Shown: positions 1-54,030 of the stretch, piece after piece
Numbering within the stretch: position 1 is the first letter of the stretch
Layout of the letters: each line of letters starts with the position of its first letter
Source of the DNA: an uncultured Acidimicrobiales bacterium
Lineage (GTDB): Bacteria; Actinomycetota; Acidimicrobiia; Acidimicrobiales; UBA10347
Reading direction: 5' to 3'
Length of the DNA: 54,030 bases
Assembly (NCBI GenBank): GCA_937991435.1
Contig: CALKPY010000044.1
Span: 1 to 54,030 of the forward strand
Notes under the pieces: model-generated
Seen by the model: only the letters and a program-made list of their open reading frames with translations
Databases searched by the model: none
What the model was told of the DNA's origin: nothing
Translations under genes and position numbers: made by a program

Positions 1-525
1 GTGAGACGTTGGTTGCTGGTGAGACGTTGGTTGCTGAGACTGGTGACACGTTGATCTCTGGTGAGACTCGTGTTGTTGAAACCACCACGCTTGTTGCTGA
101 GACTGGTGACACGCTGGTTGCTGGTGAAACGAAGGTCGCTGGTGAGACGTTGGTTGCTGAGACTGGTGACACGTTGATCTCTGGTGAGACTCGTGTTCTT
201 GAAACCACCACGCTTGTTGCTGAGACTGGTGACACGCTGGTGGCTGGTGAAACGAAGATCGCTGTCGAGTCACTGGTTGCTGAGACTGGTGACACGTTGA
301 TTTCTGGTACCACCAAGGTTGCTGAAACGTTAGTTGCTGAGACTGGTGAGACTCGTGTTGTTGAAACCACCACGCTTGTTGCTGAGACTGGTGACACGCT
401 GATCTCTGAAACCACCAAGGTTGCTGTTGAGACACTGGTTGCTGAGACTGGTGACACGTTGATTTCTGGTACCACCAAGGTTGCTGAAACCACACTGGTT
501 GCGGAAACTGGCGACACCACGTTGG
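1..525 (+). repeat. tandem repeat of about 60-63 bp units in the surface protein gene
   Basis: About nine imperfect in-frame copies share a core that encodes LVAETGDT, alternating with variants of LISGETR and LVAGETK. One unit is shortened (LVAETGETRVVETTT), which suggests loss by recombination or slippage. All units keep the frame, so copy changes would alter stalk length without breaking the protein. Confidence 0.9.
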
Positions 526-1010
526 TCTCCAGCACGACAGGCATCACTGAAACCACCAGGGTCGCCGTCGCTTCGACTTCGACCACCGGGATTGTGTCAA
601 CCACCGGTGACACGCAGGTCGTTGATGCGACTACGACTGGTTCAACAACCAGCTCGACGACTGGTTCAACCACCGGCTCGACGACGACTGGTTCGACAAC
701 CGGCTCGACGACTGGTTCGACCACCGGTTCAAGTGCCACTAGCTACATCGCTGGCACCACAGGTGCGAGCAATGGGCAAGCTGGACAGGTCGCCTACTAC
801 GGCGGTGGAACCTTGAACAGCAGCTCCTCAGCTGCGGCATCTGCTGCAAGTAATGCACAGGCCAGTGTTGCCAGTGATACGACAGGCGCTCCTGCGCTTG
901 CATACACCGGTTCGCAGACCAAAGTAATGGTCCTGATCGCCCAGATCACGATCGCCATGGGCGGATGTTTCCTGATCGCCGGTCGGGTTGTCCGCCGCCG
1001 TCAGAACTAA
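1..1010 (+). CDS. repeat-built cell-wall-anchored surface protein, 5' end missing
   Basis: The reading frame is already open at the first bases of the window, so the N-terminus and any signal peptide lie upstream. Residues encoded by about 27-525 form nine imperfect units of about 20 residues, each opening with LVAETGDT or close to it. A Thr/Ser/Gly-rich linker with repeated TTGST follows, then a less biased segment. The C-terminus reads LAYTG, a hydrophobic stretch of about 20 residues, and the basic tail RVVRRRQN. That is a sortase sorting signal of the LAxTG kind used by class E sortases in actinomycetes. The protein is therefore probably a wall-linked stalk or adhesin; the binding partner is unknown. 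No sortase gene is in the window. A strong terminator follows at 1095-1129. Confidence 0.82.
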   Translation, partial: ETLVAGETLVAETGDTLISGETRVVETTTLVAETGDTLVAGETKVAGETLVAETGDTLISGETRVLETTTLVAETGDTLVAGETKIAVESLVAETGDTLISGTTKVAETLVAETGETRVVETTTLVAETGDTLISETTKVAVETLVAETGDTLISGTTKVAETTLVAETGDTTLVSSTTGITETTRVAVASTSTTGIVSTTGDTQVVDATTTGSTTSSTTGSTTGSTTTGSTTGSTTGSTTGSSATSYIAGTTGASNGQAGQVAYYGGGTLNSSSSAAASAASNAQASVASDTTGAPALAYTGSQTKVMVLIAQITIAMGGCFLIAGRVVRRRQN

Positions 1011-1094
1011 CACCTGACTTGGTGGGATGCCGGTAAGACGGCGACCCGCCAGGACGTTCCGTTCGCAAAACGGTGCGTACGCGATAATCGAATG

Positions 1095-1129
1095 GATGGC
1101 CCGCTTCGTGCGGGTCATCGTTCGTTTTT
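1095..1129 (+). terminator. rho-independent terminator of the surface protein gene
   Basis: Arms gatggcccgc and gcgggtcatc form a 10-bp stem with one G-T pair around a 5-base loop (ttcgt). A T-rich run (gttcgttttt) follows directly. It lies 85 bases past the stop codon at 1010. Confidence 0.8.
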
Positions 1130-1198
1130 GCGCTGCATCGCTCGTTGGTGGTGGTCGTAACTTGAGTTGCCTTGGCCGATAGGCGCCAGACTGGCCGA

Positions 1199-2068
1199 AT
1201 GAACAAAAGCGTTGCCGCCATTGGAACTTCGATTGTCGCGAGTCTGATAGCGCTCGCCATTGGGTTCGCAGGCGGCGACAATGGTGTCGGTTGGGCGGGA
1301 TTGCCGCTGATTGTGTGGTGCGTGGTTCTGGCCTTCGGTATCAATTGGATCGCGTTTGTGCCGAGCTGGCTAGGTCGCACGGAGAAGTTCTATGACCTCG
1401 TCGGAGCGATCACCTATTTCGTCACGACGTTCATTGCGGTCGCCTTTGGGAATAACTCCGCAACCTCGCTGCTAATGGCGATTCTCATCTGGACCTGGTG
1501 CACGCGACTTGGACTCTTCCTGTTCGCTCGAATCCGCGCCGACGGAAAAGATGGTCGGTTCGATCGACTCAAGCAGGATCCAAGCCTTCTCTTTCGCACA
1601 TGGTCCCTACAGGGCCTTTGGGTTTCGCTAACGGCCTGCGCCGCATGGGCCGCAATGACTGCTGCAGCCGGCAACGAATTTGGTCCGTTGGTTGTCGTGG
1701 GTCTCGTCATATGGATCGCAGGCTTCGTCGTCGAGGTAATCGCCGACCGTCAGAAGTCGGCGTTTCGGTCGGATCCGGCAAACCGGGGACGGTTCATCTC
1801 GACGGGACTGTGGGCCTGGTCGCGCCATCCGAACTACTTCGGTGAGATTGCACTATGGACAGGCATGGCCGTGATGGCGGTGCCGAGTCTGAGCGGAGCG
1901 CAGTATGTCACGCTTGTCTCGCCCGTGTTCGTATTGCTTCTACTCACCCGGATCAGCGGAGTACCGCTGCTGGAGCGACGTGGCATGAAGAAGTGGGGAG
2001 ATGACCCCGCTTACCAGCAATATGTGGCGTCGACGCCGGCGCTCATGTTACGTCCGCCTCGCAACTAG
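1199..2068 (+). CDS. DUF1295 family membrane protein (steroid 5-alpha-reductase-like)
   Basis: The 289-residue product is strongly hydrophobic, with several predicted membrane spans. Near the C-terminus it carries the family signature SRHPNYFGE followed by a further hydrophobic segment. That motif is typical of DUF1295, a relative of steroid 5-alpha-reductases and isoprenylcysteine methyltransferases; an NAD(P)H-dependent lipid or sterol reductase is possible but the substrate is not known. I place the start at the ATG at 1199; an in-frame TTG at 1172 would add nine residues. No clear ribosome site is seen. Confidence 0.8.
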   Translation: MNKSVAAIGTSIVASLIALAIGFAGGDNGVGWAGLPLIVWCVVLAFGINWIAFVPSWLGRTEKFYDLVGAITYFVTTFIAVAFGNNSATSLLMAILIWTWCTRLGLFLFARIRADGKDGRFDRLKQDPSLLFRTWSLQGLWVSLTACAAWAAMTAAAGNEFGPLVVVGLVIWIAGFVVEVIADRQKSAFRSDPANRGRFISTGLWAWSRHPNYFGEIALWTGMAVMAVPSLSGAQYVTLVSPVFVLLLLTRISGVPLLERRGMKKWGDDPAYQQYVASTPALMLRPPRN

Positions 2069-2144
2069 GGTACGTCGGGCTCAGTTTTCAAGGTGTTCAC
2101 CAGATCTGCGGAATGTGACCGGCTCCCCGGCGGTTTCTGCGGAC

Positions 2145-2909
2145 ATGACTTCTGTGCGGAAACGTTCATTGGCCGCTGTCGGCGGAGCGACATTGCTCGC
2201 CGTGCTTGGTTGGCTGGCTTTTGGTTTCTTTGGGGTGCAGACGCTCTTCTTTGACGATGAGGTCAGCGAAGAGAATCCGTTTGCGGCCGCACTCGAGACT
2301 TCGGCAAGCGACCCGACAGAAACGGAACCGACGATCGTTGCGGCGACGACGGCGCCAGCAACAGAGGTGCCAGCGGCGCAGGTATCACCGACTGCAGCAC
2401 CAGCGACCGAACCGGATATCGAAGCCGGCGCCGAAGAAGTCGCCAAAGTCGACGAACCAATTACCGAGCCGACCGCCGAGGCAGAAGTCGCAGAAGCCGT
2501 AATCGATGACTCGGAAGCACCGGCCGATCCGCCCGCGACGGCCGTGCCGGTTGCTGCCTCGGTTCCTCAGATCGTCACCCTGGCGACAGGTTCGTTGGTT
2601 GACCACGACCACGCCGGCGATGGCTCCGTCACGGTCTTGACTGACGGCACCCAAACGTTCTTGCGATTCGAAGACGACTTCGCCATCGACAACGGTCCCG
2701 ACTTGAATGTGTATCTCGTGCGCGGCGCCGTGGCAGACGGCGATCCGTCGCTATTCGATGATGACTTCATCGATCTTGGTGACCTCAAGGGAAATATCGG
2801 TGCCCAGAACTATGAGCTACCGGCAGGTATTGACATTGGCGAATACGACACCGTTGCAATCTGGTGCGTGCGGTTCGGTGTTGCATTCAACGCCGCGGCT
2901 CTTGCCTGA
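2145..2909 (+). CDS. membrane-anchored DM13 domain protein
   Basis: The 254-residue product has a basic N-terminus (TSVRKRS), one hydrophobic segment (about 8-30), a long Glu/Ala/Thr/Pro-rich linker (about 35-140) and a C-terminal domain of about 110 residues. The last domain has the features of DM13: GSLVDHDHAGDGSV, DLNVYLV near the middle, and a conserved cysteine in WCVRFGV close to the end. DM13 is proposed to act in extracytoplasmic electron transfer. The linker probably lets the domain sit away from the membrane. The open frame extends upstream to 2001 over the 3' end of the DUF1295 gene; ATG 2145 is preferred because the membrane anchor starts there. Confidence 0.75.
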   Translation: MTSVRKRSLAAVGGATLLAVLGWLAFGFFGVQTLFFDDEVSEENPFAAALETSASDPTETEPTIVAATTAPATEVPAAQVSPTAAPATEPDIEAGAEEVAKVDEPITEPTAEAEVAEAVIDDSEAPADPPATAVPVAASVPQIVTLATGSLVDHDHAGDGSVTVLTDGTQTFLRFEDDFAIDNGPDLNVYLVRGAVADGDPSLFDDDFIDLGDLKGNIGAQNYELPAGIDIGEYDTVAIWCVRFGVAFNAAALA

Positions 2910-2918
2910 GCCGCCTGG

Positions 2919-3493
2919 TCAGCTTCCAGACAGTCGGGCAACCACTGGCGCGAACGCGTGAAGGCTCCGTTGGCTCATCGTGACGTAACTGATTCCATAT
3001 GTTTCGCGGCGTTCGATGAGCGTGTCGCAGATTTGGTTCACGGAACCAACGAGCGCATGAGGATGGGTCGCGAGATCGGCAGGTGACATGCCCATACCGG
3101 CTGCCATAGCCGACAGCGTGGCTGCCGTATCGTCGGTCACGGCCGTGAAGTAGCCGCCGATTTCAATCTCGATCTCGTCGAATCGGTCAGCAGATCAATC
3201 GTGGCCAGCTGTTTAGCTAAGACGACTGGGTGGTGATAGTCGCAGCACATGACCCTCGCACCGATCTTGATCGTCGATGTCGCGCATGCCGCGGCCATCA
3301 TTGCTGGGATCGCAGCGACATCTTGAGGGGGGTGGTTGGCTTGAGTTGCCGCCTGTCCCGGACCGAGGTAATGGTCAGCAAGGTGCAGACACGAGTAGCC
3401 GAGGTCCTCGGCGGTGCGAGCTGTTTCGGTCCACTCCTGAGCTGACGACGTGGTGAATGCCTGCAAGCCGAAACGAAACGGTCGACTGGTCAC
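2919..3493 (-). pseudogene. F420-type LLM oxidoreductase, internal deletion and frameshift
   Basis: Two pieces of one luciferase-like oxidoreductase lie in different frames. The N-terminal piece (from GTG 3493) begins TSRPFRFGLQAF and runs about 107 residues to QLATIDLLTDS. The C-terminal piece resumes near 3185 as FDEIEIEIGGYFTAVTDD and ends AFAPVVARLSGS. From memory of the actinobacterial family (TIGR03621-like, about 290-300 residues), roughly 100 middle residues are absent and the frame changes at the join. The remaining ends align well with the family, so the loss seems recent. The start overlaps the stop of the upstream PEP-type gene by four bases (GTGA), so the pair was once translated together. 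A local assembly deletion is the alternative. Confidence 0.75.
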
Positions 3494-5238
3494 GGAAGCT
3501 TGACGATCGTCACCTGGCCCGTCGAGCCGTTCACTTCGATTGTGGCGCCATCTGGGATTCGTCGAGTCGCATCTTGCACCGATACCACACAAGGCAGACC
3601 TAACTCACGGCTGACAATGATGGCGTGGCTGATTTGGCCACCAACATTGACAACTACTGCACCCGCCGTCATAAACAGCGGAGTCCAGGCGGGGTCTGTT
3701 ACTGGCGCAATCATGATGTCGCCGGGCTCCAACAACAGCGGGTCCATCGGATCAAGAATCACGCGGGCTGTGCCGCGAACGGTTCCTGGACAGCCCGGAA
3801 CTCCCTGCAAAAGGTCGCCAGCCGCAACCAGTTCCACCGGGGCCGAACCCTTCCGAGGCCACTGATCGAGAGGCGGAACGTCGCCGTCTTTGATGATGAA
3901 CGGCGGCTCAAGTTGCCAGAGTTCCAACCATTCGCCGTGCCTGAGCGCCAACGTTTCTGTAAACGACTGGGGGTCAGCCACGAAGTCTTCGAGTTCTGCA
4001 TCGAGCAGCATGAAAACGTGGTCTGCGTGCCTGAGAGTTCCCGCAGCGACATGTCGCCGTGCGAGCTCAAGGAACACCATGCGGCCTTCGTGAACCGTGC
4101 GCACAATGCTCGTCTTGGTGCGCTCACGAAATGCGAGCTGATTCGTCGCGACGATTGCCCCTTCGAGTTGGGCGTTGAGCTCCTCATTGCCAAGAGCAGC
4201 CACAGCAGCGCGCACTTCGGCAATCTTCGCGATTCGTTCATCAGATTTCGTTTTGTTGCGGATCGACGGCGACTGATCGTCAGCCTGGAAGCGAGTCCGA
4301 TCCAGAGCACTCAACGCCAACTCGGGTTGGGTCTCCCATGTCGTGGCGCTGATTTCCCATTCGCTCGGGCCCCGGCTTCCGAAATCGAATAAAAACTGTT
4401 CCCAGTGGTCCAGGAAGCCGGCAGCTTCAGCGCTGTCATCACTCGCGAGCCGGTCGAGCAAGCCGGATACGCCACTGTCGAACGCGGCGGTGAGCGTTTC
4501 GCTCGCTCGCACGGCTCGGCTCAGGTCCCAGATGCGGTAGCTCGGCTCGGCTGAGTCGACCTCGCCGATGCCCGCGCAGATCACCATCGGCATGGTCGGG
4601 TCGCCGATCGCTTCACCAATGGCGTAGAAGATGCCAGGCGCTACGCCTGACCCAGATGAGGTGATCGCGTGATGATGGAAGCCACGTTGTAAAAGCGGTT
4701 GGGTAGAGCGGGCCCTAGCGAGAAGTTCTTTGTCGCTTAGTTCCGTCAAGTCAGGCCGCGACGCCCGCAGCTGTTTGGCGTCGGTTTTGTACTGCTCCAT
4801 CTCGGGCCACTCGGTGGTGGTCAGCAGCCACCCGATGTGTGCAAGAGCTGCGTCGGTCAGGTCTGGTCGAGGGTCGAGCGGGTGCTCAACATAGGCCGGT
4901 ACGTCGGGGTGGTCTCCAAAGAACGCGAGGTCGAGCTGCTCGATGGTGACCGCCGGGCTGCGCACGCCTTGCATGCGCACGTTGGAAAGATTGATGAAGA
5001 AATATCCACCGAAAAAGCCAATGGCTTCAGGGTGTTCGTCGTCGAACTCGTCTGCTGAATAGTTGCCGCTGTGTACGTAACCGTCGCGCCAACCGCGAGC
5101 CATTCCCTTTTCCCAGCTGAACTGTTGGCCGAGTGGGCTGGCCGGATCCGGCAACACTTCGCCCGCATTTGCTCGCGTGTAGTGCGGCCATCGTTCACTT
5201 GGCGTCCAATCTGTGATCCAACGTTGCTGCACAGTCAC
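3490..5238 (-). CDS. PEP-utilising enzyme mobile-domain protein lacking an ATP-grasp domain
   Basis: The 582-residue product ends with the swivelling phosphohistidine domain of PEP synthase, PPDK and rifampin phosphotransferase: GVPGCPGTVRGTARV, DPAWTPLF, then GGQISHAIIVSRELGLP, with the expected catalytic His near residue 538, and IEVNGSTGQVTIV at the end. Residues 1-450 look like the helical middle domain of rifampin-phosphotransferase-like proteins. I find no ATP-grasp nucleotide domain in it, nor a separate one next door. It may work with a partner, act as a phosphocarrier, or be degenerate. GTG 5238 follows a G-rich run; GTG 5232 or an earlier start at 5265 are alternatives. It overlaps the LLM pseudogene by four bases. 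Confidence 0.75.
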   Translation of the reverse strand: MTVQQRWITDWTPSERWPHYTRANAGEVLPDPASPLGQQFSWEKGMARGWRDGYVHSGNYSADEFDDEHPEAIGFFGGYFFINLSNVRMQGVRSPAVTIEQLDLAFFGDHPDVPAYVEHPLDPRPDLTDAALAHIGWLLTTTEWPEMEQYKTDAKQLRASRPDLTELSDKELLARARSTQPLLQRGFHHHAITSSGSGVAPGIFYAIGEAIGDPTMPMVICAGIGEVDSAEPSYRIWDLSRAVRASETLTAAFDSGVSGLLDRLASDDSAEAAGFLDHWEQFLFDFGSRGPSEWEISATTWETQPELALSALDRTRFQADDQSPSIRNKTKSDERIAKIAEVRAAVAALGNEELNAQLEGAIVATNQLAFRERTKTSIVRTVHEGRMVFLELARRHVAAGTLRHADHVFMLLDAELEDFVADPQSFTETLALRHGEWLELWQLEPPFIIKDGDVPPLDQWPRKGSAPVELVAAGDLLQGVPGCPGTVRGTARVILDPMDPLLLEPGDIMIAPVTDPAWTPLFMTAGAVVVNVGGQISHAIIVSRELGLPCVVSVQDATRRIPDGATIEVNGSTGQVTIVKLP

Positions 5239-5361
5239 CCCCCGGTGTGATGGTCGTCTGACCAATGCGCGACACTATCGCGGGCCCCACCCGTGCTTCC
5301 TAGCCGTCGTGACGGGCGACGTTGCCATAGGCATACAAAACGGGAACAACGAAGGAAGATC

Positions 5362-5742
5362 ATGACTGCGCAAGATCTCGGACATACGGTTGACAAGCTG
5401 TTCGAAGCCGCCGAATGCAATGACTGGACTGCGTTTGCCGCGCACTTCGCGCCAGGTGCGGTGTTGTACCAAAATGTGACAGGTGAAGCCGTTCCGATTG
5501 AACAGGCGATTCCGGGGCTTGCCGCGTTGGTTAGCGGCGGAACCACGCTTCGCTATGAAAATGTGAGGCGGCTGGTCGGAGAATGCACAGTCACTGAGTT
5601 TCACGACGCTGTCTTCACCCGCGCGAACGGGCGTGTTGTCATTGCCGACATCTGCGTCACACTGCAGTTTGATAACCAGGGTCGCATTACACGAGCCGAC
5701 GAGTATCTCGACAGTCGAGCGGTCGCGGGCTTGCTGGCATGA
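5362..5742 (+). CDS. SnoaL-like/NTF2-like protein
   Basis: The 126-residue size and pattern (N-terminal helix with FEAAECNDWTAFAAHFAPGAV, later strands ending ITRADEYLDSRAVAGLL) match the SnoaL/NTF2-like fold, a cone-shaped barrel used for small-molecule binding, isomerisation or hydrolysis. The substrate cannot be read. The ATG at 5362 is preceded by GAAGGAAG, a good ribosome site. Its stop overlaps the start of the next gene by four bases (ATGA), so it is probably translated with the alpha/beta hydrolase. Confidence 0.72.
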   Translation: MTAQDLGHTVDKLFEAAECNDWTAFAAHFAPGAVLYQNVTGEAVPIEQAIPGLAALVSGGTTLRYENVRRLVGECTVTEFHDAVFTRANGRVVIADICVTLQFDNQGRITRADEYLDSRAVAGLLA

Positions 5743-6437
5743 GCCGCAACCAGCACGCCCCAGCAGCGGAAATTCCGACATCAGTCGATGCACTCGGAAT
5801 TCTCGCGAGCCAGCAGATACAGGTCGCCGCCGGAGTTGAACACCACGAGCACTACACGCAGCATGGTCTCTTGTCGATGCTTTGGTACCCCGCGGATGAC
5901 AGCGAAAATGCGGTCGTGATGGGTGGCGGCGCTATGGGTGGGCTACTCGGTGGAGCAGGTTTGTATCACGACCTGGGGTTAGCGTTGGTCGCCGACGGCA
6001 TCGCTGCGGCGAGCGTTGATTGGCGTGCTCCAAACCAGGTCGACTCGTGCACCCACGACATGCTCGCAGTGATGCAGCTCATGGCCCGGCGAGGAGCGAA
6101 GCGGTTCGTAACAATCGGCCATTCGTTTGGTGGCGCGATAGCGATCAGAGCAGCGGCGTCGGTACCGCCCGCTGTTGTCCCTGGAGTTGTGACGTTGGCA
6201 ACGCAATCGGGTGGGTGCGAACCAGCGGAGACGCTCAGCGACCGCTCGCTGCTTTTGTTGCACGGCGACAGCGATCGAATTCTGCCAGCGCAGTCTTCGG
6301 AAATGGTTCGCATGCTCGCAGGTACCGGCGAGCTCGTGATTCTGCCGGGCGAAGATCATTTGCTCGCCGGCGCGAAAGATTCGATTGTCGATCGTTTGCG
6401 TTCGTGGATTCCTGAAGTACTCGCTTCGGTAAATTAG
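5739..6437 (+). CDS. alpha/beta hydrolase (dienelactone-hydrolase-like)
   Basis: The 232-residue product has the nucleophile elbow GHSFGGAIAIRAA, an early GGGAMGG segment that could supply the oxyanion hole, a likely acid in LLLHGDSDRILP and a late His in PGEDHLLAGA. This is a complete alpha/beta hydrolase core without a large lid. It probably hydrolyses an ester, thioester or lactone in the cytoplasm; there is no signal peptide. ATGA overlap with the SnoaL-like gene suggests the two act on the same compound. Confidence 0.78.
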   Translation: MSRNQHAPAAEIPTSVDALGILASQQIQVAAGVEHHEHYTQHGLLSMLWYPADDSENAVVMGGGAMGGLLGGAGLYHDLGLALVADGIAAASVDWRAPNQVDSCTHDMLAVMQLMARRGAKRFVTIGHSFGGAIAIRAAASVPPAVVPGVVTLATQSGGCEPAETLSDRSLLLLHGDSDRILPAQSSEMVRMLAGTGELVILPGEDHLLAGAKDSIVDRLRSWIPEVLASVN

Positions 6438-6462
6438 CGGTCAGCGTTTTGTGATCACACGT

Positions 6463-7212
6463 TCAAGTGATCGGTGATCCAAACCGCAGGAGATTGCCCC
6501 ACGGATCACGGTGAGCGCCTTCGCAGATGCCGTAGTCAGTGTCGGTCGGAGCGATGAGTGCCCCTTGTCGTACGCCGAGCCCAGCGTCGCGCCATTCGGT
6601 AAATAGCGACCGGGCATCGTCAACGTGCAGGTAGATGGCCGATGTGGTTGTCTTTGGGTCTACGCCGTCGTAGCGAGCCAAGTGCACCTCGATTCCGTCT
6701 CGGTTGGCAAATGCGTAAAAGTCGCCGCCGGGGTACGTCTCGACTTCGAAGCCGAGCATTTTGTAGTGAACGATCGCGGCGGTCATGTCACTTACGGGAA
6801 GCACCGGTTCGAGCCCAATGAGTTTGGCTCGCGTTGAAAAATCAGAAGCCGTAAACGGCCCAACGCGCACGAGTGAGCGAGCGTGCTCTTCTGAGTCAGC
6901 GCTGTGGAGCTCGACGATGAGGTCGTCTTCGACAAACACGACAGTTGTCGAAGGGAACGAGTGACCGCCGGTCGTGGCTTTAACCGTGGCGACGATGCGG
7001 TCGTCCAGAGCTTCGATCTGGTGATCGGTGATCTCAACATCGGTATCGCCGAGTTGTTGCAACATCGTGAGCACGTTTTCTGCTCCAGAGCAGTCGCCCC
7101 AGATCACATGTGGGTCGAGCACCTTGGCAAGCTCGCTCGTGTCGAAGGCAACGAGTGCACGCTCGATCGCGGAGAGAACAGCAGCTCGCATTTGGTTCGA
7201 CATGGACACCAT
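6463..7212 (-). CDS. SnoaL-like and glyoxalase (VOC) fusion protein
   Basis: The 249-residue product has two parts. Residues 1-115 look like a SnoaL/NTF2-like domain (SAIERALVAFDTSELAKVL, then alternating strands with TTVVFVEDDLIVELHS). Residues 128-249 look like one glyoxalase/bleomycin-resistance (VOC) unit: EPVLPVSDMTAAIVHYKMLGF, then IEVHLARYDG, LHVDDA and a closing HRDPWGNLLRFG. VOC proteins usually bind a metal through His/Glu at these positions. The fusion may be a detoxification or drug-binding protein. An ATG three codons inside (7203) is an equally possible start. It is transcribed towards the hydrolase gene. Confidence 0.75.
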   Translation of the reverse strand: MVSMSNQMRAAVLSAIERALVAFDTSELAKVLDPHVIWGDCSGAENVLTMLQQLGDTDVEITDHQIEALDDRIVATVKATTGGHSFPSTTVVFVEDDLIVELHSADSEEHARSLVRVGPFTASDFSTRAKLIGLEPVLPVSDMTAAIVHYKMLGFEVETYPGGDFYAFANRDGIEVHLARYDGVDPKTTTSAIYLHVDDARSLFTEWRDAGLGVRQGALIAPTDTDYGICEGAHRDPWGNLLRFGSPIT

Positions 7213-7328
7213 GTTCCCATAATCAATTGTTCACCGGTGGCCAACGCGGACTCGTACACCAGGTCAACGGGGGATCGTTTGGCGAAAACTCATTTGCGTC
7301 TGATGGGTTCAGCGTTAAACATCGTGAG

Positions 7329-8276
7329 ATGCTGAGAGCGACGTCGATCACGAAGAGCTACGGCGAAGTCAAAGCGCTCAAGGGCGTTGATCTCGACGTT
7401 GATCAGGGCAGCGTCGTGTCGCTATTGGGGCGCAACGGAGCGGGGAAGAGCACGTTGTTGTCAACGATCGCCGGGTTACTTGAACCTGACAGCGGCACGG
7501 TGATTGTCGACGGAGTCGACCTGTGGAAGCATCCGAAAAGGGCCGCACCTTTGGTCGGTATCGCTCCTCAGGAAACTGGGATCTACCGAGCGGTGACGGT
7601 TCGAGACAATCTGCGGTTCTTCGCCGAGCTTTCGGGGTTGCGCCGCGAAGCATGCTCGCTCCGCGTCGACGAGGTAGCCGAGCGTTTGAGCTTGACTGAA
7701 TTGCTAGATCGAAAGGCCACACAGCTGTCGGGCGGCGAAGCTCGTCGTTTGCATACCGCATGCGCGTTGGTGCACCGGCCGCAGCTGTTATTGCTCGATG
7801 AGCCGACGGTCGGCGCAGATGTAGCGACGCGAAACGAACTCATCAGTGCCGTGCGCGACCTCGCAGAAGAGGGCGCAGCGGTGATCTATACCACGCACTA
7901 CCTGCCCGAGGTAGAAGCGTTAGCTGCTGACATCGTGATAATCGACAACGGATTGGCGTTGGCGCGAGGCACGCAGAACGAACTGATCGAGCGATATCGA
8001 ACCGATGGCATTGAGGTCGACTTCGAACAGCCCGTAGACGAGTTGCACGTCGAGGCGTTTCCGGTGAGCAAGGTCGGCCCAGCGACGTGGCGCTGTGTCG
8101 GCGTTGATTCGCTCGCCGCCGCGACGGCTGCCCTCGAGCTGATAGCAAACCTGCCACAGGTTGTCAGTGCCCGCCATATCAGGCCTGATCTCGAACGGGT
8201 GTTCCTCGAAGTTACTGGGCGGGCACTCGGCGATGATGAAACCCAACCGGGTTCGGCAAGCGAGGGATTGTCATGA
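7329..8276 (+). CDS. ABC exporter ATP-binding subunit (ABC-2 type)
   Basis: The 315-residue product has all nucleotide-binding motifs: Walker A GRNGAGKST (34-42), a Q-loop in GIAPQETG, signature LSGGEARRL, Walker B LLLLDEPTVGAD and the switch His in TTHYLPE. The last 80 residues match the C-terminal extension of DrrA/CcmA-like export ATPases. It overlaps the permease gene by four bases (ATGA), so the two form one exporter, probably with two copies of each subunit. The cargo (drug, lipid or other) cannot be told. The open frame continues upstream but the ATG at 7329 is where family homology begins. Confidence 0.9.
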   Translation: MLRATSITKSYGEVKALKGVDLDVDQGSVVSLLGRNGAGKSTLLSTIAGLLEPDSGTVIVDGVDLWKHPKRAAPLVGIAPQETGIYRAVTVRDNLRFFAELSGLRREACSLRVDEVAERLSLTELLDRKATQLSGGEARRLHTACALVHRPQLLLLDEPTVGADVATRNELISAVRDLAEEGAAVIYTTHYLPEVEALAADIVIIDNGLALARGTQNELIERYRTDGIEVDFEQPVDELHVEAFPVSKVGPATWRCVGVDSLAAATAALELIANLPQVVSARHIRPDLERVFLEVTGRALGDDETQPGSASEGLS

Positions 8277-9043
8277 CAACTGCTATGGCTGTTGCTCGGC
8301 ATCAGATGCGCATTTTGCGAAGCGATCCGATGTTTCTTGTATTGATGTTTCTGATGCCTCTCGCCCTGATGCCGATCATGAGGCGAGCGCTCGGGCTCAA
8401 TCTGCAGGCCGCAGGTTTCGCCAACGCCGACGGCGCCGAGCAAGTTGTTCCTGGCCAGATGGTGTTGTTCGGTTTCTTTGTCGCCGGTGGTGTGAGCTTT
8501 GCGTTGTTTCGTGAACATGGCTGGCGTACTTGGGACAGAATCCGCGCGTCAGCTGCGGCGCCGGCGGCGGTTCTCGCTGGCTTTTCGGGACCGTGGATCT
8601 TGATTCACATGCTGTACCAGGTGCTACTACTCGCAGCCGGAAGCATGTTCTTTGGCCTTCGGCTTAACGGTGGCAGCTTGCTTGGTCTCGCACTTGTCGT
8701 GGCGGGTTTTTCGTTTTGCACGGTGTCGATCGTGCTATTGGCAGCGGCCTCGTTTCGCACGGTGAACCAAGTACAGGCATTGGTGAACCTTGGAGCGATG
8801 GTTTTCGGCGGTTTGGGAGGCGCACTTGTGCCTATCGAACAGCTACCGGGCTGGGCGCGGGCGATTGCGCCTGTGACACCGCATTACTGGGCAATGAAGG
8901 CCCACCGCCGTCTCTTTCTTGAGTCGGCCGATTTTGGCGACGTTGTCGTGCCGGTGCTCGTGTTATTCGGATTCGGGCTCATGGCATCGGCTGTTGGTGT
9001 GTGGCGGTTCCGTGCCGATGAGACCAAGGAGTTCTTCGCCTAG
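8273..9043 (+). CDS. ABC-2 type permease subunit
   Basis: The 256-residue product has about six hydrophobic spans, starting with FLVLMFLMPLALMPIM after a basic N-terminal helix. The membrane order and the late segment PGWARAIAPVTPHYWAM fit ABC-2 permeases of the DrrB type. It starts inside the stop of the ATPase gene (ATGA) and would form the channel of that exporter. It is convergent with the CoA-transferase gene, eight bases away. Confidence 0.88.
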   Translation: MTTAMAVARHQMRILRSDPMFLVLMFLMPLALMPIMRRALGLNLQAAGFANADGAEQVVPGQMVLFGFFVAGGVSFALFREHGWRTWDRIRASAAAPAAVLAGFSGPWILIHMLYQVLLLAAGSMFFGLRLNGGSLLGLALVVAGFSFCTVSIVLLAAASFRTVNQVQALVNLGAMVFGGLGGALVPIEQLPGWARAIAPVTPHYWAMKAHRRLFLESADFGDVVVPVLVLFGFGLMASAVGVWRFRADETKEFFA

Positions 9044-9051
9044 GTGGCAGC

Positions 9052-10245
9052 TCAGGCAATAAGTCCTTGCTCACGAAGCGCCGCGATTTGTTCAACGGTT
9101 CGTCCGAGATCGGTGAGAATGCCATCGTTGTCGCCACCGCGAACTGAACCCGATTCGCGAATGGTGGCCGGCGTCTTCTCAAACCGCGCTGCGGGCCGAG
9201 GCTGCTGGACCGACCCAGCCAAAGGATGCTGCCAGGTCTGCAGCGTCTGGTTGTGCACCATCTGCTGGTCAGCGATCGCCTCGTCGGCATCAAGAATAGG
9301 CCCGCAAGGGACATCAGCGGCGACAAGCCGGTCGAGAGCTTCGGCCATGGTGAGCGAAGCAAATGCGTCGGCCAGTAACACGCCGAGTGCCGCAAAGTTG
9401 GCCTCGTTGGACACGGCCATCATCGTGGCAAAGCGTTCGTCGTCGCTCCATTCAGGGTGCCCAAGTGCCTTGTACAGGGCGGTGCGCATGGGGTCGCTGG
9501 CGACGAAGTAGACGATCTTGCCGTCGCGGCAATCGGTGAGGTTGTAGACCGACGAAAGCAGGAACCCTGGCGAAACGTCATCGTCGAGGAGTGTCTTGTC
9601 CATCATCCCGTCAGGCCAGAAGAAGTACATGCACGCATCGAGCATCGGAATTTCGACGTGTTGACCCTCGCCAGTGCGTTCTCGTACAAGCAGAGCGGCC
9701 GTAATCGCCTGCGCGCTCGTGAGCGCAGTGCTCTTGTCTGCGATCAGGTTTCGAATCAGGTCCGGAAATGGAATTTCGGGATTCAATTGGCGGCTGATCA
9801 TGCCGGTCAGCCCTTGAATCACGGGGTCGAGAACCGGACGGTCTGAGTAGGGGCCGTCGGGCCCGAAACCGCTGATCGTGCAATACACGACGTTTGGGTT
9901 AACGGCCTTTATCGACTCGTAGTCGAGACCGAGTCGTGCCATTGCCCCGGGCCGAAAATTCTGCAAGATCACGTCGGCTTCTCGACACACATCGAGAGCG
10001 ATTTCTCGCCCCTCGTCACTGCCGAGATTGAGGGCGAGTGACCGCTTCCCGCGATTGTTATTCAAATAGAACGCAGACAGTCCCCCCTTGGCAAAGGCCG
10101 GGAGACGCGTGACATCGCCGGGGCCGTAGAGAGGCTCGACCTTGATGACGTCAGCGCCCTGGTCGGATAACAACATGCTGGCCAGCGGACCCGAAACGAC
10201 CTGACTGAAGTCGATGATCTTGTAGCCATCCATCGGACCCGGCAT
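9052..10245 (-). CDS. class III CoA-transferase (CaiB/BaiF family)
   Basis: The 397-residue length and the opening GYKIIDFSQVVSGPLASMLLSDQGADVIKVEP are typical of the family, as are NRGKRSLALNL, a conserved Asp in the middle (MLDACMYF) that would form the acyl-aspartate intermediate, and DADEAIADQQMVH. Such enzymes move CoA between carboxylic acids (carnitine, formyl, bile acid, 2-methyl-branched acids). The exact acid is not clear. The ATG is preceded by AAGGGGG, a strong ribosome site six bases away. It appears to be a single-gene unit. Confidence 0.88.
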   Translation of the reverse strand: MPGPMDGYKIIDFSQVVSGPLASMLLSDQGADVIKVEPLYGPGDVTRLPAFAKGGLSAFYLNNNRGKRSLALNLGSDEGREIALDVCREADVILQNFRPGAMARLGLDYESIKAVNPNVVYCTISGFGPDGPYSDRPVLDPVIQGLTGMISRQLNPEIPFPDLIRNLIADKSTALTSAQAITAALLVRERTGEGQHVEIPMLDACMYFFWPDGMMDKTLLDDDVSPGFLLSSVYNLTDCRDGKIVYFVASDPMRTALYKALGHPEWSDDERFATMMAVSNEANFAALGVLLADAFASLTMAEALDRLVAADVPCGPILDADEAIADQQMVHNQTLQTWQHPLAGSVQQPRPAARFEKTPATIRESGSVRGGDNDGILTDLGRTVEQIAALREQGLIA

Positions 10246-10340
10246 TTGTTTCCCCCTTGAATCGTGCGATCACAGCGCGAGCTGCTATTCGAGTATCGCT
10301 CAGATCAGGTGGACAGAGCCAGTGCGCCCGCCGCTCAGGG

Positions 10341-11519
10341 TTACGTGTCTTCTTCTTCTTCTTCTTCCTCAGCGTCGACCGCCCCTGGGACACCCCAGCC
10401 AGGCGTTGGCGCTTCGTCGAGCAGCCTGGCGATGTGTGAAATGGCATCGCCGCGGTTGACGAGCGGGGCCTGTGAATGACCGATCACAAGGCCGTCGTAT
10501 TTCGATTTGACCTGGCCCTGAACCTTGCCGAAAGGGTCGAAGATGGTGGCAATTCGATCCCCGGATTGCACGAAGTCACCGAGCCGAGCATCGAGGTGAA
10601 CAATGCCGCTTTTCGATGCGCGACTCCACCACGTTTGGCGTGAGAACGCAGGGCTTGGGGCATCGGCTACGTCGACGTCAGTGACATTCATATGGTTGAG
10701 CGCCCGCAATACGCCAGCTGTCCCGTGAGCAATCGCCGCGGGATCGAATCGCGACGCCTCGCCGCCTTCGAACAGCAGCATGATCTTTCCAGCTTCGACC
10801 GCTGCTTGGCGCAACGAGCCGTCGCGCAGTCGGGCGTCGATCACGATCGGTGATCCGAATACCTGAGCGAGGGCAAGTGTGGGCTGGTGATCGATGTCGC
10901 ATCGCACCTGTGGCAAGTTGGTCCGCAAGTCTGAGCCGGTGTGAAGATCGATGCCGACATCGCTTCGGCTCACGACTTCAGCCATGAACAGATGCGCTAT
11001 GCGCGAGGCCAACGAGCCCCGAGCGGATCCAGGAAACGAACGGTTGAGGTCGCGGCGATCAGGCAGATAGCGGTCGTTGGTGTTGAACCCGTGCACGTTG
11101 ACGACCGGCGCAGCGATGATGGTGCCGTGCATCGACATGGCGTTGACAGCGTCGAGTACCTGCCGAATGATCTCGACGCCGCAGATCTCGTCACCGTGAA
11201 TCGCGGCGCTCAACCAAAGAACCGGCCCATCGTGTTTGCCGTGCACGACGATGAGCGGAAGCGCCACAGGGGTGCCGCTCATCAAATTGCCGATTGGCAG
11301 CTCGATGCGCATGCGTTTTCCAGCGGTGACCTTGTGGCCGGCCACCTCGAACGGTGCCCGAGCAGCAGCTCGTGGCGACTTCTTCGATGACGCCTTGCGG
11401 TTCGTTTGTGCTTTTTTGGGCGATGTCTTTTGGGGCGATGTCTTTTGGGTTGCAGGTCTCTTGGGAGTTGCGCCCTTCGATTGGGACGTCGTGCGAGATG
11501 AGGGTGAATTCGTAGCCAT
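10341..11519 (-). CDS. aspartoacylase/succinylglutamate desuccinylase-like zinc deacylase with charged tails
   Basis: The 392-residue product has a zinc carboxypeptidase-like core. Metal ligands are visible as HGDE (His108, Glu111) and DLHTG (His193), with DRRDLNRSFPG in between as in the AstE/AspA family. The first 55 residues are a Lys/Ala/Ser/Pro tail like histone H1 C-tails. The last residues are an encoded run of seven Glu followed by Asp-Thr. The gene lies 50 bases downstream of a RimK-type ligase gene on the same strand. RimK adds glutamates to a protein C-terminus, so a deacylase with its own poly-Glu end next to it is notable. Substrate unknown; a role in removing an added amino acid is inference. 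Confidence 0.8.
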   Translation of the reverse strand: MATNSPSSRTTSQSKGATPKRPATQKTSPQKTSPKKAQTNRKASSKKSPRAAARAPFEVAGHKVTAGKRMRIELPIGNLMSGTPVALPLIVVHGKHDGPVLWLSAAIHGDEICGVEIIRQVLDAVNAMSMHGTIIAAPVVNVHGFNTNDRYLPDRRDLNRSFPGSARGSLASRIAHLFMAEVVSRSDVGIDLHTGSDLRTNLPQVRCDIDHQPTLALAQVFGSPIVIDARLRDGSLRQAAVEAGKIMLLFEGGEASRFDPAAIAHGTAGVLRALNHMNVTDVDVADAPSPAFSRQTWWSRASKSGIVHLDARLGDFVQSGDRIATIFDPFGKVQGQVKSKYDGLVIGHSQAPLVNRGDAISHIARLLDEAPTPGWGVPGAVDAEEEEEEEDT

Positions 11520-11569
11520 AGCAGTCAGAGAATCGGTCGGGGACCAGCAGCGTAGAGAAGCTGAGACGG

Positions 11570-12757
11570 TCAGTCGGGGAGTGGGTCAGATGGAAGTTTT
11601 TCGACTCGGCGTCGCCGCGCCCGGCGCACCGGCGCAAGTGTTCGCATCGCGGCGAGCTTGCCAAAACAGAGCAGGCGATCGCCAGCATTGAGAACACGGT
11701 CTGGCTTAGGGTTGGGAGCGACACCGTCGCCGCCCTCGACAACGAGAACCGTGATGTCACGGTCACGTAGCCCGGACTCGCCAAGTGTTATTCCGTCGAT
11801 GGGGCTGCCCTCGTCGACATGTATCTCTGCTACCCCGTAGCCAGTCGCTTCGCCAAGTCGCTGGCGCACGTCGAGGTCAGGGAACGCAACGTTGGTAACG
11901 ATGTGGTCCATGATTGCTCCGGCCACATCGAGACCGGTGGCTTGTTCGATGCCCTGCAGCCCTGGCGTTGAGTTGACTTCCATTACGAGGGGGCCGTCAT
12001 CGCTTTCGAGCATGTCTACGCCGGCGACGGTCAGACCCAGGGTTTGGGCTGAACGCAATGCAACCTCGCGTAGCTCGGGTGAGAGTTCGACAGCCTCGGT
12101 GGTTCCGCCGCGGTGCACGTTGGAGCGAAACTCATCGCCGGCCGCACTTCGGCGCATGGCGGCAACGACGCGGTCGCCGACGACGAGTGCTCGAATATCG
12201 CTGCCGCGACTCTCGCTAACAAAGCGTTGAATCAGAACGTTCTGATTGCTGGCCTGCAGCGTTTCGATTACGGCCTCGGCAACTTTGAGGTCGGGGGCAA
12301 GGATTACTCCGATGCCTTGTGTGCCCTCGAGCGTCTTAATGATTACGGGCGCTCCGCCGACTCGGCTGATCGCAGGGCGAATATCGGTGCGTTCACGAAC
12401 AAAGGTGGTTGCCGGTATGTCGATTTCGTGGCGAGACAGTATCTGCATTGATCGCAACTTGTCGCGGCTATTGGCGATGCCGTCAGCAGTGTTGGGCGTG
12501 TATGCCTGCATTGCTTGGAACTGGCGCACAACAGACAGTCCGTAGAATGTGATCGACGCTCCGATTCTCGGCAAGATGGCATCGATGCCGGTGGTGTCGC
12601 GCCCGCGATAGGTGATCGCTGGATCGTCGCGACTCAGATCGATCGCGAACCGAAGCGTGTCATAGACCCCGACGTCGACATCTCGGTCCAGCGCCGCGGC
12701 GCGCAACCGCTGCGTGCTGTAGCTCCGAGGAGCGCGCGACAAAATGCCCAGCTTCAC
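11570..12757 (-). CDS. RimK-type ATP-grasp amino-acid ligase fused to an RCK_C domain
   Basis: The 395-residue product begins GILSRAPRSYSTQRL. Residues 1-285 match RimK: PRIGASITFYG, SRDKLRSMQILSRHEI, the ATP-grasp lysine in VIIKTLEGTQGIGV, and the Mg-binding end PLVMEVNSTPGLQGIE. RimK ligases add glutamate to ribosomal protein S6 or make related amide bonds. Residues about 300-372 form a second domain (GYGVAEIHVDEGSPIDG, LRDRDITVLVVEGG, VLNAGDRLLCFG) that fits an RCK_C/TrkA_C regulatory domain, known to bind nucleotides or c-di-AMP in ion channels. The start is GTG 12757. It is upstream of the deacylase gene and probably co-transcribed. Confidence 0.82.
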   Translation of the reverse strand: MKLGILSRAPRSYSTQRLRAAALDRDVDVGVYDTLRFAIDLSRDDPAITYRGRDTTGIDAILPRIGASITFYGLSVVRQFQAMQAYTPNTADGIANSRDKLRSMQILSRHEIDIPATTFVRERTDIRPAISRVGGAPVIIKTLEGTQGIGVILAPDLKVAEAVIETLQASNQNVLIQRFVSESRGSDIRALVVGDRVVAAMRRSAAGDEFRSNVHRGGTTEAVELSPELREVALRSAQTLGLTVAGVDMLESDDGPLVMEVNSTPGLQGIEQATGLDVAGAIMDHIVTNVAFPDLDVRQRLGEATGYGVAEIHVDEGSPIDGITLGESGLRDRDITVLVVEGGDGVAPNPKPDRVLNAGDRLLCFGKLAAMRTLAPVRRARRRRVEKLPSDPLPD

Positions 12758-12931
12758 GCTCTTATGGTGCCCTGATCAGATAGACACCGCACAGGTCTTC
12801 GGCGATAGCCGCAGAATTGAAGAATTGTTGTAGCGCGATGAATCGGCTCAGGCCTTTACTAGGTGATGGTTCCGATTCTTGTTCCTACCGCTCCCCACAG
12901 GTCCGCTCAGGGCAGGCGGGTAGGGCGGTGC

Positions 12932-13858
12932 ATGGCCAGTCGCGCCGTACTAGCCGCCGTGATCTTGTGGTTACTGGTGCTCAGCGCCTGTGGGGCGTCG
13001 TCGACTCAAGACTCGGAATTGCCCGAATCGACTCGCGAGTTGCGCGACGAGCTGGACAAACGTGTCAGTGCGGAAATGAAAGGAGAAGAAGCAGTCGCCG
13101 CGTGCATGGCGCGAGAGGGGTTCACGTACACGCCGTTCACTGAGCCGGATTTCGCCTCGTTCCTTCCTGGCGATGGTGCGAAGGAGCGACCTTCGACGCG
13201 CGAGCAGGTTGAGAACGCCGGCTTCGGCGTTACCCACCTGATGCGGGCCCTTGATTTGTATGAGTTGGAGTGGTCCGCAGCGAACCCGAACGATGAGGTG
13301 TACAACGAGCTGTCGGCATCAGAGCGCGAGGCCTATCTCGTTGCACTTTGGGGCCGTGACCACCAAAACCTTGACCTGACGGCGAAGACTGAAGGCTGCT
13401 CCAGCGAGCGGGTGCAACAAGACGACGTCATCGAAGGAATCGAATTGCTTCTTCGAGACCTCGAAGCCGAAGCTCAGATTCGGTTCGAGGCAGACCCTCG
13501 GATCATCGAACTCAATGCCCTTTGGGTCAGGTGCATGGGCGAGGCTGGGTACGAGGTCGTCGATCGCACGACGCCGCTTCATCTCGTTACAGCCAAACTT
13601 ATCGAAGCAGGAGCGATTCAGGCGGGAGGCTTCGGTGGCGAAGGTGCGATCCAGCCGGTGCGCCCGCAAGATCCTGAGGCTCAACGAGCGGTTGAGGAGG
13701 CCTTCGACACGGTCTTTCTATTCGAACAAAAGATGGCGATGACATCGTTTGACTGCGAAGCAGGCACCAACGCGGAGTACGACCTTATTCGAGACAACTA
13801 CAGCCGCGAGGTGGTGACCGAAAGCAACGACGAACTGGTCGAGATCCTCGGCCGCTAG
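12932..13858 (+). CDS. lipoprotein of unknown function
   Basis: The 308-residue product opens with a lipoprotein signal: ASRAVLAAVILWLLVLSAC, with the lipobox cysteine at 20. The mature part is acidic and predicted mostly helical, with scattered cysteines (MAREGF after AACMAREG, TEGCSSERV, VRCMGEAG, SFDCEAG) that could form pairs outside the membrane. I do not recognise a family; similar large acidic lipoproteins with a CM-x-E-G pattern are common in actinomycetes. The frame is open from 12863, but the ATG at 12932 places the signal peptide correctly; a TAGGGC box lies five bases ahead of it. Confidence 0.72.
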   Translation: MASRAVLAAVILWLLVLSACGASSTQDSELPESTRELRDELDKRVSAEMKGEEAVAACMAREGFTYTPFTEPDFASFLPGDGAKERPSTREQVENAGFGVTHLMRALDLYELEWSAANPNDEVYNELSASEREAYLVALWGRDHQNLDLTAKTEGCSSERVQQDDVIEGIELLLRDLEAEAQIRFEADPRIIELNALWVRCMGEAGYEVVDRTTPLHLVTAKLIEAGAIQAGGFGGEGAIQPVRPQDPEAQRAVEEAFDTVFLFEQKMAMTSFDCEAGTNAEYDLIRDNYSREVVTESNDELVEILGR

Positions 13859-13966
13859 CCCACGCCGCGATACAGCGTGTGCGTATCGGGCAATCGGTCA
13901 GCAGGTCGAGCTGCCCGATGTTCGCATAGGCGTCGCCCGCGCCACCGACCGATCAGGGGCATCGTG

Positions 13967-14251
13967 CTACGCCTCGATGGTGATTGCCGAGTAGAAGGCC
14001 AGGTAGTCCTTGATCTCGGCGGCCTTATCGAGCGGATCGGGGTAGTACCAAGCGGCTGCTTCGGCTGATTCGCCATCGACTGTGACGGTCAGATAGTTGG
14101 CCGTACCTTTCCAGCCGCAGACGCTGGTGCGGTCATGGTCGGCGAAGAACCTGCGTTGCACAGAGTCGGGAGGAAAGTAGTGATTTCCTTCGACGATAAT
14201 TGTCGCTTCGCTCTCCGCGATGACCGTGCCGTTGAATCGTGCCTGTGCCAT
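13967..14251 (-). CDS. DUF427 family protein
   Basis: The 94-residue product matches DUF427: ARFNGTVIAESE at the start, EGNHYFPP, the central TSVCGWKGTANYLTV with its Cys-x-Trp-Lys-Gly core, and AAWYYPDPL...IKDYLAFY near the end. The function of the family is not established. It begins six bases after the stop of the LLM oxidoreductase gene on the same strand, so the two are probably one operon. The open frame runs further upstream, but homology starts at this ATG. Confidence 0.85.
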   Translation of the reverse strand: MAQARFNGTVIAESEATIIVEGNHYFPPDSVQRRFFADHDRTSVCGWKGTANYLTVTVDGESAEAAAWYYPDPLDKAAEIKDYLAFYSAITIEA

Positions 14252-14256
14252 ATCGC

Positions 14257-15255
14257 TCACCGTAGACCGAACACCTCCGCGAGTAGCTCGTGGCTGCGAA
14301 CTCTGGCCTGGTGATCGTGAGTGATCGTCACGAGAAGTACCTCTTCGGCGCCGAACCCTTCGGCGAGCTCTTCGAGAGATGCTTTGACTGTTTGTGGTTC
14401 GCCATGAAGCAGCGGCTTCTTTGGGCGGGCACTCACATGTGGTGGGCTGCGCACGATTGGAGCGTGGCCGGGTTCGGTCGGTTTGGGAATCTTGCCTTGC
14501 AGGCCCTGCTCGCGCCATTCCTGCACGCTTGAGGCGAGCCGAGCGGCCTCGTCGCTCGTGTCGGCGCAGATTGCTGTCGTTGCCAACATGACGACTGGTT
14601 CGGGCCATTGCGGCGATGGGCGGTAGTTCTCGCGATACGCGTCGACGGTCGACCTGCCGTCGGATTGTGCGATGAAGTGCGCCCACACCAGTGGAAGCCC
14701 AAGATGTGCGGCGATGCCAGCGCTGCCCTGGCTCGAGGCCAGTAACCACAGAGGCGGGGCGTCGTCGGTTGTCGGGGTCGCCCGCACCGACGCGAACGGC
14801 CCTGCCGGGTCGGGGCGATCATTGAAGAATGCCTCGATTTCAACCACCTGGGCCGGGTAGTGGTCTGCCGACAGCGCGCCTGGCCCCTTGGCAAGAGCTG
14901 CGGCGGTGATCTGGTCGGAACCGGGCGCGCGTCCAAGTCCAAGGTCGATGCGGCCGGGGAACAGTGCATGCAACATGCGGAACTGTTCGGCAACCTTATA
15001 TGCGCTGTAGTGGGTGAGCATGACGCCACCCGAACCCACTCTGATTGTTTCGGTGGCCGCTGCGATGCGGCCGATCAGTATTTCGGGTGCGGAACCAGCG
15101 AGAGCCTGGCTGCTGTGGTGCTCTGCGACCCAATAGCGGTGGAAACCAAATGCCTCGCACCTTCGCGCGAGGTCAATGCTGTTGTTCAGGGCATCGGTTG
15201 CGGTGAACCCTGCGGGAATCGGCGACTGGTCGACGACTCCGAGATGTCGGATCAT
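14257..15255 (-). CDS. LLM-class flavin-dependent oxidoreductase (group 1)
   Basis: The 332-residue product begins IRHLGVVDQSPIPAGFTATDAL and keeps the luciferase-like pattern: YWVAEHHSSQALAGSAPEI, RVGSGGVMLTHYSAYKVAEQF, FPGRIDLGLGRAPGSD and PPLWLLASS. This is the TIGR03558-like group related to bacterial luciferase alpha chains. It may use FMN or F420; the sequence alone does not decide. I use the ATG at 15255 because TACGCT lies seven bases ahead of it, fitting a leaderless transcript. A longer frame to 15306 adds 17 unlikely residues. DUF427 follows directly. Confidence 0.87.
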   Translation of the reverse strand: MIRHLGVVDQSPIPAGFTATDALNNSIDLARRCEAFGFHRYWVAEHHSSQALAGSAPEILIGRIAAATETIRVGSGGVMLTHYSAYKVAEQFRMLHALFPGRIDLGLGRAPGSDQITAAALAKGPGALSADHYPAQVVEIEAFFNDRPDPAGPFASVRATPTTDDAPPLWLLASSQGSAGIAAHLGLPLVWAHFIAQSDGRSTVDAYRENYRPSPQWPEPVVMLATTAICADTSDEAARLASSVQEWREQGLQGKIPKPTEPGHAPIVRSPPHVSARPKKPLLHGEPQTVKASLEELAEGFGAEEVLLVTITHDHQARVRSHELLAEVFGLR

Positions 15256-15262
15256 GCTGCGA

Positions 15263-15268
15263 AGCGTA
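15263..15268 (-). promoter_or_regulatory. -10 box of a leaderless transcript (LLM oxidoreductase)
   Basis: TACGCT on the minus strand, seven bases upstream of ATG 15255, with no ribosome site between them. It is one of nine TANNNT boxes in this window at 5-7 bases from a start codon. Confidence 0.55.
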
Positions 15269-15360
15269 GTTCCGGGTTCGTGATCACAGCTCAGGCGCGT
15301 CTGCACCCGATGGGCGGACTAGGTTTCGTTGATGCGTGACGTACTGATTGGAGCTGTGGC

Positions 15361-15717
15361 ATGAACGTGGTGGCATGGATCGTTGGCTCGATCGCTGTTG
15401 TCGGCTTTGCCGCCGCCGGCCTTATGAAGATCGTGGGAGTTGATCCCGATGGCACCCGTTTTCGTCTCGGTTACCGCCGTAGCGAGTGGCGCGCGATCGG
15501 CGGTGCCGAAATCGTTGGAGCAACCGGCATGGTCGTTGGCCTGGTGTCGCGCCAGCTTGAATGGATCGGGTTGGCGTCGGCGGTGGCCTTGATGGCGCTC
15601 ATGGTCGGCGCATTGTTGGCGCACGCCCGTGTCGAAGACGAGACACCTAAAATTGTTCCTGCCGTGGTGATGGTGTTCGTGCTGGCGCTCTTCGCAATCT
15701 TCATCGCGATTCGCTAA
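15361..15717 (+). CDS. DoxX-like small membrane protein
   Basis: The 118-residue product has four hydrophobic segments. The first contains GFAAAGLMKIVG, and GGAEIVGATGMVVGL follows, both typical of DoxX-like proteins. The function is unclear; relatives are linked to oxidative stress or quinone chemistry. GGAG seven bases ahead of the ATG is a reasonable ribosome site, and a TAGGTT box near 15320 could be the promoter. It is divergent from the LLM gene. Confidence 0.75.
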   Translation: MNVVAWIVGSIAVVGFAAAGLMKIVGVDPDGTRFRLGYRRSEWRAIGGAEIVGATGMVVGLVSRQLEWIGLASAVALMALMVGALLAHARVEDETPKIVPAVVMVFVLALFAIFIAIR

Positions 15718-15739
15718 TACCAAGACACCAGTCGCTGAT

Positions 15740-16465
15740 TTAGAGCTTCAAGGCCTGCGTTGCCGCGTTGACACCGTCGACGTACGCCCGGCGCTGTGCG
15801 TCTGACAGCGGCGCATATGCAGCGGCGTTCAAGACGTTGGTCTGCAGGTCGATCGCATCAAGTTGAACTTGTGCGCCCGGTGGAATCTCGATGCCGTTCC
15901 ATCCAAAGGTGTCGATGTCGGCGGGTCGACGCAGTGCGTGGGCGACACCCGGGTGCAGACCTGCGGCGACGATGGCGGCGAGATGTTGGCTTCCTCGTAA
16001 TTCGCGATGAACGATGAACAACTGCATGGCGCGACCCGCAACGTCATCAGGAAGGGGTTCGGCGGCATAGCCCGCGTACAGCGCCAGCGCGCTGGGGTCG
16101 ACCGTCGCGATCACTGCTTCGGCGGCTTCGCAAAACGCTTCGAGTTCGGCCACGTCTTGCAACTTGGCGCGGCCGATGTCGGCATTGCACTGCAAATGTC
16201 GGGTCGATGCCTGCCGTGGAGCGACGGTGTCACGGGCGGAGTTCCACATCTTGGCGATCACATCGCCGTGGAAGTAGCCAAACGCACTTTGCACCACTGG
16301 TGCCTCGACATCGCCGAGCACCCCGCCTCGGCCAAGCACGTACCACCGGAAACCGTCAAGGCCGAGTTCCTTGCCCACCGCAAGCGTGTCGGGATGGAAG
16401 TAGTAAACCGCGCCAAGCGAGTTCATTGGCAACGAAGTTTCGGCAACGAGTTGCTCAGGGGTCAT
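15740..16465 (-). CDS. SCO6745 family protein
   Basis: The 241-residue product has the pattern of the actinobacterial SCO6745 family: an early FHPDTLAVGKELGLDGFRWYVLGRGGVLGD, repeated Ala-rich helices, HRELRGSQHLAAIVAAGL, and FGWNGIEIP with DALRRPADIDTFGW before it. The family is sometimes found by F420 genes, but no function is established. Its start overlaps the stop of the nitroreductase-type gene by four bases (ATGA), so the pair is translated together. Confidence 0.72.
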   Translation of the reverse strand: MTPEQLVAETSLPMNSLGAVYYFHPDTLAVGKELGLDGFRWYVLGRGGVLGDVEAPVVQSAFGYFHGDVIAKMWNSARDTVAPRQASTRHLQCNADIGRAKLQDVAELEAFCEAAEAVIATVDPSALALYAGYAAEPLPDDVAGRAMQLFIVHRELRGSQHLAAIVAAGLHPGVAHALRRPADIDTFGWNGIEIPPGAQVQLDAIDLQTNVLNAAAYAPLSDAQRRAYVDGVNAATQALKL

Positions 16466-16917
16466 TGGTCGGTGCGCTCCGCGACGAAGACGGGAATTTC
16501 ACGGTCGGTCGCAGCCATATATTCGGCATAGGGAGGGAACGCAGCGACGCTGCGATTCCACCACTCGGCGCGCTCATCGCCGCTGACGAGTCGCGCCGTG
16601 GCGTTGAACGGCTGTGGGCCGTCTTGCACCTGCACTGCGGCGTTGGCAATCAGGTTGTGGTACCAACCCGGGTGAGCCGGTGCGCCACCTTTCGAGGCGA
16701 TGAGTGCATAGGCGCCCTCATGCTCAACACGCATCAGCGGCACTTTGCGCAATAGACCTGACTTGTGCCCAAGCGTGGCCATGATGATGATCGGCAAGCC
16801 GGTGTCGCGAAGCGTGGCCCCCTCGGCGCCGCCGGTCGATTCATACAGCTCGACCTGATCGGCGACCCAGCTCCATGTGCTCGCTCCGTACTCGGCGTTG
16901 GTATTCAAAGCATCCAT
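16462..16917 (-). CDS. deazaflavin (F420)-dependent nitroreductase family protein
   Basis: The 151-residue product matches the DUF385/Ddn family: GLPIIIMATLGHKSGLLRKVPLMRVEHEG, then SKGGAPAHPGWYHNLIAN, then EYMAATDREIPVFVAER. Members are split-barrel proteins that bind F420 or FMN. The ATG at 16917 is chosen because a TACCCT box sits six bases ahead, consistent with a leaderless transcript; the open frame to 17115 runs into the purL promoter region. It is followed by an SCO6745-type gene with an ATGA overlap. Confidence 0.83.
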   Translation of the reverse strand: MDALNTNAEYGASTWSWVADQVELYESTGGAEGATLRDTGLPIIIMATLGHKSGLLRKVPLMRVEHEGAYALIASKGGAPAHPGWYHNLIANAAVQVQDGPQPFNATARLVSGDERAEWWNRSVAAFPPYAEYMAATDREIPVFVAERTDQ

Positions 16918-16923
16918 GGCCTC

Positions 16924-16929
16924 AGGGTA
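16924..16929 (-). promoter_or_regulatory. -10 box of a leaderless transcript (nitroreductase-type gene)
   Basis: TACCCT on the minus strand, six bases ahead of ATG 16917. It faces the purL -10 box across 66 bases, so the two promoters are divergent and tightly packed. Confidence 0.5.
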
Positions 16930-16995
16930 CGGGTCGCGGTGAACCCGGCCCCAACGGTGCGCGAGACAGTGCCAGCCTCGCGCTGCGCGTGCGCC

Positions 16996-17001
16996 TAAGG
17001 T
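16996..17001 (+). promoter_or_regulatory. -10 box of a leaderless transcript (purL)
   Basis: TAAGGT lies seven bases ahead of the GTG start of purL at 17009, with no ribosome site. No clear -35 element is visible, and no PurR-like palindrome is seen nearby. Confidence 0.55.
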
Positions 17002-17008
17002 CACGCAT

Positions 17009-19912
17009 GTGACCTCTGAAGTGGCGCTGCTGATTGGCCCCGGTGTGGTCCATGGACCTGACTCCGAATTGGTAGCGAACGCTGCTGGTTTCGGTGTTGG
17101 CTTGGACACCATCACTGAACTCGCGATCGTGCATTTGCGCGGGGTGTTGACACAAGAAAGTCTTCAACTGATCGCCGAACGTCTTCTTGTGGACCCGGTC
17201 ATTGGCTGGTGCCGAGATGCCGCGATACCAACCAGCGATGGGCCAACCAGCGATGGGTCAACCAACGATGGGCCAACCAGCGATGTTGGTGGCACGATCA
17301 CCATCGAAACTGGTCTCCGCCCCGGCGTGACCGACCGCCAGGGCGCCGAGCTCATGCGCGCCGCACGATCGTTGAACATAGACCTCACCGCGGCAACTAT
17401 TGGACGTCGCTGGATCGTCACCCTGGCTGAATCACTTGACCCCACGCAAATCGACGTGCTTGCCCACCGAGTGCTCCACAACGAGGTGATCGAACGATTT
17501 GCGGTTGGGCCGCTAGCGCCCGGCTTCGTGGCCGACGAGGGAGCGCCCCCGCCCACGCAACAGATCCTCATTGGCGAGGCCGACGAAGATGACCTGGAGC
17601 GGTTGAGCCAGGCGCGGCGTCTGGGCCTGAATCTTGCCGAGATGCAAGCGGTGCAGGACTACTTCTTCCATGCGGGGCGGCCGGCGACCGACGGTGAGCT
17701 CGAAATGATCGCGCAGACATGGAGTGAGCACTGTGCCCACAAAACCTTTCGGGCCGCGATCGAGGTGCGCGATGCCAATGGCCAGGTGGTCGACCAGATC
17801 GACGGTCTACTGAAGAGCTGCTTGCGAGCTGCCACCGAGGCAATCGACGCGCCGTGGGTGCACAGTGCGTTTGTTGACAACGCCGGTCTTGTTGCGTTTG
17901 ATGACACCTTCGATATCGCACTCAAGGCCGAGACCCACAACCACCCATCCGCGCTCGAACCGTTCGGTGGAGCGAACACCGGCGTGGGGGGTGTTGTGCG
18001 CGACATCATCGGCGTTTCGGCCAAGCCCATAGCGATCACCGACATCTTGTGTTTCGGTCCCGCAGACCTTGACCCGCATCAGCTTCCGGCTGGGGTGTTA
18101 CACCCTCGTCGAGTCCGTGACGGCGTGATTGCAGGTGTGGGCGACTATGGCAACAAAATTGGCGTGCCGAACGTCGGGGGAGCGATCGTCTACGACGACG
18201 CTTACACGACAACGCCTCTCGTGTTTGCTGGCTGTGTCGGCCTGCTGCCGACCGGATCGCACCGCACCGACCCGCAACCCGGCGACGCGATCGTCGTTAT
18301 CGGAGGTGCTGTCGGCCGCGACGGCGTAGGCGGTGCGACATTTAGCTCCCAGACGATGCAGGCCGAGACTGCCGATATTGCCGGCTCATCTGTGCAGATC
18401 GGCGACCCGATCGTCGAGAAGGGACTGATCGACGTCGTGCTCGAGGCCCGCGACGGCGGCCTCTACACCGCCATCACCGACTGTGGTGCGGGCGGTCTCA
18501 GTTCGTCGGTTGGCGAGATGGGAGCCGTGATCGGAGCCTGGGTCGACCTGCAACTCGTGCCTCGGAAATACGCGGGTCTCGCCCCATGGGAAGTCTGGCT
18601 AAGCGAGGCGCAAGAACGAATGGTGCTGGCCGCGGCCGACCCGCAACCGCTACTTGATCTCGCGGCTCGATGGGGTGTCGATGCGGCGGTGATTGGGCGC
18701 TTTACCGACGACAAGCGCATCGTCGTCGTCAACGGAAATGAGCCTGTGATCGATCTAGATTGCACGTTCTTGCACGACGGATGCCCCCGTCTCGAACTTG
18801 TCGCAAACGTTCCCGACACCGCACGCCCTGAGCGCACACCGGTCACCATGTCGCACAAAGACGCACTCTTGGCGTTACTCGCTCACCCCACGATCGCGTC
18901 AAAGGAAGCTGTTGTTCGCACCTACGACCACGAGATCATGGGCGCCATGGTCACCCGACCCTTTGGCGGGCCTGAGGGTGATGGCGCCGGTGACGGTGCA
19001 GCCATGATCCCGCCCGGAACCTCGGGCGAGAACGCGATGGCAATCGGTATCGGAGTCAACGCCGTCATCGGCACGATCGACGCTGCGGCTATGGCCTGGA
19101 CAGTCGTCGACGAAGCGGTTCGCAATGCGGTGCTCGCAGGCGTCGACCCGCATCAATTGTCGTTGCTCGACAACTTCGCCTGGGGTAACCCCAATGATCC
19201 GGCCACACTCGGTCAACTCGTCGCTGCTTGCCAGGCGTGTCGCGACGCTGCGCTGGCTTTTGGTGCACCATTCGTGTCGGGTAAAGACAGTCTGTACAAC
19301 GTATTCGTGGGGCCCGATGGGGTACCCGATCCCGTCGCTCCCACTCTGGTGATCACGGCCGTTGGCATTGCTCGCAAGCCGGACAACGTGCCACTAATCG
19401 GAGCGGTTGAGCCAGGCAACGAGGTTTGGCTAGTTGGCCCCGCAACTGGCTCGCTCGGCGGATCGCACCTAGACCAAATCGCCGGGTATGACCATGGTGG
19501 CGAGGTGCCAGGGTTCGATGCGGGTGCGGTCGCTCGGCACCATGAAGTCGCCGCGGCGATCGACAGCGCACTGGTTGTGTCCGGCCATGATCTTGCCGAA
19601 GGCGGCCTGGCCGTGGCTGCCGCCGAATGGGCGTTCGCTGGTCGACGAGGCTTGCAGCTAGTTTGCGACGATAACGAAGCCACTCTGTTCGGCGAAGGTT
19701 CCGCTCGCTACCTGCTCGAGGTGCGCCCCGACGATGCAGAGCGATTCGCGGCGACGGTTCCTTCGGCCGCTCGAATCGGCACGGTGACGACTGGTAGCGA
19801 GGTGGCAATCGGATCGCTTCATGTTTCGCTAGAAGCCGTTCAACAGGCCTGGATTCAACCGGCTCGCAAGCGAAGAGCCGACACACAACACACGGAGGTT
19901 GCGACTCGATGA
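17009..19912 (+). CDS. purL: FGAM synthase large subunit with two PurS-like N-terminal modules (PurS-PurS-PurL)
   Basis: The 967-residue enzyme converts FGAR to FGAM with glutamine and ATP, step four of purine synthesis, together with PurQ. Residues 200-967 are PurL: DELERLSQARRLGLNLAEM-type start, WSEHCAHKTF, ETHNHPSALEPFGGANTG in the ATP site, and late GSLGGSHL and SGHDLAEGGLAVA. The first 170 residues are extra: two stretches (about 1-72 and 93-165) each read like an 80-residue PurS subunit (GVVHGP...ERLLVDPVIG and GLRPGVTDRQG...VLHNEVIERF). They are separated by a TSDGP repeat. Most bacteria with a separate PurQ also have a free PurS; here it appears fused twice. The GTG start follows a TAAGGT box. 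It overlaps purQ by four bases. Confidence 0.93.
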   Translation: MTSEVALLIGPGVVHGPDSELVANAAGFGVGLDTITELAIVHLRGVLTQESLQLIAERLLVDPVIGWCRDAAIPTSDGPTSDGSTNDGPTSDVGGTITIETGLRPGVTDRQGAELMRAARSLNIDLTAATIGRRWIVTLAESLDPTQIDVLAHRVLHNEVIERFAVGPLAPGFVADEGAPPPTQQILIGEADEDDLERLSQARRLGLNLAEMQAVQDYFFHAGRPATDGELEMIAQTWSEHCAHKTFRAAIEVRDANGQVVDQIDGLLKSCLRAATEAIDAPWVHSAFVDNAGLVAFDDTFDIALKAETHNHPSALEPFGGANTGVGGVVRDIIGVSAKPIAITDILCFGPADLDPHQLPAGVLHPRRVRDGVIAGVGDYGNKIGVPNVGGAIVYDDAYTTTPLVFAGCVGLLPTGSHRTDPQPGDAIVVIGGAVGRDGVGGATFSSQTMQAETADIAGSSVQIGDPIVEKGLIDVVLEARDGGLYTAITDCGAGGLSSSVGEMGAVIGAWVDLQLVPRKYAGLAPWEVWLSEAQERMVLAAADPQPLLDLAARWGVDAAVIGRFTDDKRIVVVNGNEPVIDLDCTFLHDGCPRLELVANVPDTARPERTPVTMSHKDALLALLAHPTIASKEAVVRTYDHEIMGAMVTRPFGGPEGDGAGDGAAMIPPGTSGENAMAIGIGVNAVIGTIDAAAMAWTVVDEAVRNAVLAGVDPHQLSLLDNFAWGNPNDPATLGQLVAACQACRDAALAFGAPFVSGKDSLYNVFVGPDGVPDPVAPTLVITAVGIARKPDNVPLIGAVEPGNEVWLVGPATGSLGGSHLDQIAGYDHGGEVPGFDAGAVARHHEVAAAIDSALVVSGHDLAEGGLAVAAAEWAFAGRRGLQLVCDDNEATLFGEGSARYLLEVRPDDAERFAATVPSAARIGTVTTGSEVAIGSLHVSLEAVQQAWIQPARKRRADTQHTEVATR
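17230..17289 (+). repeat. 15-bp tandem repeat inside purL
   Basis: Four near-identical 15-base units (aaccagcgatgggcc and variants) encode TSDGP, TSDGS, TNDGP, TSDVG in the linker between the two PurS-like modules. The frame is kept, so copy number could vary without harm. Confidence 0.9.
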
Positions 19913-20661
19913 TCAGACCACGGGTGTTGCTTCCGGTTGCCCTGGGCACGAACCGAGATCAAGATCTAGCCGACGCGTTCACTGCAGCAGGTGCTGATCC
20001 CGAATGCGTACCGATGAGTGCTCTGCGTTCTGGCGATCGAAGACTGTCCGACTATCAGATCCTTGGTATCCCCGGGGGCTTCTCCTATGGCGATGCGCTC
20101 GGTGCTGGGCGATTGCTCGGTCTGGATCTGACGGGGTGGTTCAGCGATCAGCTTCGTGCAGCGCAAGACAGCGGTATGCCGATGATTGGCATCTGCAATG
20201 GGTTCCAGGCGCTCGTGCGTGCGGGGCTGCTTCCTGGTGAGAGCGACGCGGTTTTGACCGTCAACGCCAGCTCTCAGTTCGAATGCCGCTGGGTGACCAT
20301 CGCGCCGAACGTCGCTAGTAACTCGGTCTGGCTCAGCGAGCTAACGGAACCAATTCGGTGCCCGGTTGCACACGGCGAAGGGCGTTTCGTCACCTCGGAC
20401 CTCGCCGGACTGCAGCGCCGCAACGGGGTCGCTCTTACCTATAGCAACGCAGACGGCCTCGCTGGCGAACGGTATCCCGCGAACCCGAACGGTTCAGAAG
20501 GCGACGTCGCAGGTGTCACTGACCCCACCGGATTGATTCTTGGGCTTATGCCGCATCCAGAGAATCACATCCGCGCTCGTCAAGATGTCCAGCGAGGGAG
20601 GCTGACCGGAGGGCAGGCGCTCGACCTGTTCCGCGGTGCTGTCAATGCTGTCAACTCGTGA
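19909..20661 (+). CDS. purQ: FGAM synthase glutaminase subunit
   Basis: The 250-residue class I amidotransferase supplies ammonia to PurL. The nucleophile Cys sits in MIGICNGFQALVRAGLLPG, the oxyanion strand in GIPGGFSYGDALGAG, and the His/Glu pair in LMPHPENH. These are complete. It starts inside the purL stop (ATGA) and is separated from purE by 58 bases. Confidence 0.95.
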   Translation: MIRPRVLLPVALGTNRDQDLADAFTAAGADPECVPMSALRSGDRRLSDYQILGIPGGFSYGDALGAGRLLGLDLTGWFSDQLRAAQDSGMPMIGICNGFQALVRAGLLPGESDAVLTVNASSQFECRWVTIAPNVASNSVWLSELTEPIRCPVAHGEGRFVTSDLAGLQRRNGVALTYSNADGLAGERYPANPNGSEGDVAGVTDPTGLILGLMPHPENHIRARQDVQRGRLTGGQALDLFRGAVNAVNS

Positions 20662-20707
20662 TCGGCGCGACGTCGCGCCTGTTCAGCCGTCGCGGCTTTC
20701 ATCTGTC

Positions 20708-20713
20708 TAGAGT
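20708..20713 (+). promoter_or_regulatory. -10 box of a leaderless transcript (purE)
   Basis: TAGAGT is six bases ahead of the purE GTG at 20720. It suggests a second promoter inside the purine cluster, so purE-purF-purD-purM may be made apart from purL-purQ. Confidence 0.5.
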
Positions 20714-20719
20714 GCAAGC

Positions 20720-21214
20720 GTGAACGGCAGAGCAGTAATTCTTGCAGGATCACCAAGCGACGGGCCATGGGTGGATCGCATCTCTGGGTACCTGTCTGAC
20801 CTGGGTGTAGACCATGTGCGTCGTATTGGTTCCGCACACCGGGTTCCGGTGCATGTGCTCGAACTCTTGGAGCGCTATGACTCCGATGAACATCCCACGG
20901 TGTTCATCACCGTCGCAGGCATGAGCGACGCGCTCAGCGGGTTGACCGATGCGAACGTGGTGTCGCCTGTTATCGCATGTCCGCCTCGCAGCGAAGAATT
21001 CGCTCAGCTCGATGTGTTGTCGAGCCTTCGAACTCCGCCTGGTGTGGCGCCGATCGTTGCGCTCGAGCCAGCCAACGCAGCGCTTGCAGCCGCCAAGATT
21101 TTGGGGTTGCAAGACCCGGTGATCGCAGAGCGGGTTGCCGCCAATCAGGCGAAGCGAGCGCAGCGGGTTCTCGACGCCGATGTTGCGCACGACGACAGTA
21201 AACAGGCGTCGTGA
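20720..21214 (+). CDS. purE: PurE, probably class II (AIR carboxylase type)
   Basis: The 164-residue protein has the PurE opening ILAGSPSDGPW and the substrate motif GSAHRVP. The third conserved block differs from usual bacterial PurE: instead of GAGGAAHLPG it reads TVAGMSDALSGLTDANVVSP, then VIACPP and DVLSSLRTPPGV. From memory this is the pattern of class II PurE (as in animal PAICS and Treponema), which carboxylates AIR with free CO2. Class I enzymes need PurK to make N5-CAIR first, and no purK is in the window. The GTG start follows a TAGAGT box. Its stop overlaps purF (GTGA). Confidence 0.85.
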   Translation: MNGRAVILAGSPSDGPWVDRISGYLSDLGVDHVRRIGSAHRVPVHVLELLERYDSDEHPTVFITVAGMSDALSGLTDANVVSPVIACPPRSEEFAQLDVLSSLRTPPGVAPIVALEPANAALAAAKILGLQDPVIAERVAANQAKRAQRVLDADVAHDDSKQAS

Positions 21215-22644
21215 GCGACGCTCCGCTCAGGCTTGACGGCCCTCGTGAAGAATGCGGAGTCATAGGAATCTCAACCCCATCCGATGACGCAGCTCAGCTC
21301 GCGTTCTTTGGTCTGTACGCGTTGCAACACCGCGGTCAGGAAGCCGCCGGAATTGCCGTAGCCGACGGGCAGGCTGTGCGGGTCCACAAAGACATGGGCC
21401 TGGTGGCGCAGGTGTTCAACAGCTCGACGTTGAGCCCTCTCGTCGGCGGAATGGCCATTGGGCACACGCGCTATTCGACGACGGGTGACAGTAGCGAACG
21501 TAATGTCCAGCCGTTCGTTGTCGAGACATTGCACGGTCCGTTGGCTTTGGCCCACAACGGCAACATTGTCAACGCCAACCATTTACGTGAACAACTGCTC
21601 AAAAGAGGTGCGGGCCTTTCGAGTTCTTCTGATACAGAGGTACTCGCGCTGATGCTCGCTGCCACCGAGGGAGATTCGTGGGAGCACCGGCTGTCACAGG
21701 TCATGAGCGAATGGACCGGTGCGTTCAGCCTCACCATTCTCAGCGGAACAAAGGTCATTGCCTGCCGGGACCCGTGGGGCTTTCGACCATTGTCGCTCGG
21801 TCGGCTTCCTAACGGCGGACATGCAGTCGCCTCAGAAACTGGCGCCCTGCGAACGCTCGGGTGTGACTCGATTCGCGAGATCGAACCCGGCGAGATCGTC
21901 GTTCTTCAAGGCCAAATGGCTCGCAGCTTTCGTGGAGCGACGCCCGCTGCGGTTCAGGCCCGATGCACGTTTGAACAGATCTACTTCAGTCGACCTGACG
22001 CAGTTTGGGACGGCCTCGGCGTGCATCAGGTTCGTCAGCGTCTGGGTGCAGCAGTTGCAGCGGAGCATCCGGTCAAAGCTGACGTGGTGATACCGGTGCC
22101 CGATAGCTCGCTGCCTGCGGCGATTGGTTACGCCGCTGCAAGCGGCATCACGTACAACGAGGGGTTTGTAAAAAACCGCTATATCGGCCGCACCTTTATC
22201 GAGCCGACCGATGAGCTGCGAAGGCAGGGAGTTGCCCTCAAGTTCAACACGCTCCGCGAGAACATCGAAGGCAAGCGCGTCATCATGGTTGACGACTCAA
22301 TCGTGCGTGGCACCACAAGCGGCCCACTCGTGCGTCTCATTCGCGAGGCTGGAGCGCTCGAAGTACATGTTCGAGTGACGTGCCCGCCGATTGCGCACCC
22401 CTGCTTCTTTGGCGTTGACATGGGCACCCACGACGAACTCATTGCCCATCATCTAAGCGTCGATGAGATCTGTCACCACATCGGTGCAGACTCGCTCGGC
22501 TACCTCAGCGTCGACGGGCTCATGGCCGCCCTTGACCGAGACGACGGGTACTGCAACTCGTGCTTCACAGGCGATTATCCCGTCGAGGTCCAGTTGCAAC
22601 TACCAACGGACAGCAAGCGTCGATTTGATGGCGTGATCGGCTGA
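21211..22644 (+). CDS. purF: amidophosphoribosyltransferase
   Basis: The 477-residue enzyme makes phosphoribosylamine from PRPP and glutamine, the first step of the pathway. A 14-residue propeptide (SDAPLRLDGPREE) precedes the N-terminal nucleophile in CGVIGIS, as in the Bacillus type, which is matured by cleavage. The glutaminase domain has GHTRYSTTGDS and AHNGNI. The PRTase loop VIMVDDSIVRGTTSGPL and the late YCNSCFTGDYPV are intact; cysteines at the end may bind an Fe-S cluster. Starts inside the purE stop (GTGA). Confidence 0.95.
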   Translation: MSDAPLRLDGPREECGVIGISTPSDDAAQLAFFGLYALQHRGQEAAGIAVADGQAVRVHKDMGLVAQVFNSSTLSPLVGGMAIGHTRYSTTGDSSERNVQPFVVETLHGPLALAHNGNIVNANHLREQLLKRGAGLSSSSDTEVLALMLAATEGDSWEHRLSQVMSEWTGAFSLTILSGTKVIACRDPWGFRPLSLGRLPNGGHAVASETGALRTLGCDSIREIEPGEIVVLQGQMARSFRGATPAAVQARCTFEQIYFSRPDAVWDGLGVHQVRQRLGAAVAAEHPVKADVVIPVPDSSLPAAIGYAAASGITYNEGFVKNRYIGRTFIEPTDELRRQGVALKFNTLRENIEGKRVIMVDDSIVRGTTSGPLVRLIREAGALEVHVRVTCPPIAHPCFFGVDMGTHDELIAHHLSVDEICHHIGADSLGYLSVDGLMAALDRDDGYCNSCFTGDYPVEVQLQLPTDSKRRFDGVIG

Positions 22645-22649
22645 TCGTT

Positions 22650-23951
22650 GTGAATGTACTTCTGATTGGTTCCGGCGGCCGGGAACATGCGATTGCCGAA
22701 GCGGTGCAGGCGAGCCCTATGATCGGCAACCTGTACGTCTCGCCAGGCAACTCCGGCACAGAAAAGCACAATGTCGATCTCGATATCACCAATCACGATG
22801 CGGTGTGTTCGTGGTGCGACGAGCAAGCAATCGATCTCGTTGTGGTCGGTCCGGAACAGCCGCTGATCGCCGGATTAGCCGATGCCTTGGCCGATGCGGG
22901 GGTGGCCTGTTTCGGCCCATCGCACGCGGCTGCTCGACTAGAAGGTTCGAAGGCCTTTGCTCGTGAGTTTGCCGAGCGGTTCAACATTCCTTCCCTTCGC
23001 TATGCGTTGTTCGCCAACAGTGCCGATGCGATCGACTGGATTGACGAGGTCGATTTCGACGTCGTCGTCAAAGCCGACGGAGTGGCCGGCGGTAAGGGGG
23101 TCGTGGTTCCCGAATCGAGAGCCGAAGCCGTCGACGCTGTTCGGGCAATGCTCGACGAAGGACTTCACGGTGAAAGCTCGTCGCAGATCGTGCTCGAGGA
23201 GCGCGTTTATGGCGAAGAAATCAGCCTGTTCGGTATCAGCGATGGTCATACCGTTTCGGTAATCGGCAGTGCCCAGGATCACAAACGGTTGGGCGAGGGC
23301 GACACGGGGCCGAACACGGGTGGCATGGGAGCCTTCTCGCCGGTACCTGGAATCGATGCCGCACGAGAGCAACAGTTGGCTTCGCAGTTCCTCGAGCCAG
23401 TCACCCGGGGTATGGCCGAGATGGGCACGCCGTACGTCGGCGTCATTTTCGCAGGCATCATGTTGACGAGTGACGGTCCACGGTTGATCGAGTACAACTG
23501 CCGTTTCGGTGACCCAGAAGCCCAGACGTTGTTGGTGCGACTCGACGGCGACCTGCTCGACACCATGCAGGCCGCTGTAACTGGCCAACTTGACGCGACA
23601 GCGATGGGTCATCGACAACGCACTGCCGCAACAGTTGTGGTCTGTGCCGATGGCTACCCCGCCACACCTCGACGGGGTGTGGCGGTGCCCGATGTAGCCG
23701 AGCGACAAGACCTGCATCTCTTTTACGCCGCCACTACACGAGATGCTTCCGGCAAGGTGGTCTCAACCGGGGGTCGCGTTTTGGCCGTAACCGCTACCGG
23801 ATCAACGCTCGACCTCGCACTCAGCCTGGCTTATAGCGCCGTTGATGAGCTTGTCGGTGACGGGCTGTTTGCCCGATCCGATATTGGCTGGCGACACGCC
23901 ACCTCGAGTCATGCCAAGCCAGTTACACCACGTCGAGAGGGAACATCATGA
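22650..23951 (+). CDS. purD: phosphoribosylamine-glycine ligase
   Basis: The 433-residue ATP-grasp enzyme makes GAR in step two. It starts [15 protein letters not shown], with [14 protein letters not shown], the ATP lysine region [32 protein letters not shown] and the closing [11 protein letters not shown], all typical. GTG start at 22650, five bases after the purF stop; overlaps purM by four bases. Confidence 0.95.
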
Positions 23952-24970
23952 ACGACAGCTACGAAGCGGCGGGGGTGTCGTTTACGGCAGGCCAACAAGC
24001 TATCGATCGCATTGGGGCATCGGTAAAAAGCACGCACGACGAACGTGTCGTCAGCGGACTCGGAAGTTTCGGCGGCGTGTTCGACCTGGCGTCGCTCGCC
24101 GGCTTCAACGATCCGCTGCTGGTGGCCAGCACAGACGGCGTTGGGACGAAGACCAAAATCAACGCAGCGATGGATCGATGGGAAGGTGCGGGAGCCGACA
24201 TTGTCAATCACGGCATCAATGACGTGCTCGTGCAAGGAGCGGCTCCATTGTTCTTTCTCGACACCGTTGCTGCCCAACACCTCGACTCGGAAATCGTTGG
24301 TCGCATCGTCGACGGCATGGCGGCGGCATGCCGAGACGCGAACTGTGTATTGCTTGGCGGCGAAACTGCTGAGATGCCGGGTGTGTTCGTTGACGGGGCA
24401 GTTGATATCGCGGGGACGATGGTGGGAGCCGTTGAGCGGTCAAGTTTGCTTCCACGCAAGGGAATCGCCGCCGGTGACGTGCTCGTCGGCATCGCGAGTT
24501 CGGGCTTGCACACAAACGGCTACAGCTTGGCCCGACAGGTTGCCGCAGACTTTTCGCTGACCGACGAGCTACCGGGTGGGAATGGCGAATCGATTGGCGA
24601 GGCCCTTTGCGCCGTGCATCGCAGCTACCTGCCAGTCTTGGCCGATGCGCTCAGCCAAGACCTGTTGCTCGCCTTGGCCCATATCACTGGAGGAGGACTG
24701 CTCGACAACCTTCCGCGGGTTCTGCCTGATGGAATTGGGGTCGAGATCGACCGGTCGAGCTGGGACATTCCGCCCCTGTTCGCCTGGCTCATCGAGACAG
24801 CCAAACTTGAGGTCGAAGAGGCCCACCGCATTTTCAATTGTGGTGTTGGCATGGTGGCGGTCGTAGCTCGGGATCGAGTCGATGACGTTCGTGCATCAAT
24901 CGACGAGCCCACTTGGGTCCTTGGTGAAACGACTGATCATTCATCGGGGCCACGGGTGGCCTTGCGTTGA
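23948..24970 (+). CDS. purM: AIR synthetase (FGAM cyclo-ligase)
   Basis: The 340-residue enzyme closes the imidazole ring in step five. Visible family blocks are SYEAAGV at the start, ASTDGVGTKTKIN, GINDVLVQGAAPLFFLD, LLGGETAEMPG, GIASSGLHTNGYSLAR and ITGGGLLDNLPRVLP. It starts inside the purD stop (ATGA) and ends 58 bases before purN. Confidence 0.95.
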   Translation: MNDSYEAAGVSFTAGQQAIDRIGASVKSTHDERVVSGLGSFGGVFDLASLAGFNDPLLVASTDGVGTKTKINAAMDRWEGAGADIVNHGINDVLVQGAAPLFFLDTVAAQHLDSEIVGRIVDGMAAACRDANCVLLGGETAEMPGVFVDGAVDIAGTMVGAVERSSLLPRKGIAAGDVLVGIASSGLHTNGYSLARQVAADFSLTDELPGGNGESIGEALCAVHRSYLPVLADALSQDLLLALAHITGGGLLDNLPRVLPDGIGVEIDRSSWDIPPLFAWLIETAKLEVEEAHRIFNCGVGMVAVVARDRVDDVRASIDEPTWVLGETTDHSSGPRVALR

Positions 24971-25028
24971 CCTCCGTTACAAAGGAGCGTCGTGCGCTCT
25001 GTTGTGACCACATTCGAGCGAGTCAGAG

Positions 25029-25622
25029 GTGAAGCGAGTCGCGGTTCTTGCATCGGGCAATGGCACTAACTGCCAGGCGTTACTCGATGCGTGTTCTGGC
25101 GGAACGTTGCAAGCAGAGATCGCCTGTGTTGTTAGCGACAACGCTTCGGCAGAAGTTCTGAATCGGGCCCGAAAGGCTGGTGTTCCGGCCGTCGTGGTCG
25201 AACACCGAGGAACCACCCCTGAACAGCGACGACACAGCGACGACATGCTCACCACGGCATTGGCGCCATTTGCGCCAGATCTGATCGTGCTCGCCGGATG
25301 GATGAGAATCCTCGGCGATCGGTTTTGCCGAGACCACCGTGTGGTCAATCTGCATCCCGCCTTGCCCGGAGCGTTCCCGGGCGTTGATGCCATCACGAAG
25401 GCATTTGATTCATGGAGCAACGGCGCCACTGAGTCCTCAGGGGTGATGGTCCACTGGGTTCCAGACTCTGGAGTCGACGTTGGTCCTGTAATCATCGTCA
25501 GCAAGGTTGATTTTGAACCAGACGAAACGTTGGAGTCGTTCGAAACGAAAATCCACATCGCTGAACACCTGGCGATTGTTGCGGGGGTGCGCGAAGCGCT
25601 GGCGCAGATCGACCGGCTGTAG
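25029..25622 (+). CDS. purN: GAR transformylase (10-formyl-THF dependent)
   Basis: The 197-residue enzyme formylates GAR in step three. It opens VAVLASGNGTNCQALLDAC and keeps the catalytic Asn-His-Asp set in VNLHPALPGAFPG and DSGVDVGPVI. The length is normal. GTG start at 25029. It ends the purine cluster; purB, purC, purH and purK are not in the window. Confidence 0.94.
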   Translation: MKRVAVLASGNGTNCQALLDACSGGTLQAEIACVVSDNASAEVLNRARKAGVPAVVVEHRGTTPEQRRHSDDMLTTALAPFAPDLIVLAGWMRILGDRFCRDHRVVNLHPALPGAFPGVDAITKAFDSWSNGATESSGVMVHWVPDSGVDVGPVIIVSKVDFEPDETLESFETKIHIAEHLAIVAGVREALAQIDRL

Positions 25623-25707
25623 CTGCTCGGTTATCCCAATAAACCCATAGGTCAAATGGAGTGGGTAAAAAGGCTTAACTCGCGACTAAAAGTGCCGATG
25701 GGTACTC

Positions 25708-27687
25708 ATGGGAATCGTGCAACGCACCCGCGCCGCCGCGATTGAACCAGCAGAACGGCGAGATCCGCTGGTTCGAATGGCCGTGTTGTCGACCACAGCA
25801 TCTCGGATCCCGATTCTTATCGCAGCTTCTCTGTCGAGCGCTGCGGTCGTGACGCTCGTGCTGTGGGAATATTCGTCTCGCCGCACGCTGCTGTTTTGGC
25901 TGGCGTTCACACTTGCTTGCGGAGCGGTCATATCATTCGTTGCCGTCAGCCGTCACAAGAACGCATCGTTTGTCACCGCGTCGACGCTACGGAGGCAGCT
26001 GCTGTTCGGCTGCGTGATCCCCTTTGCCGTGCCTTGGGGTCTTCTCGGCCCCGCTTCGAACGCGACCGGAAACCAAGGTGTGGCCTTGTGTGTCGTTCTC
26101 GTGAGCGCTGCAGCCGTCGTCGGAGCAGTCGCTGTCGGAGGCGCGTTCTCTAGCGCGTTGATCGTCTGTGGAACATTTATCTTGCTTCCTAACCTGGTTT
26201 TCTTCTCGCTGCGCGATGGCATCACCGCTGTGCCTACGGCCACGCTCGTCTACGCGGCCCTTATTACCGGTGTCGTCGGCCGTCTAAGCCGATCGAGGTT
26301 GCTTGACCGCGAGGTGCTGTCGGTGCGCAGCAGCCACCTCGTCGATGCGGTGCAAGAAGAGAGAGCGAATCTCGCCGCGCTGAACGCTGAGCTCACCTTC
26401 CGAGCGACACACGATCAGCTCATGGGGATACCCAACCGTGAGCTGTTCGAAGCCGAACTTGAACATGCTGTGAGTTCGGCCAGACAAGAAGACGCACGCG
26501 TCGGACTGCTATTCCTTGATCTCGATCGTTTCAAATTCGTCAACGACACCCTCGGACATGCCGCCGGAGACGAACTGCTCAAGGCGATTGGTGATCGAAT
26601 TGAAAACGTGCTTCGGGCCGACGAGGCCATGGTGGCCAGGGTCGGTGGTGACGAACTCGTGGTGCTGCAGTACCGGGTCAGCCGACCTGACGAACTGCAT
26701 TACCTGGCACAGCGATTGATCACCGCTGTCAACGATTCGTTCGTGATTGATGGGGTTTCGATTTCGATCGGTGTCTCGATTGGAATGGTTGTTTCCTGGA
26801 TTGGCGATACGGCCGACGACCTCTACCGGCTCGCCGATGCAGCCCTGTACGAAGCCAAAGAGCAGGGCCGCAACTGCGTTGTCCTTGCCGACGATCAGCT
26901 GCGTTCCCAGCGTCAGGTTCGGATTTCGACCGAGCTCGCGTTGCGCAGCGCTCTTATGAACAACGAGATCGAGGCTTGGTACCAGCCGGAAGTGAATCTG
27001 ATCACAGGCGAAATTGTTGCGGCCGAAGCATTGGCGCGTTGGAAGACCGATGAAGGAGTCGCCGTTGCAAGTTCGTTCATCGGGGTAGCCCGGCGAGCTG
27101 GCCTGCTTGAGCAACTAATGTTGCGCATCGCTGACGATGTCTGGGATTGGCGCACCGAGGGTGTTGGCAATCTTCCGATTGGGATCAATGTTTCGGCGGC
27201 GCACCTTCGGTCGCTTCTTGCTCGACACGAGGCGGGTCGACGAGATCGATCCTTCTTGGGCATGCGTCTCGAAATCGCCGAGACAGACATCATTCGCGAC
27301 TTCAATGGTGCACGTCGACTACTCGAACGGGTGCGTGAGCTGGGCGCTGTGGTGTTGCTTGATGACTTTGGTACCGGCTATTCGTCACTACGCATGTTGA
27401 GCGATCTTCCTATTGACGGCATCAAGATCGATCGTTCTTACGTTGCGCGGGCAGTTGTCGACCGGCGAGTCCGAAGCCTCGTCACCAGCTTGGCGGAGTT
27501 TGGCCGCGACTCAGGAATGTTGGTTGTTGCCGAAGGTGTCGAAACCACCCAACAAGCTGAGTTCCTCGTCGACGTAGGCATTGAACGGGCGCAAGGGTTT
27601 CTTTTTGCTCCGGCATTGGAGCGGCGCGACTTTGTCGATCTTCAGGCCAAAGGCCTGATGTCAGTCGAGTTGGCCGGACGTTTCTGA
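25708..27687 (+). CDS. membrane GGDEF-EAL protein (c-di-GMP turnover)
   Basis: The 659-residue protein has about five to six hydrophobic segments in residues 28-195, a GGDEF domain (about 230-395) and an EAL domain (about 410-655). The cyclase signature is RVGGDELVVL, so the last residue of GGDEF is Leu; some GGDEL domains remain active. The EAL half has AEALARW, INVSAAHLR, EIAETDII, LLDDFGTGYSSLRM and IKIDRSYV, so the catalytic acids and lysine seem present. It could make or break c-di-GMP, or do one with the other domain regulatory. The membrane part has no known sensor name. Confidence 0.87.
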   Translation: MGIVQRTRAAAIEPAERRDPLVRMAVLSTTASRIPILIAASLSSAAVVTLVLWEYSSRRTLLFWLAFTLACGAVISFVAVSRHKNASFVTASTLRRQLLFGCVIPFAVPWGLLGPASNATGNQGVALCVVLVSAAAVVGAVAVGGAFSSALIVCGTFILLPNLVFFSLRDGITAVPTATLVYAALITGVVGRLSRSRLLDREVLSVRSSHLVDAVQEERANLAALNAELTFRATHDQLMGIPNRELFEAELEHAVSSARQEDARVGLLFLDLDRFKFVNDTLGHAAGDELLKAIGDRIENVLRADEAMVARVGGDELVVLQYRVSRPDELHYLAQRLITAVNDSFVIDGVSISIGVSIGMVVSWIGDTADDLYRLADAALYEAKEQGRNCVVLADDQLRSQRQVRISTELALRSALMNNEIEAWYQPEVNLITGEIVAAEALARWKTDEGVAVASSFIGVARRAGLLEQLMLRIADDVWDWRTEGVGNLPIGINVSAAHLRSLLARHEAGRRDRSFLGMRLEIAETDIIRDFNGARRLLERVRELGAVVLLDDFGTGYSSLRMLSDLPIDGIKIDRSYVARAVVDRRVRSLVTSLAEFGRDSGMLVVAEGVETTQQAEFLVDVGIERAQGFLFAPALERRDFVDLQAKGLMSVELAGRF

Positions 27688-27763
27688 GCCCGCTCGCGAA
27701 CTGAGTCGGCGTTAGGGTCGAAGTGCGCCGGAATCCGCCGTCGTATCTGTCAGACTCGCGTCG

Positions 27764-28750
27764 ATGTCTGCCGGTTCGCGTACTACTCCCGACCATGTGG
27801 CCATTGCTCGACCCAATGTCGCCGCACGTCCAACGTTGTCGTTGGTGGTTCCAGCCTTCAACGAGCAATATCGGCTTCCGGCACTGCTCGATGGTCTTCG
27901 TCGGCACATAGACACCACTACGACTGAGGTGCTCGTCGTCGATGATGGAAGCACAGACAACACGGCCGACATGGCTGCGGGCGCTCAGGAATACCTGCCA
28001 TGTATTCGTGTGATCGCCCATGCACGCAACCGCGGAAAGGGTGCCGCGGTTCGAACGGGCGTGGCTGCTGCGGCTGGTGGTTCGATCGGGTTCCTTGACG
28101 CAGACAATGCCACAGACCTCGCTGCACTTCCGGCCATGGTCCAACTGCTTGATGGTCACGTCGGCGGAGTGTTCGGTAGTCGCCATGCGCCGGGCTCGGT
28201 CGTGACCGGATCACCTCGCATCCGAGGCTGGATGGGGCGTACGTTCAATCACGTCGTGCGATTTGCCGCTGGGACCGTGATCGAAGACACGCAATGTGGT
28301 GCCAAGGTCTTTGACGGTGCTGCTGCTCGCCTTGCATTTGGGACCGCAGGCATCGATGGCTTCGCGTTTGATGTTGAAGTGCTTCGCACCTTGCTTCTGC
28401 TCGGTGTGCCGATCGTGGAACATCCTGTCAGTTGGCATCACGTGCACGGCACCAAAATACGACTGTCGACCCCGCTCAAGATGTTGAGTGATATCGCCAA
28501 GGTGCGAGTCGCCCGTACCCGGCCAATGGTGCCATTCGTCGACAGTACGTGGTCAGCTGCAGCCATCGCTCACGCCGATCCATTGTTTCCAAGTGCCGCT
28601 CCGAAGATTGGTGACCGCTGTCGAATCCTGCTGGCGGGCGGCAGTGACGACTCGGCTGCGGAACTCTGTCGCACACTCGAGCTCGCGGGCTCACCCGCAG
28701 AATCCGGCCAAACCAAGACGTGGCTCAACGATTTCAAGGTTGACCGCTAG
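27764..28750 (+). CDS. glycosyltransferase family 2 (polyprenyl-phosphate sugar transferase type)
   Basis: The 328-residue product has the GT2 fold: LSLVVPAFNEQYRLPALL, VLVVDDGSTDNT, ARNRGKGAAVRTGV, then the metal motif in FLDADNATD. QCGAKVFDG and EVLRTLLLLGVPIVEHPVSWHH follow as in ALG5/DPM1-type dolichyl-phosphate glucosyl- or mannosyltransferases. A lipid-linked sugar is the likely product. No membrane spans are predicted. The last 60 residues are not conserved in the family. Confidence 0.83.
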   Translation: MSAGSRTTPDHVAIARPNVAARPTLSLVVPAFNEQYRLPALLDGLRRHIDTTTTEVLVVDDGSTDNTADMAAGAQEYLPCIRVIAHARNRGKGAAVRTGVAAAAGGSIGFLDADNATDLAALPAMVQLLDGHVGGVFGSRHAPGSVVTGSPRIRGWMGRTFNHVVRFAAGTVIEDTQCGAKVFDGAAARLAFGTAGIDGFAFDVEVLRTLLLLGVPIVEHPVSWHHVHGTKIRLSTPLKMLSDIAKVRVARTRPMVPFVDSTWSAAAIAHADPLFPSAAPKIGDRCRILLAGGSDDSAAELCRTLELAGSPAESGQTKTWLNDFKVDR

Positions 28751-28764
28751 GGCGACCGGCATCG

Positions 28765-29286
28765 TTAGAGGCGAACGTGGTGCCAAGCCAACGGAGTATC
28801 GGCGTCATACGGCATGGTTCCGTGAATCACACGCGGGTCGTCATCAAAGACGAGCGGTACAAAGTTGCGGTCACCCGCCCACATCGGCAGCTGCTCAACC
28901 GCGCTCGGGTCGCCTTGACAGGCCGCGAGTAATCGGATCCGGGGAACCCATTCGAGTGTGCCCTCTTCGTTCACGGCAACTGGCTCCCCGGTCCAAGAAG
29001 TGATGAGGAAGACGAACACCAACCATTGCTCGCGGTTCGGCCCGAAATCGCTGAACGTGATCGTTGCACGTAGTGACATTTCATCGACTCGAACATGGGC
29101 TTCTTCTTGGATCTCGCGGCCCATCGCTCGCGCGACGTCTTCGTCGATCTCGACCTTGCCGCCAAGCCCGTTGACCTTGCCGAACTGGTCGTCGTCAGGA
29201 CGAGCGTTGCGTCGCACCATCAATACCTCGTCGGTTACCTGATCCCAGAGGTATCCGAGGGTGCCGACAATGGGCTGGAAGCGCAT
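28765..29286 (-). CDS. Nudix hydrolase
   Basis: The 173-residue product starts RFQPIVGTLGYLWDQ and has the Nudix box GKVEIDEDVARAMGREIQEEAHV... reading G-x5-E-x7-REIQEE. The usual Gly near the box end is His here (EEAHV). The rest of the metal-binding glutamates are present. It resembles MutT/8-oxo-dGTP-type enzymes, with a WVPRIRLLA segment after the box. The ATG at 29286 is used; a longer frame adds six residues. Confidence 0.83.
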   Translation of the reverse strand: MRFQPIVGTLGYLWDQVTDEVLMVRRNARPDDDQFGKVNGLGGKVEIDEDVARAMGREIQEEAHVRVDEMSLRATITFSDFGPNREQWLVFVFLITSWTGEPVAVNEEGTLEWVPRIRLLAACQGDPSAVEQLPMWAGDRNFVPLVFDDDPRVIHGTMPYDADTPLAWHHVRL

Positions 29287-29356
29287 AGTTGCACCCTGAC
29301 ACAAACCGAGCGTGATGTTGCGGTTAGTCGACAGGTGCGGCTATCACCATGTAGCA

Positions 29357-29983
29357 ATGGACACCTTTGACGAGCTGCCGGTACTTCACACAAGGAACTA
29401 CGACACGACCGTGTATCGAAACGGTGAGGAACTTAAGGCAGTCGGGTCGGTCCGAGATGTGAAACCGGCTGGCTTGTATATCCGTGATGACGTAGACCCG
29501 CTGACGATCCATGACATGCGCGTGGTGCTTGACATTTCCATCGAGAACCTCTCGATAGTCAAGGCCGATGTTGCCTTTGGCGTATACCCCAACACGGCGT
29601 GCCCCTCGATCATTGACCACTACGACAAACTCGTTGGTCTCAACGTTGCCCGCGGTTTTTCTCGCAAGGTTCGTGAATTGTTCGGAGGGCCCCGTGGGTG
29701 CACGCACACCACGGCGTTGTTGCAGGCGATGGCGCCCGTGGTCGTGCAGTCGTTGTGGTCGATGGAACTGTCGCACCGGCGCGAGTCAGGGAAGCCGGTG
29801 TCGGGCCGAACACCCGATCAGATGAAGGCGACAATCGAACGCAACGTAAACACCTGTCACGTCTGGGACGAAGACGGCGAACACGTCGAGCGCGCCCGTT
29901 CAGGTTCCTGGCGGGGCGCTCCGCTTTGGGCTGAGGAACGACTTGTTCAGCTTGGGCGTTCCGTAGATGAATGGCCGAGCTGA
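29357..29983 (+). CDS. DUF2889 family protein
   Basis: The 208-residue product has the DUF2889 pattern: LHTRNYDTTVYRNG, VDPLTIHDMRVVLDI, YPNTACPSIIDHYDKLVGL, VRELFGGPRGCTHTTALLQAMAPVV. The conserved Cys and His residues could bind a metal. The function of the family is unknown; members often sit near degradation genes in actinomycetes and pseudomonads. ATG 29357 is taken as the start, with a TATCAC box nine bases ahead; the frame is open to 29312. Confidence 0.82.
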   Translation: MDTFDELPVLHTRNYDTTVYRNGEELKAVGSVRDVKPAGLYIRDDVDPLTIHDMRVVLDISIENLSIVKADVAFGVYPNTACPSIIDHYDKLVGLNVARGFSRKVRELFGGPRGCTHTTALLQAMAPVVVQSLWSMELSHRRESGKPVSGRTPDQMKATIERNVNTCHVWDEDGEHVERARSGSWRGAPLWAEERLVQLGRSVDEWPS

Positions 29984-29989
29984 GGATTT

Positions 29990-30658
29990 TTGGATACGTC
30001 AGCGGCGACCTACCGGCGCGACTCGGCGGTGCTTGGTGCAGCGATTGGGGTGGTCGGCATCACATTTGGAGTGTTGGCCGGCGCTGCCGGGTTGGGGTTA
30101 GCCAAAGCCTCCGCCATGTCAATGCTGGTGTTTACTGGCGCATCACAATTCGCCGCCGTAGGCGTGATCGACAGTGGCGGGTCGGCCTTCGCTGCAGTGG
30201 GAGGTGCTCTTTTGTTAGCGGCCCGCAATGCCTTGTACGGGATCCGCCTGAGCGAACTGCTACGGACCGATGGTTTACGCCGATACTTCGGAGCCCAGCT
30301 GGTAATTGACGAGAGCACCGCGATGGCGACAGCGCAGAGCAGTGAAGCGGCGAGACGCGGCGCGTTTTGGATCACCGGACTGTCGGTGTTCGTGTTCTGG
30401 AACATCGGAACTGTCGCTGGAGTTTTGCTTGGGTCCGTGCTCGGCGACCCGAGGGTCTGGGGTCTCGATGCGGCATTCCTCGCGTCGTTCGTCGCCTTGA
30501 TTGGACCGCACGTGGCCACACGGCCCGGTCAGGTCGCTGCTCTTGTTGGTGCTGCGATTGCGATAGTCACTGTGCCCGTAGCGCCAGCGGGGGCGCCGAT
30601 TTTGCTCGCGGTGGTCGCCATTGGACCGGCCCTTTTCGTAGAACGTGGCCTGCGATGA
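29990..30658 (+). CDS. azlC: AzlC-type branched-chain amino acid exporter subunit
   Basis: The 222-residue product has five to seven hydrophobic segments and the AzlC signatures: GITFGVLAGAAGLGLAKASAMS, VFTGASQFAAVGV and LLAARNALYG, then IDESTAMA. AzlC with AzlD exports branched-chain amino acids or analogues. TTG start at 29990 with GAGG six bases ahead; 6 bases after the DUF2889 stop. It overlaps azlD by four bases (ATGA). Confidence 0.88.
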   Translation: MDTSAATYRRDSAVLGAAIGVVGITFGVLAGAAGLGLAKASAMSMLVFTGASQFAAVGVIDSGGSAFAAVGGALLLAARNALYGIRLSELLRTDGLRRYFGAQLVIDESTAMATAQSSEAARRGAFWITGLSVFVFWNIGTVAGVLLGSVLGDPRVWGLDAAFLASFVALIGPHVATRPGQVAALVGAAIAIVTVPVAPAGAPILLAVVAIGPALFVERGLR

Positions 30659-30954
30659 GTTGGACAGCGCTATCGATTTTGGCGATAGGTGCCTATGGAT
30701 TCAAACTCGCGGGAGTGATGTTTGGAGTCAGGCTCGATACACCTCCCCTGCAGCACTCGATCCTGCTGCTACCAGCTGCGTTGTTTGCCGCAGTGATCGC
30801 ATTGCAGACCTTTGAGCGCGACACTGCGCTCGTGATCGATGCGCGGGTTGTGGGTCTCGTAGTTGCCGTCGGTGCTACGTGGAAAAAGGTGCCGTTCTTG
30901 GGAGTGATCGTGCTCGCAATGATGTCAACCGCCGTCACCAGGGCCTTGTTCTGA
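30655..30954 (+). CDS. azlD: AzlD-type exporter subunit
   Basis: The 99-residue product has four hydrophobic segments and the AzlD end KKVPFLGVIVLAMMSTAVTRAL. It starts inside the azlC stop and its own TGA overlaps the ATG of galM by one base (TGATG), so three genes are translated in a chain. Confidence 0.86.
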   Translation: MSWTALSILAIGAYGFKLAGVMFGVRLDTPPLQHSILLLPAALFAAVIALQTFERDTALVIDARVVGLVVAVGATWKKVPFLGVIVLAMMSTAVTRALF

Positions 30955-31949
30955 TGGCCGGCCCAATCATTGAACGTGGTGTCCGTTCGCTGTGGCTCGG
31001 CGCTGAGCCCGCAGCGGAATTCGTGCTCAGTAATGGCCGTCTACGAGTTTCGGTTACCGACTTTGGCGCCCATCTCGCCGACGTCTCGATAGTGGCAGAC
31101 GGGGTCATGCGACCGTTGACGATTGGGTACCCTGCGCCGGTCAGAGGTGGGTTGAGCGAACCGATTGGGTACCACGGTGCGACTATTGGCCGCTACGCAA
31201 ATCGAATCGTTGATGGTTCGTGCATTGTCGACGGTCAACCCGTATCGCTACTGGCGAACGATGGGCCGCACGCGCTTCATGGTGGACCCCGCGCCTTTGA
31301 TCGTCGCATGTGGGCTGGTGGCGCTGAAGTGGTTGGTGACACGGCGATCGTGCGACTCGGCTTGTTCAGTCCTCATGGCGACCTGGGCTTTCCCGGAGCA
31401 GCGCGTGCACAGGCCGTCTTTGCTCTGTGTGGCGAACGGTTGACGATCACCTACGAGGCAACGACGTCGGCTGCGACACCGTTGAATCTCACCAACCACG
31501 TGTATTGGAACCTCGCGAGCGGCGGGCCCATCGGCGGACACGCTCTCAAGGTGCAGGCCGCCAGAGTTGTCTTGAGCGACGATCAAGGGGTTCCAGCCGA
31601 CGAATCACCGACGTCGGTAGCTGGAACCCGATTCGATTGTCGCGAACATCGAGATTTGGCGTCAATTGCCGCGGGCGGAGGCGTCGACAATAGTTTCGTC
31701 TTCCTCAAGGGGGTAGCGGGACCGCAAATCGAATTGGTGCATATGAACGGAAGCGCAGTTTCGATGACGACGAACCAGATAGCGGCGCAGGTGTATCTTG
31801 CACGTCACCTGCCCACCTCGACCGGAGCGCTAGCCATCGAACCGGGATTCCCACCAGATACTCCCAATCGGCCAGAGTTCGGCGACTGTATTGTGCGACC
31901 CGGCGATCAGTACCGATCGACAACTCACTATGACTTCAGGTGGCGATGA
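30954..31949 (+). CDS. galM: aldose 1-epimerase (galactose mutarotase)
   Basis: The 331-residue product fits the family: VSVTDFGAHLADVSI, GATIGRYANRI, NDGPHALHGG with the first catalytic His, LTNHVYWNL with the second, and the late AIEPGFPPDTPN with the catalytic Glu. It interconverts alpha and beta sugar anomers in the cytoplasm. It overlaps the azlD stop (TGATG) and the next gene (ATGA), which is an unusual operon for a sugar epimerase. Confidence 0.9.
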   Translation: MAGPIIERGVRSLWLGAEPAAEFVLSNGRLRVSVTDFGAHLADVSIVADGVMRPLTIGYPAPVRGGLSEPIGYHGATIGRYANRIVDGSCIVDGQPVSLLANDGPHALHGGPRAFDRRMWAGGAEVVGDTAIVRLGLFSPHGDLGFPGAARAQAVFALCGERLTITYEATTSAATPLNLTNHVYWNLASGGPIGGHALKVQAARVVLSDDQGVPADESPTSVAGTRFDCREHRDLASIAAGGGVDNSFVFLKGVAGPQIELVHMNGSAVSMTTNQIAAQVYLARHLPTSTGALAIEPGFPPDTPNRPEFGDCIVRPGDQYRSTTHYDFRWR

Positions 31950-32887
31950 CTGAACCCTCAGACGCCACGGCTGACAACAGTGGCATGTTTGGGAGGACAC
32001 AAGCCGAAAATGACGACCAGTTCACGGGCGTCGATTGGGGACTATTTGTCGGCGTGTCGATGATCTGGGGGTCATCGTTTCTCCTCATTGCGTACGCGCT
32101 TGAAGGACTGACTCCTTCGATGGTCACCCTGCTTCGTGTCGGTATTGGGGCGCTGACCTTATGGGGTATCAGAGCGATTCAAGGCACCGATGTCCGAATC
32201 GCACCCGCTGACCGTGGGCGCATTCTGGCGGTGTCCGTTCTCTGGGTTGCAATTCCGTTCTCGTTATTCCCGATAGCACAACAGTGGATCAACTCCGCAG
32301 TTACTGGACTACTGAACGGGGCGACGCCGCTGCTCGTTGCAGGTGTCTCGATCGTGCTCGTCAAAGTCGTTCCTCGTGGATTGCAGATAGCCGGACTGAT
32401 CGCCGGCTTTGTCGGAGTCGTTCTCATCTCGCTCGGCTCAGCCGCCGACGGCGGGTCGCAAGCACGTGGCGTGGCACTGGTGCTTGTCGCGACGGCCTGC
32501 TACGGGTTGGCATTGAACATGGCGCCACCGATTCAGGCGAAGTATGGCGCAATCGTCACGATGAGCAGCGTCCTTGGTGTCGCAACCGTGCTGGTGACTC
32601 CACTAGCTCTCGTAGACATTGGCGACAACGATTGGCAGTTGACGGCGGTGGCAGCGGCAGTGGTTCTTGGGGCCATCGGCACCGGAATCGCCTATTGGAT
32701 CATGGCGAGTCTCGTCGGCCGCGTTGGCGCGTTGAGGGCATCGTTCATCACGTACCTCATTCCCGTGGTCTCGCTTCTTCTTGGTGTGGCCATTCGTGGC
32801 GACGAAGTCTCGGCACTTGCGTTGATCGGAGCGCCCGTCACGATTCTGGGAGCTCTTCTGGCGTCGCGCAAGGTACGAGGAAGCTGA
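31946..32887 (+). CDS. EamA/DMT family transporter
   Basis: The 313-residue product has about ten hydrophobic segments and two EamA halves, with GLFVGVSMIWGSSFLLI at the start of the first and a second half near residue 165. A drug/metabolite exporter or importer; substrate not known. The ATG at 31946 overlaps the galM stop (ATGA); a GTG six bases earlier also fits. Confidence 0.87.
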   Translation: MTEPSDATADNSGMFGRTQAENDDQFTGVDWGLFVGVSMIWGSSFLLIAYALEGLTPSMVTLLRVGIGALTLWGIRAIQGTDVRIAPADRGRILAVSVLWVAIPFSLFPIAQQWINSAVTGLLNGATPLLVAGVSIVLVKVVPRGLQIAGLIAGFVGVVLISLGSAADGGSQARGVALVLVATACYGLALNMAPPIQAKYGAIVTMSSVLGVATVLVTPLALVDIGDNDWQLTAVAAAVVLGAIGTGIAYWIMASLVGRVGALRASFITYLIPVVSLLLGVAIRGDEVSALALIGAPVTILGALLASRKVRGS

Positions 32888-32981
32888 CATTTCGGCCTGT
32901 TGGCCGGCTACGTGCCGGCGGTCGGCACTTCGGCGCAAGCGCGAGTTCGACAACACCGCTCGATGAGGCGACAATGTCCCC

Positions 32982-34736
32982 ATGGCTTCTGGAACGACCT
33001 CGCACGATCTGATCATTGTGGGAGCGACCGCCGGCGGTCTTTCCGTGGCCGAAGGTGCGCACCGTGCGGGGCTGTCACGGGTTCATGTGATCGAACGCGG
33101 CGAATCGGTCTTCATGAGCGAGGTGATTAGTCGCAACGATCTGTCAATCTCCTACGGGGAAAATGTCATCAGTATCGATGTTGATGAGGCAACCGGCGAG
33201 GTCGAAGTGGTCACCGACCGACGTACGCGTCGGGCCCGAGCATGTGTGATCTCCGAGCGCGAGTTCGACCCATACTTGGAACCGCCGATTCCCGTGACCG
33301 CAAGCTCTCGGGTCACCGTTGACAATCCGCCGTCGGCGGCCAATGGCGCAGATGTCATGGTGATCGGAATCAGTGATCATGCGGTCGAACTGACGATCCA
33401 GCTCGCTGACCGCGGTGCCAATGTTGTACTTGCCGCCGAGGGCATGGAGCCCGCTCGACTGTCGCCGATTGCCGGCGAGATCCTTGCCACGTTGGAACGA
33501 CAGCGTCGTGCCACCGTTTTGTACCGGTCCTCGCCGCAAAGCATCGGTTCGAGGGCGGGCTTCCCGATGGCGTACTTCGAGGACCGGCGAACACCGGACC
33601 TCGAGTTCGACCATGTGGTGTTTGCGAGCAGCCGTGCACCCGCTGACCTCGATGCGCTCGGAGTAACGCAGCGAGCTCGTGCTTCAGAGTCGCTCTTGCT
33701 GTTTGCAGGAAAAGCCGAAGAGATCGCCATTCCCAACGCTCATGGTCCTGATCTGTGGCCCCGTATCGCGGCGGCGCGTTTTCCCGAGCTAACCGTTGAG
33801 TCGTACGGGGTGCGAGCGTGGAGCAGGTACACCACGCTCGAGAACGAGCTGGCGGAGCACTACTACAACGCCACAATCACCATGTTTGAGCCGACGCATA
33901 CGGATCTGTGGCGGCTGCGGGTGCGACCTGACCACGGCGACACGTCGCATCAGGCAGGGCAATACGCCACTCTTGGTCTCGGTTATTGGGAGCCGCGTAT
34001 CGACGATGCAGTTGACGCTGAGCTCGACGAGAAGTGGCTCAAACTTGTGCGCCGGTCGTATTCGATCTCGAGCCCGATTTTCGACGACACGGGTTATCTC
34101 GTTGATGCGTTCGAGGCTGACGAGCTTGAGTTCTACATCGTGTTGGTCACTCCGTCTGAAGACAACGTTCCTGGCCTCACACCCCGCTTGGCCCTAAAGA
34201 AGCCTGGCGACCGTGTGTTTCTCGGCTCCAAGGTCGCGGGGCGATACACCCTTGCTCCGGTGCTCGACCCGTCTCGTACCGTCATTTTTCTGGCAACAGG
34301 TACAGGCGAAGCGCCGCACAATGCGATGGTCAACCAGCTTCTTCGCAAGGGCCACAAGGGGCCAATCGTGTCCGCGGTGACGGTACGTCAGTGGAGCGAC
34401 CTCGGGTATCGCTCCGAACACGACGATCTCGTTGCCCGATACCCGAACTATCACTACATGCCGCTTCCGACGCGCGAGGCCGACGTTCCCAAGACGTACC
34501 TGCAAGACGTCATCCGTGATGACGGATTCGACTCTCATTTCGGTGTGCGACTCGATGCCGCGACGACCGACGTTTTTCTGTGCGGCAACCCCGCCATGAT
34601 TGGACTTCCCGAAGGCAAAGGCGATGACAAGCAATGGCCCGAAACGGTTGGGGTGACGCAACTGCTGGTGGAGCGGGGGTTCACGCTCGACGAGCGCGGC
34701 AGCCCAGGAAACATTCACTTCGAAGAGTACTGGTAG
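32982..34736 (+). CDS. flavoprotein fusion: FAD/NAD-binding domain plus Fpr-type ferredoxin reductase
   Basis: The 584-residue product has two flavoprotein units. Residues 1-270 begin DLIIVGATAGGLSVAEGAHRAG, a Rossmann FAD site, and contain a second nucleotide-binding turn near VMVIGISDHAVELTIQL, as in thioredoxin-reductase-like proteins, but no CxxC disulphide is seen. Residues 285-584 are a ferredoxin-NADP reductase of the Fpr type: RSYSISSP for FAD, GTGEAPHNAM for NADPH, VFLCGNPAMIG, and the C-terminal NIHFEEYW that matches the aromatic-ended HxEKYW tail. The fusion may pass electrons between two flavins. No ferredoxin gene is adjacent. Confidence 0.8.
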   Translation: MASGTTSHDLIIVGATAGGLSVAEGAHRAGLSRVHVIERGESVFMSEVISRNDLSISYGENVISIDVDEATGEVEVVTDRRTRRARACVISEREFDPYLEPPIPVTASSRVTVDNPPSAANGADVMVIGISDHAVELTIQLADRGANVVLAAEGMEPARLSPIAGEILATLERQRRATVLYRSSPQSIGSRAGFPMAYFEDRRTPDLEFDHVVFASSRAPADLDALGVTQRARASESLLLFAGKAEEIAIPNAHGPDLWPRIAAARFPELTVESYGVRAWSRYTTLENELAEHYYNATITMFEPTHTDLWRLRVRPDHGDTSHQAGQYATLGLGYWEPRIDDAVDAELDEKWLKLVRRSYSISSPIFDDTGYLVDAFEADELEFYIVLVTPSEDNVPGLTPRLALKKPGDRVFLGSKVAGRYTLAPVLDPSRTVIFLATGTGEAPHNAMVNQLLRKGHKGPIVSAVTVRQWSDLGYRSEHDDLVARYPNYHYMPLPTREADVPKTYLQDVIRDDGFDSHFGVRLDAATTDVFLCGNPAMIGLPEGKGDDKQWPETVGVTQLLVERGFTLDERGSPGNIHFEEYW

Positions 34737-34765
34737 ACCGCACCGCACACGGGCCCGCCTCGCGG

Positions 34766-34771
34766 TAGCGT
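34766..34771 (+). promoter_or_regulatory. -10 box of a leaderless transcript (small membrane protein)
   Basis: TAGCGT lies six bases ahead of GTG 34778, with no ribosome site. The same box and spacing occur before mftE. Confidence 0.5.
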
Positions 34772-34777
34772 GCGGGT

Positions 34778-35104
34778 GTGACCGATGTGCAGGCAGCGCC
34801 AGTCTCAACTGCTGACCAACCCGAACGGCTCTTCAGCCAGTCAATGCTTATTTCGGGTATCCGTTGCACGCTCAGCTATGTCGTGTTTCCTTTTGTTGCC
34901 CCGGTTGTGGGCATTGCCTCGGGTATCGGTTCGACGATCGGATTGATCATTGGCGTGATTGCGATCGCTGCCAACGTCTTTAGCATCCGAAGGTTTCATC
35001 GAGCTGACCACCGGTACAAATGGCCAGTCACCGTGCTTAACGTCGGCATCATTGTGTTGCTGCTCGTTTTGCTGGTGGTCGATGCCAACAACCTGTTTGG
35101 CTAA
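34778..35104 (+). CDS. small membrane protein of unknown function
   Basis: The 108-residue product has three hydrophobic segments (ISGIRCTLSYVVFPFVAPVVG, a long Gly/Ile-rich span, and VGIIVLLLVLLVV) with a basic loop RRFHRADHRYKW between the second and third. I know no name for it; similar short proteins are common in actinomycetes. GTG start after TAGCGT. Its TAA overlaps the TAG of the facing MFS gene. Confidence 0.68.
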   Translation: MTDVQAAPVSTADQPERLFSQSMLISGIRCTLSYVVFPFVAPVVGIASGIGSTIGLIIGVIAIAANVFSIRRFHRADHRYKWPVTVLNVGIIVLLLVLLVVDANNLFG

Positions 35105-36360
35105 ACGCTCGAGCGAACCTGGCTTGCGTTGGGCGGTATCACGTCGCTGAATCGGTCGGTTTCACGCAGAGCCGGGAAGCCGAACCAAGCGATGCCGAGC
35201 ACGACAAGGGTGCCGACGCCGCCGATGACGATTGCGGGGCCGAGACCGAACAGGGCCGCGGTCGCCCCGGACTCGAAGGCGCCCAACTCATTGGAGCCAC
35301 CAATGAATATGTTTTCGACCGCGAGCACTCGTCCGCGCATCGCCTCGGGAGTTGCCAGCGGTACCAGGTTTGATCGGATGAACACGCTGATCTGATCGGC
35401 GGCGCTCAGTACGATCACGGCTGCTGCGGCGACCAGGTACGAGCGTGTCACGCCGAGCGCGATGGTGGCGAGTCCGAAAACACCGACGACGAGGAACAGG
35501 GTGCGTCCGGTGCGCCGCCGAAGCGGTCGTATCGACAGGGCGAGTGCTGTGAGGGCAGCCCCTGCTGCGATAGCCGCCCGCAACACACCCACGCCAAGAT
35601 CGACATCGGAGATGTCGAGCCGCTTCTCGACGATTGCAGGAAGTAGAGCCACCGCGCCGCCGAACAACACAGCGAACAAGTCGAGAGTAATTGCGCCAAG
35701 TACAACTGGGGTCTTTCGAATAAATCGCAATCCTTCGAACGCGTCAGTGAGTGCTTGGCGAGGTCCGCTGGCTGTCGACAGCTGATCGGTTCCCGAAGCC
35801 GGTACTCGGCTGAGCAGCACCATGGCAAGCACCTGGGCGCCGATGACGATCGCATACGGAAGCACATGCGACGCCTTGTTAGCGAATGCGCCCACGATGG
35901 GGCCGATGATGAGAGCCATCTGAAAGGTGAGTGATCGAAGCGCAACGATTCGTTCGATGGACTCTTGGGGTGCGAGGTCAATCGGCAGCGCTCGACCAGC
36001 CGGTGTTCCAACCGCCCTGCCAACGCCATACAGCGCGACGATGAGCAAGATCGGGCCCACAGATGTTGGCGATGTCGCGGCATAGATCAGCAATAGACCC
36101 GCCGCGACGCTGTCAATCAGTAGCCCGGCCCCATAAACCTTGCGGCGATCGAACTTGTCAGCGAGCGTGCCGGTGAACGGGGACAGAATGAGTATCGGTA
36201 CAAACTCGGCAACTCCGAGTAATCCAAGGTCAAGCTCTCGCGAGGTGATAGCGAAAACTTGCAAGCCGACGACCGTTAACAGTACTGATACTGAAAAGCT
36301 TCCCGCTGCCATTGCTGCCAGGAGCAAGCGGATTCTCGGCGGTACGTCGGCGAACTTCAC
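35101..36360 (-). CDS. MFS exporter (EntS-like, MFS_3)
   Basis: The 419-residue product has about twelve hydrophobic segments and the loop-2 motif of the major facilitator family in GTLADKFDRRKVYGAG. The whole pattern, including VPILILSPFTG, fits the EntS/MFS_3 group, which exports siderophores or drugs. It starts 17 bases after the SDR stop on the same strand, so it may belong to the mftD-SDR unit. The substrate is not visible. Confidence 0.85.
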   Translation of the reverse strand: MKFADVPPRIRLLLAAMAAGSFSVSVLLTVVGLQVFAITSRELDLGLLGVAEFVPILILSPFTGTLADKFDRRKVYGAGLLIDSVAAGLLLIYAATSPTSVGPILLIVALYGVGRAVGTPAGRALPIDLAPQESIERIVALRSLTFQMALIIGPIVGAFANKASHVLPYAIVIGAQVLAMVLLSRVPASGTDQLSTASGPRQALTDAFEGLRFIRKTPVVLGAITLDLFAVLFGGAVALLPAIVEKRLDISDVDLGVGVLRAAIAAGAALTALALSIRPLRRRTGRTLFLVVGVFGLATIALGVTRSYLVAAAAVIVLSAADQISVFIRSNLVPLATPEAMRGRVLAVENIFIGGSNELGAFESGATAALFGLGPAIVIGGVGTLVVLGIAWFGFPALRETDRFSDVIPPNASQVRSSV

Positions 36361-36376
36361 CGGGTGGCCTGACTGG

Positions 36377-37153
36377 TCAACGTGCTGTCATGCCATGGTC
36401 GGCGGCTATGACTGCTCCGGTGATTGCTGCAGACTCAGTGGAGCACAACCAGGCAACCGTGGTAGCGACTGACGCAGGGTCGACGAGCCGCTGGTCGATG
36501 TGGTGCTGGGCGAACTCCGACGCTGAGCTGAGGTTATAGATCGACGCGCTGTACTGAAGGAGCGCCGTATCGGTTGCCCCCGGCTGGACCACATTTGCGG
36601 TCACTCCGGTGCCTCCGAGATCTGCGGCCATTGAACGAACGAAGCTTTGGGTCGCCGCCTTGCTCGCGGCGTAGCCGGCGAGAAGTGGCGTGGCTTTGGT
36701 CGCTACTGATGACGACAGAGCAACGAATCGTGCCGATCGGGGAGTCGGCAAGCTGAGCATGGCGGGTATGGCTGCTCGCGCCAACTGGACCGTGCCGGTC
36801 AAGTTGACATCGAGCATGACCTGCCATGCCTCGTCGTTGGTCTGCCACGCGGCGTCGCCGCCGGCTATGACCCCTGCAGCGGCGACGGCTACGTCGACGC
36901 GTCCGTGGCGCTCAAGAGCAATGTTGACAGCGTGTTCGGTGGTCGCGGGGTCAGTAACGTCGCCGATGACATGTTGGGCCTGACAGTCCGCGACCACGGC
37001 TTCGAGATCTGCCGCCGACGCGAGTGGGTAGTCGAGTCGAGAGTCGTCGGAGCAGCGATCGACCAAAACGAGGTCATGGCCGGTTGTGAACAACGCACGT
37101 GCAATCGCAGCGCCAATGCCGCGTGCGGCACCGGTCACGATCGCGACGGGCAT
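36377..37153 (-). CDS. SDR oxidoreductase, mycofactocin-coupled type
   Basis: The 258-residue product has the nicotinamide site TGAARGIGAAIAR, the catalytic Ser in ALSSSVA and the YAASKAATQ motif. The insert between the first and second strand (DRCSDDSRLDYPLASAADLEAVV) matches mycofactocin-associated SDRs, which hold NAD tightly and pass electrons to mycofactocin. It overlaps the mftD stop by one base (TGATG), placing it in the mycofactocin operon. The alcohol it oxidises is unknown. Confidence 0.85.
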   Translation of the reverse strand: MPVAIVTGAARGIGAAIARALFTTGHDLVLVDRCSDDSRLDYPLASAADLEAVVADCQAQHVIGDVTDPATTEHAVNIALERHGRVDVAVAAAGVIAGGDAAWQTNDEAWQVMLDVNLTGTVQLARAAIPAMLSLPTPRSARFVALSSSVATKATPLLAGYAASKAATQSFVRSMAADLGGTGVTANVVQPGATDTALLQYSASIYNLSSASEFAQHHIDQRLVDPASVATTVAWLCSTESAAITGAVIAADHGMTAR

Positions 37154-38328
37154 CAAACTGGCGGAGCAGGCGGGCAGAACCCGGGCGGTACGACGACGTC
37201 AGCCATCGACAATTCGGCGATTGAACTCTTCCCCAGACCACGCATCGTGGCATCGATGCCGCCCCTGAGCACATCGAGCACATTCTCGACGCCGCCTTGT
37301 CCGTTGACTGCGAGACCCCACAGGTAGGCGCGCCCAATCAGTACCGCATCGGCGCCAAAAGCAAGAGCCTTGACCACGTCGCTGCCCCGTCGAATACCGC
37401 CGTCCATCAAGACCTGACATTGCCCAGCGACTGCCTCGACCACCTCAGGAAGTACCCGAATCGGGGCAGGGGAACTGTCGACATTGTTGCCGCCGTGATT
37501 CGAGACTGAGATCGCAGTGGCGCCCGCGTCGATCGCTCGACGCGCTTCGTCGCCCCGGCCGATGCCCTTTACCATGAACTGGCCGTCCCACTCCGCGGCA
37601 AGCCCGGCAATGTCTTGCCATGTCGGCGGCGGGGTTCCCATCCAAGCACCGTACGCCTCGAAGAACCCCGGGACAGGATCGCCGCCGGTCGGGAAGTTCG
37701 GCACACCAAGGTCAGGAAGCGAACGGTTCTTCGCCCAACTCATCAGCCACTTGGGTCGGGTGATGACATCGGGAGCATGTTCGATCATTGTTTTCAGGTC
37801 GATCTTTTCAGGGATCGAGGGGCTTCCCCAGTCGCGACCATGCGAGAAAGACCAGTCGAGCGTGAGTATCAGGCCGGCGGCGCCGGCAGCCTTGGCTCGT
37901 TCCATCCGAGCGCTCATCGAGTCGCGATCGCCAGCCCAGTAGATCTGGAAGAACGTCTGAGCGTTCGCCTCAATCACCTCTTCGAGCGGCTTGCTTCCAA
38001 ATGAGCTGAGCCCCATAGGCACGCCTCGAGCCGCGGTTGCTCTGCCTACGGCTACTTCGCCGTCAGGATGCACAGCTTGCACTCCGGTGGGAGAGATCAT
38101 GACAGGCATCGACGAGGGTTGTCCCATGATCGTCGTCGACATTTCGCATCCAGCCGACTGTCCTGCAGCAACCGGTCGCAAGCCCAGCTCATCAAAGGCG
38201 CTCAGGTTGTCGGCTGCAGACACTCCAGCCTCAGCGCCCGCAACGATCGCACCAAATACCGAGCGAGGCAGGCGCTTCTTCGCGCGTGCTTTGGCTACAG
38301 CGACACTTTCAAACCATTCATTTGCCAC
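37153..38328 (-). CDS. mftD: pre-mycofactocin synthase MftD (FMN enzyme)
   Basis: The 391-residue product belongs to the FMN-dependent alpha-hydroxy-acid oxidase family. It has SPTGVQAVHPDGEVAVGRA, QIYWAGDRD, the lysine in FMVKGIGRGDEARRA, the catalytic SNHGGNNVD and MDGGIRRGSDVVKALAFGAD. MftD oxidises AHDP to pre-mycofactocin, the alpha-keto amide form. The GTG at 38328 follows a TAGGCT box six bases away. The SDR gene follows with an overlap. It is divergent from mftE. Confidence 0.92.
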   Translation of the reverse strand: MANEWFESVAVAKARAKKRLPRSVFGAIVAGAEAGVSAADNLSAFDELGLRPVAAGQSAGCEMSTTIMGQPSSMPVMISPTGVQAVHPDGEVAVGRATAARGVPMGLSSFGSKPLEEVIEANAQTFFQIYWAGDRDSMSARMERAKAAGAAGLILTLDWSFSHGRDWGSPSIPEKIDLKTMIEHAPDVITRPKWLMSWAKNRSLPDLGVPNFPTGGDPVPGFFEAYGAWMGTPPPTWQDIAGLAAEWDGQFMVKGIGRGDEARRAIDAGATAISVSNHGGNNVDSSPAPIRVLPEVVEAVAGQCQVLMDGGIRRGSDVVKALAFGADAVLIGRAYLWGLAVNGQGGVENVLDVLRGGIDATMRGLGKSSIAELSMADVVVPPGFCPPAPPV

Positions 38329-38334
38329 GGGCAG

Positions 38335-38340
38335 AGCCTA
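38335..38340 (-). promoter_or_regulatory. -10 box of a leaderless transcript (mftD)
   Basis: TAGGCT on the minus strand, six bases ahead of GTG 38328. It drives mftD-SDR and possibly the MFS gene, away from mftE. Confidence 0.55.
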
Positions 38341-38408
38341 CGGCTGACCTCGGGCCAGCCCGCCACAGGCAGGTCGGCGGTGTGCAAATGTCTGTGGTCT
38401 GCGGCGGC

Positions 38409-38414
38409 TAGCGT
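38409..38414 (+). promoter_or_regulatory. -10 box of a leaderless transcript (mftE)
   Basis: TAGCGT lies seven bases ahead of GTG 38422. The 93-base gap between mftD and mftE holds both boxes, divergent. Confidence 0.55.
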
Positions 38415-38421
38415 TTGCTCT

Positions 38422-39102
38422 GTGAGCATAGAACCGCCGCTGCTTGCCAACATGGTGTCGCCGCAGGTCGCGCCAGCGTTGCTCGTTGTGCCGCTTGGTT
38501 CGACCGAGCAACACGGGCCGCACTTGCCCCTGAGTACCGACACGGTTATCGCAGAGGAGCTTGCGGCTCGGGCTGCGTCGGCGGTTGCTGGTGTCACGGT
38601 TGCTCCCGTCTTGGCCTTTGGAGCGAGCGGAGAGCACCGCGGCTTCGCCGGCACCTTGTCGATAGGCACCGAGGCGTTGCGCTCGGTGATTGTTGAACTT
38701 GGCCGGTCTGCTGATCACTTCTCGGGGGTGGTCTTCGTGAACGGCCACGGAGGAAATCACACTGCTGTGACACAGGCCATCGCCGTGCTTCAGTCAGAAC
38801 AACGCAACGTGCATGCGTGGTGGCCGCGTGTTGTCGACGGTGACGCGCATGCCGGCAGAACAGAAACCTCGCTACTGATGTTCTTGCGACCTCATCAGGT
38901 GCGAACGGAACTCGCCGAGCCAGGCGACACGCGGCCACTCGGACAGATCGAGGCGCGGCTGCGCGAAGGGGGAGTGGCGTCGGTCAGTGCCAATGGCGTG
39001 CTCGGCGACCCAGCTGGCGCATCTGTCGCTCATGGCGAGCAGCTAATGCACGATCTTGTCGACGACTTGGTGCGGCTATTGAACAATCTCGTCGAGCTCT
39101 GA
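38422..39102 (+). CDS. mftE: mycofactocin peptidase MftE (creatininase family)
   Basis: The 226-residue product fits creatininase-like peptidases: LVVPLGSTEQHGPHLPLSTDT with Glu and His metal ligands, ASGEHRGFAGTLSIG, VFVNGHGGN, and DAHAGRTETS. MftE releases the C-terminal Val-Tyr dipeptide product from the modified MftA. GTG at 38422 is taken as the start since TAGCGT lies seven bases ahead; the open frame is much longer but without homology. It is alone on the plus strand between mftC and mftD, not in line with them as in mycobacteria. Confidence 0.9.
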   Translation: MSIEPPLLANMVSPQVAPALLVVPLGSTEQHGPHLPLSTDTVIAEELAARAASAVAGVTVAPVLAFGASGEHRGFAGTLSIGTEALRSVIVELGRSADHFSGVVFVNGHGGNHTAVTQAIAVLQSEQRNVHAWWPRVVDGDAHAGRTETSLLMFLRPHQVRTELAEPGDTRPLGQIEARLREGGVASVSANGVLGDPAGASVAHGEQLMHDLVDDLVRLLNNLVEL

Positions 39103-39124
39103 GTTCCAGAGGTCGATCAGGCGA

Positions 39125-40255
39125 TCACTGTTTGACGGTAATGCGTACGGGGCGAGAGTGGTCCTGCGAAGGAGCCGGGACGTTGCCGCTTGCCGCGGCT
39201 ACAGCCTCGTCTGCGTGACCAAGCACGCAGTCTGGATCGGGACCATCAAGCGGGATACCAGTGAAGAACTTTGCTGCCATGCACCCGCCTCCACATTCGT
39301 CGTACGAGCCGCACGATGCGCATGCTCCGGCGCTATCCGGTTCACGCAGCGACGTGAACAACTCGGACTCGCGCCACACGTGGGCGAACCCGCCGTCGTC
39401 GCGAACGTTGCCCGCTTTGAACTGGTCATGGATCACAAACGGACACGCGTACACGTCGCCGATTGGATCGATCAAGCACACGATTCGGCCAGCGCCACAC
39501 AGGTTGAGACCCGGAAGCGATTCGCCTGTTGACGAACCGAGCGCGTTGAGATGAAAGAACGAATCACCGGTGAGCACGTCGGGGTGATCGAGGATCCAAC
39601 GGAAGATCTGTTGCTGCTGCGGGTTGGTGAGCCGTAGATCTTGGTAACTGTCGACCCCGCGACCTGACGGGCGGAGCCTGGTTACTCGGAGTTGCGCCCC
39701 GTACTCATCAGCCATGCGCTTGTAGTCGTCAAGCTGGTCCACATTGTGGCGAGTGGCCACGATGCTGATTTTGAATTCGCCAAAGTTGCTCGCCGCAAGA
39801 TTGTCCATCGCCGCGCGGGCGGCCTTCCAGCTACCCGGACCTCGCACAGCGTCGTTCGTTGATTCGTCGAATCCGTCGAGGCTGATTTGTATGTCTAGTA
39901 GATCAGTAGCAGCAAGACGCTCCGCTGCCGGCTTGTCGATGTAGTACCCATTGGTCGAAAACTTGACACCCACATTTCGGCTGGTTGCATGATCGATGAT
40001 CTCAAAGAAGTCCTTACGAATCATTGGCTCGCCGCCGCCGACATTGATGTAGAAGACACTCAGATCTGCCAGCTGATCTACGACACTGATCGCTTCAGCC
40101 GTTGATAGCTCCTTTGGGTCGCGTCTGCCAGAAGAACTCAGGCAATGAACACACGCGAGGTTGCATGCATAGGTGAGTTCCCATGTGAGACAGATCGGGG
40201 CGTCGAGTCCGCCCTTGAGCTGTTCGACGAGAGGCGGCACGTTGGTGGTGGTCAT
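39125..40255 (-). CDS. mftC: mycofactocin radical SAM maturase MftC
   Basis: The 376-residue product has the radical SAM cluster CNLACVHC (Cys31, 35, 38) and a C-terminal SPASM region rich in Cys (CGAGRIVC, YACPF, CASCGSYDECGGGC, DPDCVLG) for auxiliary Fe-S clusters. MftC oxidatively decarboxylates the last Tyr of MftA and then cross-links it to Val. The start ATG overlaps the mftB stop (ATGA). It converges with mftE, 22 bases apart. Confidence 0.95.
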   Translation of the reverse strand: MTTTNVPPLVEQLKGGLDAPICLTWELTYACNLACVHCLSSSGRRDPKELSTAEAISVVDQLADLSVFYINVGGGEPMIRKDFFEIIDHATSRNVGVKFSTNGYYIDKPAAERLAATDLLDIQISLDGFDESTNDAVRGPGSWKAARAAMDNLAASNFGEFKISIVATRHNVDQLDDYKRMADEYGAQLRVTRLRPSGRGVDSYQDLRLTNPQQQQIFRWILDHPDVLTGDSFFHLNALGSSTGESLPGLNLCGAGRIVCLIDPIGDVYACPFVIHDQFKAGNVRDDGGFAHVWRESELFTSLREPDSAGACASCGSYDECGGGCMAAKFFTGIPLDGPDPDCVLGHADEAVAAASGNVPAPSQDHSRPVRITVKQ

Positions 40256-40602
40256 GTGAAGACTCCTGTCGGTGAGGCCAGTTCGATCACACCCGCTTCG
40301 GCGAGCGATGCGAGGGCGAGCTGGTGGCTTCGTCGTGTGCGTTGGTCAGCTGGCTGGATAATCGCTTCGATTGCGCTATCGGCCGAGCCATGCTCGACCA
40401 ACGCTTCGACAAGGTCGACCAGCGCTGTCGACTTGAGGAACACAAGCCTGCGCGTGTCGAAGTGATACGCCAACGCGCCAAACGGCTCGGGTCGAAGTCC
40501 GATTTTCGCACTGCGTTTCCAGGGCTTCGTGCTGTCGAAACGCGATGGATCGTCAGAACAGCCGCCCGATGCGGTCGAGTTGACGGAGGGAACAACTGCC
40601 AA
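40252..40602 (-). CDS. mftB: mycofactocin peptide chaperone MftB
   Basis: The 116-residue product has the MftB core LRPEPFGALAYHFDTRRLVFLKS, then a winged-helix-like tail ending ALASLAEAGVIEL. MftB is a RiPP recognition element that binds MftA and hands it to MftC. The only plausible start is TTG 40602, two bases after the mftA stop, giving a slightly long N-terminus; no ATG or GTG is in frame before the core. ATGA overlap with mftC. Confidence 0.88.
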   Translation of the reverse strand: MAVVPSVNSTASGGCSDDPSRFDSTKPWKRSAKIGLRPEPFGALAYHFDTRRLVFLKSTALVDLVEALVEHGSADSAIEAIIQPADQRTRRSHQLALASLAEAGVIELASPTGVFT

Positions 40603-40604
40603 GT

Positions 40605-40748
40605 TCAGTACACACCGCACATGCCGTCGATGGAGATCTCCTCGACAAGCAGCTCTTCGATCACAAGATTTTGCTCGGTCGCCGACGTCGCATCGGCGGT
40701 CTCGGTGGACTCGCGGATCTCGGTTGGGTCGGTGTTTTCTGGTTCCAT
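40605..40748 (-). CDS. mftA: mycofactocin precursor peptide MftA
   Basis: The 47-residue peptide starts EPENTDPTEIRES and ends IDGMCGVY, with the exact Val-Tyr end that is decarboxylated and cross-linked into the redox core. LVIEELLVEEISIDGM before it is the conserved leader part. It is the substrate of MftB/MftC/MftE. The ATG at 40748 follows GTGGGGGCG, a usable ribosome site. The last residues and the place directly upstream of mftB leave no doubt. Confidence 0.96.
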   Translation of the reverse strand: MEPENTDPTEIRESTETADATSATEQNLVIEELLVEEISIDGMCGVY

Positions 40749-40885
40749 GACGCCCCCACGGTGGCTTTGTCGGCTCTGTGTTGTGTAACGCGGTCTGGGT
40801 CGTTTGATTCCAGCGGCGCAGCAGGGCCAACGTTACCGCGGAGACGATCTGGCAACGTCAACGTGAGATCGCTACGTTTGTCTCG
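40749..40885. other. divergent mftA/mftF intergenic region
   Basis: This 137-base gap should hold the promoters for mftABC (minus) and mftF (plus). A short inverted pair GTAACG / CGTTAC lies about 50 bases apart; whether it is an operator is unclear. No mftR-type TetR gene is in the window. The mftF -10 box (40873-40878) is listed apart; I could not settle the mftA -10. Confidence 0.4.
40873..40878 (+). promoter_or_regulatory. -10 box of a leaderless transcript (mftF)
   Basis: TACGTT lies seven bases ahead of GTG 40886, which favours that codon over the ATG at 40889. Confidence 0.5.
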
Positions 40886-42298
40886 GTGATGCACGGGTGC
40901 CGCTTCCGCTTGGACTCTGGCGTGCGTCGACTCACAAATGGCATGACCCTCATCGGCGGCTCGCCAGTGCGGGTGGTCCGATTGTCTGCCGCCGGCGCCG
41001 CTCTACTCGATCGGTTATGCGTCGGAGATGACCTCACCCCAGTAGCGGAACTGAAAGATGGCGAACAGGTCCTCGTGAATCGACTTCTGGCGGCAGGTGT
41101 CATTCATCCATGCGCGCTTCCCGGCGGATTTGACACGTGCGGGGTTGTCGTGCCGGTGCTAGACGATCACGAAGGTTTGGCACAGCTGCTCGAATCGCTT
41201 CGGACATTTTCTGATATGGAAATTGCAGTTGTCGATGATGGGTCTCACAATGCTGACGCCGTAGCAGCGATCGTCTCGTTTTGGTCAGCGACTCTGCTTC
41301 GGCTCGACGTGAACAGCGGGCCAGCGACAGCCCGCAATGTCGGTTGGAAGCATCTCGAAACGCTTGGCCTCGACCGCGTTGTATTTATTGATGCTGATGT
41401 CTTGGTAAACAGCGAACCTTTGGCGAAGTTGGCTGGATTGCTGAATGATCCACGGGTGGGTGCTGCCGCTCCGCGTGTGAGAAGCGCCACTGGGCAAGGA
41501 CCCGTTGCTGCCTATGAGCGTGTCGCTAGTGCGTTGGACCTCGGCAGCGAGTCGGCCAATGTGCAGCCTGGCTCACGAGTGTCGTATGTGCCGTCGGCAT
41601 GTCTCGCTATGGAAATCCCTGCTTTGCGTGAGATCGGAGGATTCGACGAGGAAATGCGCGTCGGCGAAGACGTCGACCTTGTTTGGCGGCTGCTGCGAGA
41701 CACCGACTGGTCAGTCCGCTTCCTCGGTGAGACATCGGTCCTGCACCGGCCACGCGGATCAATCAGAGCCTTCGCGAAACAACGATTCAGCTATGGCCGC
41801 AGCGCTGCGGACCTAGGCAAGCGGCATCCCGCGGCCGTCATGGCGCTCGAGATATCGCCATTGAACCTGGCAGTGTTTGGTGCACCGATTGTTCTTGGGC
41901 GCCGCGGGTTCTGGATTTCCGCAGCTGCAGCACTCAAGCAATTCTGGTCGACACGGTCGTCCCTAGCCGCATTCGTCGACGCGCCCGATCCCGAGGCGCT
42001 CAGACTCGTCGCTCGTGGCATTTCGGGCACATGTCGATGGGTTCTTGATGCCGTAGCCAGGGCGTGGTTGTTACCTCTGTTGGTGGTTGGCGCCCAAGGT
42101 CGCGGACGATGGCTGCTTGCGGCATCTCTCCTGGGCCGACCTATCCGACGGTGGCTCGGTTCCGAGCGGACACACGACGTTGGTCGTTTCGTGGCGTTGA
42201 GCTTGGTCGACGATGTCGCCTACCTTTTTGGAACACTGTCGGGGGCGATAGAGCGCCGTACCACTCGACCGCTGCGAGTCCGTCTGCGCCGTACGTAA
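40886..42298 (+). CDS. mftF: mycofactocin glycosyltransferase MftF
   Basis: The 470-residue product has the small N-terminal domain typical of MftF (LTNGMTLIGGSPVRVVRLS) and then a GT2 domain: CGVVVPVLDDHEGLAQLL, IAVVDDGSHN, NSGPATARNVG, VFIDADVLV and GFDEEMRVGEDVDLVWRL. MftF adds a beta-1,4-glucose chain to pre-mycofactocin. The C-terminal third has hydrophobic stretches. GTG 40886 or ATG 40889. It is divergent from mftABC and faces the HD-GYP genes. Confidence 0.9.
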   Translation: MMHGCRFRLDSGVRRLTNGMTLIGGSPVRVVRLSAAGAALLDRLCVGDDLTPVAELKDGEQVLVNRLLAAGVIHPCALPGGFDTCGVVVPVLDDHEGLAQLLESLRTFSDMEIAVVDDGSHNADAVAAIVSFWSATLLRLDVNSGPATARNVGWKHLETLGLDRVVFIDADVLVNSEPLAKLAGLLNDPRVGAAAPRVRSATGQGPVAAYERVASALDLGSESANVQPGSRVSYVPSACLAMEIPALREIGGFDEEMRVGEDVDLVWRLLRDTDWSVRFLGETSVLHRPRGSIRAFAKQRFSYGRSAADLGKRHPAAVMALEISPLNLAVFGAPIVLGRRGFWISAAAALKQFWSTRSSLAAFVDAPDPEALRLVARGISGTCRWVLDAVARAWLLPLLVVGAQGRGRWLLAASLLGRPIRRWLGSERTHDVGRFVALSLVDDVAYLFGTLSGAIERRTTRPLRVRLRRT

Positions 42299-42406
42299 CT
42301 GCAGGATTTTGACCGAAATAGATCAGCTGGCCCGTTCTGGGTATTGAGGGGACGCAGATGCGATTAAAGCGCACGGGTTGTGGCTGCCTGTATACGCTCT
42401 GGGGTC

Positions 42407-45400
42407 GTGTCCGGACCAACACAAAACTACGACGAGCTCCCGGGTTCTCGTTGGGTCGATCGCGTCTGGACCGCCCGTGTTCTGCGGTTCGTGATCTGGG
42501 CCATTCCCATTGCCGGGTCGTATCTTGCCATCTGGTGGATGTCGGCCAATTTGCCGCCTCGACGGTTGGGCGTGCATCTTGGCTTATGGTGGGTTTTTGC
42601 TGCCCTGGTGGGGGCGTTTACGATCTGGATGCTCGATCGAGGAATGCGCCGATTTTTGCCAGTCGTGGCGTTGTTGCGTATGTCGATGGTGTTCCCAGAC
42701 AAGGCGCCGCCTCGGTACCGGGCAGCGCTTCGGACCGGAAGCGGTCGGGCGCTCGAGCGTCGCGTGGTGGCTGTCGCTGCCGCCGAGCCGAACAAGGTCG
42801 GCACGCAACAATCGTTGTTGTTACTTGACCTTGCCGCCGCGATTACTCGACACGACCGCTTGACGCGTGGTCATTGCGAGCGGGTACGAGCCTATAGCGA
42901 CCTCATCGCGCAAGAAATGGGCCTTGACGAACACGAGACCGGGCTGTTGCGATGGTCGGCACTGCTCCATGATGTAGGCAAACTCGATGTTCCCGCCTCG
43001 ATTCTCAACAAGCCTGGTCGACCTGACGAGGACGAGTGGAAGATCTTGTCGGGCCACCCGGCAGCGTCGTCTCGGTATCTCGCGCCGGTTGCTACATGGC
43101 TTGAAGGCTGGCACGTAGCTGCCGCACAGCATCACGAACGGTGGGACGGCGGCGGATATCCCGCAGGTCTCGCCGCTGAACAGATCCACATGGCCGGTCG
43201 GATCGTTGCGGTCGCTGATGCTTACGACACAATGGTTTCAGTTCGCTCCTACAAGAAGGCGATGACCGCACAGGCTGCCCGTACGGAGCTTGTTCGATGT
43301 GCAGGTACTCAATTTGACCCGCGTGTCGTTCGGGCCTTTTTGAATGTGAGTATCGGTCGCGTCCGTCGTGCTGCCGGCGGACTGGCGTGGCTTGGGAACT
43401 TTGGTCAGGTTCTAGGCTCGGGAACGGTCTCGCCGGTGGTGTCCTCGGCGCCGAATGTGATCGCTTCTGGCGTGCTTGTTGCAAGTGCACTCACTTTTGC
43501 GTTGGCGCCTCCAGAGGTGCGTGACACCGGCCCGGAAAACGCTTCGGTCGTCATGACCCAGCCAGAAGACGACCAGGCGGAGGTTGAGCCGGACCCCACC
43601 GCTGGGATCGAACCCACACCGACTGTGATCCCTTCTGCGCCGCCTGACCAGTTTGGAGCGCCGGAGTCCGTTGGCCTCATCGAAGTTGTGCCCGATCGGG
43701 CCGAAGCCACAATCACGTCAACGGTTCCGGAGCCATCGCCGTCAGCGCAAGCCACCGAATCGCCGATTGAACCTGACGTGTTGCCTTCGGTGACCCCGCC
43801 CCCTGAAGAGTCGGCCCTGCCGGGACCGTCTGCGTCTCCCGATGCTGATGGTGCTGATCAGGAAAGTTTGACTGCAACAGTTGAACCCACACCTGACGGG
43901 TCGACCCCAACCCCAACGCCGACCCCACCCGGGGCTACTCCAACTGCACCGCCTGATCTGTCGGCCGCACTCGATCCGACGGCGACTCCGACTGAGCTTG
44001 AGCCCCTCAGCTCGGTTGAGCCGACAGCGACATCTGCTCAAGCTGAATCGACATCTACCGTCGCGGCAGTGCCGACGGCTTCAGAGCCGACACCCACAGC
44101 GAGCGAAACTGCAGACCTGGCGACGCCAACGGAACTCGCGTCCACGACGACATTTCCGCAGACGAGTGCGACCATCACAGCATCGATTGAGCCGACGGCG
44201 CTACCGAGCCCAACCTCTGAAGTAGCCCCGTCGACCCCAACAGCGGTACCTCAGGCGACCGTCGCCCTACCGACATCGACGTCTTCGCCTACGCCGACGA
44301 AGGTGGTGGTTTCGCCTACGCCGACGTCCACGCCTACAGTGATTGCGACTGGTACGCCAAGTCCCACGGCTTCAGTGACGCCTACGAGACCAGCCATTCA
44401 AGTCGCCACCCCGACGGCGACTGCCACCCCGACCGCTGCTGTTGCGACCGCTTCGCCCACCGCGGCTGCCGCTGCGACCCAAGTACAAGAACCGACATCC
44501 ACGAGTTTCGCATCGGTCACGCCGACAGCTGCTGCTACGTCGACACCGTCTGTTTCTGCGACCACACTCGCAACAGCGAGTCCAACCCCCATGGCTACCG
44601 CTACGACGGCCCCAGCGAGTTCGGTGACTCCCACAAGTCTCCCGACATCAACGGCGCAGTCCACAGCCACAGCCACTGCCACAGCCACACCGTCACCGAC
44701 ATCGTCCGCGTCACAATCATCGACAGTTACCCCCACGGTGACGCCCTGGGAGGTTTGCGAACCGGACTTCTGGAACCCCGCCACGGGTTCCTTCCAAGCG
44801 GGTAACTGCGGCACCGTGACCCCGACAGCGACCGTAACCATGACCCCGACGGTGACTCCGACGTCGACTGTGGTGCCGACGGTGACTCCGACGTCGACTG
44901 TGGTGCCGACGGTGACTCCGACGTCGACTGTGGTGCCGACGGTGACGCCTACGTCGACTGTGGCGCCGACGGTGACGCCGACTTCTACGTCGACGGTGAC
45001 GCCGACTTCTACGTCGACGGTGACGCCGACTTCTACGTCGACGGTGACGCCGACTTCTACGTCGACTGTGACGCCGACTTCTACGTCGACTGTGACGCCG
45101 ACTTCTACGTCGACGGTGACGCCGACTTCTACGTCGACGGTGACGCCGACTCCTACGTCGACCGCAGTCGAGGGCGCTTGTCAGGTGTCGTATCGCCTTG
45201 ATGAGACGATTCGTGTGTGGTACTTCTTGTCGGGCTACGAAGATGCTCTTGCCGAATACGGACCCTATGTCGCCCGACTAATCGGGCGAGTTGATGTCGA
45301 TGGCCCGAGCAATCACTGGGATACAGCAGAGGTGTCCTTTGACTTCATCTACGAGAATGAAGACGGTACGCAGACAACGATCGCCGTGCCGCGCCGATAT

Positions 45401-45613
45401 ATCGCACCGCAAATCGCTGGTAGCGGTGGAACCGACGTGGCCAGCTACTCCCTTCTTCGTGCTGCGGCCGAGTATCTGTCAATAGAAGGTGTTCCCGCGA
45501 ATCCTTCTGATGCACAACTTGTATTTCGTTATCACAACGATGTGTGCTCGAACGATGACGGGTCAGGGATTACAGCATCATTGACCTGGCCCATCACGTT
45601 CGCTTCTATATGA
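42407..45613 (+). CDS. HD-GYP membrane protein with long Thr/Pro stalk and C-terminal domain (first copy)
   Basis: The 1068-residue product has two membrane spans (about 28-46 and 59-76), an HD-GYP domain (HD in LLHDVGKLDVP, about 188; GYP in HHERWDGGGYPAG, about 250), a third span (about 349-365), a Thr/Pro/Ser-rich stalk of about 560 residues and a closing domain of about 145 residues (VEGACQVSYRL to LTWPITF). HD-GYP enzymes break c-di-GMP. The span order puts the HD-GYP part inside and the stalk outside, so the end domain may sense or bind something outside. GTG 42407 starts the conserved QNYDE region; GTG 42380 is an option. It overlaps the second copy by four bases. Confidence 0.83.
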   Translation: MSGPTQNYDELPGSRWVDRVWTARVLRFVIWAIPIAGSYLAIWWMSANLPPRRLGVHLGLWWVFAALVGAFTIWMLDRGMRRFLPVVALLRMSMVFPDKAPPRYRAALRTGSGRALERRVVAVAAAEPNKVGTQQSLLLLDLAAAITRHDRLTRGHCERVRAYSDLIAQEMGLDEHETGLLRWSALLHDVGKLDVPASILNKPGRPDEDEWKILSGHPAASSRYLAPVATWLEGWHVAAAQHHERWDGGGYPAGLAAEQIHMAGRIVAVADAYDTMVSVRSYKKAMTAQAARTELVRCAGTQFDPRVVRAFLNVSIGRVRRAAGGLAWLGNFGQVLGSGTVSPVVSSAPNVIASGVLVASALTFALAPPEVRDTGPENASVVMTQPEDDQAEVEPDPTAGIEPTPTVIPSAPPDQFGAPESVGLIEVVPDRAEATITSTVPEPSPSAQATESPIEPDVLPSVTPPPEESALPGPSASPDADGADQESLTATVEPTPDGSTPTPTPTPPGATPTAPPDLSAALDPTATPTELEPLSSVEPTATSAQAESTSTVAAVPTASEPTPTASETADLATPTELASTTTFPQTSATITASIEPTALPSPTSEVAPSTPTAVPQATVALPTSTSSPTPTKVVVSPTPTSTPTVIATGTPSPTASVTPTRPAIQVATPTATATPTAAVATASPTAAAAATQVQEPTSTSFASVTPTAAATSTPSVSATTLATASPTPMATATTAPASSVTPTSLPTSTAQSTATATATATPSPTSSASQSSTVTPTVTPWEVCEPDFWNPATGSFQAGNCGTVTPTATVTMTPTVTPTSTVVPTVTPTSTVVPTVTPTSTVVPTVTPTSTVAPTVTPTSTSTVTPTSTSTVTPTSTSTVTPTSTSTVTPTSTSTVTPTSTSTVTPTSTSTVTPTPTSTAVEGACQVSYRLDETIRVWYFLSGYEDALAEYGPYVARLIGRVDVDGPSNHWDTAEVSFDFIYENEDGTQTTIAVPRRYIAPQIAGSGGTDVASYSLLRAAAEYLSIEGVPANPSDAQLVFRYHNDVCSNDDGSGITASLTWPITFASI
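44851..44970 (+). repeat. 30-bp tandem repeat in the HD-GYP stalk
   Basis: Four units of 30 bases (ggtgactccgacgtcgactg start) encode VTPTSTVVPT. The fourth unit has three changed bases. Frame is kept. Confidence 0.92.
44971..45162 (+). repeat. 24-bp tandem repeat in the HD-GYP stalk
   Basis: Eight units of 24 bases (ggtgacgccgacttctacgt start) encode VTPTSTST, following the 30-bp array without a gap. Units 5 and 6 carry tgtg in place of ggtg and the last has tcc for ttc. Near identity suggests recent slippage. Confidence 0.93.
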
Positions 45614-48063
45614 CGAGCAGCCATCACATGTCGACGACGAATCGCCAGGGGCCGACCCAGAACTACGACGAGCCTGACGAACACAGGTGGGTTGAGCGTG
45701 TCTGGACGGCGAGAGCAATCCGGTTTGCAGTCTGGGCCGTTCCTGTAGTGGCTTCGTACCTAGCCGTGCGTTGGATTGCGCTCAATTTCCCGCCGACGCG
45801 CATCGGCGTTCACGTCGGTCTGTGGTGGGTCTTGGCCTTGGTCGTAGGTGCGGGAACCATTGCCGTATCGGATCGGCTAATGCGCCGGCTTCTGCCTGTC
45901 GCAGCGCTATTGCGATTGTCTCTACTATTCCCCGACAAGGCTCCAGCGCGATATCGCGCTGCCCTCCGTACCGGGAACGCTCGCTCGCTCGAGGGGCGCC
46001 TCGTCTCGATTGCTTCGGCAGCGCCGGGACGAGTGGGAGCGCAACAGACTCTCTTGCTCTTTGACCTCGCGTCAGCAATCAGTCGCCATGACCGCGCAAC
46101 ACGAGGTCACTGCGACCGTGTGCGGGCCTATTCCGATCTGATTGCGAGCGAAATGGGGATTGGTCGACGAGACCGAGACTTGTTGCGGTGGGCAGCTCTT
46201 CTTCATGACATCGGGAAGCTCGACGTTCCGCCCGAAATTCTGAACAAGAATGGACGTCCAGACGAACGAGAATGGGCGGTAGTTTCAGGACATCCAGACG
46301 CCTCGGCGAGGTACCTCGCCCCGCTCGCAAACTGGCTTGACGGTTGGCAGCATGCCGCGTCGCAACACCACGAGCGCTGGGACGGTGCCGGATATCCAAA
46401 CGGGTTGAGCGGCGAACGAATTCACCTGGCCGGTCGCATCGTCGCTGTCGCTGACGCGTATGACACGATGGTTTCGATCCGCGCGTACAAGAAGCCAATG
46501 GGTGTGGTTGCCGCCCGGACTGAGTTGTCTCGGGCAGCAGGGACCCATTTCGATCCTCGAGTCGTTCGGGCTTTTCTGAATGTGAGCATTGGACGAGTCC
46601 GGGGTGCCGCAGGTGGTGTCGGGTGGTTGGGTAATCTTGGGCAAGCAATCGGGTCAGGCTCCATCTCGCCGGCTTTGGTCGCGGGTCCGTCGGCGCTTGC
46701 CTCAGGCGCTCTTGCCGCTGCGGCTGCGACCCTGGTTCTTGTGCCTGGCGGGTTGGCGGGTTTCGACCATCACGAAGTAACCGTCGCGACCGACGCTGAC
46801 GACGTGGCTAGCCGCACAGCAACGAGCGGTTCGCCGTCATCGGTGCCCGTCACTGGAACTGTTCCGGGCGATAAGTTTGAACTTGACGTTTTGGGTTCGT
46901 CAATGCGTATTTCGAAGATCGAGTCGACCCCAGTAGCTGGTTCGCCCGATGGAGCGTCTGATGTCATCGCGGAGTCGGCGACCGACACAGCGACGGCGAC
47001 GGCGACGCCTACGACCGAGCCCGCCGACTCGGTCAGCTGGCTCGCCGTTGTTGCTTCGGTACCTTCTGTGCAGGTCCAAACGACGCCGACCCCAATGTCG
47101 ACACAAGCGGTTCAAGCACCCGTGTCGGCTTCGCCGACCGTGCGATCGTGGGTCCCGGCTGACGCTCCGTCGCCGACTGCAACGTCAACCGTTTCGCCGT
47201 CAGTCTCGGCAATATCAACAGCCGACCCTGCTCCGACGTCTACCCCGTCAGTGAGTGCCTCTGCGGTGCCAACAGCTTCAGCCCAGATCCCGCAATCTCC
47301 AGTGCCGACTGCGACCACTGTGCTGAGCAATCCGGCATCTACGCCTACCTCAACGGGTGTCGAAGCTATCTCCACAGTTGAGCCCCGGCCGACGTTTACG
47401 CTCGCAGGTATTGCGACGCCGACTGCGAGACCGACTCAAACTTCAAGCATAAACATCGTCAATCCTCAGCCGGGCGTTGCATTGACGCCATGGGTATCAC
47501 CGTCGCCGGGCCCGTCTTCTTCTCAGGTGCCGACTGCGACTTCGACACCTCGTCCCGGTTCCATCACAGTGACGTCGACTGCTACACCCACGGTGACGTC
47601 GACAGCGAATCCGCCACCGACACCGACACCGACGATGACGATTGCGCCCGCGCCGACGGTGACGCCCGCTCCGACGGTGACGCCGACTCCGACGGTGACG
47701 CCGACACCGACGCCGATACCCGCCAATCAGCCGCCATGGATTCGCCCCAAAGAGTTTCTTGACATTGGAATCAACCCGATGCAGTTCTTCGTCGTCGCGG
47801 GTGATGATGACGGCGATGGAGTCCATCTCACCTACAACGTTGTCGCGGGTGCGTTCTCTGAAACCAAGTTCGAGGCGGTCACACTTGCCGGCCCAGATGG
47901 ACAGACGTGGCGTTTTTCTGGATTTGGAATCGAAGTCGGCGATGACTTCTTGATCGAGATCCGAGCGGTTGATGACGGCGACCCGGCACTTACGGCCGAA
48001 GTTCGAGTTTCTGGCACAGCGTGTCGCTTTGTCGGCTGGGACTGTCCTCTTATCGCCTCATAG
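45610..48063 (+). CDS. HD-GYP membrane protein with Thr/Pro stalk (second copy)
   Basis: The 817-residue product is a paralogue of the gene before it: shared QGPTQNYDE start, two spans, HD-GYP domain with LLHDIGKLDVPP (about 199) and HHERWDGAGYPNG (about 262), and a third span (about 364-380). The stalk is shorter, about 310 residues. The C-terminal 110 residues (PWIRPKEFLDIGINP onward, with VVAGDDDGDGVHLTYNV and IRAVDDGDPALTAEV) read like a cadherin/Ig-like fold and do not match the first copy. ATGA overlap ties it to the first gene. The ATG at 45610 or 45628 could be used. Confidence 0.82.
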   Translation: MTSSHHMSTTNRQGPTQNYDEPDEHRWVERVWTARAIRFAVWAVPVVASYLAVRWIALNFPPTRIGVHVGLWWVLALVVGAGTIAVSDRLMRRLLPVAALLRLSLLFPDKAPARYRAALRTGNARSLEGRLVSIASAAPGRVGAQQTLLLFDLASAISRHDRATRGHCDRVRAYSDLIASEMGIGRRDRDLLRWAALLHDIGKLDVPPEILNKNGRPDEREWAVVSGHPDASARYLAPLANWLDGWQHAASQHHERWDGAGYPNGLSGERIHLAGRIVAVADAYDTMVSIRAYKKPMGVVAARTELSRAAGTHFDPRVVRAFLNVSIGRVRGAAGGVGWLGNLGQAIGSGSISPALVAGPSALASGALAAAAATLVLVPGGLAGFDHHEVTVATDADDVASRTATSGSPSSVPVTGTVPGDKFELDVLGSSMRISKIESTPVAGSPDGASDVIAESATDTATATATPTTEPADSVSWLAVVASVPSVQVQTTPTPMSTQAVQAPVSASPTVRSWVPADAPSPTATSTVSPSVSAISTADPAPTSTPSVSASAVPTASAQIPQSPVPTATTVLSNPASTPTSTGVEAISTVEPRPTFTLAGIATPTARPTQTSSINIVNPQPGVALTPWVSPSPGPSSSQVPTATSTPRPGSITVTSTATPTVTSTANPPPTPTPTMTIAPAPTVTPAPTVTPTPTVTPTPTPIPANQPPWIRPKEFLDIGINPMQFFVVAGDDDGDGVHLTYNVVAGAFSETKFEAVTLAGPDGQTWRFSGFGIEVGDDFLIEIRAVDDGDPALTAEVRVSGTACRFVGWDCPLIAS

Positions 48064-48158
48064 CGGTGGTTCTGCCAATTCGGTTCCGTGTGTCGCTGGT
48101 GCTGCGGTGGGGCCGTGCCGGGTTTGCTCTACGGTGACCAGCGTCTGGCAGTGACCGC

Positions 48159-48164
48159 TAGGTT
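48159..48164 (+). promoter_or_regulatory. -10 box of a leaderless transcript (DinB-like gene)
   Basis: TAGGTT lies seven bases ahead of ATG 48172, with no ribosome site. Confidence 0.5.
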
Positions 48165-48171
48165 GGCAAGC

Positions 48172-48702
48172 ATGGGTCACAATGAGTGGATGTGGGTGCT
48201 CGAACGGCCGTGCGACCAATGCTCGTACGACGCTCAAGCGCTAGACCGTTCCCAACTTGCTGCGAGAACACGCAAGGTCGCCGCTGAGTGGCGCCAGCTG
48301 CTCGCGAACCGAACCAATCTCGCCGCCACACCTGGGGTCGGCGACCGGACCTGGTCGGTCCTTGGCTACGCGTGTCATGTCCGCGATGTGTTCGAGCTTT
48401 TTGACGGCCGTCTCAAGGACATGTTGAAGAAGCGCAAGCCTCCGATATTTAGGGACTGGGACCCCGATGTCGCAGCGGCAAAGGGTGCCTATGACGACGC
48501 TGACCCGGCCAAGGTTGCCTACGCTCTTGCATCGAATGCAGGGCGACTTGCCGACCTGCTTGACCGGGTGGACTCAGACGAGTGGGAGCGCTCGGGTCAT
48601 CGAAGTGACGGAGCGTCGTTCACCGTTGAGTCGATGGCGCGGTACCTGTTGCACGATGTCGAGCATCACTTGTTCGATGCGCATGCAATCCTCGATGGCT
48701 GA
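48172..48702 (+). CDS. DinB-like/maleylpyruvate-isomerase-type protein
   Basis: The 176-residue product is helical with the DinB-like spacing of His residues: WSVLGYACHVRDVFELFDGRL with the first His, and a late YLLHDVEHHLFDAHAI with several more, which would bind a metal in the four-helix bundle. An early CDQC is extra. Such proteins are linked to thiol-dependent (mycothiol or bacillithiol) reactions. ATG 48172 follows a TAGGTT box. The gene converges with the VWA gene. Confidence 0.75.
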   Translation: MGHNEWMWVLERPCDQCSYDAQALDRSQLAARTRKVAAEWRQLLANRTNLAATPGVGDRTWSVLGYACHVRDVFELFDGRLKDMLKKRKPPIFRDWDPDVAAAKGAYDDADPAKVAYALASNAGRLADLLDRVDSDEWERSGHRSDGASFTVESMARYLLHDVEHHLFDAHAILDG

Positions 48703-48710
48703 GCGCGGAC

Positions 48711-49535
48711 TTAATCGGCGAGCTGAGCGAATGCAGCAGGCACCTGAGTCGGTCCGCTGAGCGCAGCCCAGCGTGCACCAACGGTAGAAGCAAGCTCTTG
48801 TGCGTCTGCGCAGTCGTCCGCAGGCGCCAAAATGCCAAGCTGTTCCAGTGCTGCTGCTGATTTCTCCGGGGGTCCACCAGCGGTAGGGCGGCAATCGCTC
48901 AACAAGATGGTGCGATGACGGCTTGCGCTGCTTCGGGCAAGTTGATCAGAAGCGGTACGCAACGCAAGCGACAGGTCAGTTGGTCCAAAGCCGCGAACTC
49001 GCAGAACGTCGGTGATTACTTCTTCTACTGGGCGAGCCTGACCGATTCCTTTGATCACGATGGCCTTGTCATTGAACGCGACCACCGCATAGTCAGATTC
49101 TGTGCGTTGCGCTGCTGCTGCGACGGCGACGGCCGCGGTTGCCAAACGATCCCCGGTCATCGAGCCGCTGCGGTCGATCAACAACACAACGGCAGCGTCG
49201 GGGCGAGTCCACCCGTGCATGCGAAGGTCGTCAACGTTGGCCACGGTCTGTGACGCCTGCGCGGCTACCAAGGCGTCGAGTGAACCGTCAATATCGATAT
49301 CGCCACCCTGATCGCTCATTGGTACCGATCGCATGCGCCCTACGCCGCGCTGCTCACTCGTCGCCGAAGCCGCCAAGTCGACAACAACTCTTGCAGCTAG
49401 CTGCTGCACGAGTGCCCGCAGCCGCTCATCGGTAGCTGAGGCCATGTCGGCCAACGTGCTGAGAGCGATGTCTTGGTCTTCGGTCAACGCGTGCTCGACG
49501 GCGTGGACGTCGAGTTCGCCCAGCTCGGGAGACAT
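48711..49535 (-). CDS. VWA domain protein of the MoxR-partner type
   Basis: The 274-residue product has a von Willebrand A domain with a complete metal site: LLIDRSGSMTGDRL, the Thr in GFGPTDLSLAL and the Asp in ILLSDCRPT. The part before it (SPELGELD and LADMASATDERLRALVQQLAARVV) is a helical region typical of partners of MoxR ATPases and of ChlD/CoxE relatives. ATG 49535 is the first standard start after the moxR stop, but conserved-looking residues (RRDLARNEGFDD) extend upstream, so the real start may be a TTG or rare codon towards 49748. Same operon as moxR. Confidence 0.78.
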   Translation of the reverse strand: MSPELGELDVHAVEHALTEDQDIALSTLADMASATDERLRALVQQLAARVVVDLAASATSEQRGVGRMRSVPMSDQGGDIDIDGSLDALVAAQASQTVANVDDLRMHGWTRPDAAVVLLIDRSGSMTGDRLATAAVAVAAAAQRTESDYAVVAFNDKAIVIKGIGQARPVEEVITDVLRVRGFGPTDLSLALRTASDQLARSSASRHRTILLSDCRPTAGGPPEKSAAALEQLGILAPADDCADAQELASTVGARWAALSGPTQVPAAFAQLAD

Positions 49536-49663
49536 GTCGTCGAACCCTTCGTTGCGAGCGAGATCTCGGCGTGAGGTGGTTCGACGTTGTTCTTCGTCGA
49601 GCGCTGAACGTGCCTGATCGCCCTCAAGGGTTCGGGAAGGTTCGAGCAGGCCCCCGCCGGGGC

Positions 49664-50599
49664 TCAGACTTTTCCCAGATCGTCGCTCTCGTCGGGGTTG
49701 GTTGCGTGCCAGATTTCGGTGACAATTTCTTCGGCGGTACGACCACAAGACTCGTGTAGCCGAATGCGCCCGCTTAGAGCGGCGCAGGCGGAGTCAATTC
49801 CGCACTGGTCGCTCACCTCGACGTGACCCCGTAGCTGTGCCAATTGAGCGGCGAGTAGAACCAAGTCGATAGCGCCCCGTACCGAGGACCCGATTCGTAT
49901 GTCGTGATGGTCTCTCGTACGTCGCACACAGTCGACAGCGCGCACACCGAGAGCGCCCGAAGCGTCGGGCGCCTCGCGGCGCACGATTGCTGCTTCTTCG
50001 TCGGCGCTCTGGTACCCGACCGCGACTCGATTCACGCGGTCATAGATCGCGCCGGCGATGCGGGCGGTGCCGACTGCATCGAACGGATTCATTGCGGCAA
50101 CCAGGCGGAAGTGTGGGTGAGCCTCGATGCGACCCAAGCGGGGAACCGTGAGCTCGCCCTCACTCATCACCGTCACCAGCAGGTTCAGGGTTTCCTCGGG
50201 CACGCGATTGATTTCTTCGACGTAGAGCAGGCCTCCGTCGCGCAATGCGGCGATCAGCGGCCCGTCGATGAAGATGTCGGTGGCGTAGCCGCGAGCCAAC
50301 ACCTGAGCCGGGTCAAAGTGACCTGCGAGTCGAGCAGGCGTAAGTTCGGCATTGCCCTCGACGAAAACGAGATCAAGTCCCGAATGCGCTGCGACGGAGC
50401 GCAACAGTGTCGACTTGCCGGTGCCCGGCGGGCCTTCGAGCAGAATATGGCGAGCTGAGTTCAAGGCGGCGACCACGAGTTCGATCTCGCGTTTACGGCC
50501 GACGACGTCGCTGGTTGCTTCCGCAACGAGTTGCGCTCCGAAGCGCGGTAATTCGGTCAAGTCAGTGGTTGTACATGACCATGCCGCGGATGTTGTCAC
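49664..50599 (-). CDS. MoxR-family AAA+ ATPase
   Basis: The 311-residue product has Walker A LEGPPGTGKSTLLR, Walker B LLYVEEINRVPEE, sensor AAMNPFDAVG and DRVNR. MoxR ATPases act with VWA proteins as chaperones that insert metals or cofactors or help assemble enzymes, named after methanol dehydrogenase activation. The GTG at 50599 would overlap adh by 38 bases; TTG 50560, just past the adh stop, is also plausible. Sits between adh and the VWA gene. Confidence 0.86.
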   Translation of the reverse strand: MTTSAAWSCTTTDLTELPRFGAQLVAEATSDVVGRKREIELVVAALNSARHILLEGPPGTGKSTLLRSVAAHSGLDLVFVEGNAELTPARLAGHFDPAQVLARGYATDIFIDGPLIAALRDGGLLYVEEINRVPEETLNLLVTVMSEGELTVPRLGRIEAHPHFRLVAAMNPFDAVGTARIAGAIYDRVNRVAVGYQSADEEAAIVRREAPDASGALGVRAVDCVRRTRDHHDIRIGSSVRGAIDLVLLAAQLAQLRGHVEVSDQCGIDSACAALSGRIRLHESCGRTAEEIVTEIWHATNPDESDDLGKV

Positions 50600-51713
50600 C
50601 GTTGCGCATGGCTTGGTAGCCGGTGTTGATGTCAGCCAGATCGTAGGTGTTCGTCACGAGCTCGTCGAGCTTGAGGTTGCCTTCGCGGTACATCTTCAGC
50701 AGCCGAGGAATGTCGTGGCGCGGGTTGGCAGATCCAAAGATGGAGCCAACCAGTTCCTTTTGCATAAGAGTTAGGTCGAAGAGGCTCATCGTGACTTCGG
50801 TGTCGTTGATCGGCGAGATCGACGTGTGGACCACGCGACCACCTTTGCCGATAATGCCCATCGTCGGAGCGATAAGAGCACCTTCGCCTTCGCCGACGGT
50901 GATGATGGCCTTGTTTGCCATCTGGCCCCAGGTCAGCTCCATCACGAGGGCGGTCGCTTCTTCCATCGTCGCCGCTGAATGAGTGGCTCCGAAGACCTGT
51001 GCCTGTTCGCGTTTGAACTCGACGGGGTCAACGGCAATGACGTGTGCAGCTCCGGCCATCGCTGCACCCTGTACGGCGTTCATTCCGACGCCGCCGCAGC
51101 CGACGATGACCACAGTCTCGCCAGCTTTGACATCTGCTGCGTAGGTCGCCGAACCCCAACCAGTTGTCACGCCGCAACCGACGAGAGCCGCCTTGTCGAG
51201 AGGGATGTCTTTTTCGATCTTTATGCACGACGCCTCGTTGACGACGGTGTGCTCACCGAAGGTACCAATGCAACACATAATGCCGAGATCGGTGCCGTCA
51301 TGGCGGTGGTGGCGGGCGGTCATGTCGCTGACTTGCCGGCCAGCGAGCAGGAAGGCGCCCATGTCGCACAGGTTCTGTTTGCCGGTTGAACATGATGGGC
51401 ACCGCCCGCACGAGGGAATGAACCCGAGCACGACGTGATCGCCAACCTCGAGTGTGGTTACACCCGGGCCGACTTCGACGACGCGCCCAGCACCTTCGTG
51501 ACCGCCAATAAAGGGAAATTGTTCCAGGCCGAGCGCGGATGCGGTGTCTGGGTCCATGACCATGTCGCCGGTGACCATATGCTCATCGCTGTGGCACAGT
51601 CCTGACCCGACCAGTTCGAGAAGAACCTCGCCCGCCTTTGGCGGGTCGAGTGTGATCGTCTCGACCTTCCACTCTTGACCGACGCCGTCGAGAATTGCGG
51701 CACGTGTTTCCAT
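50562..51713 (-). CDS. NDMA-type alcohol dehydrogenase (mycofactocin-dependent family)
   Basis: The 383-residue zinc alcohol dehydrogenase has the catalytic zinc site GLCHSDEH and GGHEGAGRVVEVG, structural zinc CGRCPSCSTGKQNLC, and the NAD fold VIVGCGGVGMNAVQG with the Asp in VIAVDPVEFKRE. The full pattern (DPPKAGEVLLELV, MCCIGTFGEHTVV) fits TIGR03989, whose members keep NAD bound and need mycofactocin as electron acceptor. AAGGGGAA precedes the ATG. It starts an operon with moxR and the VWA gene, 9 kb from mftA. Confidence 0.92.
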   Translation of the reverse strand: METRAAILDGVGQEWKVETITLDPPKAGEVLLELVGSGLCHSDEHMVTGDMVMDPDTASALGLEQFPFIGGHEGAGRVVEVGPGVTTLEVGDHVVLGFIPSCGRCPSCSTGKQNLCDMGAFLLAGRQVSDMTARHHRHDGTDLGIMCCIGTFGEHTVVNEASCIKIEKDIPLDKAALVGCGVTTGWGSATYAADVKAGETVVIVGCGGVGMNAVQGAAMAGAAHVIAVDPVEFKREQAQVFGATHSAATMEEATALVMELTWGQMANKAIITVGEGEGALIAPTMGIIGKGGRVVHTSISPINDTEVTMSLFDLTLMQKELVGSIFGSANPRHDIPRLLKMYREGNLKLDELVTNTYDLADINTGYQAMRNGDNIRGMVMYNH

Positions 51714-51853
51714 GAGTTCCCCTTGAAGTCGTCTTCCTCATGGAGACGCTATCTCACTCTGACAAGGCGGTGCCCATCGGGCGCACGCGCGCTGGTGCCG
51801 TGAGACCAGGGGAAGCGGTTTCGAATAGCATCGAGTCGTCAGCCGGATGCCGC

Positions 51854-51893
51854 AAAACGACTGCAGGCCAGCGCCCTGTCGGCACTGGCCTGC
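51854..51893 (-). terminator. rho-independent terminator of the tRNA-Asp/tRNA-Phe unit
   Basis: On the minus strand GCAGGCCAG and CTGGCCTGC form a perfect 9-bp stem around 13 bases, followed by AGTCGTTTT. It lies 13 bases past the tRNA-Phe 3' end. Confidence 0.7.
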
Positions 51894-51905
51894 GGTCTCG
51901 TAATG

Positions 51906-51978
51906 TGGTCGGGACCGGCGTCGATCCGGTGACCTACCGCTTTTCAGGCGGTCGCTCTGCCAACTGAGCTACCCGACC
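51906..51978 (-). tRNA. tRNA-Phe (GAA)
   Basis: A 73-base cloverleaf: acceptor GGTCGGG/CCCGACC, D stem GCTC/GAGC, anticodon stem ACCGC/GCGGT with loop CTGAAAA (anticodon GAA), T stem ACCGG/CCGGT, discriminator A. The T loop is ATCGACG, so position 54 is A instead of the usual T. CCA is not encoded. Downstream of tRNA-Asp on the same strand. Confidence 0.95.
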
Positions 51979-52013
51979 CCACGCATCGGTACAAGACCGA
52001 AGGCGAGATGTAG

Positions 52014-52088
52014 CGGTCCTGACGAGATTTGAACTCGCGACCTCCGCCTTGACAGGGCGGCGTGCACTCCAAACTGCACCACAGGACC
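52014..52088 (-). tRNA. tRNA-Asp (GTC)
   Basis: A 75-base cloverleaf: acceptor GGTCCTG/CAGGACC, D stem GTGC/GCAC, anticodon stem CCGCC/GGCGG with loop CTGTCAA (anticodon GTC), T stem GCGAG/CTCGT with loop TTCAAAT, discriminator G. CCA not encoded. It is 35 bases ahead of tRNA-Phe. Confidence 0.96.
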
Positions 52089-52097
52089 AGACCCGTG

Positions 52098-52103
52098 AGG
52101 CTA
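52098..52103 (-). promoter_or_regulatory. -10 box of the tRNA-Asp/tRNA-Phe unit
   Basis: TAGCCT on the minus strand, nine bases ahead of the mature tRNA-Asp, so the leader before the tRNA would be very short. Confidence 0.4.
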
Positions 52104-52214
52104 CAGGATTGTTCTCCATCCCGCGCCCTGAATTCGCCCAAGATTCTCGCCATTCGATAGGCGGCTGTGCCGTGTGGTTGGTACAGTTGTCGATCGCCTC
52201 CTTCTGAGGAGCGG

Positions 52215-52287
52215 GCCCCCATCGTCTAGCGGCCTAGGACACTGGCCTTTCACGCCGGCAACACGGGTTCAAATCCCGTTGGGGGTA
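52215..52287 (+). tRNA. tRNA-Glu (TTC)
   Basis: A 73-base cloverleaf starting GCCCCCATCGTCTAG, anticodon stem CTGGC/GCCGG with loop CTTTCAC (anticodon TTC), T arm CGGGTTCAAATCCCG, end TGGGGGTA. It is on the opposite strand to tRNA-Asp and tRNA-Phe; in many actinomycetes the three are in line. A TACAGT at 52182-52187 could be its -10 box. Confidence 0.95.
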
Positions 52288-52337
52288 CAACACATATTTG
52301 CGTTTGCGGCCCGTATGTTCCTACGTAGCTTGGTCAG

Positions 52338-52614
52338 ATGCGCGGGTGTGCCGGGTGCGCAAGCGAAGTTGTGGGCACGGCTCGAATCGCCACCGACCCA
52401 GCCGAATCCGGCAGGACGCGGTCGGGGAGACGTCATGGTTGCGCCTCTGACCGACCCGGCGTCGGCGTCGCTGTTCATGGCCGCCGACGCTGTCGTGGTC
52501 AGCTTCGGCGGCCAGATCAGTCACGCGATCATCGTCTGTCGATGATTCCTGACGGTTCCACCATTCGAGTGAACAGTTCAACAGGTGAGGTCACCGTGTT
52601 GGCCTTTCCCGAGC
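52338..52614 (+). pseudogene. decayed PEP-utilising enzyme mobile domain
   Basis: The segment encodes pieces of the phosphohistidine swivel domain in alternating frames. First frame: VGTARIATDP, matching GTARVILDP of the intact gene at 3490-5238. Second frame: GDVMVAPLTDPA then VVSFGGQISHAIIVCR and a stop. Back in the first frame: MIPDGSTIRVNSSTGEVTVL, matching IPDGATIEVNGSTGQVTIV. About 14 residues after the catalytic His (RELGLPCVVSVQDATR) are lost. There is no start or N-terminal part, so it is a remnant of a longer gene, sitting 50 bases behind tRNA-Glu. Confidence 0.8.
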
Positions 52615-52650
52615 CAAGCCTTTCCCGAGCCAAGCCTTGCCCGAGCCAAA
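52603..52650 (+). repeat. 16-bp tandem repeat, three copies
   Basis: Units cctttcccgagccaag, the same again, and ccttgcccgagccaaa follow the remnant directly. It is not in a gene and shows no clear stem; a slippage product at the decay point. Confidence 0.88.
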
Positions 52651-52658
52651 TTGATTGC

Positions 52659-54030
52659 TTACGGGGCAACTGAGACGGGAATCACGACGCCGTTGATGGG
52701 AAAGCCCACGGTGATCTGAACGCCGAGATTGCTACTGAACAATACGGTGCCGTCGGCAGCCAGAACTTCGGCTGATGCCCTATACACATGGCCTGGCAGC
52801 AGAGCGCCCTCGTTGTATCGAGCTTCGAACGGAATCTGTGTCGCGCCCGGGTCGAGGACCCCGCCGTACCCGAGACCGAATTGAGAACCGTCGGTCGCGT
52901 CGATGATGGTGACTCGCCAGCTGTCAGCCCCAGCAGCGGTGGAACCAGCAGGAAGCACGATGTCGCCACTGATCCACACCTCAAGGTAGTAGGGCGGCCA
53001 GACAGACGGTGTTGCTGTGATGGTCGGGGTCGGTGTTGGCCCGAAGGCTGTGGGGGTTGCGGTCGCGATAGCGGTTGCAGTTGCCGTTGGTTCTAACGGC
53101 ACTGGTGTCGTGGTGGCACTTGGCGTTGGACTTGCGACGGTTGAGGTCGGAGTCGAGGTCGCCGTTGGTGTAGTGGCAGAAACAGTGGGTGTTGCGATTG
53201 TGGTTGCGGTCGGCGTCGGGGTGCCTGCGGCGAAGGTGGGTGTGGCGGTCACCGTGATTGCCGCCGTCTGCGACTCGGTGGCGGTTGGCGATGGCGTCGG
53301 TGTCGAGGCGCCACTAGTCGTCGCGGTTGGCGTGATCGCAACGGTCGGTGACTCCGTGGGGGTCGCCGTGGCGGTTGGCGTGCCGACCGTGGTTTCCGCG
53401 GTTGGGGTCGCCGTCGCTCCGATTGTGGTTGCATCATCGGGCGTCGACGTGGGGATCGACGAGGGGGTCGGCGTGGTTGTGGACAGCGTCAAGCCTTGCG
53501 CGGCTGACGTGGCGGCTGGCTTGGACCGTGCGGTGGGGGTAGAGCGGGGTCGGATCCGCGTTCCTCGAACATCGCTAGCTGGGGAACTGATCGTAGGTGA
53601 GGTTGGGGTGGGAACAGATGGAATCCAACTGCTTGGGTCTTGTGTTCGAAGGTCTGTGCCGTCGACCGTGTCGAGCGCTTTGGTGTCATCAATATCGTCG
53701 TTCTCGGCGATGTCAGCTGCCGTGGGGGTTTCATCTGCGTCGTCGGCAGAATCGGAACCATCTGCATCGAGGCTTCTTGCGTTTCGAGCCTCATCAGACG
53801 CAGCGTTTCCGTTGCTCGTCGGTGCTGCTAACCGATCGGTTGCTTCGTAGGTCGTTTCGACGTCGTCAAGACCGACGCGTGAACCTGCAAGGTTGAACAG
53901 GCCAAGGCTGAGTAGAGACGCGGCAGCGATCGCGACGACGATGCGCGAGCGGCTTATGCGTCGTTCGGACGAAACCGGGGTTGGTAGATGTACGACCGAG
54001 CTCGCGTTTCTTCCGCTTGCGGCAGACCGC
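52659..54030 (-). CDS. membrane protein with Thr/Pro stalk and YbaY/YscW-like C-terminal domain, 5' end missing
   Basis: The frame is open on the minus strand from the window edge to the TAA at 52659 (about 457 residues). It reads a short basic part ([10 protein letters not shown]), one membrane span ([20 protein letters not shown]), an acidic segment, then a Thr/Pro/Ala stalk of about 180 residues. The last 115 residues ([58 protein letters not shown]) fit the YbaY/YscW pilotin-like family. It is the third protein here with a TPT-type stalk. The start lies beyond the window; a TTG inside the stalk is not a real start. Confidence 0.75.

Follow-up and report, generated by a model that had tools for sequence, protein, structure and literature searches.

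In cyclic dinucleotide phosphodiesterases, the sensors are normally located N-terminal to the enzyme and are mostly directed at small molecules. Likewise, the known HD-GYP phosphodiesterases (PmGH, V-cGAP3, PA4781) carry their regulatory domains in front of the catalytic domain, which needs a cytosolic location to reach its substrate. A connection to the cell surface has been described for DvhD, a membrane-bound HD-GYP receptor of c-di-GMP which is tied to surface adhesion by an inside-out, periplasmic output (PMC13090378). Its sensor is an N-terminal periplasmic dCache domain and its HD-GYP domain is catalytically dead, with the HD and HH ligands lost. Sensors at the C-terminal end are known from other proteins. 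RsgI of Clostridium thermocellum features a cytosolic N-terminal output domain, a transmembrane (TM) span, a wall-crossing region and divergent C-terminal sensors, and occurs in multiple paralogues (PMC12203970). PknB/PASTA-type and other Ser/Thr kinases comprise a conserved cytosolic catalytic core, a TM span and a variable C-terminal extracellular sensor (PMC4601284).

A stretch of 54,030 nucleotides from an uncultured Acidimicrobiales bacterium (here termed the window) contains two tandem genes, P1 (42407-45613) and P2 (45610-48063), which combine an HD-GYP domain with a long C-terminal tail. Both are encoded on the plus strand and overlap by an ATGA, with the P1 stop codon ending at 45613 and the P2 start codon ATG at 45610. 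The frame of P1 is open from a GTG at 42380, giving a length of up to 1077 amino acids, and the GTG at 42407 (V-S-G-P-T-Q-N-Y) agrees with homologues opening with SGPTQNY; P2 comprises 817 amino acids. Both open frames match HD_5 (PF13487) with E-values of 3.5e-31 (P1) and 5.3e-32 (P2), and their scores of 108.7 and 111.3 bits lie far above the curated cut-off of 27.2. The order of parts is the same in both proteins: TM1, a short loop, TM2, a juxtamembrane segment, the HD-GYP domain, TM3, a stalk and an end domain. TM1 and TM2 of P1 (42488-42547 and 42581-42634; hydropathy 1.67 and 1.94) correspond to helices of the P2 core model, that of TM1 with high confidence, and those of P2 (45724-45783 and 45817-45870) were recognized by hydropathy and in the model itself. 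The adjoining juxtamembrane segment (42635-42757 in P1, 45871-45993 in P2) bears the family signature RRxLPxxALLxxSxxFPDxAPxR and is strongly conserved in two alignments of the family. It is followed by the HD-GYP domain (42839-43327 in P1, 46072-46563 in P2), which in the P2 core model is confidently predicted beside the two TM helices (pLDDT mostly 93-98). The nearest solved folds are those of HD-GYP enzymes or receptors, with DvhD among the structural neighbours. TM3 is located at 43454-43510 in P1 (hydropathy 1.81) and at 46693-46761 in P2, where it is indicated by a hydropathy of 1.87 and a position conserved in the family, at low model confidence.

The P1/P2 family shares the fold, the HHExxDGxGYP motif and the metal ligands of the known HD-GYP phosphodiesterases. 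The earlier note would have been contradicted by incomplete active residues, and alignment revealed them to be essentially complete: H189, H221, D222, H250, H276, H277 and D305 (PmGH numbering) as well as the GYP motif are invariant in 103 of 103 family members, P1 and P2 included, and K225 is kept in 102. Thus, seven of the eight known metal ligands of PmGH are present. The missing one is the third-metal ligand Glu185 of PmGH, replaced by L in P1 and A in P2, and the six commonest letters at this position in the family (L, R, M, A, K, G) include neither E nor D. The residue at the Glu185 position was described to divide HD-GYP proteins into tri- and binuclear groups (PMC4159591); P1 and P2 lack the E or D of the trinuclear one and are therefore expected to be dinuclear. 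Dinuclear HD-GYP proteins are thought to carry out the first hydrolysis step only (PMC8177086). Among solved chains, the best sequence match is V-cGAP3 (5z7c; E 8.3e-60), a 3'3'-cGAMP enzyme, followed by PmGH (4mcw). Because of this nearness and the absent third-metal Glu, 3'3'-cGAMP or pGpG remain candidate substrates. Nevertheless, the source genome contains 23 GGDEF and 16 EAL matches and hence a messenger network, which makes c-di-GMP the more likely predicted substrate of P1 and P2. A GGDEF-EAL protein is also encoded within the window (25708-27687).

The stalks are rich in Thr, Pro and Ser (together 57% in P1 and 51% in P2) and nearly devoid of Lys and Arg. They occupy 43511-45160 in P1 and 46762-47718 in P2, the former featuring tandem repeats with units of 30 bp and 24 bp (44846-45162). 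Their lengths of 550 and 319 residues are in line with the divergence (300-560 residues) noticed before, and the duplication of anchor and HD-GYP domain is borne out by cores that are 69% identical. The end domains were likewise rightly called unrelated, as the ectodomains give no BLAST match to each other after masking of low complexity. Neither end domain matched a Pfam profile. The P1 end domain (45161-45610; 150 amino acids) is an orphan with an all-beta prediction of low to moderate confidence; since its AlphaFold model from a two-row alignment reached a pLDDT of 62 and Foldseek returned nothing below E 0.001, it was given no fold name. The only match to it in a search across the order is a decayed copy within the source genome (L207:1-655, G000 contig C108), which contains a TAG stop, is apparently frameshifted and adjoins another surface-like fragment. 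The P2 end domain (47719-48060; 114 amino acids) is of a DPDGD type that recurs on contig C110 and in a genome of the same genus, and may be Ig/cadherin-like: its profile weakly matches the cadherin-type arrays of family member L156 (E 2e-4), and an hhalign comparison with one small Ig set was not significant. Glycosylation of the stalks by a PMT glycosyltransferase was considered and set aside, as it was indicated by a single weak, partial match.

The earlier note had proposed to search related genomes for the same architecture, and it does recur there. With the N-terminal core as query, 103 distinct members were gathered; the family is present in 30 of 59 relatives and includes all five HD_5 proteins of the source genome. 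Wider searches were conducted with the N-terminal anchor only (TM1, TM2 and juxtamembrane segment, without HD-GYP domain and tail) and revealed the family at each taxonomic level covered: the order (85 of 397 genomes), the class (13 of 100 genomes drawn) and the phylum (19 of 297 genomes drawn, other classes included), with up to 11 paralogues per genome. In the scan of named genomes, the first six loci among the matches listed are full members, belonging to Acidimicrobiales, Thermoleophilia and one Dormiibacterota assembly (titles as deposited), and the remaining matches are generic HD-GYP proteins which were used as controls. Complete 3' ends are available for 91 members, and 82 of these feature a TM-like span after the HD-GYP domain and at least 100 further residues, the median remainder after the domain being 387 residues. 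Such a span was found in none of 88 control HD-GYP proteins of many phyla, whose median remainder is 19.5 residues; these controls were taken from pattern matches and relatives and do not represent a random census. The layout of P1 and P2 is thus not a product of chance, as it recurs in about 100 homologues against none of 88 other HD-GYP proteins.

In 80 tails, the most frequent Pfam modules are Big_9 (27), Cadherin_5 (22) and LTD (8), accompanied by rarer CBM_6 and pentapeptide (3 each) as well as Lectin_C and fn3 (2 each), and longer tails also carry cadherin arrays, FG-GAP, PKD and CshA repeats. Across the family, the surface modules comprise bacterial Ig, cadherin, lamin-tail, CBM6/35, C-type lectin, fn3, FG-GAP and pentapeptide types. 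At two loci (L040:5176-7644 and L167:15419-17782) the tail consists of a pentapeptide-repeat domain, an odd module for an outside location. Taken together, the family is large, appears not to have been described before, and combines a retained inner enzyme with an exchangeable outer domain.

The divergence of tails beside a conserved core can be followed in tandem pairs, where the identities of core and tail amount to 97 versus 40% (L059), 84 versus 39% (L068) and 81 versus 39% (L195), with tail identities ranging from 38 to 40% across the three pairs. In the L059 pair (5855-9946), at least 240 codons of the HD domain are identical at the DNA level including silent sites, while the tails are saturated; in this draft assembly, either gene conversion or an assembly artefact accounts for the identity. 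The clade of the window contains three end types, one in P2, the C110 copy and the same-genus copy, another in P1 and a third in C17, so that ends must have been replaced. P1 and P2 themselves are probably tandem paralogues that are not each other's closest relatives, P1 being 76% identical to the C110 copy. A tree with both as sisters is marginally excluded by the AU test (p = 0.038), but not by KH and SH. Saturated silent sites mark the duplication as old and reveal purifying selection on the core; a recent P1-P2 duplication is unlikely on the grounds of tree and silent sites alike. Directly upstream of the pair lies a mycofactocin cluster (36377-42298; by NCBIfam a mycofactocin-coupled SDR, MftD, MftE, MftC, MftB and MftF). 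Since no neighbouring gene recurred at more than four of about 96 family loci, this proximity is regarded as positional and a functional link was dropped. Downstream, a minus-strand gene pair (48711-50599) encodes a MoxR/GvpN-like AAA ATPase together with a protein that is, on a weak match, probably of VWA type.

According to the earlier note, stalk and end domain are located outside the cell, and as far as the sequence permits a judgement, this is not refuted. Given a cytosolic HD-GYP domain, TM3 places the tail outside. In three members (L065:5662-8208, L038:7428-10094, L166:5147-8809), which may be bifunctional receptor enzymes, an intact GGDEF domain precedes the two-span hairpin; N-terminus and HD-GYP domain therefore lie on the same, cytosolic side with an even number of spans between them. 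Moreover, the median net charge around TM3 changes from +2 before to -5.5 after the span, 92 of 102 members are more positive ahead of the span than behind it, and the tails that follow are acidic and poor in Lys and Arg. Together with the surface modules, these indirect indications support an extracellular stalk and end domain. The opposite, that the tails are cytosolic or represent neutral, functionless C-terminal accretions of low complexity, could be suspected from the Ala-rich, poorly modelled TM3 and the repetitive stalk. It is extremely improbable in view of the charge asymmetry, the surface-type folds of homologous tails and the folded ends, which about 100 members have repeatedly kept.

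On this basis, P1 and P2 are proposed to be receptor-like HD-GYP phosphodiesterases of Actinomycetota with the N-terminus inside, in which the two-span hairpin and the conserved juxtamembrane segment lead to a cytosolic, probably dinuclear enzyme. TM3 would then lead outwards, the wall would be spanned by a linker of Thr/Pro or similar type, and the exchangeable C-terminal module might bind matrix, glycan, other cells or the wall. Engaging, clustering or pulling the outer module could shift the position or dimer state of TM3 and thereby set how fast the enzyme degrades its cyclic dinucleotide, probably c-di-GMP. Such control of the phosphodiesterase from outside by an exchangeable surface module is the explanation towards which we lean, with some reserve. 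It is weakened most by the stalk: being long, disordered and flexible, this would hardly transmit a local conformational change induced by a ligand and would be better suited to passing on force or clustering, so that the mechanism would require tension, clustering or proteolysis. The low model confidence of TM3 and the lack of conserved neighbours indicating a pathway also speak against it. The outer module might instead serve placement: by tethering a constitutively active phosphodiesterase to contact sites, poles or septa, it would confine breakdown to these places, and no conformational signal would cross the membrane. The long and flexible stalk with its varying length, the adhesion-like tails and the up to 11 paralogues per genome would suit such a role. 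This is rather unlikely, though worth serious consideration, since the conservation between TM2 and HD-GYP domain exceeds the need of a plain tether and the diversity of end modules suggests several ligands instead of one location. The signal might also run from inside to outside, with cytosolic c-di-GMP on the HD-GYP domain setting exposure, clustering or release of the adhesive module. DvhD offers a precedent (PMC13090378) and the tails resemble adhesins, but DvhD has lost its HD and HH ligands, a loss not found in P1 and P2, and the invariance of the ligands in 103 of 103 members indicates that selection evidently maintains catalysis; this direction is accordingly held to be distinctly improbable. 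Still less probable is a proteolytic relay, in which ligand or force would cause cutting of the ectodomain and intramembrane proteolysis would remove or free the HD-GYP part. The order of parts is that of RsgI (PMC12203970) and the disordered stalk is suited to shear or cleavage; however, a periplasmic autocleavage domain is not recognisable beside TM3, and with three spans instead of one, a cut in TM3 would leave the enzyme in the membrane.

Like RsgI, the P1/P2 family occurs in several paralogues whose cytosolic and membrane core is conserved while the extracellular modules at the C-terminus diverge. This is an analogy only, as RsgI has an anti-sigma output and one span, the P1/P2 family an HD-GYP enzyme and three spans, and the two are not homologous. 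Neither an RsgI-type anti-sigma domain nor a neighbouring SigI was found, the N-terminus of P1 and P2 being TM1-TM2-HD-GYP and no neighbour being conserved. The PknB/PASTA-type kinases differ by their single span and a kinase in place of the phosphodiesterase, and are not homologous either. Among the HD-GYP proteins compared, the family stands apart by a TM span and tail after the domain. A description of HD-GYP proteins with C-terminal extracellular domains was not found in the open-access literature searched, a scope outside which most subscription journals lie, and a review on c-di-GMP sensing, in the passages considered, covers sensors generally without this layout. The earlier claim that no family of this layout had been described consequently holds for HD-GYP proteins within that literature and not for the general arrangement, known from RsgI and Ser/Thr kinases with C-terminal sensors. 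By analogy, the new element appears to be the HD-GYP output on an RsgI- or kinase-like layout.

In its widest form, the proposal is a class of one-protein receptors that is widespread in Actinomycetota and has not been described. Their exchangeable C-terminal modules, adhesive or glycan-binding, would act from outside and directly set the breakdown of cyclic dinucleotides in the cytosol, in GGDEF-bearing members both synthesis and breakdown, and recombination of tandem copies would reassort cores and tails. As a whole, this is put forward tentatively, as possible and somewhat short of probable. If true, cell contact or matrix binding would be coupled directly to second-messenger breakdown. To our knowledge, cyclic dinucleotide signalling has hardly been studied in this part of the phylum. 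The P1/P2 family may open experimental access to the sensing of attachment in these bacteria, and its modular build with swappable ends could serve to probe outside-in signalling.
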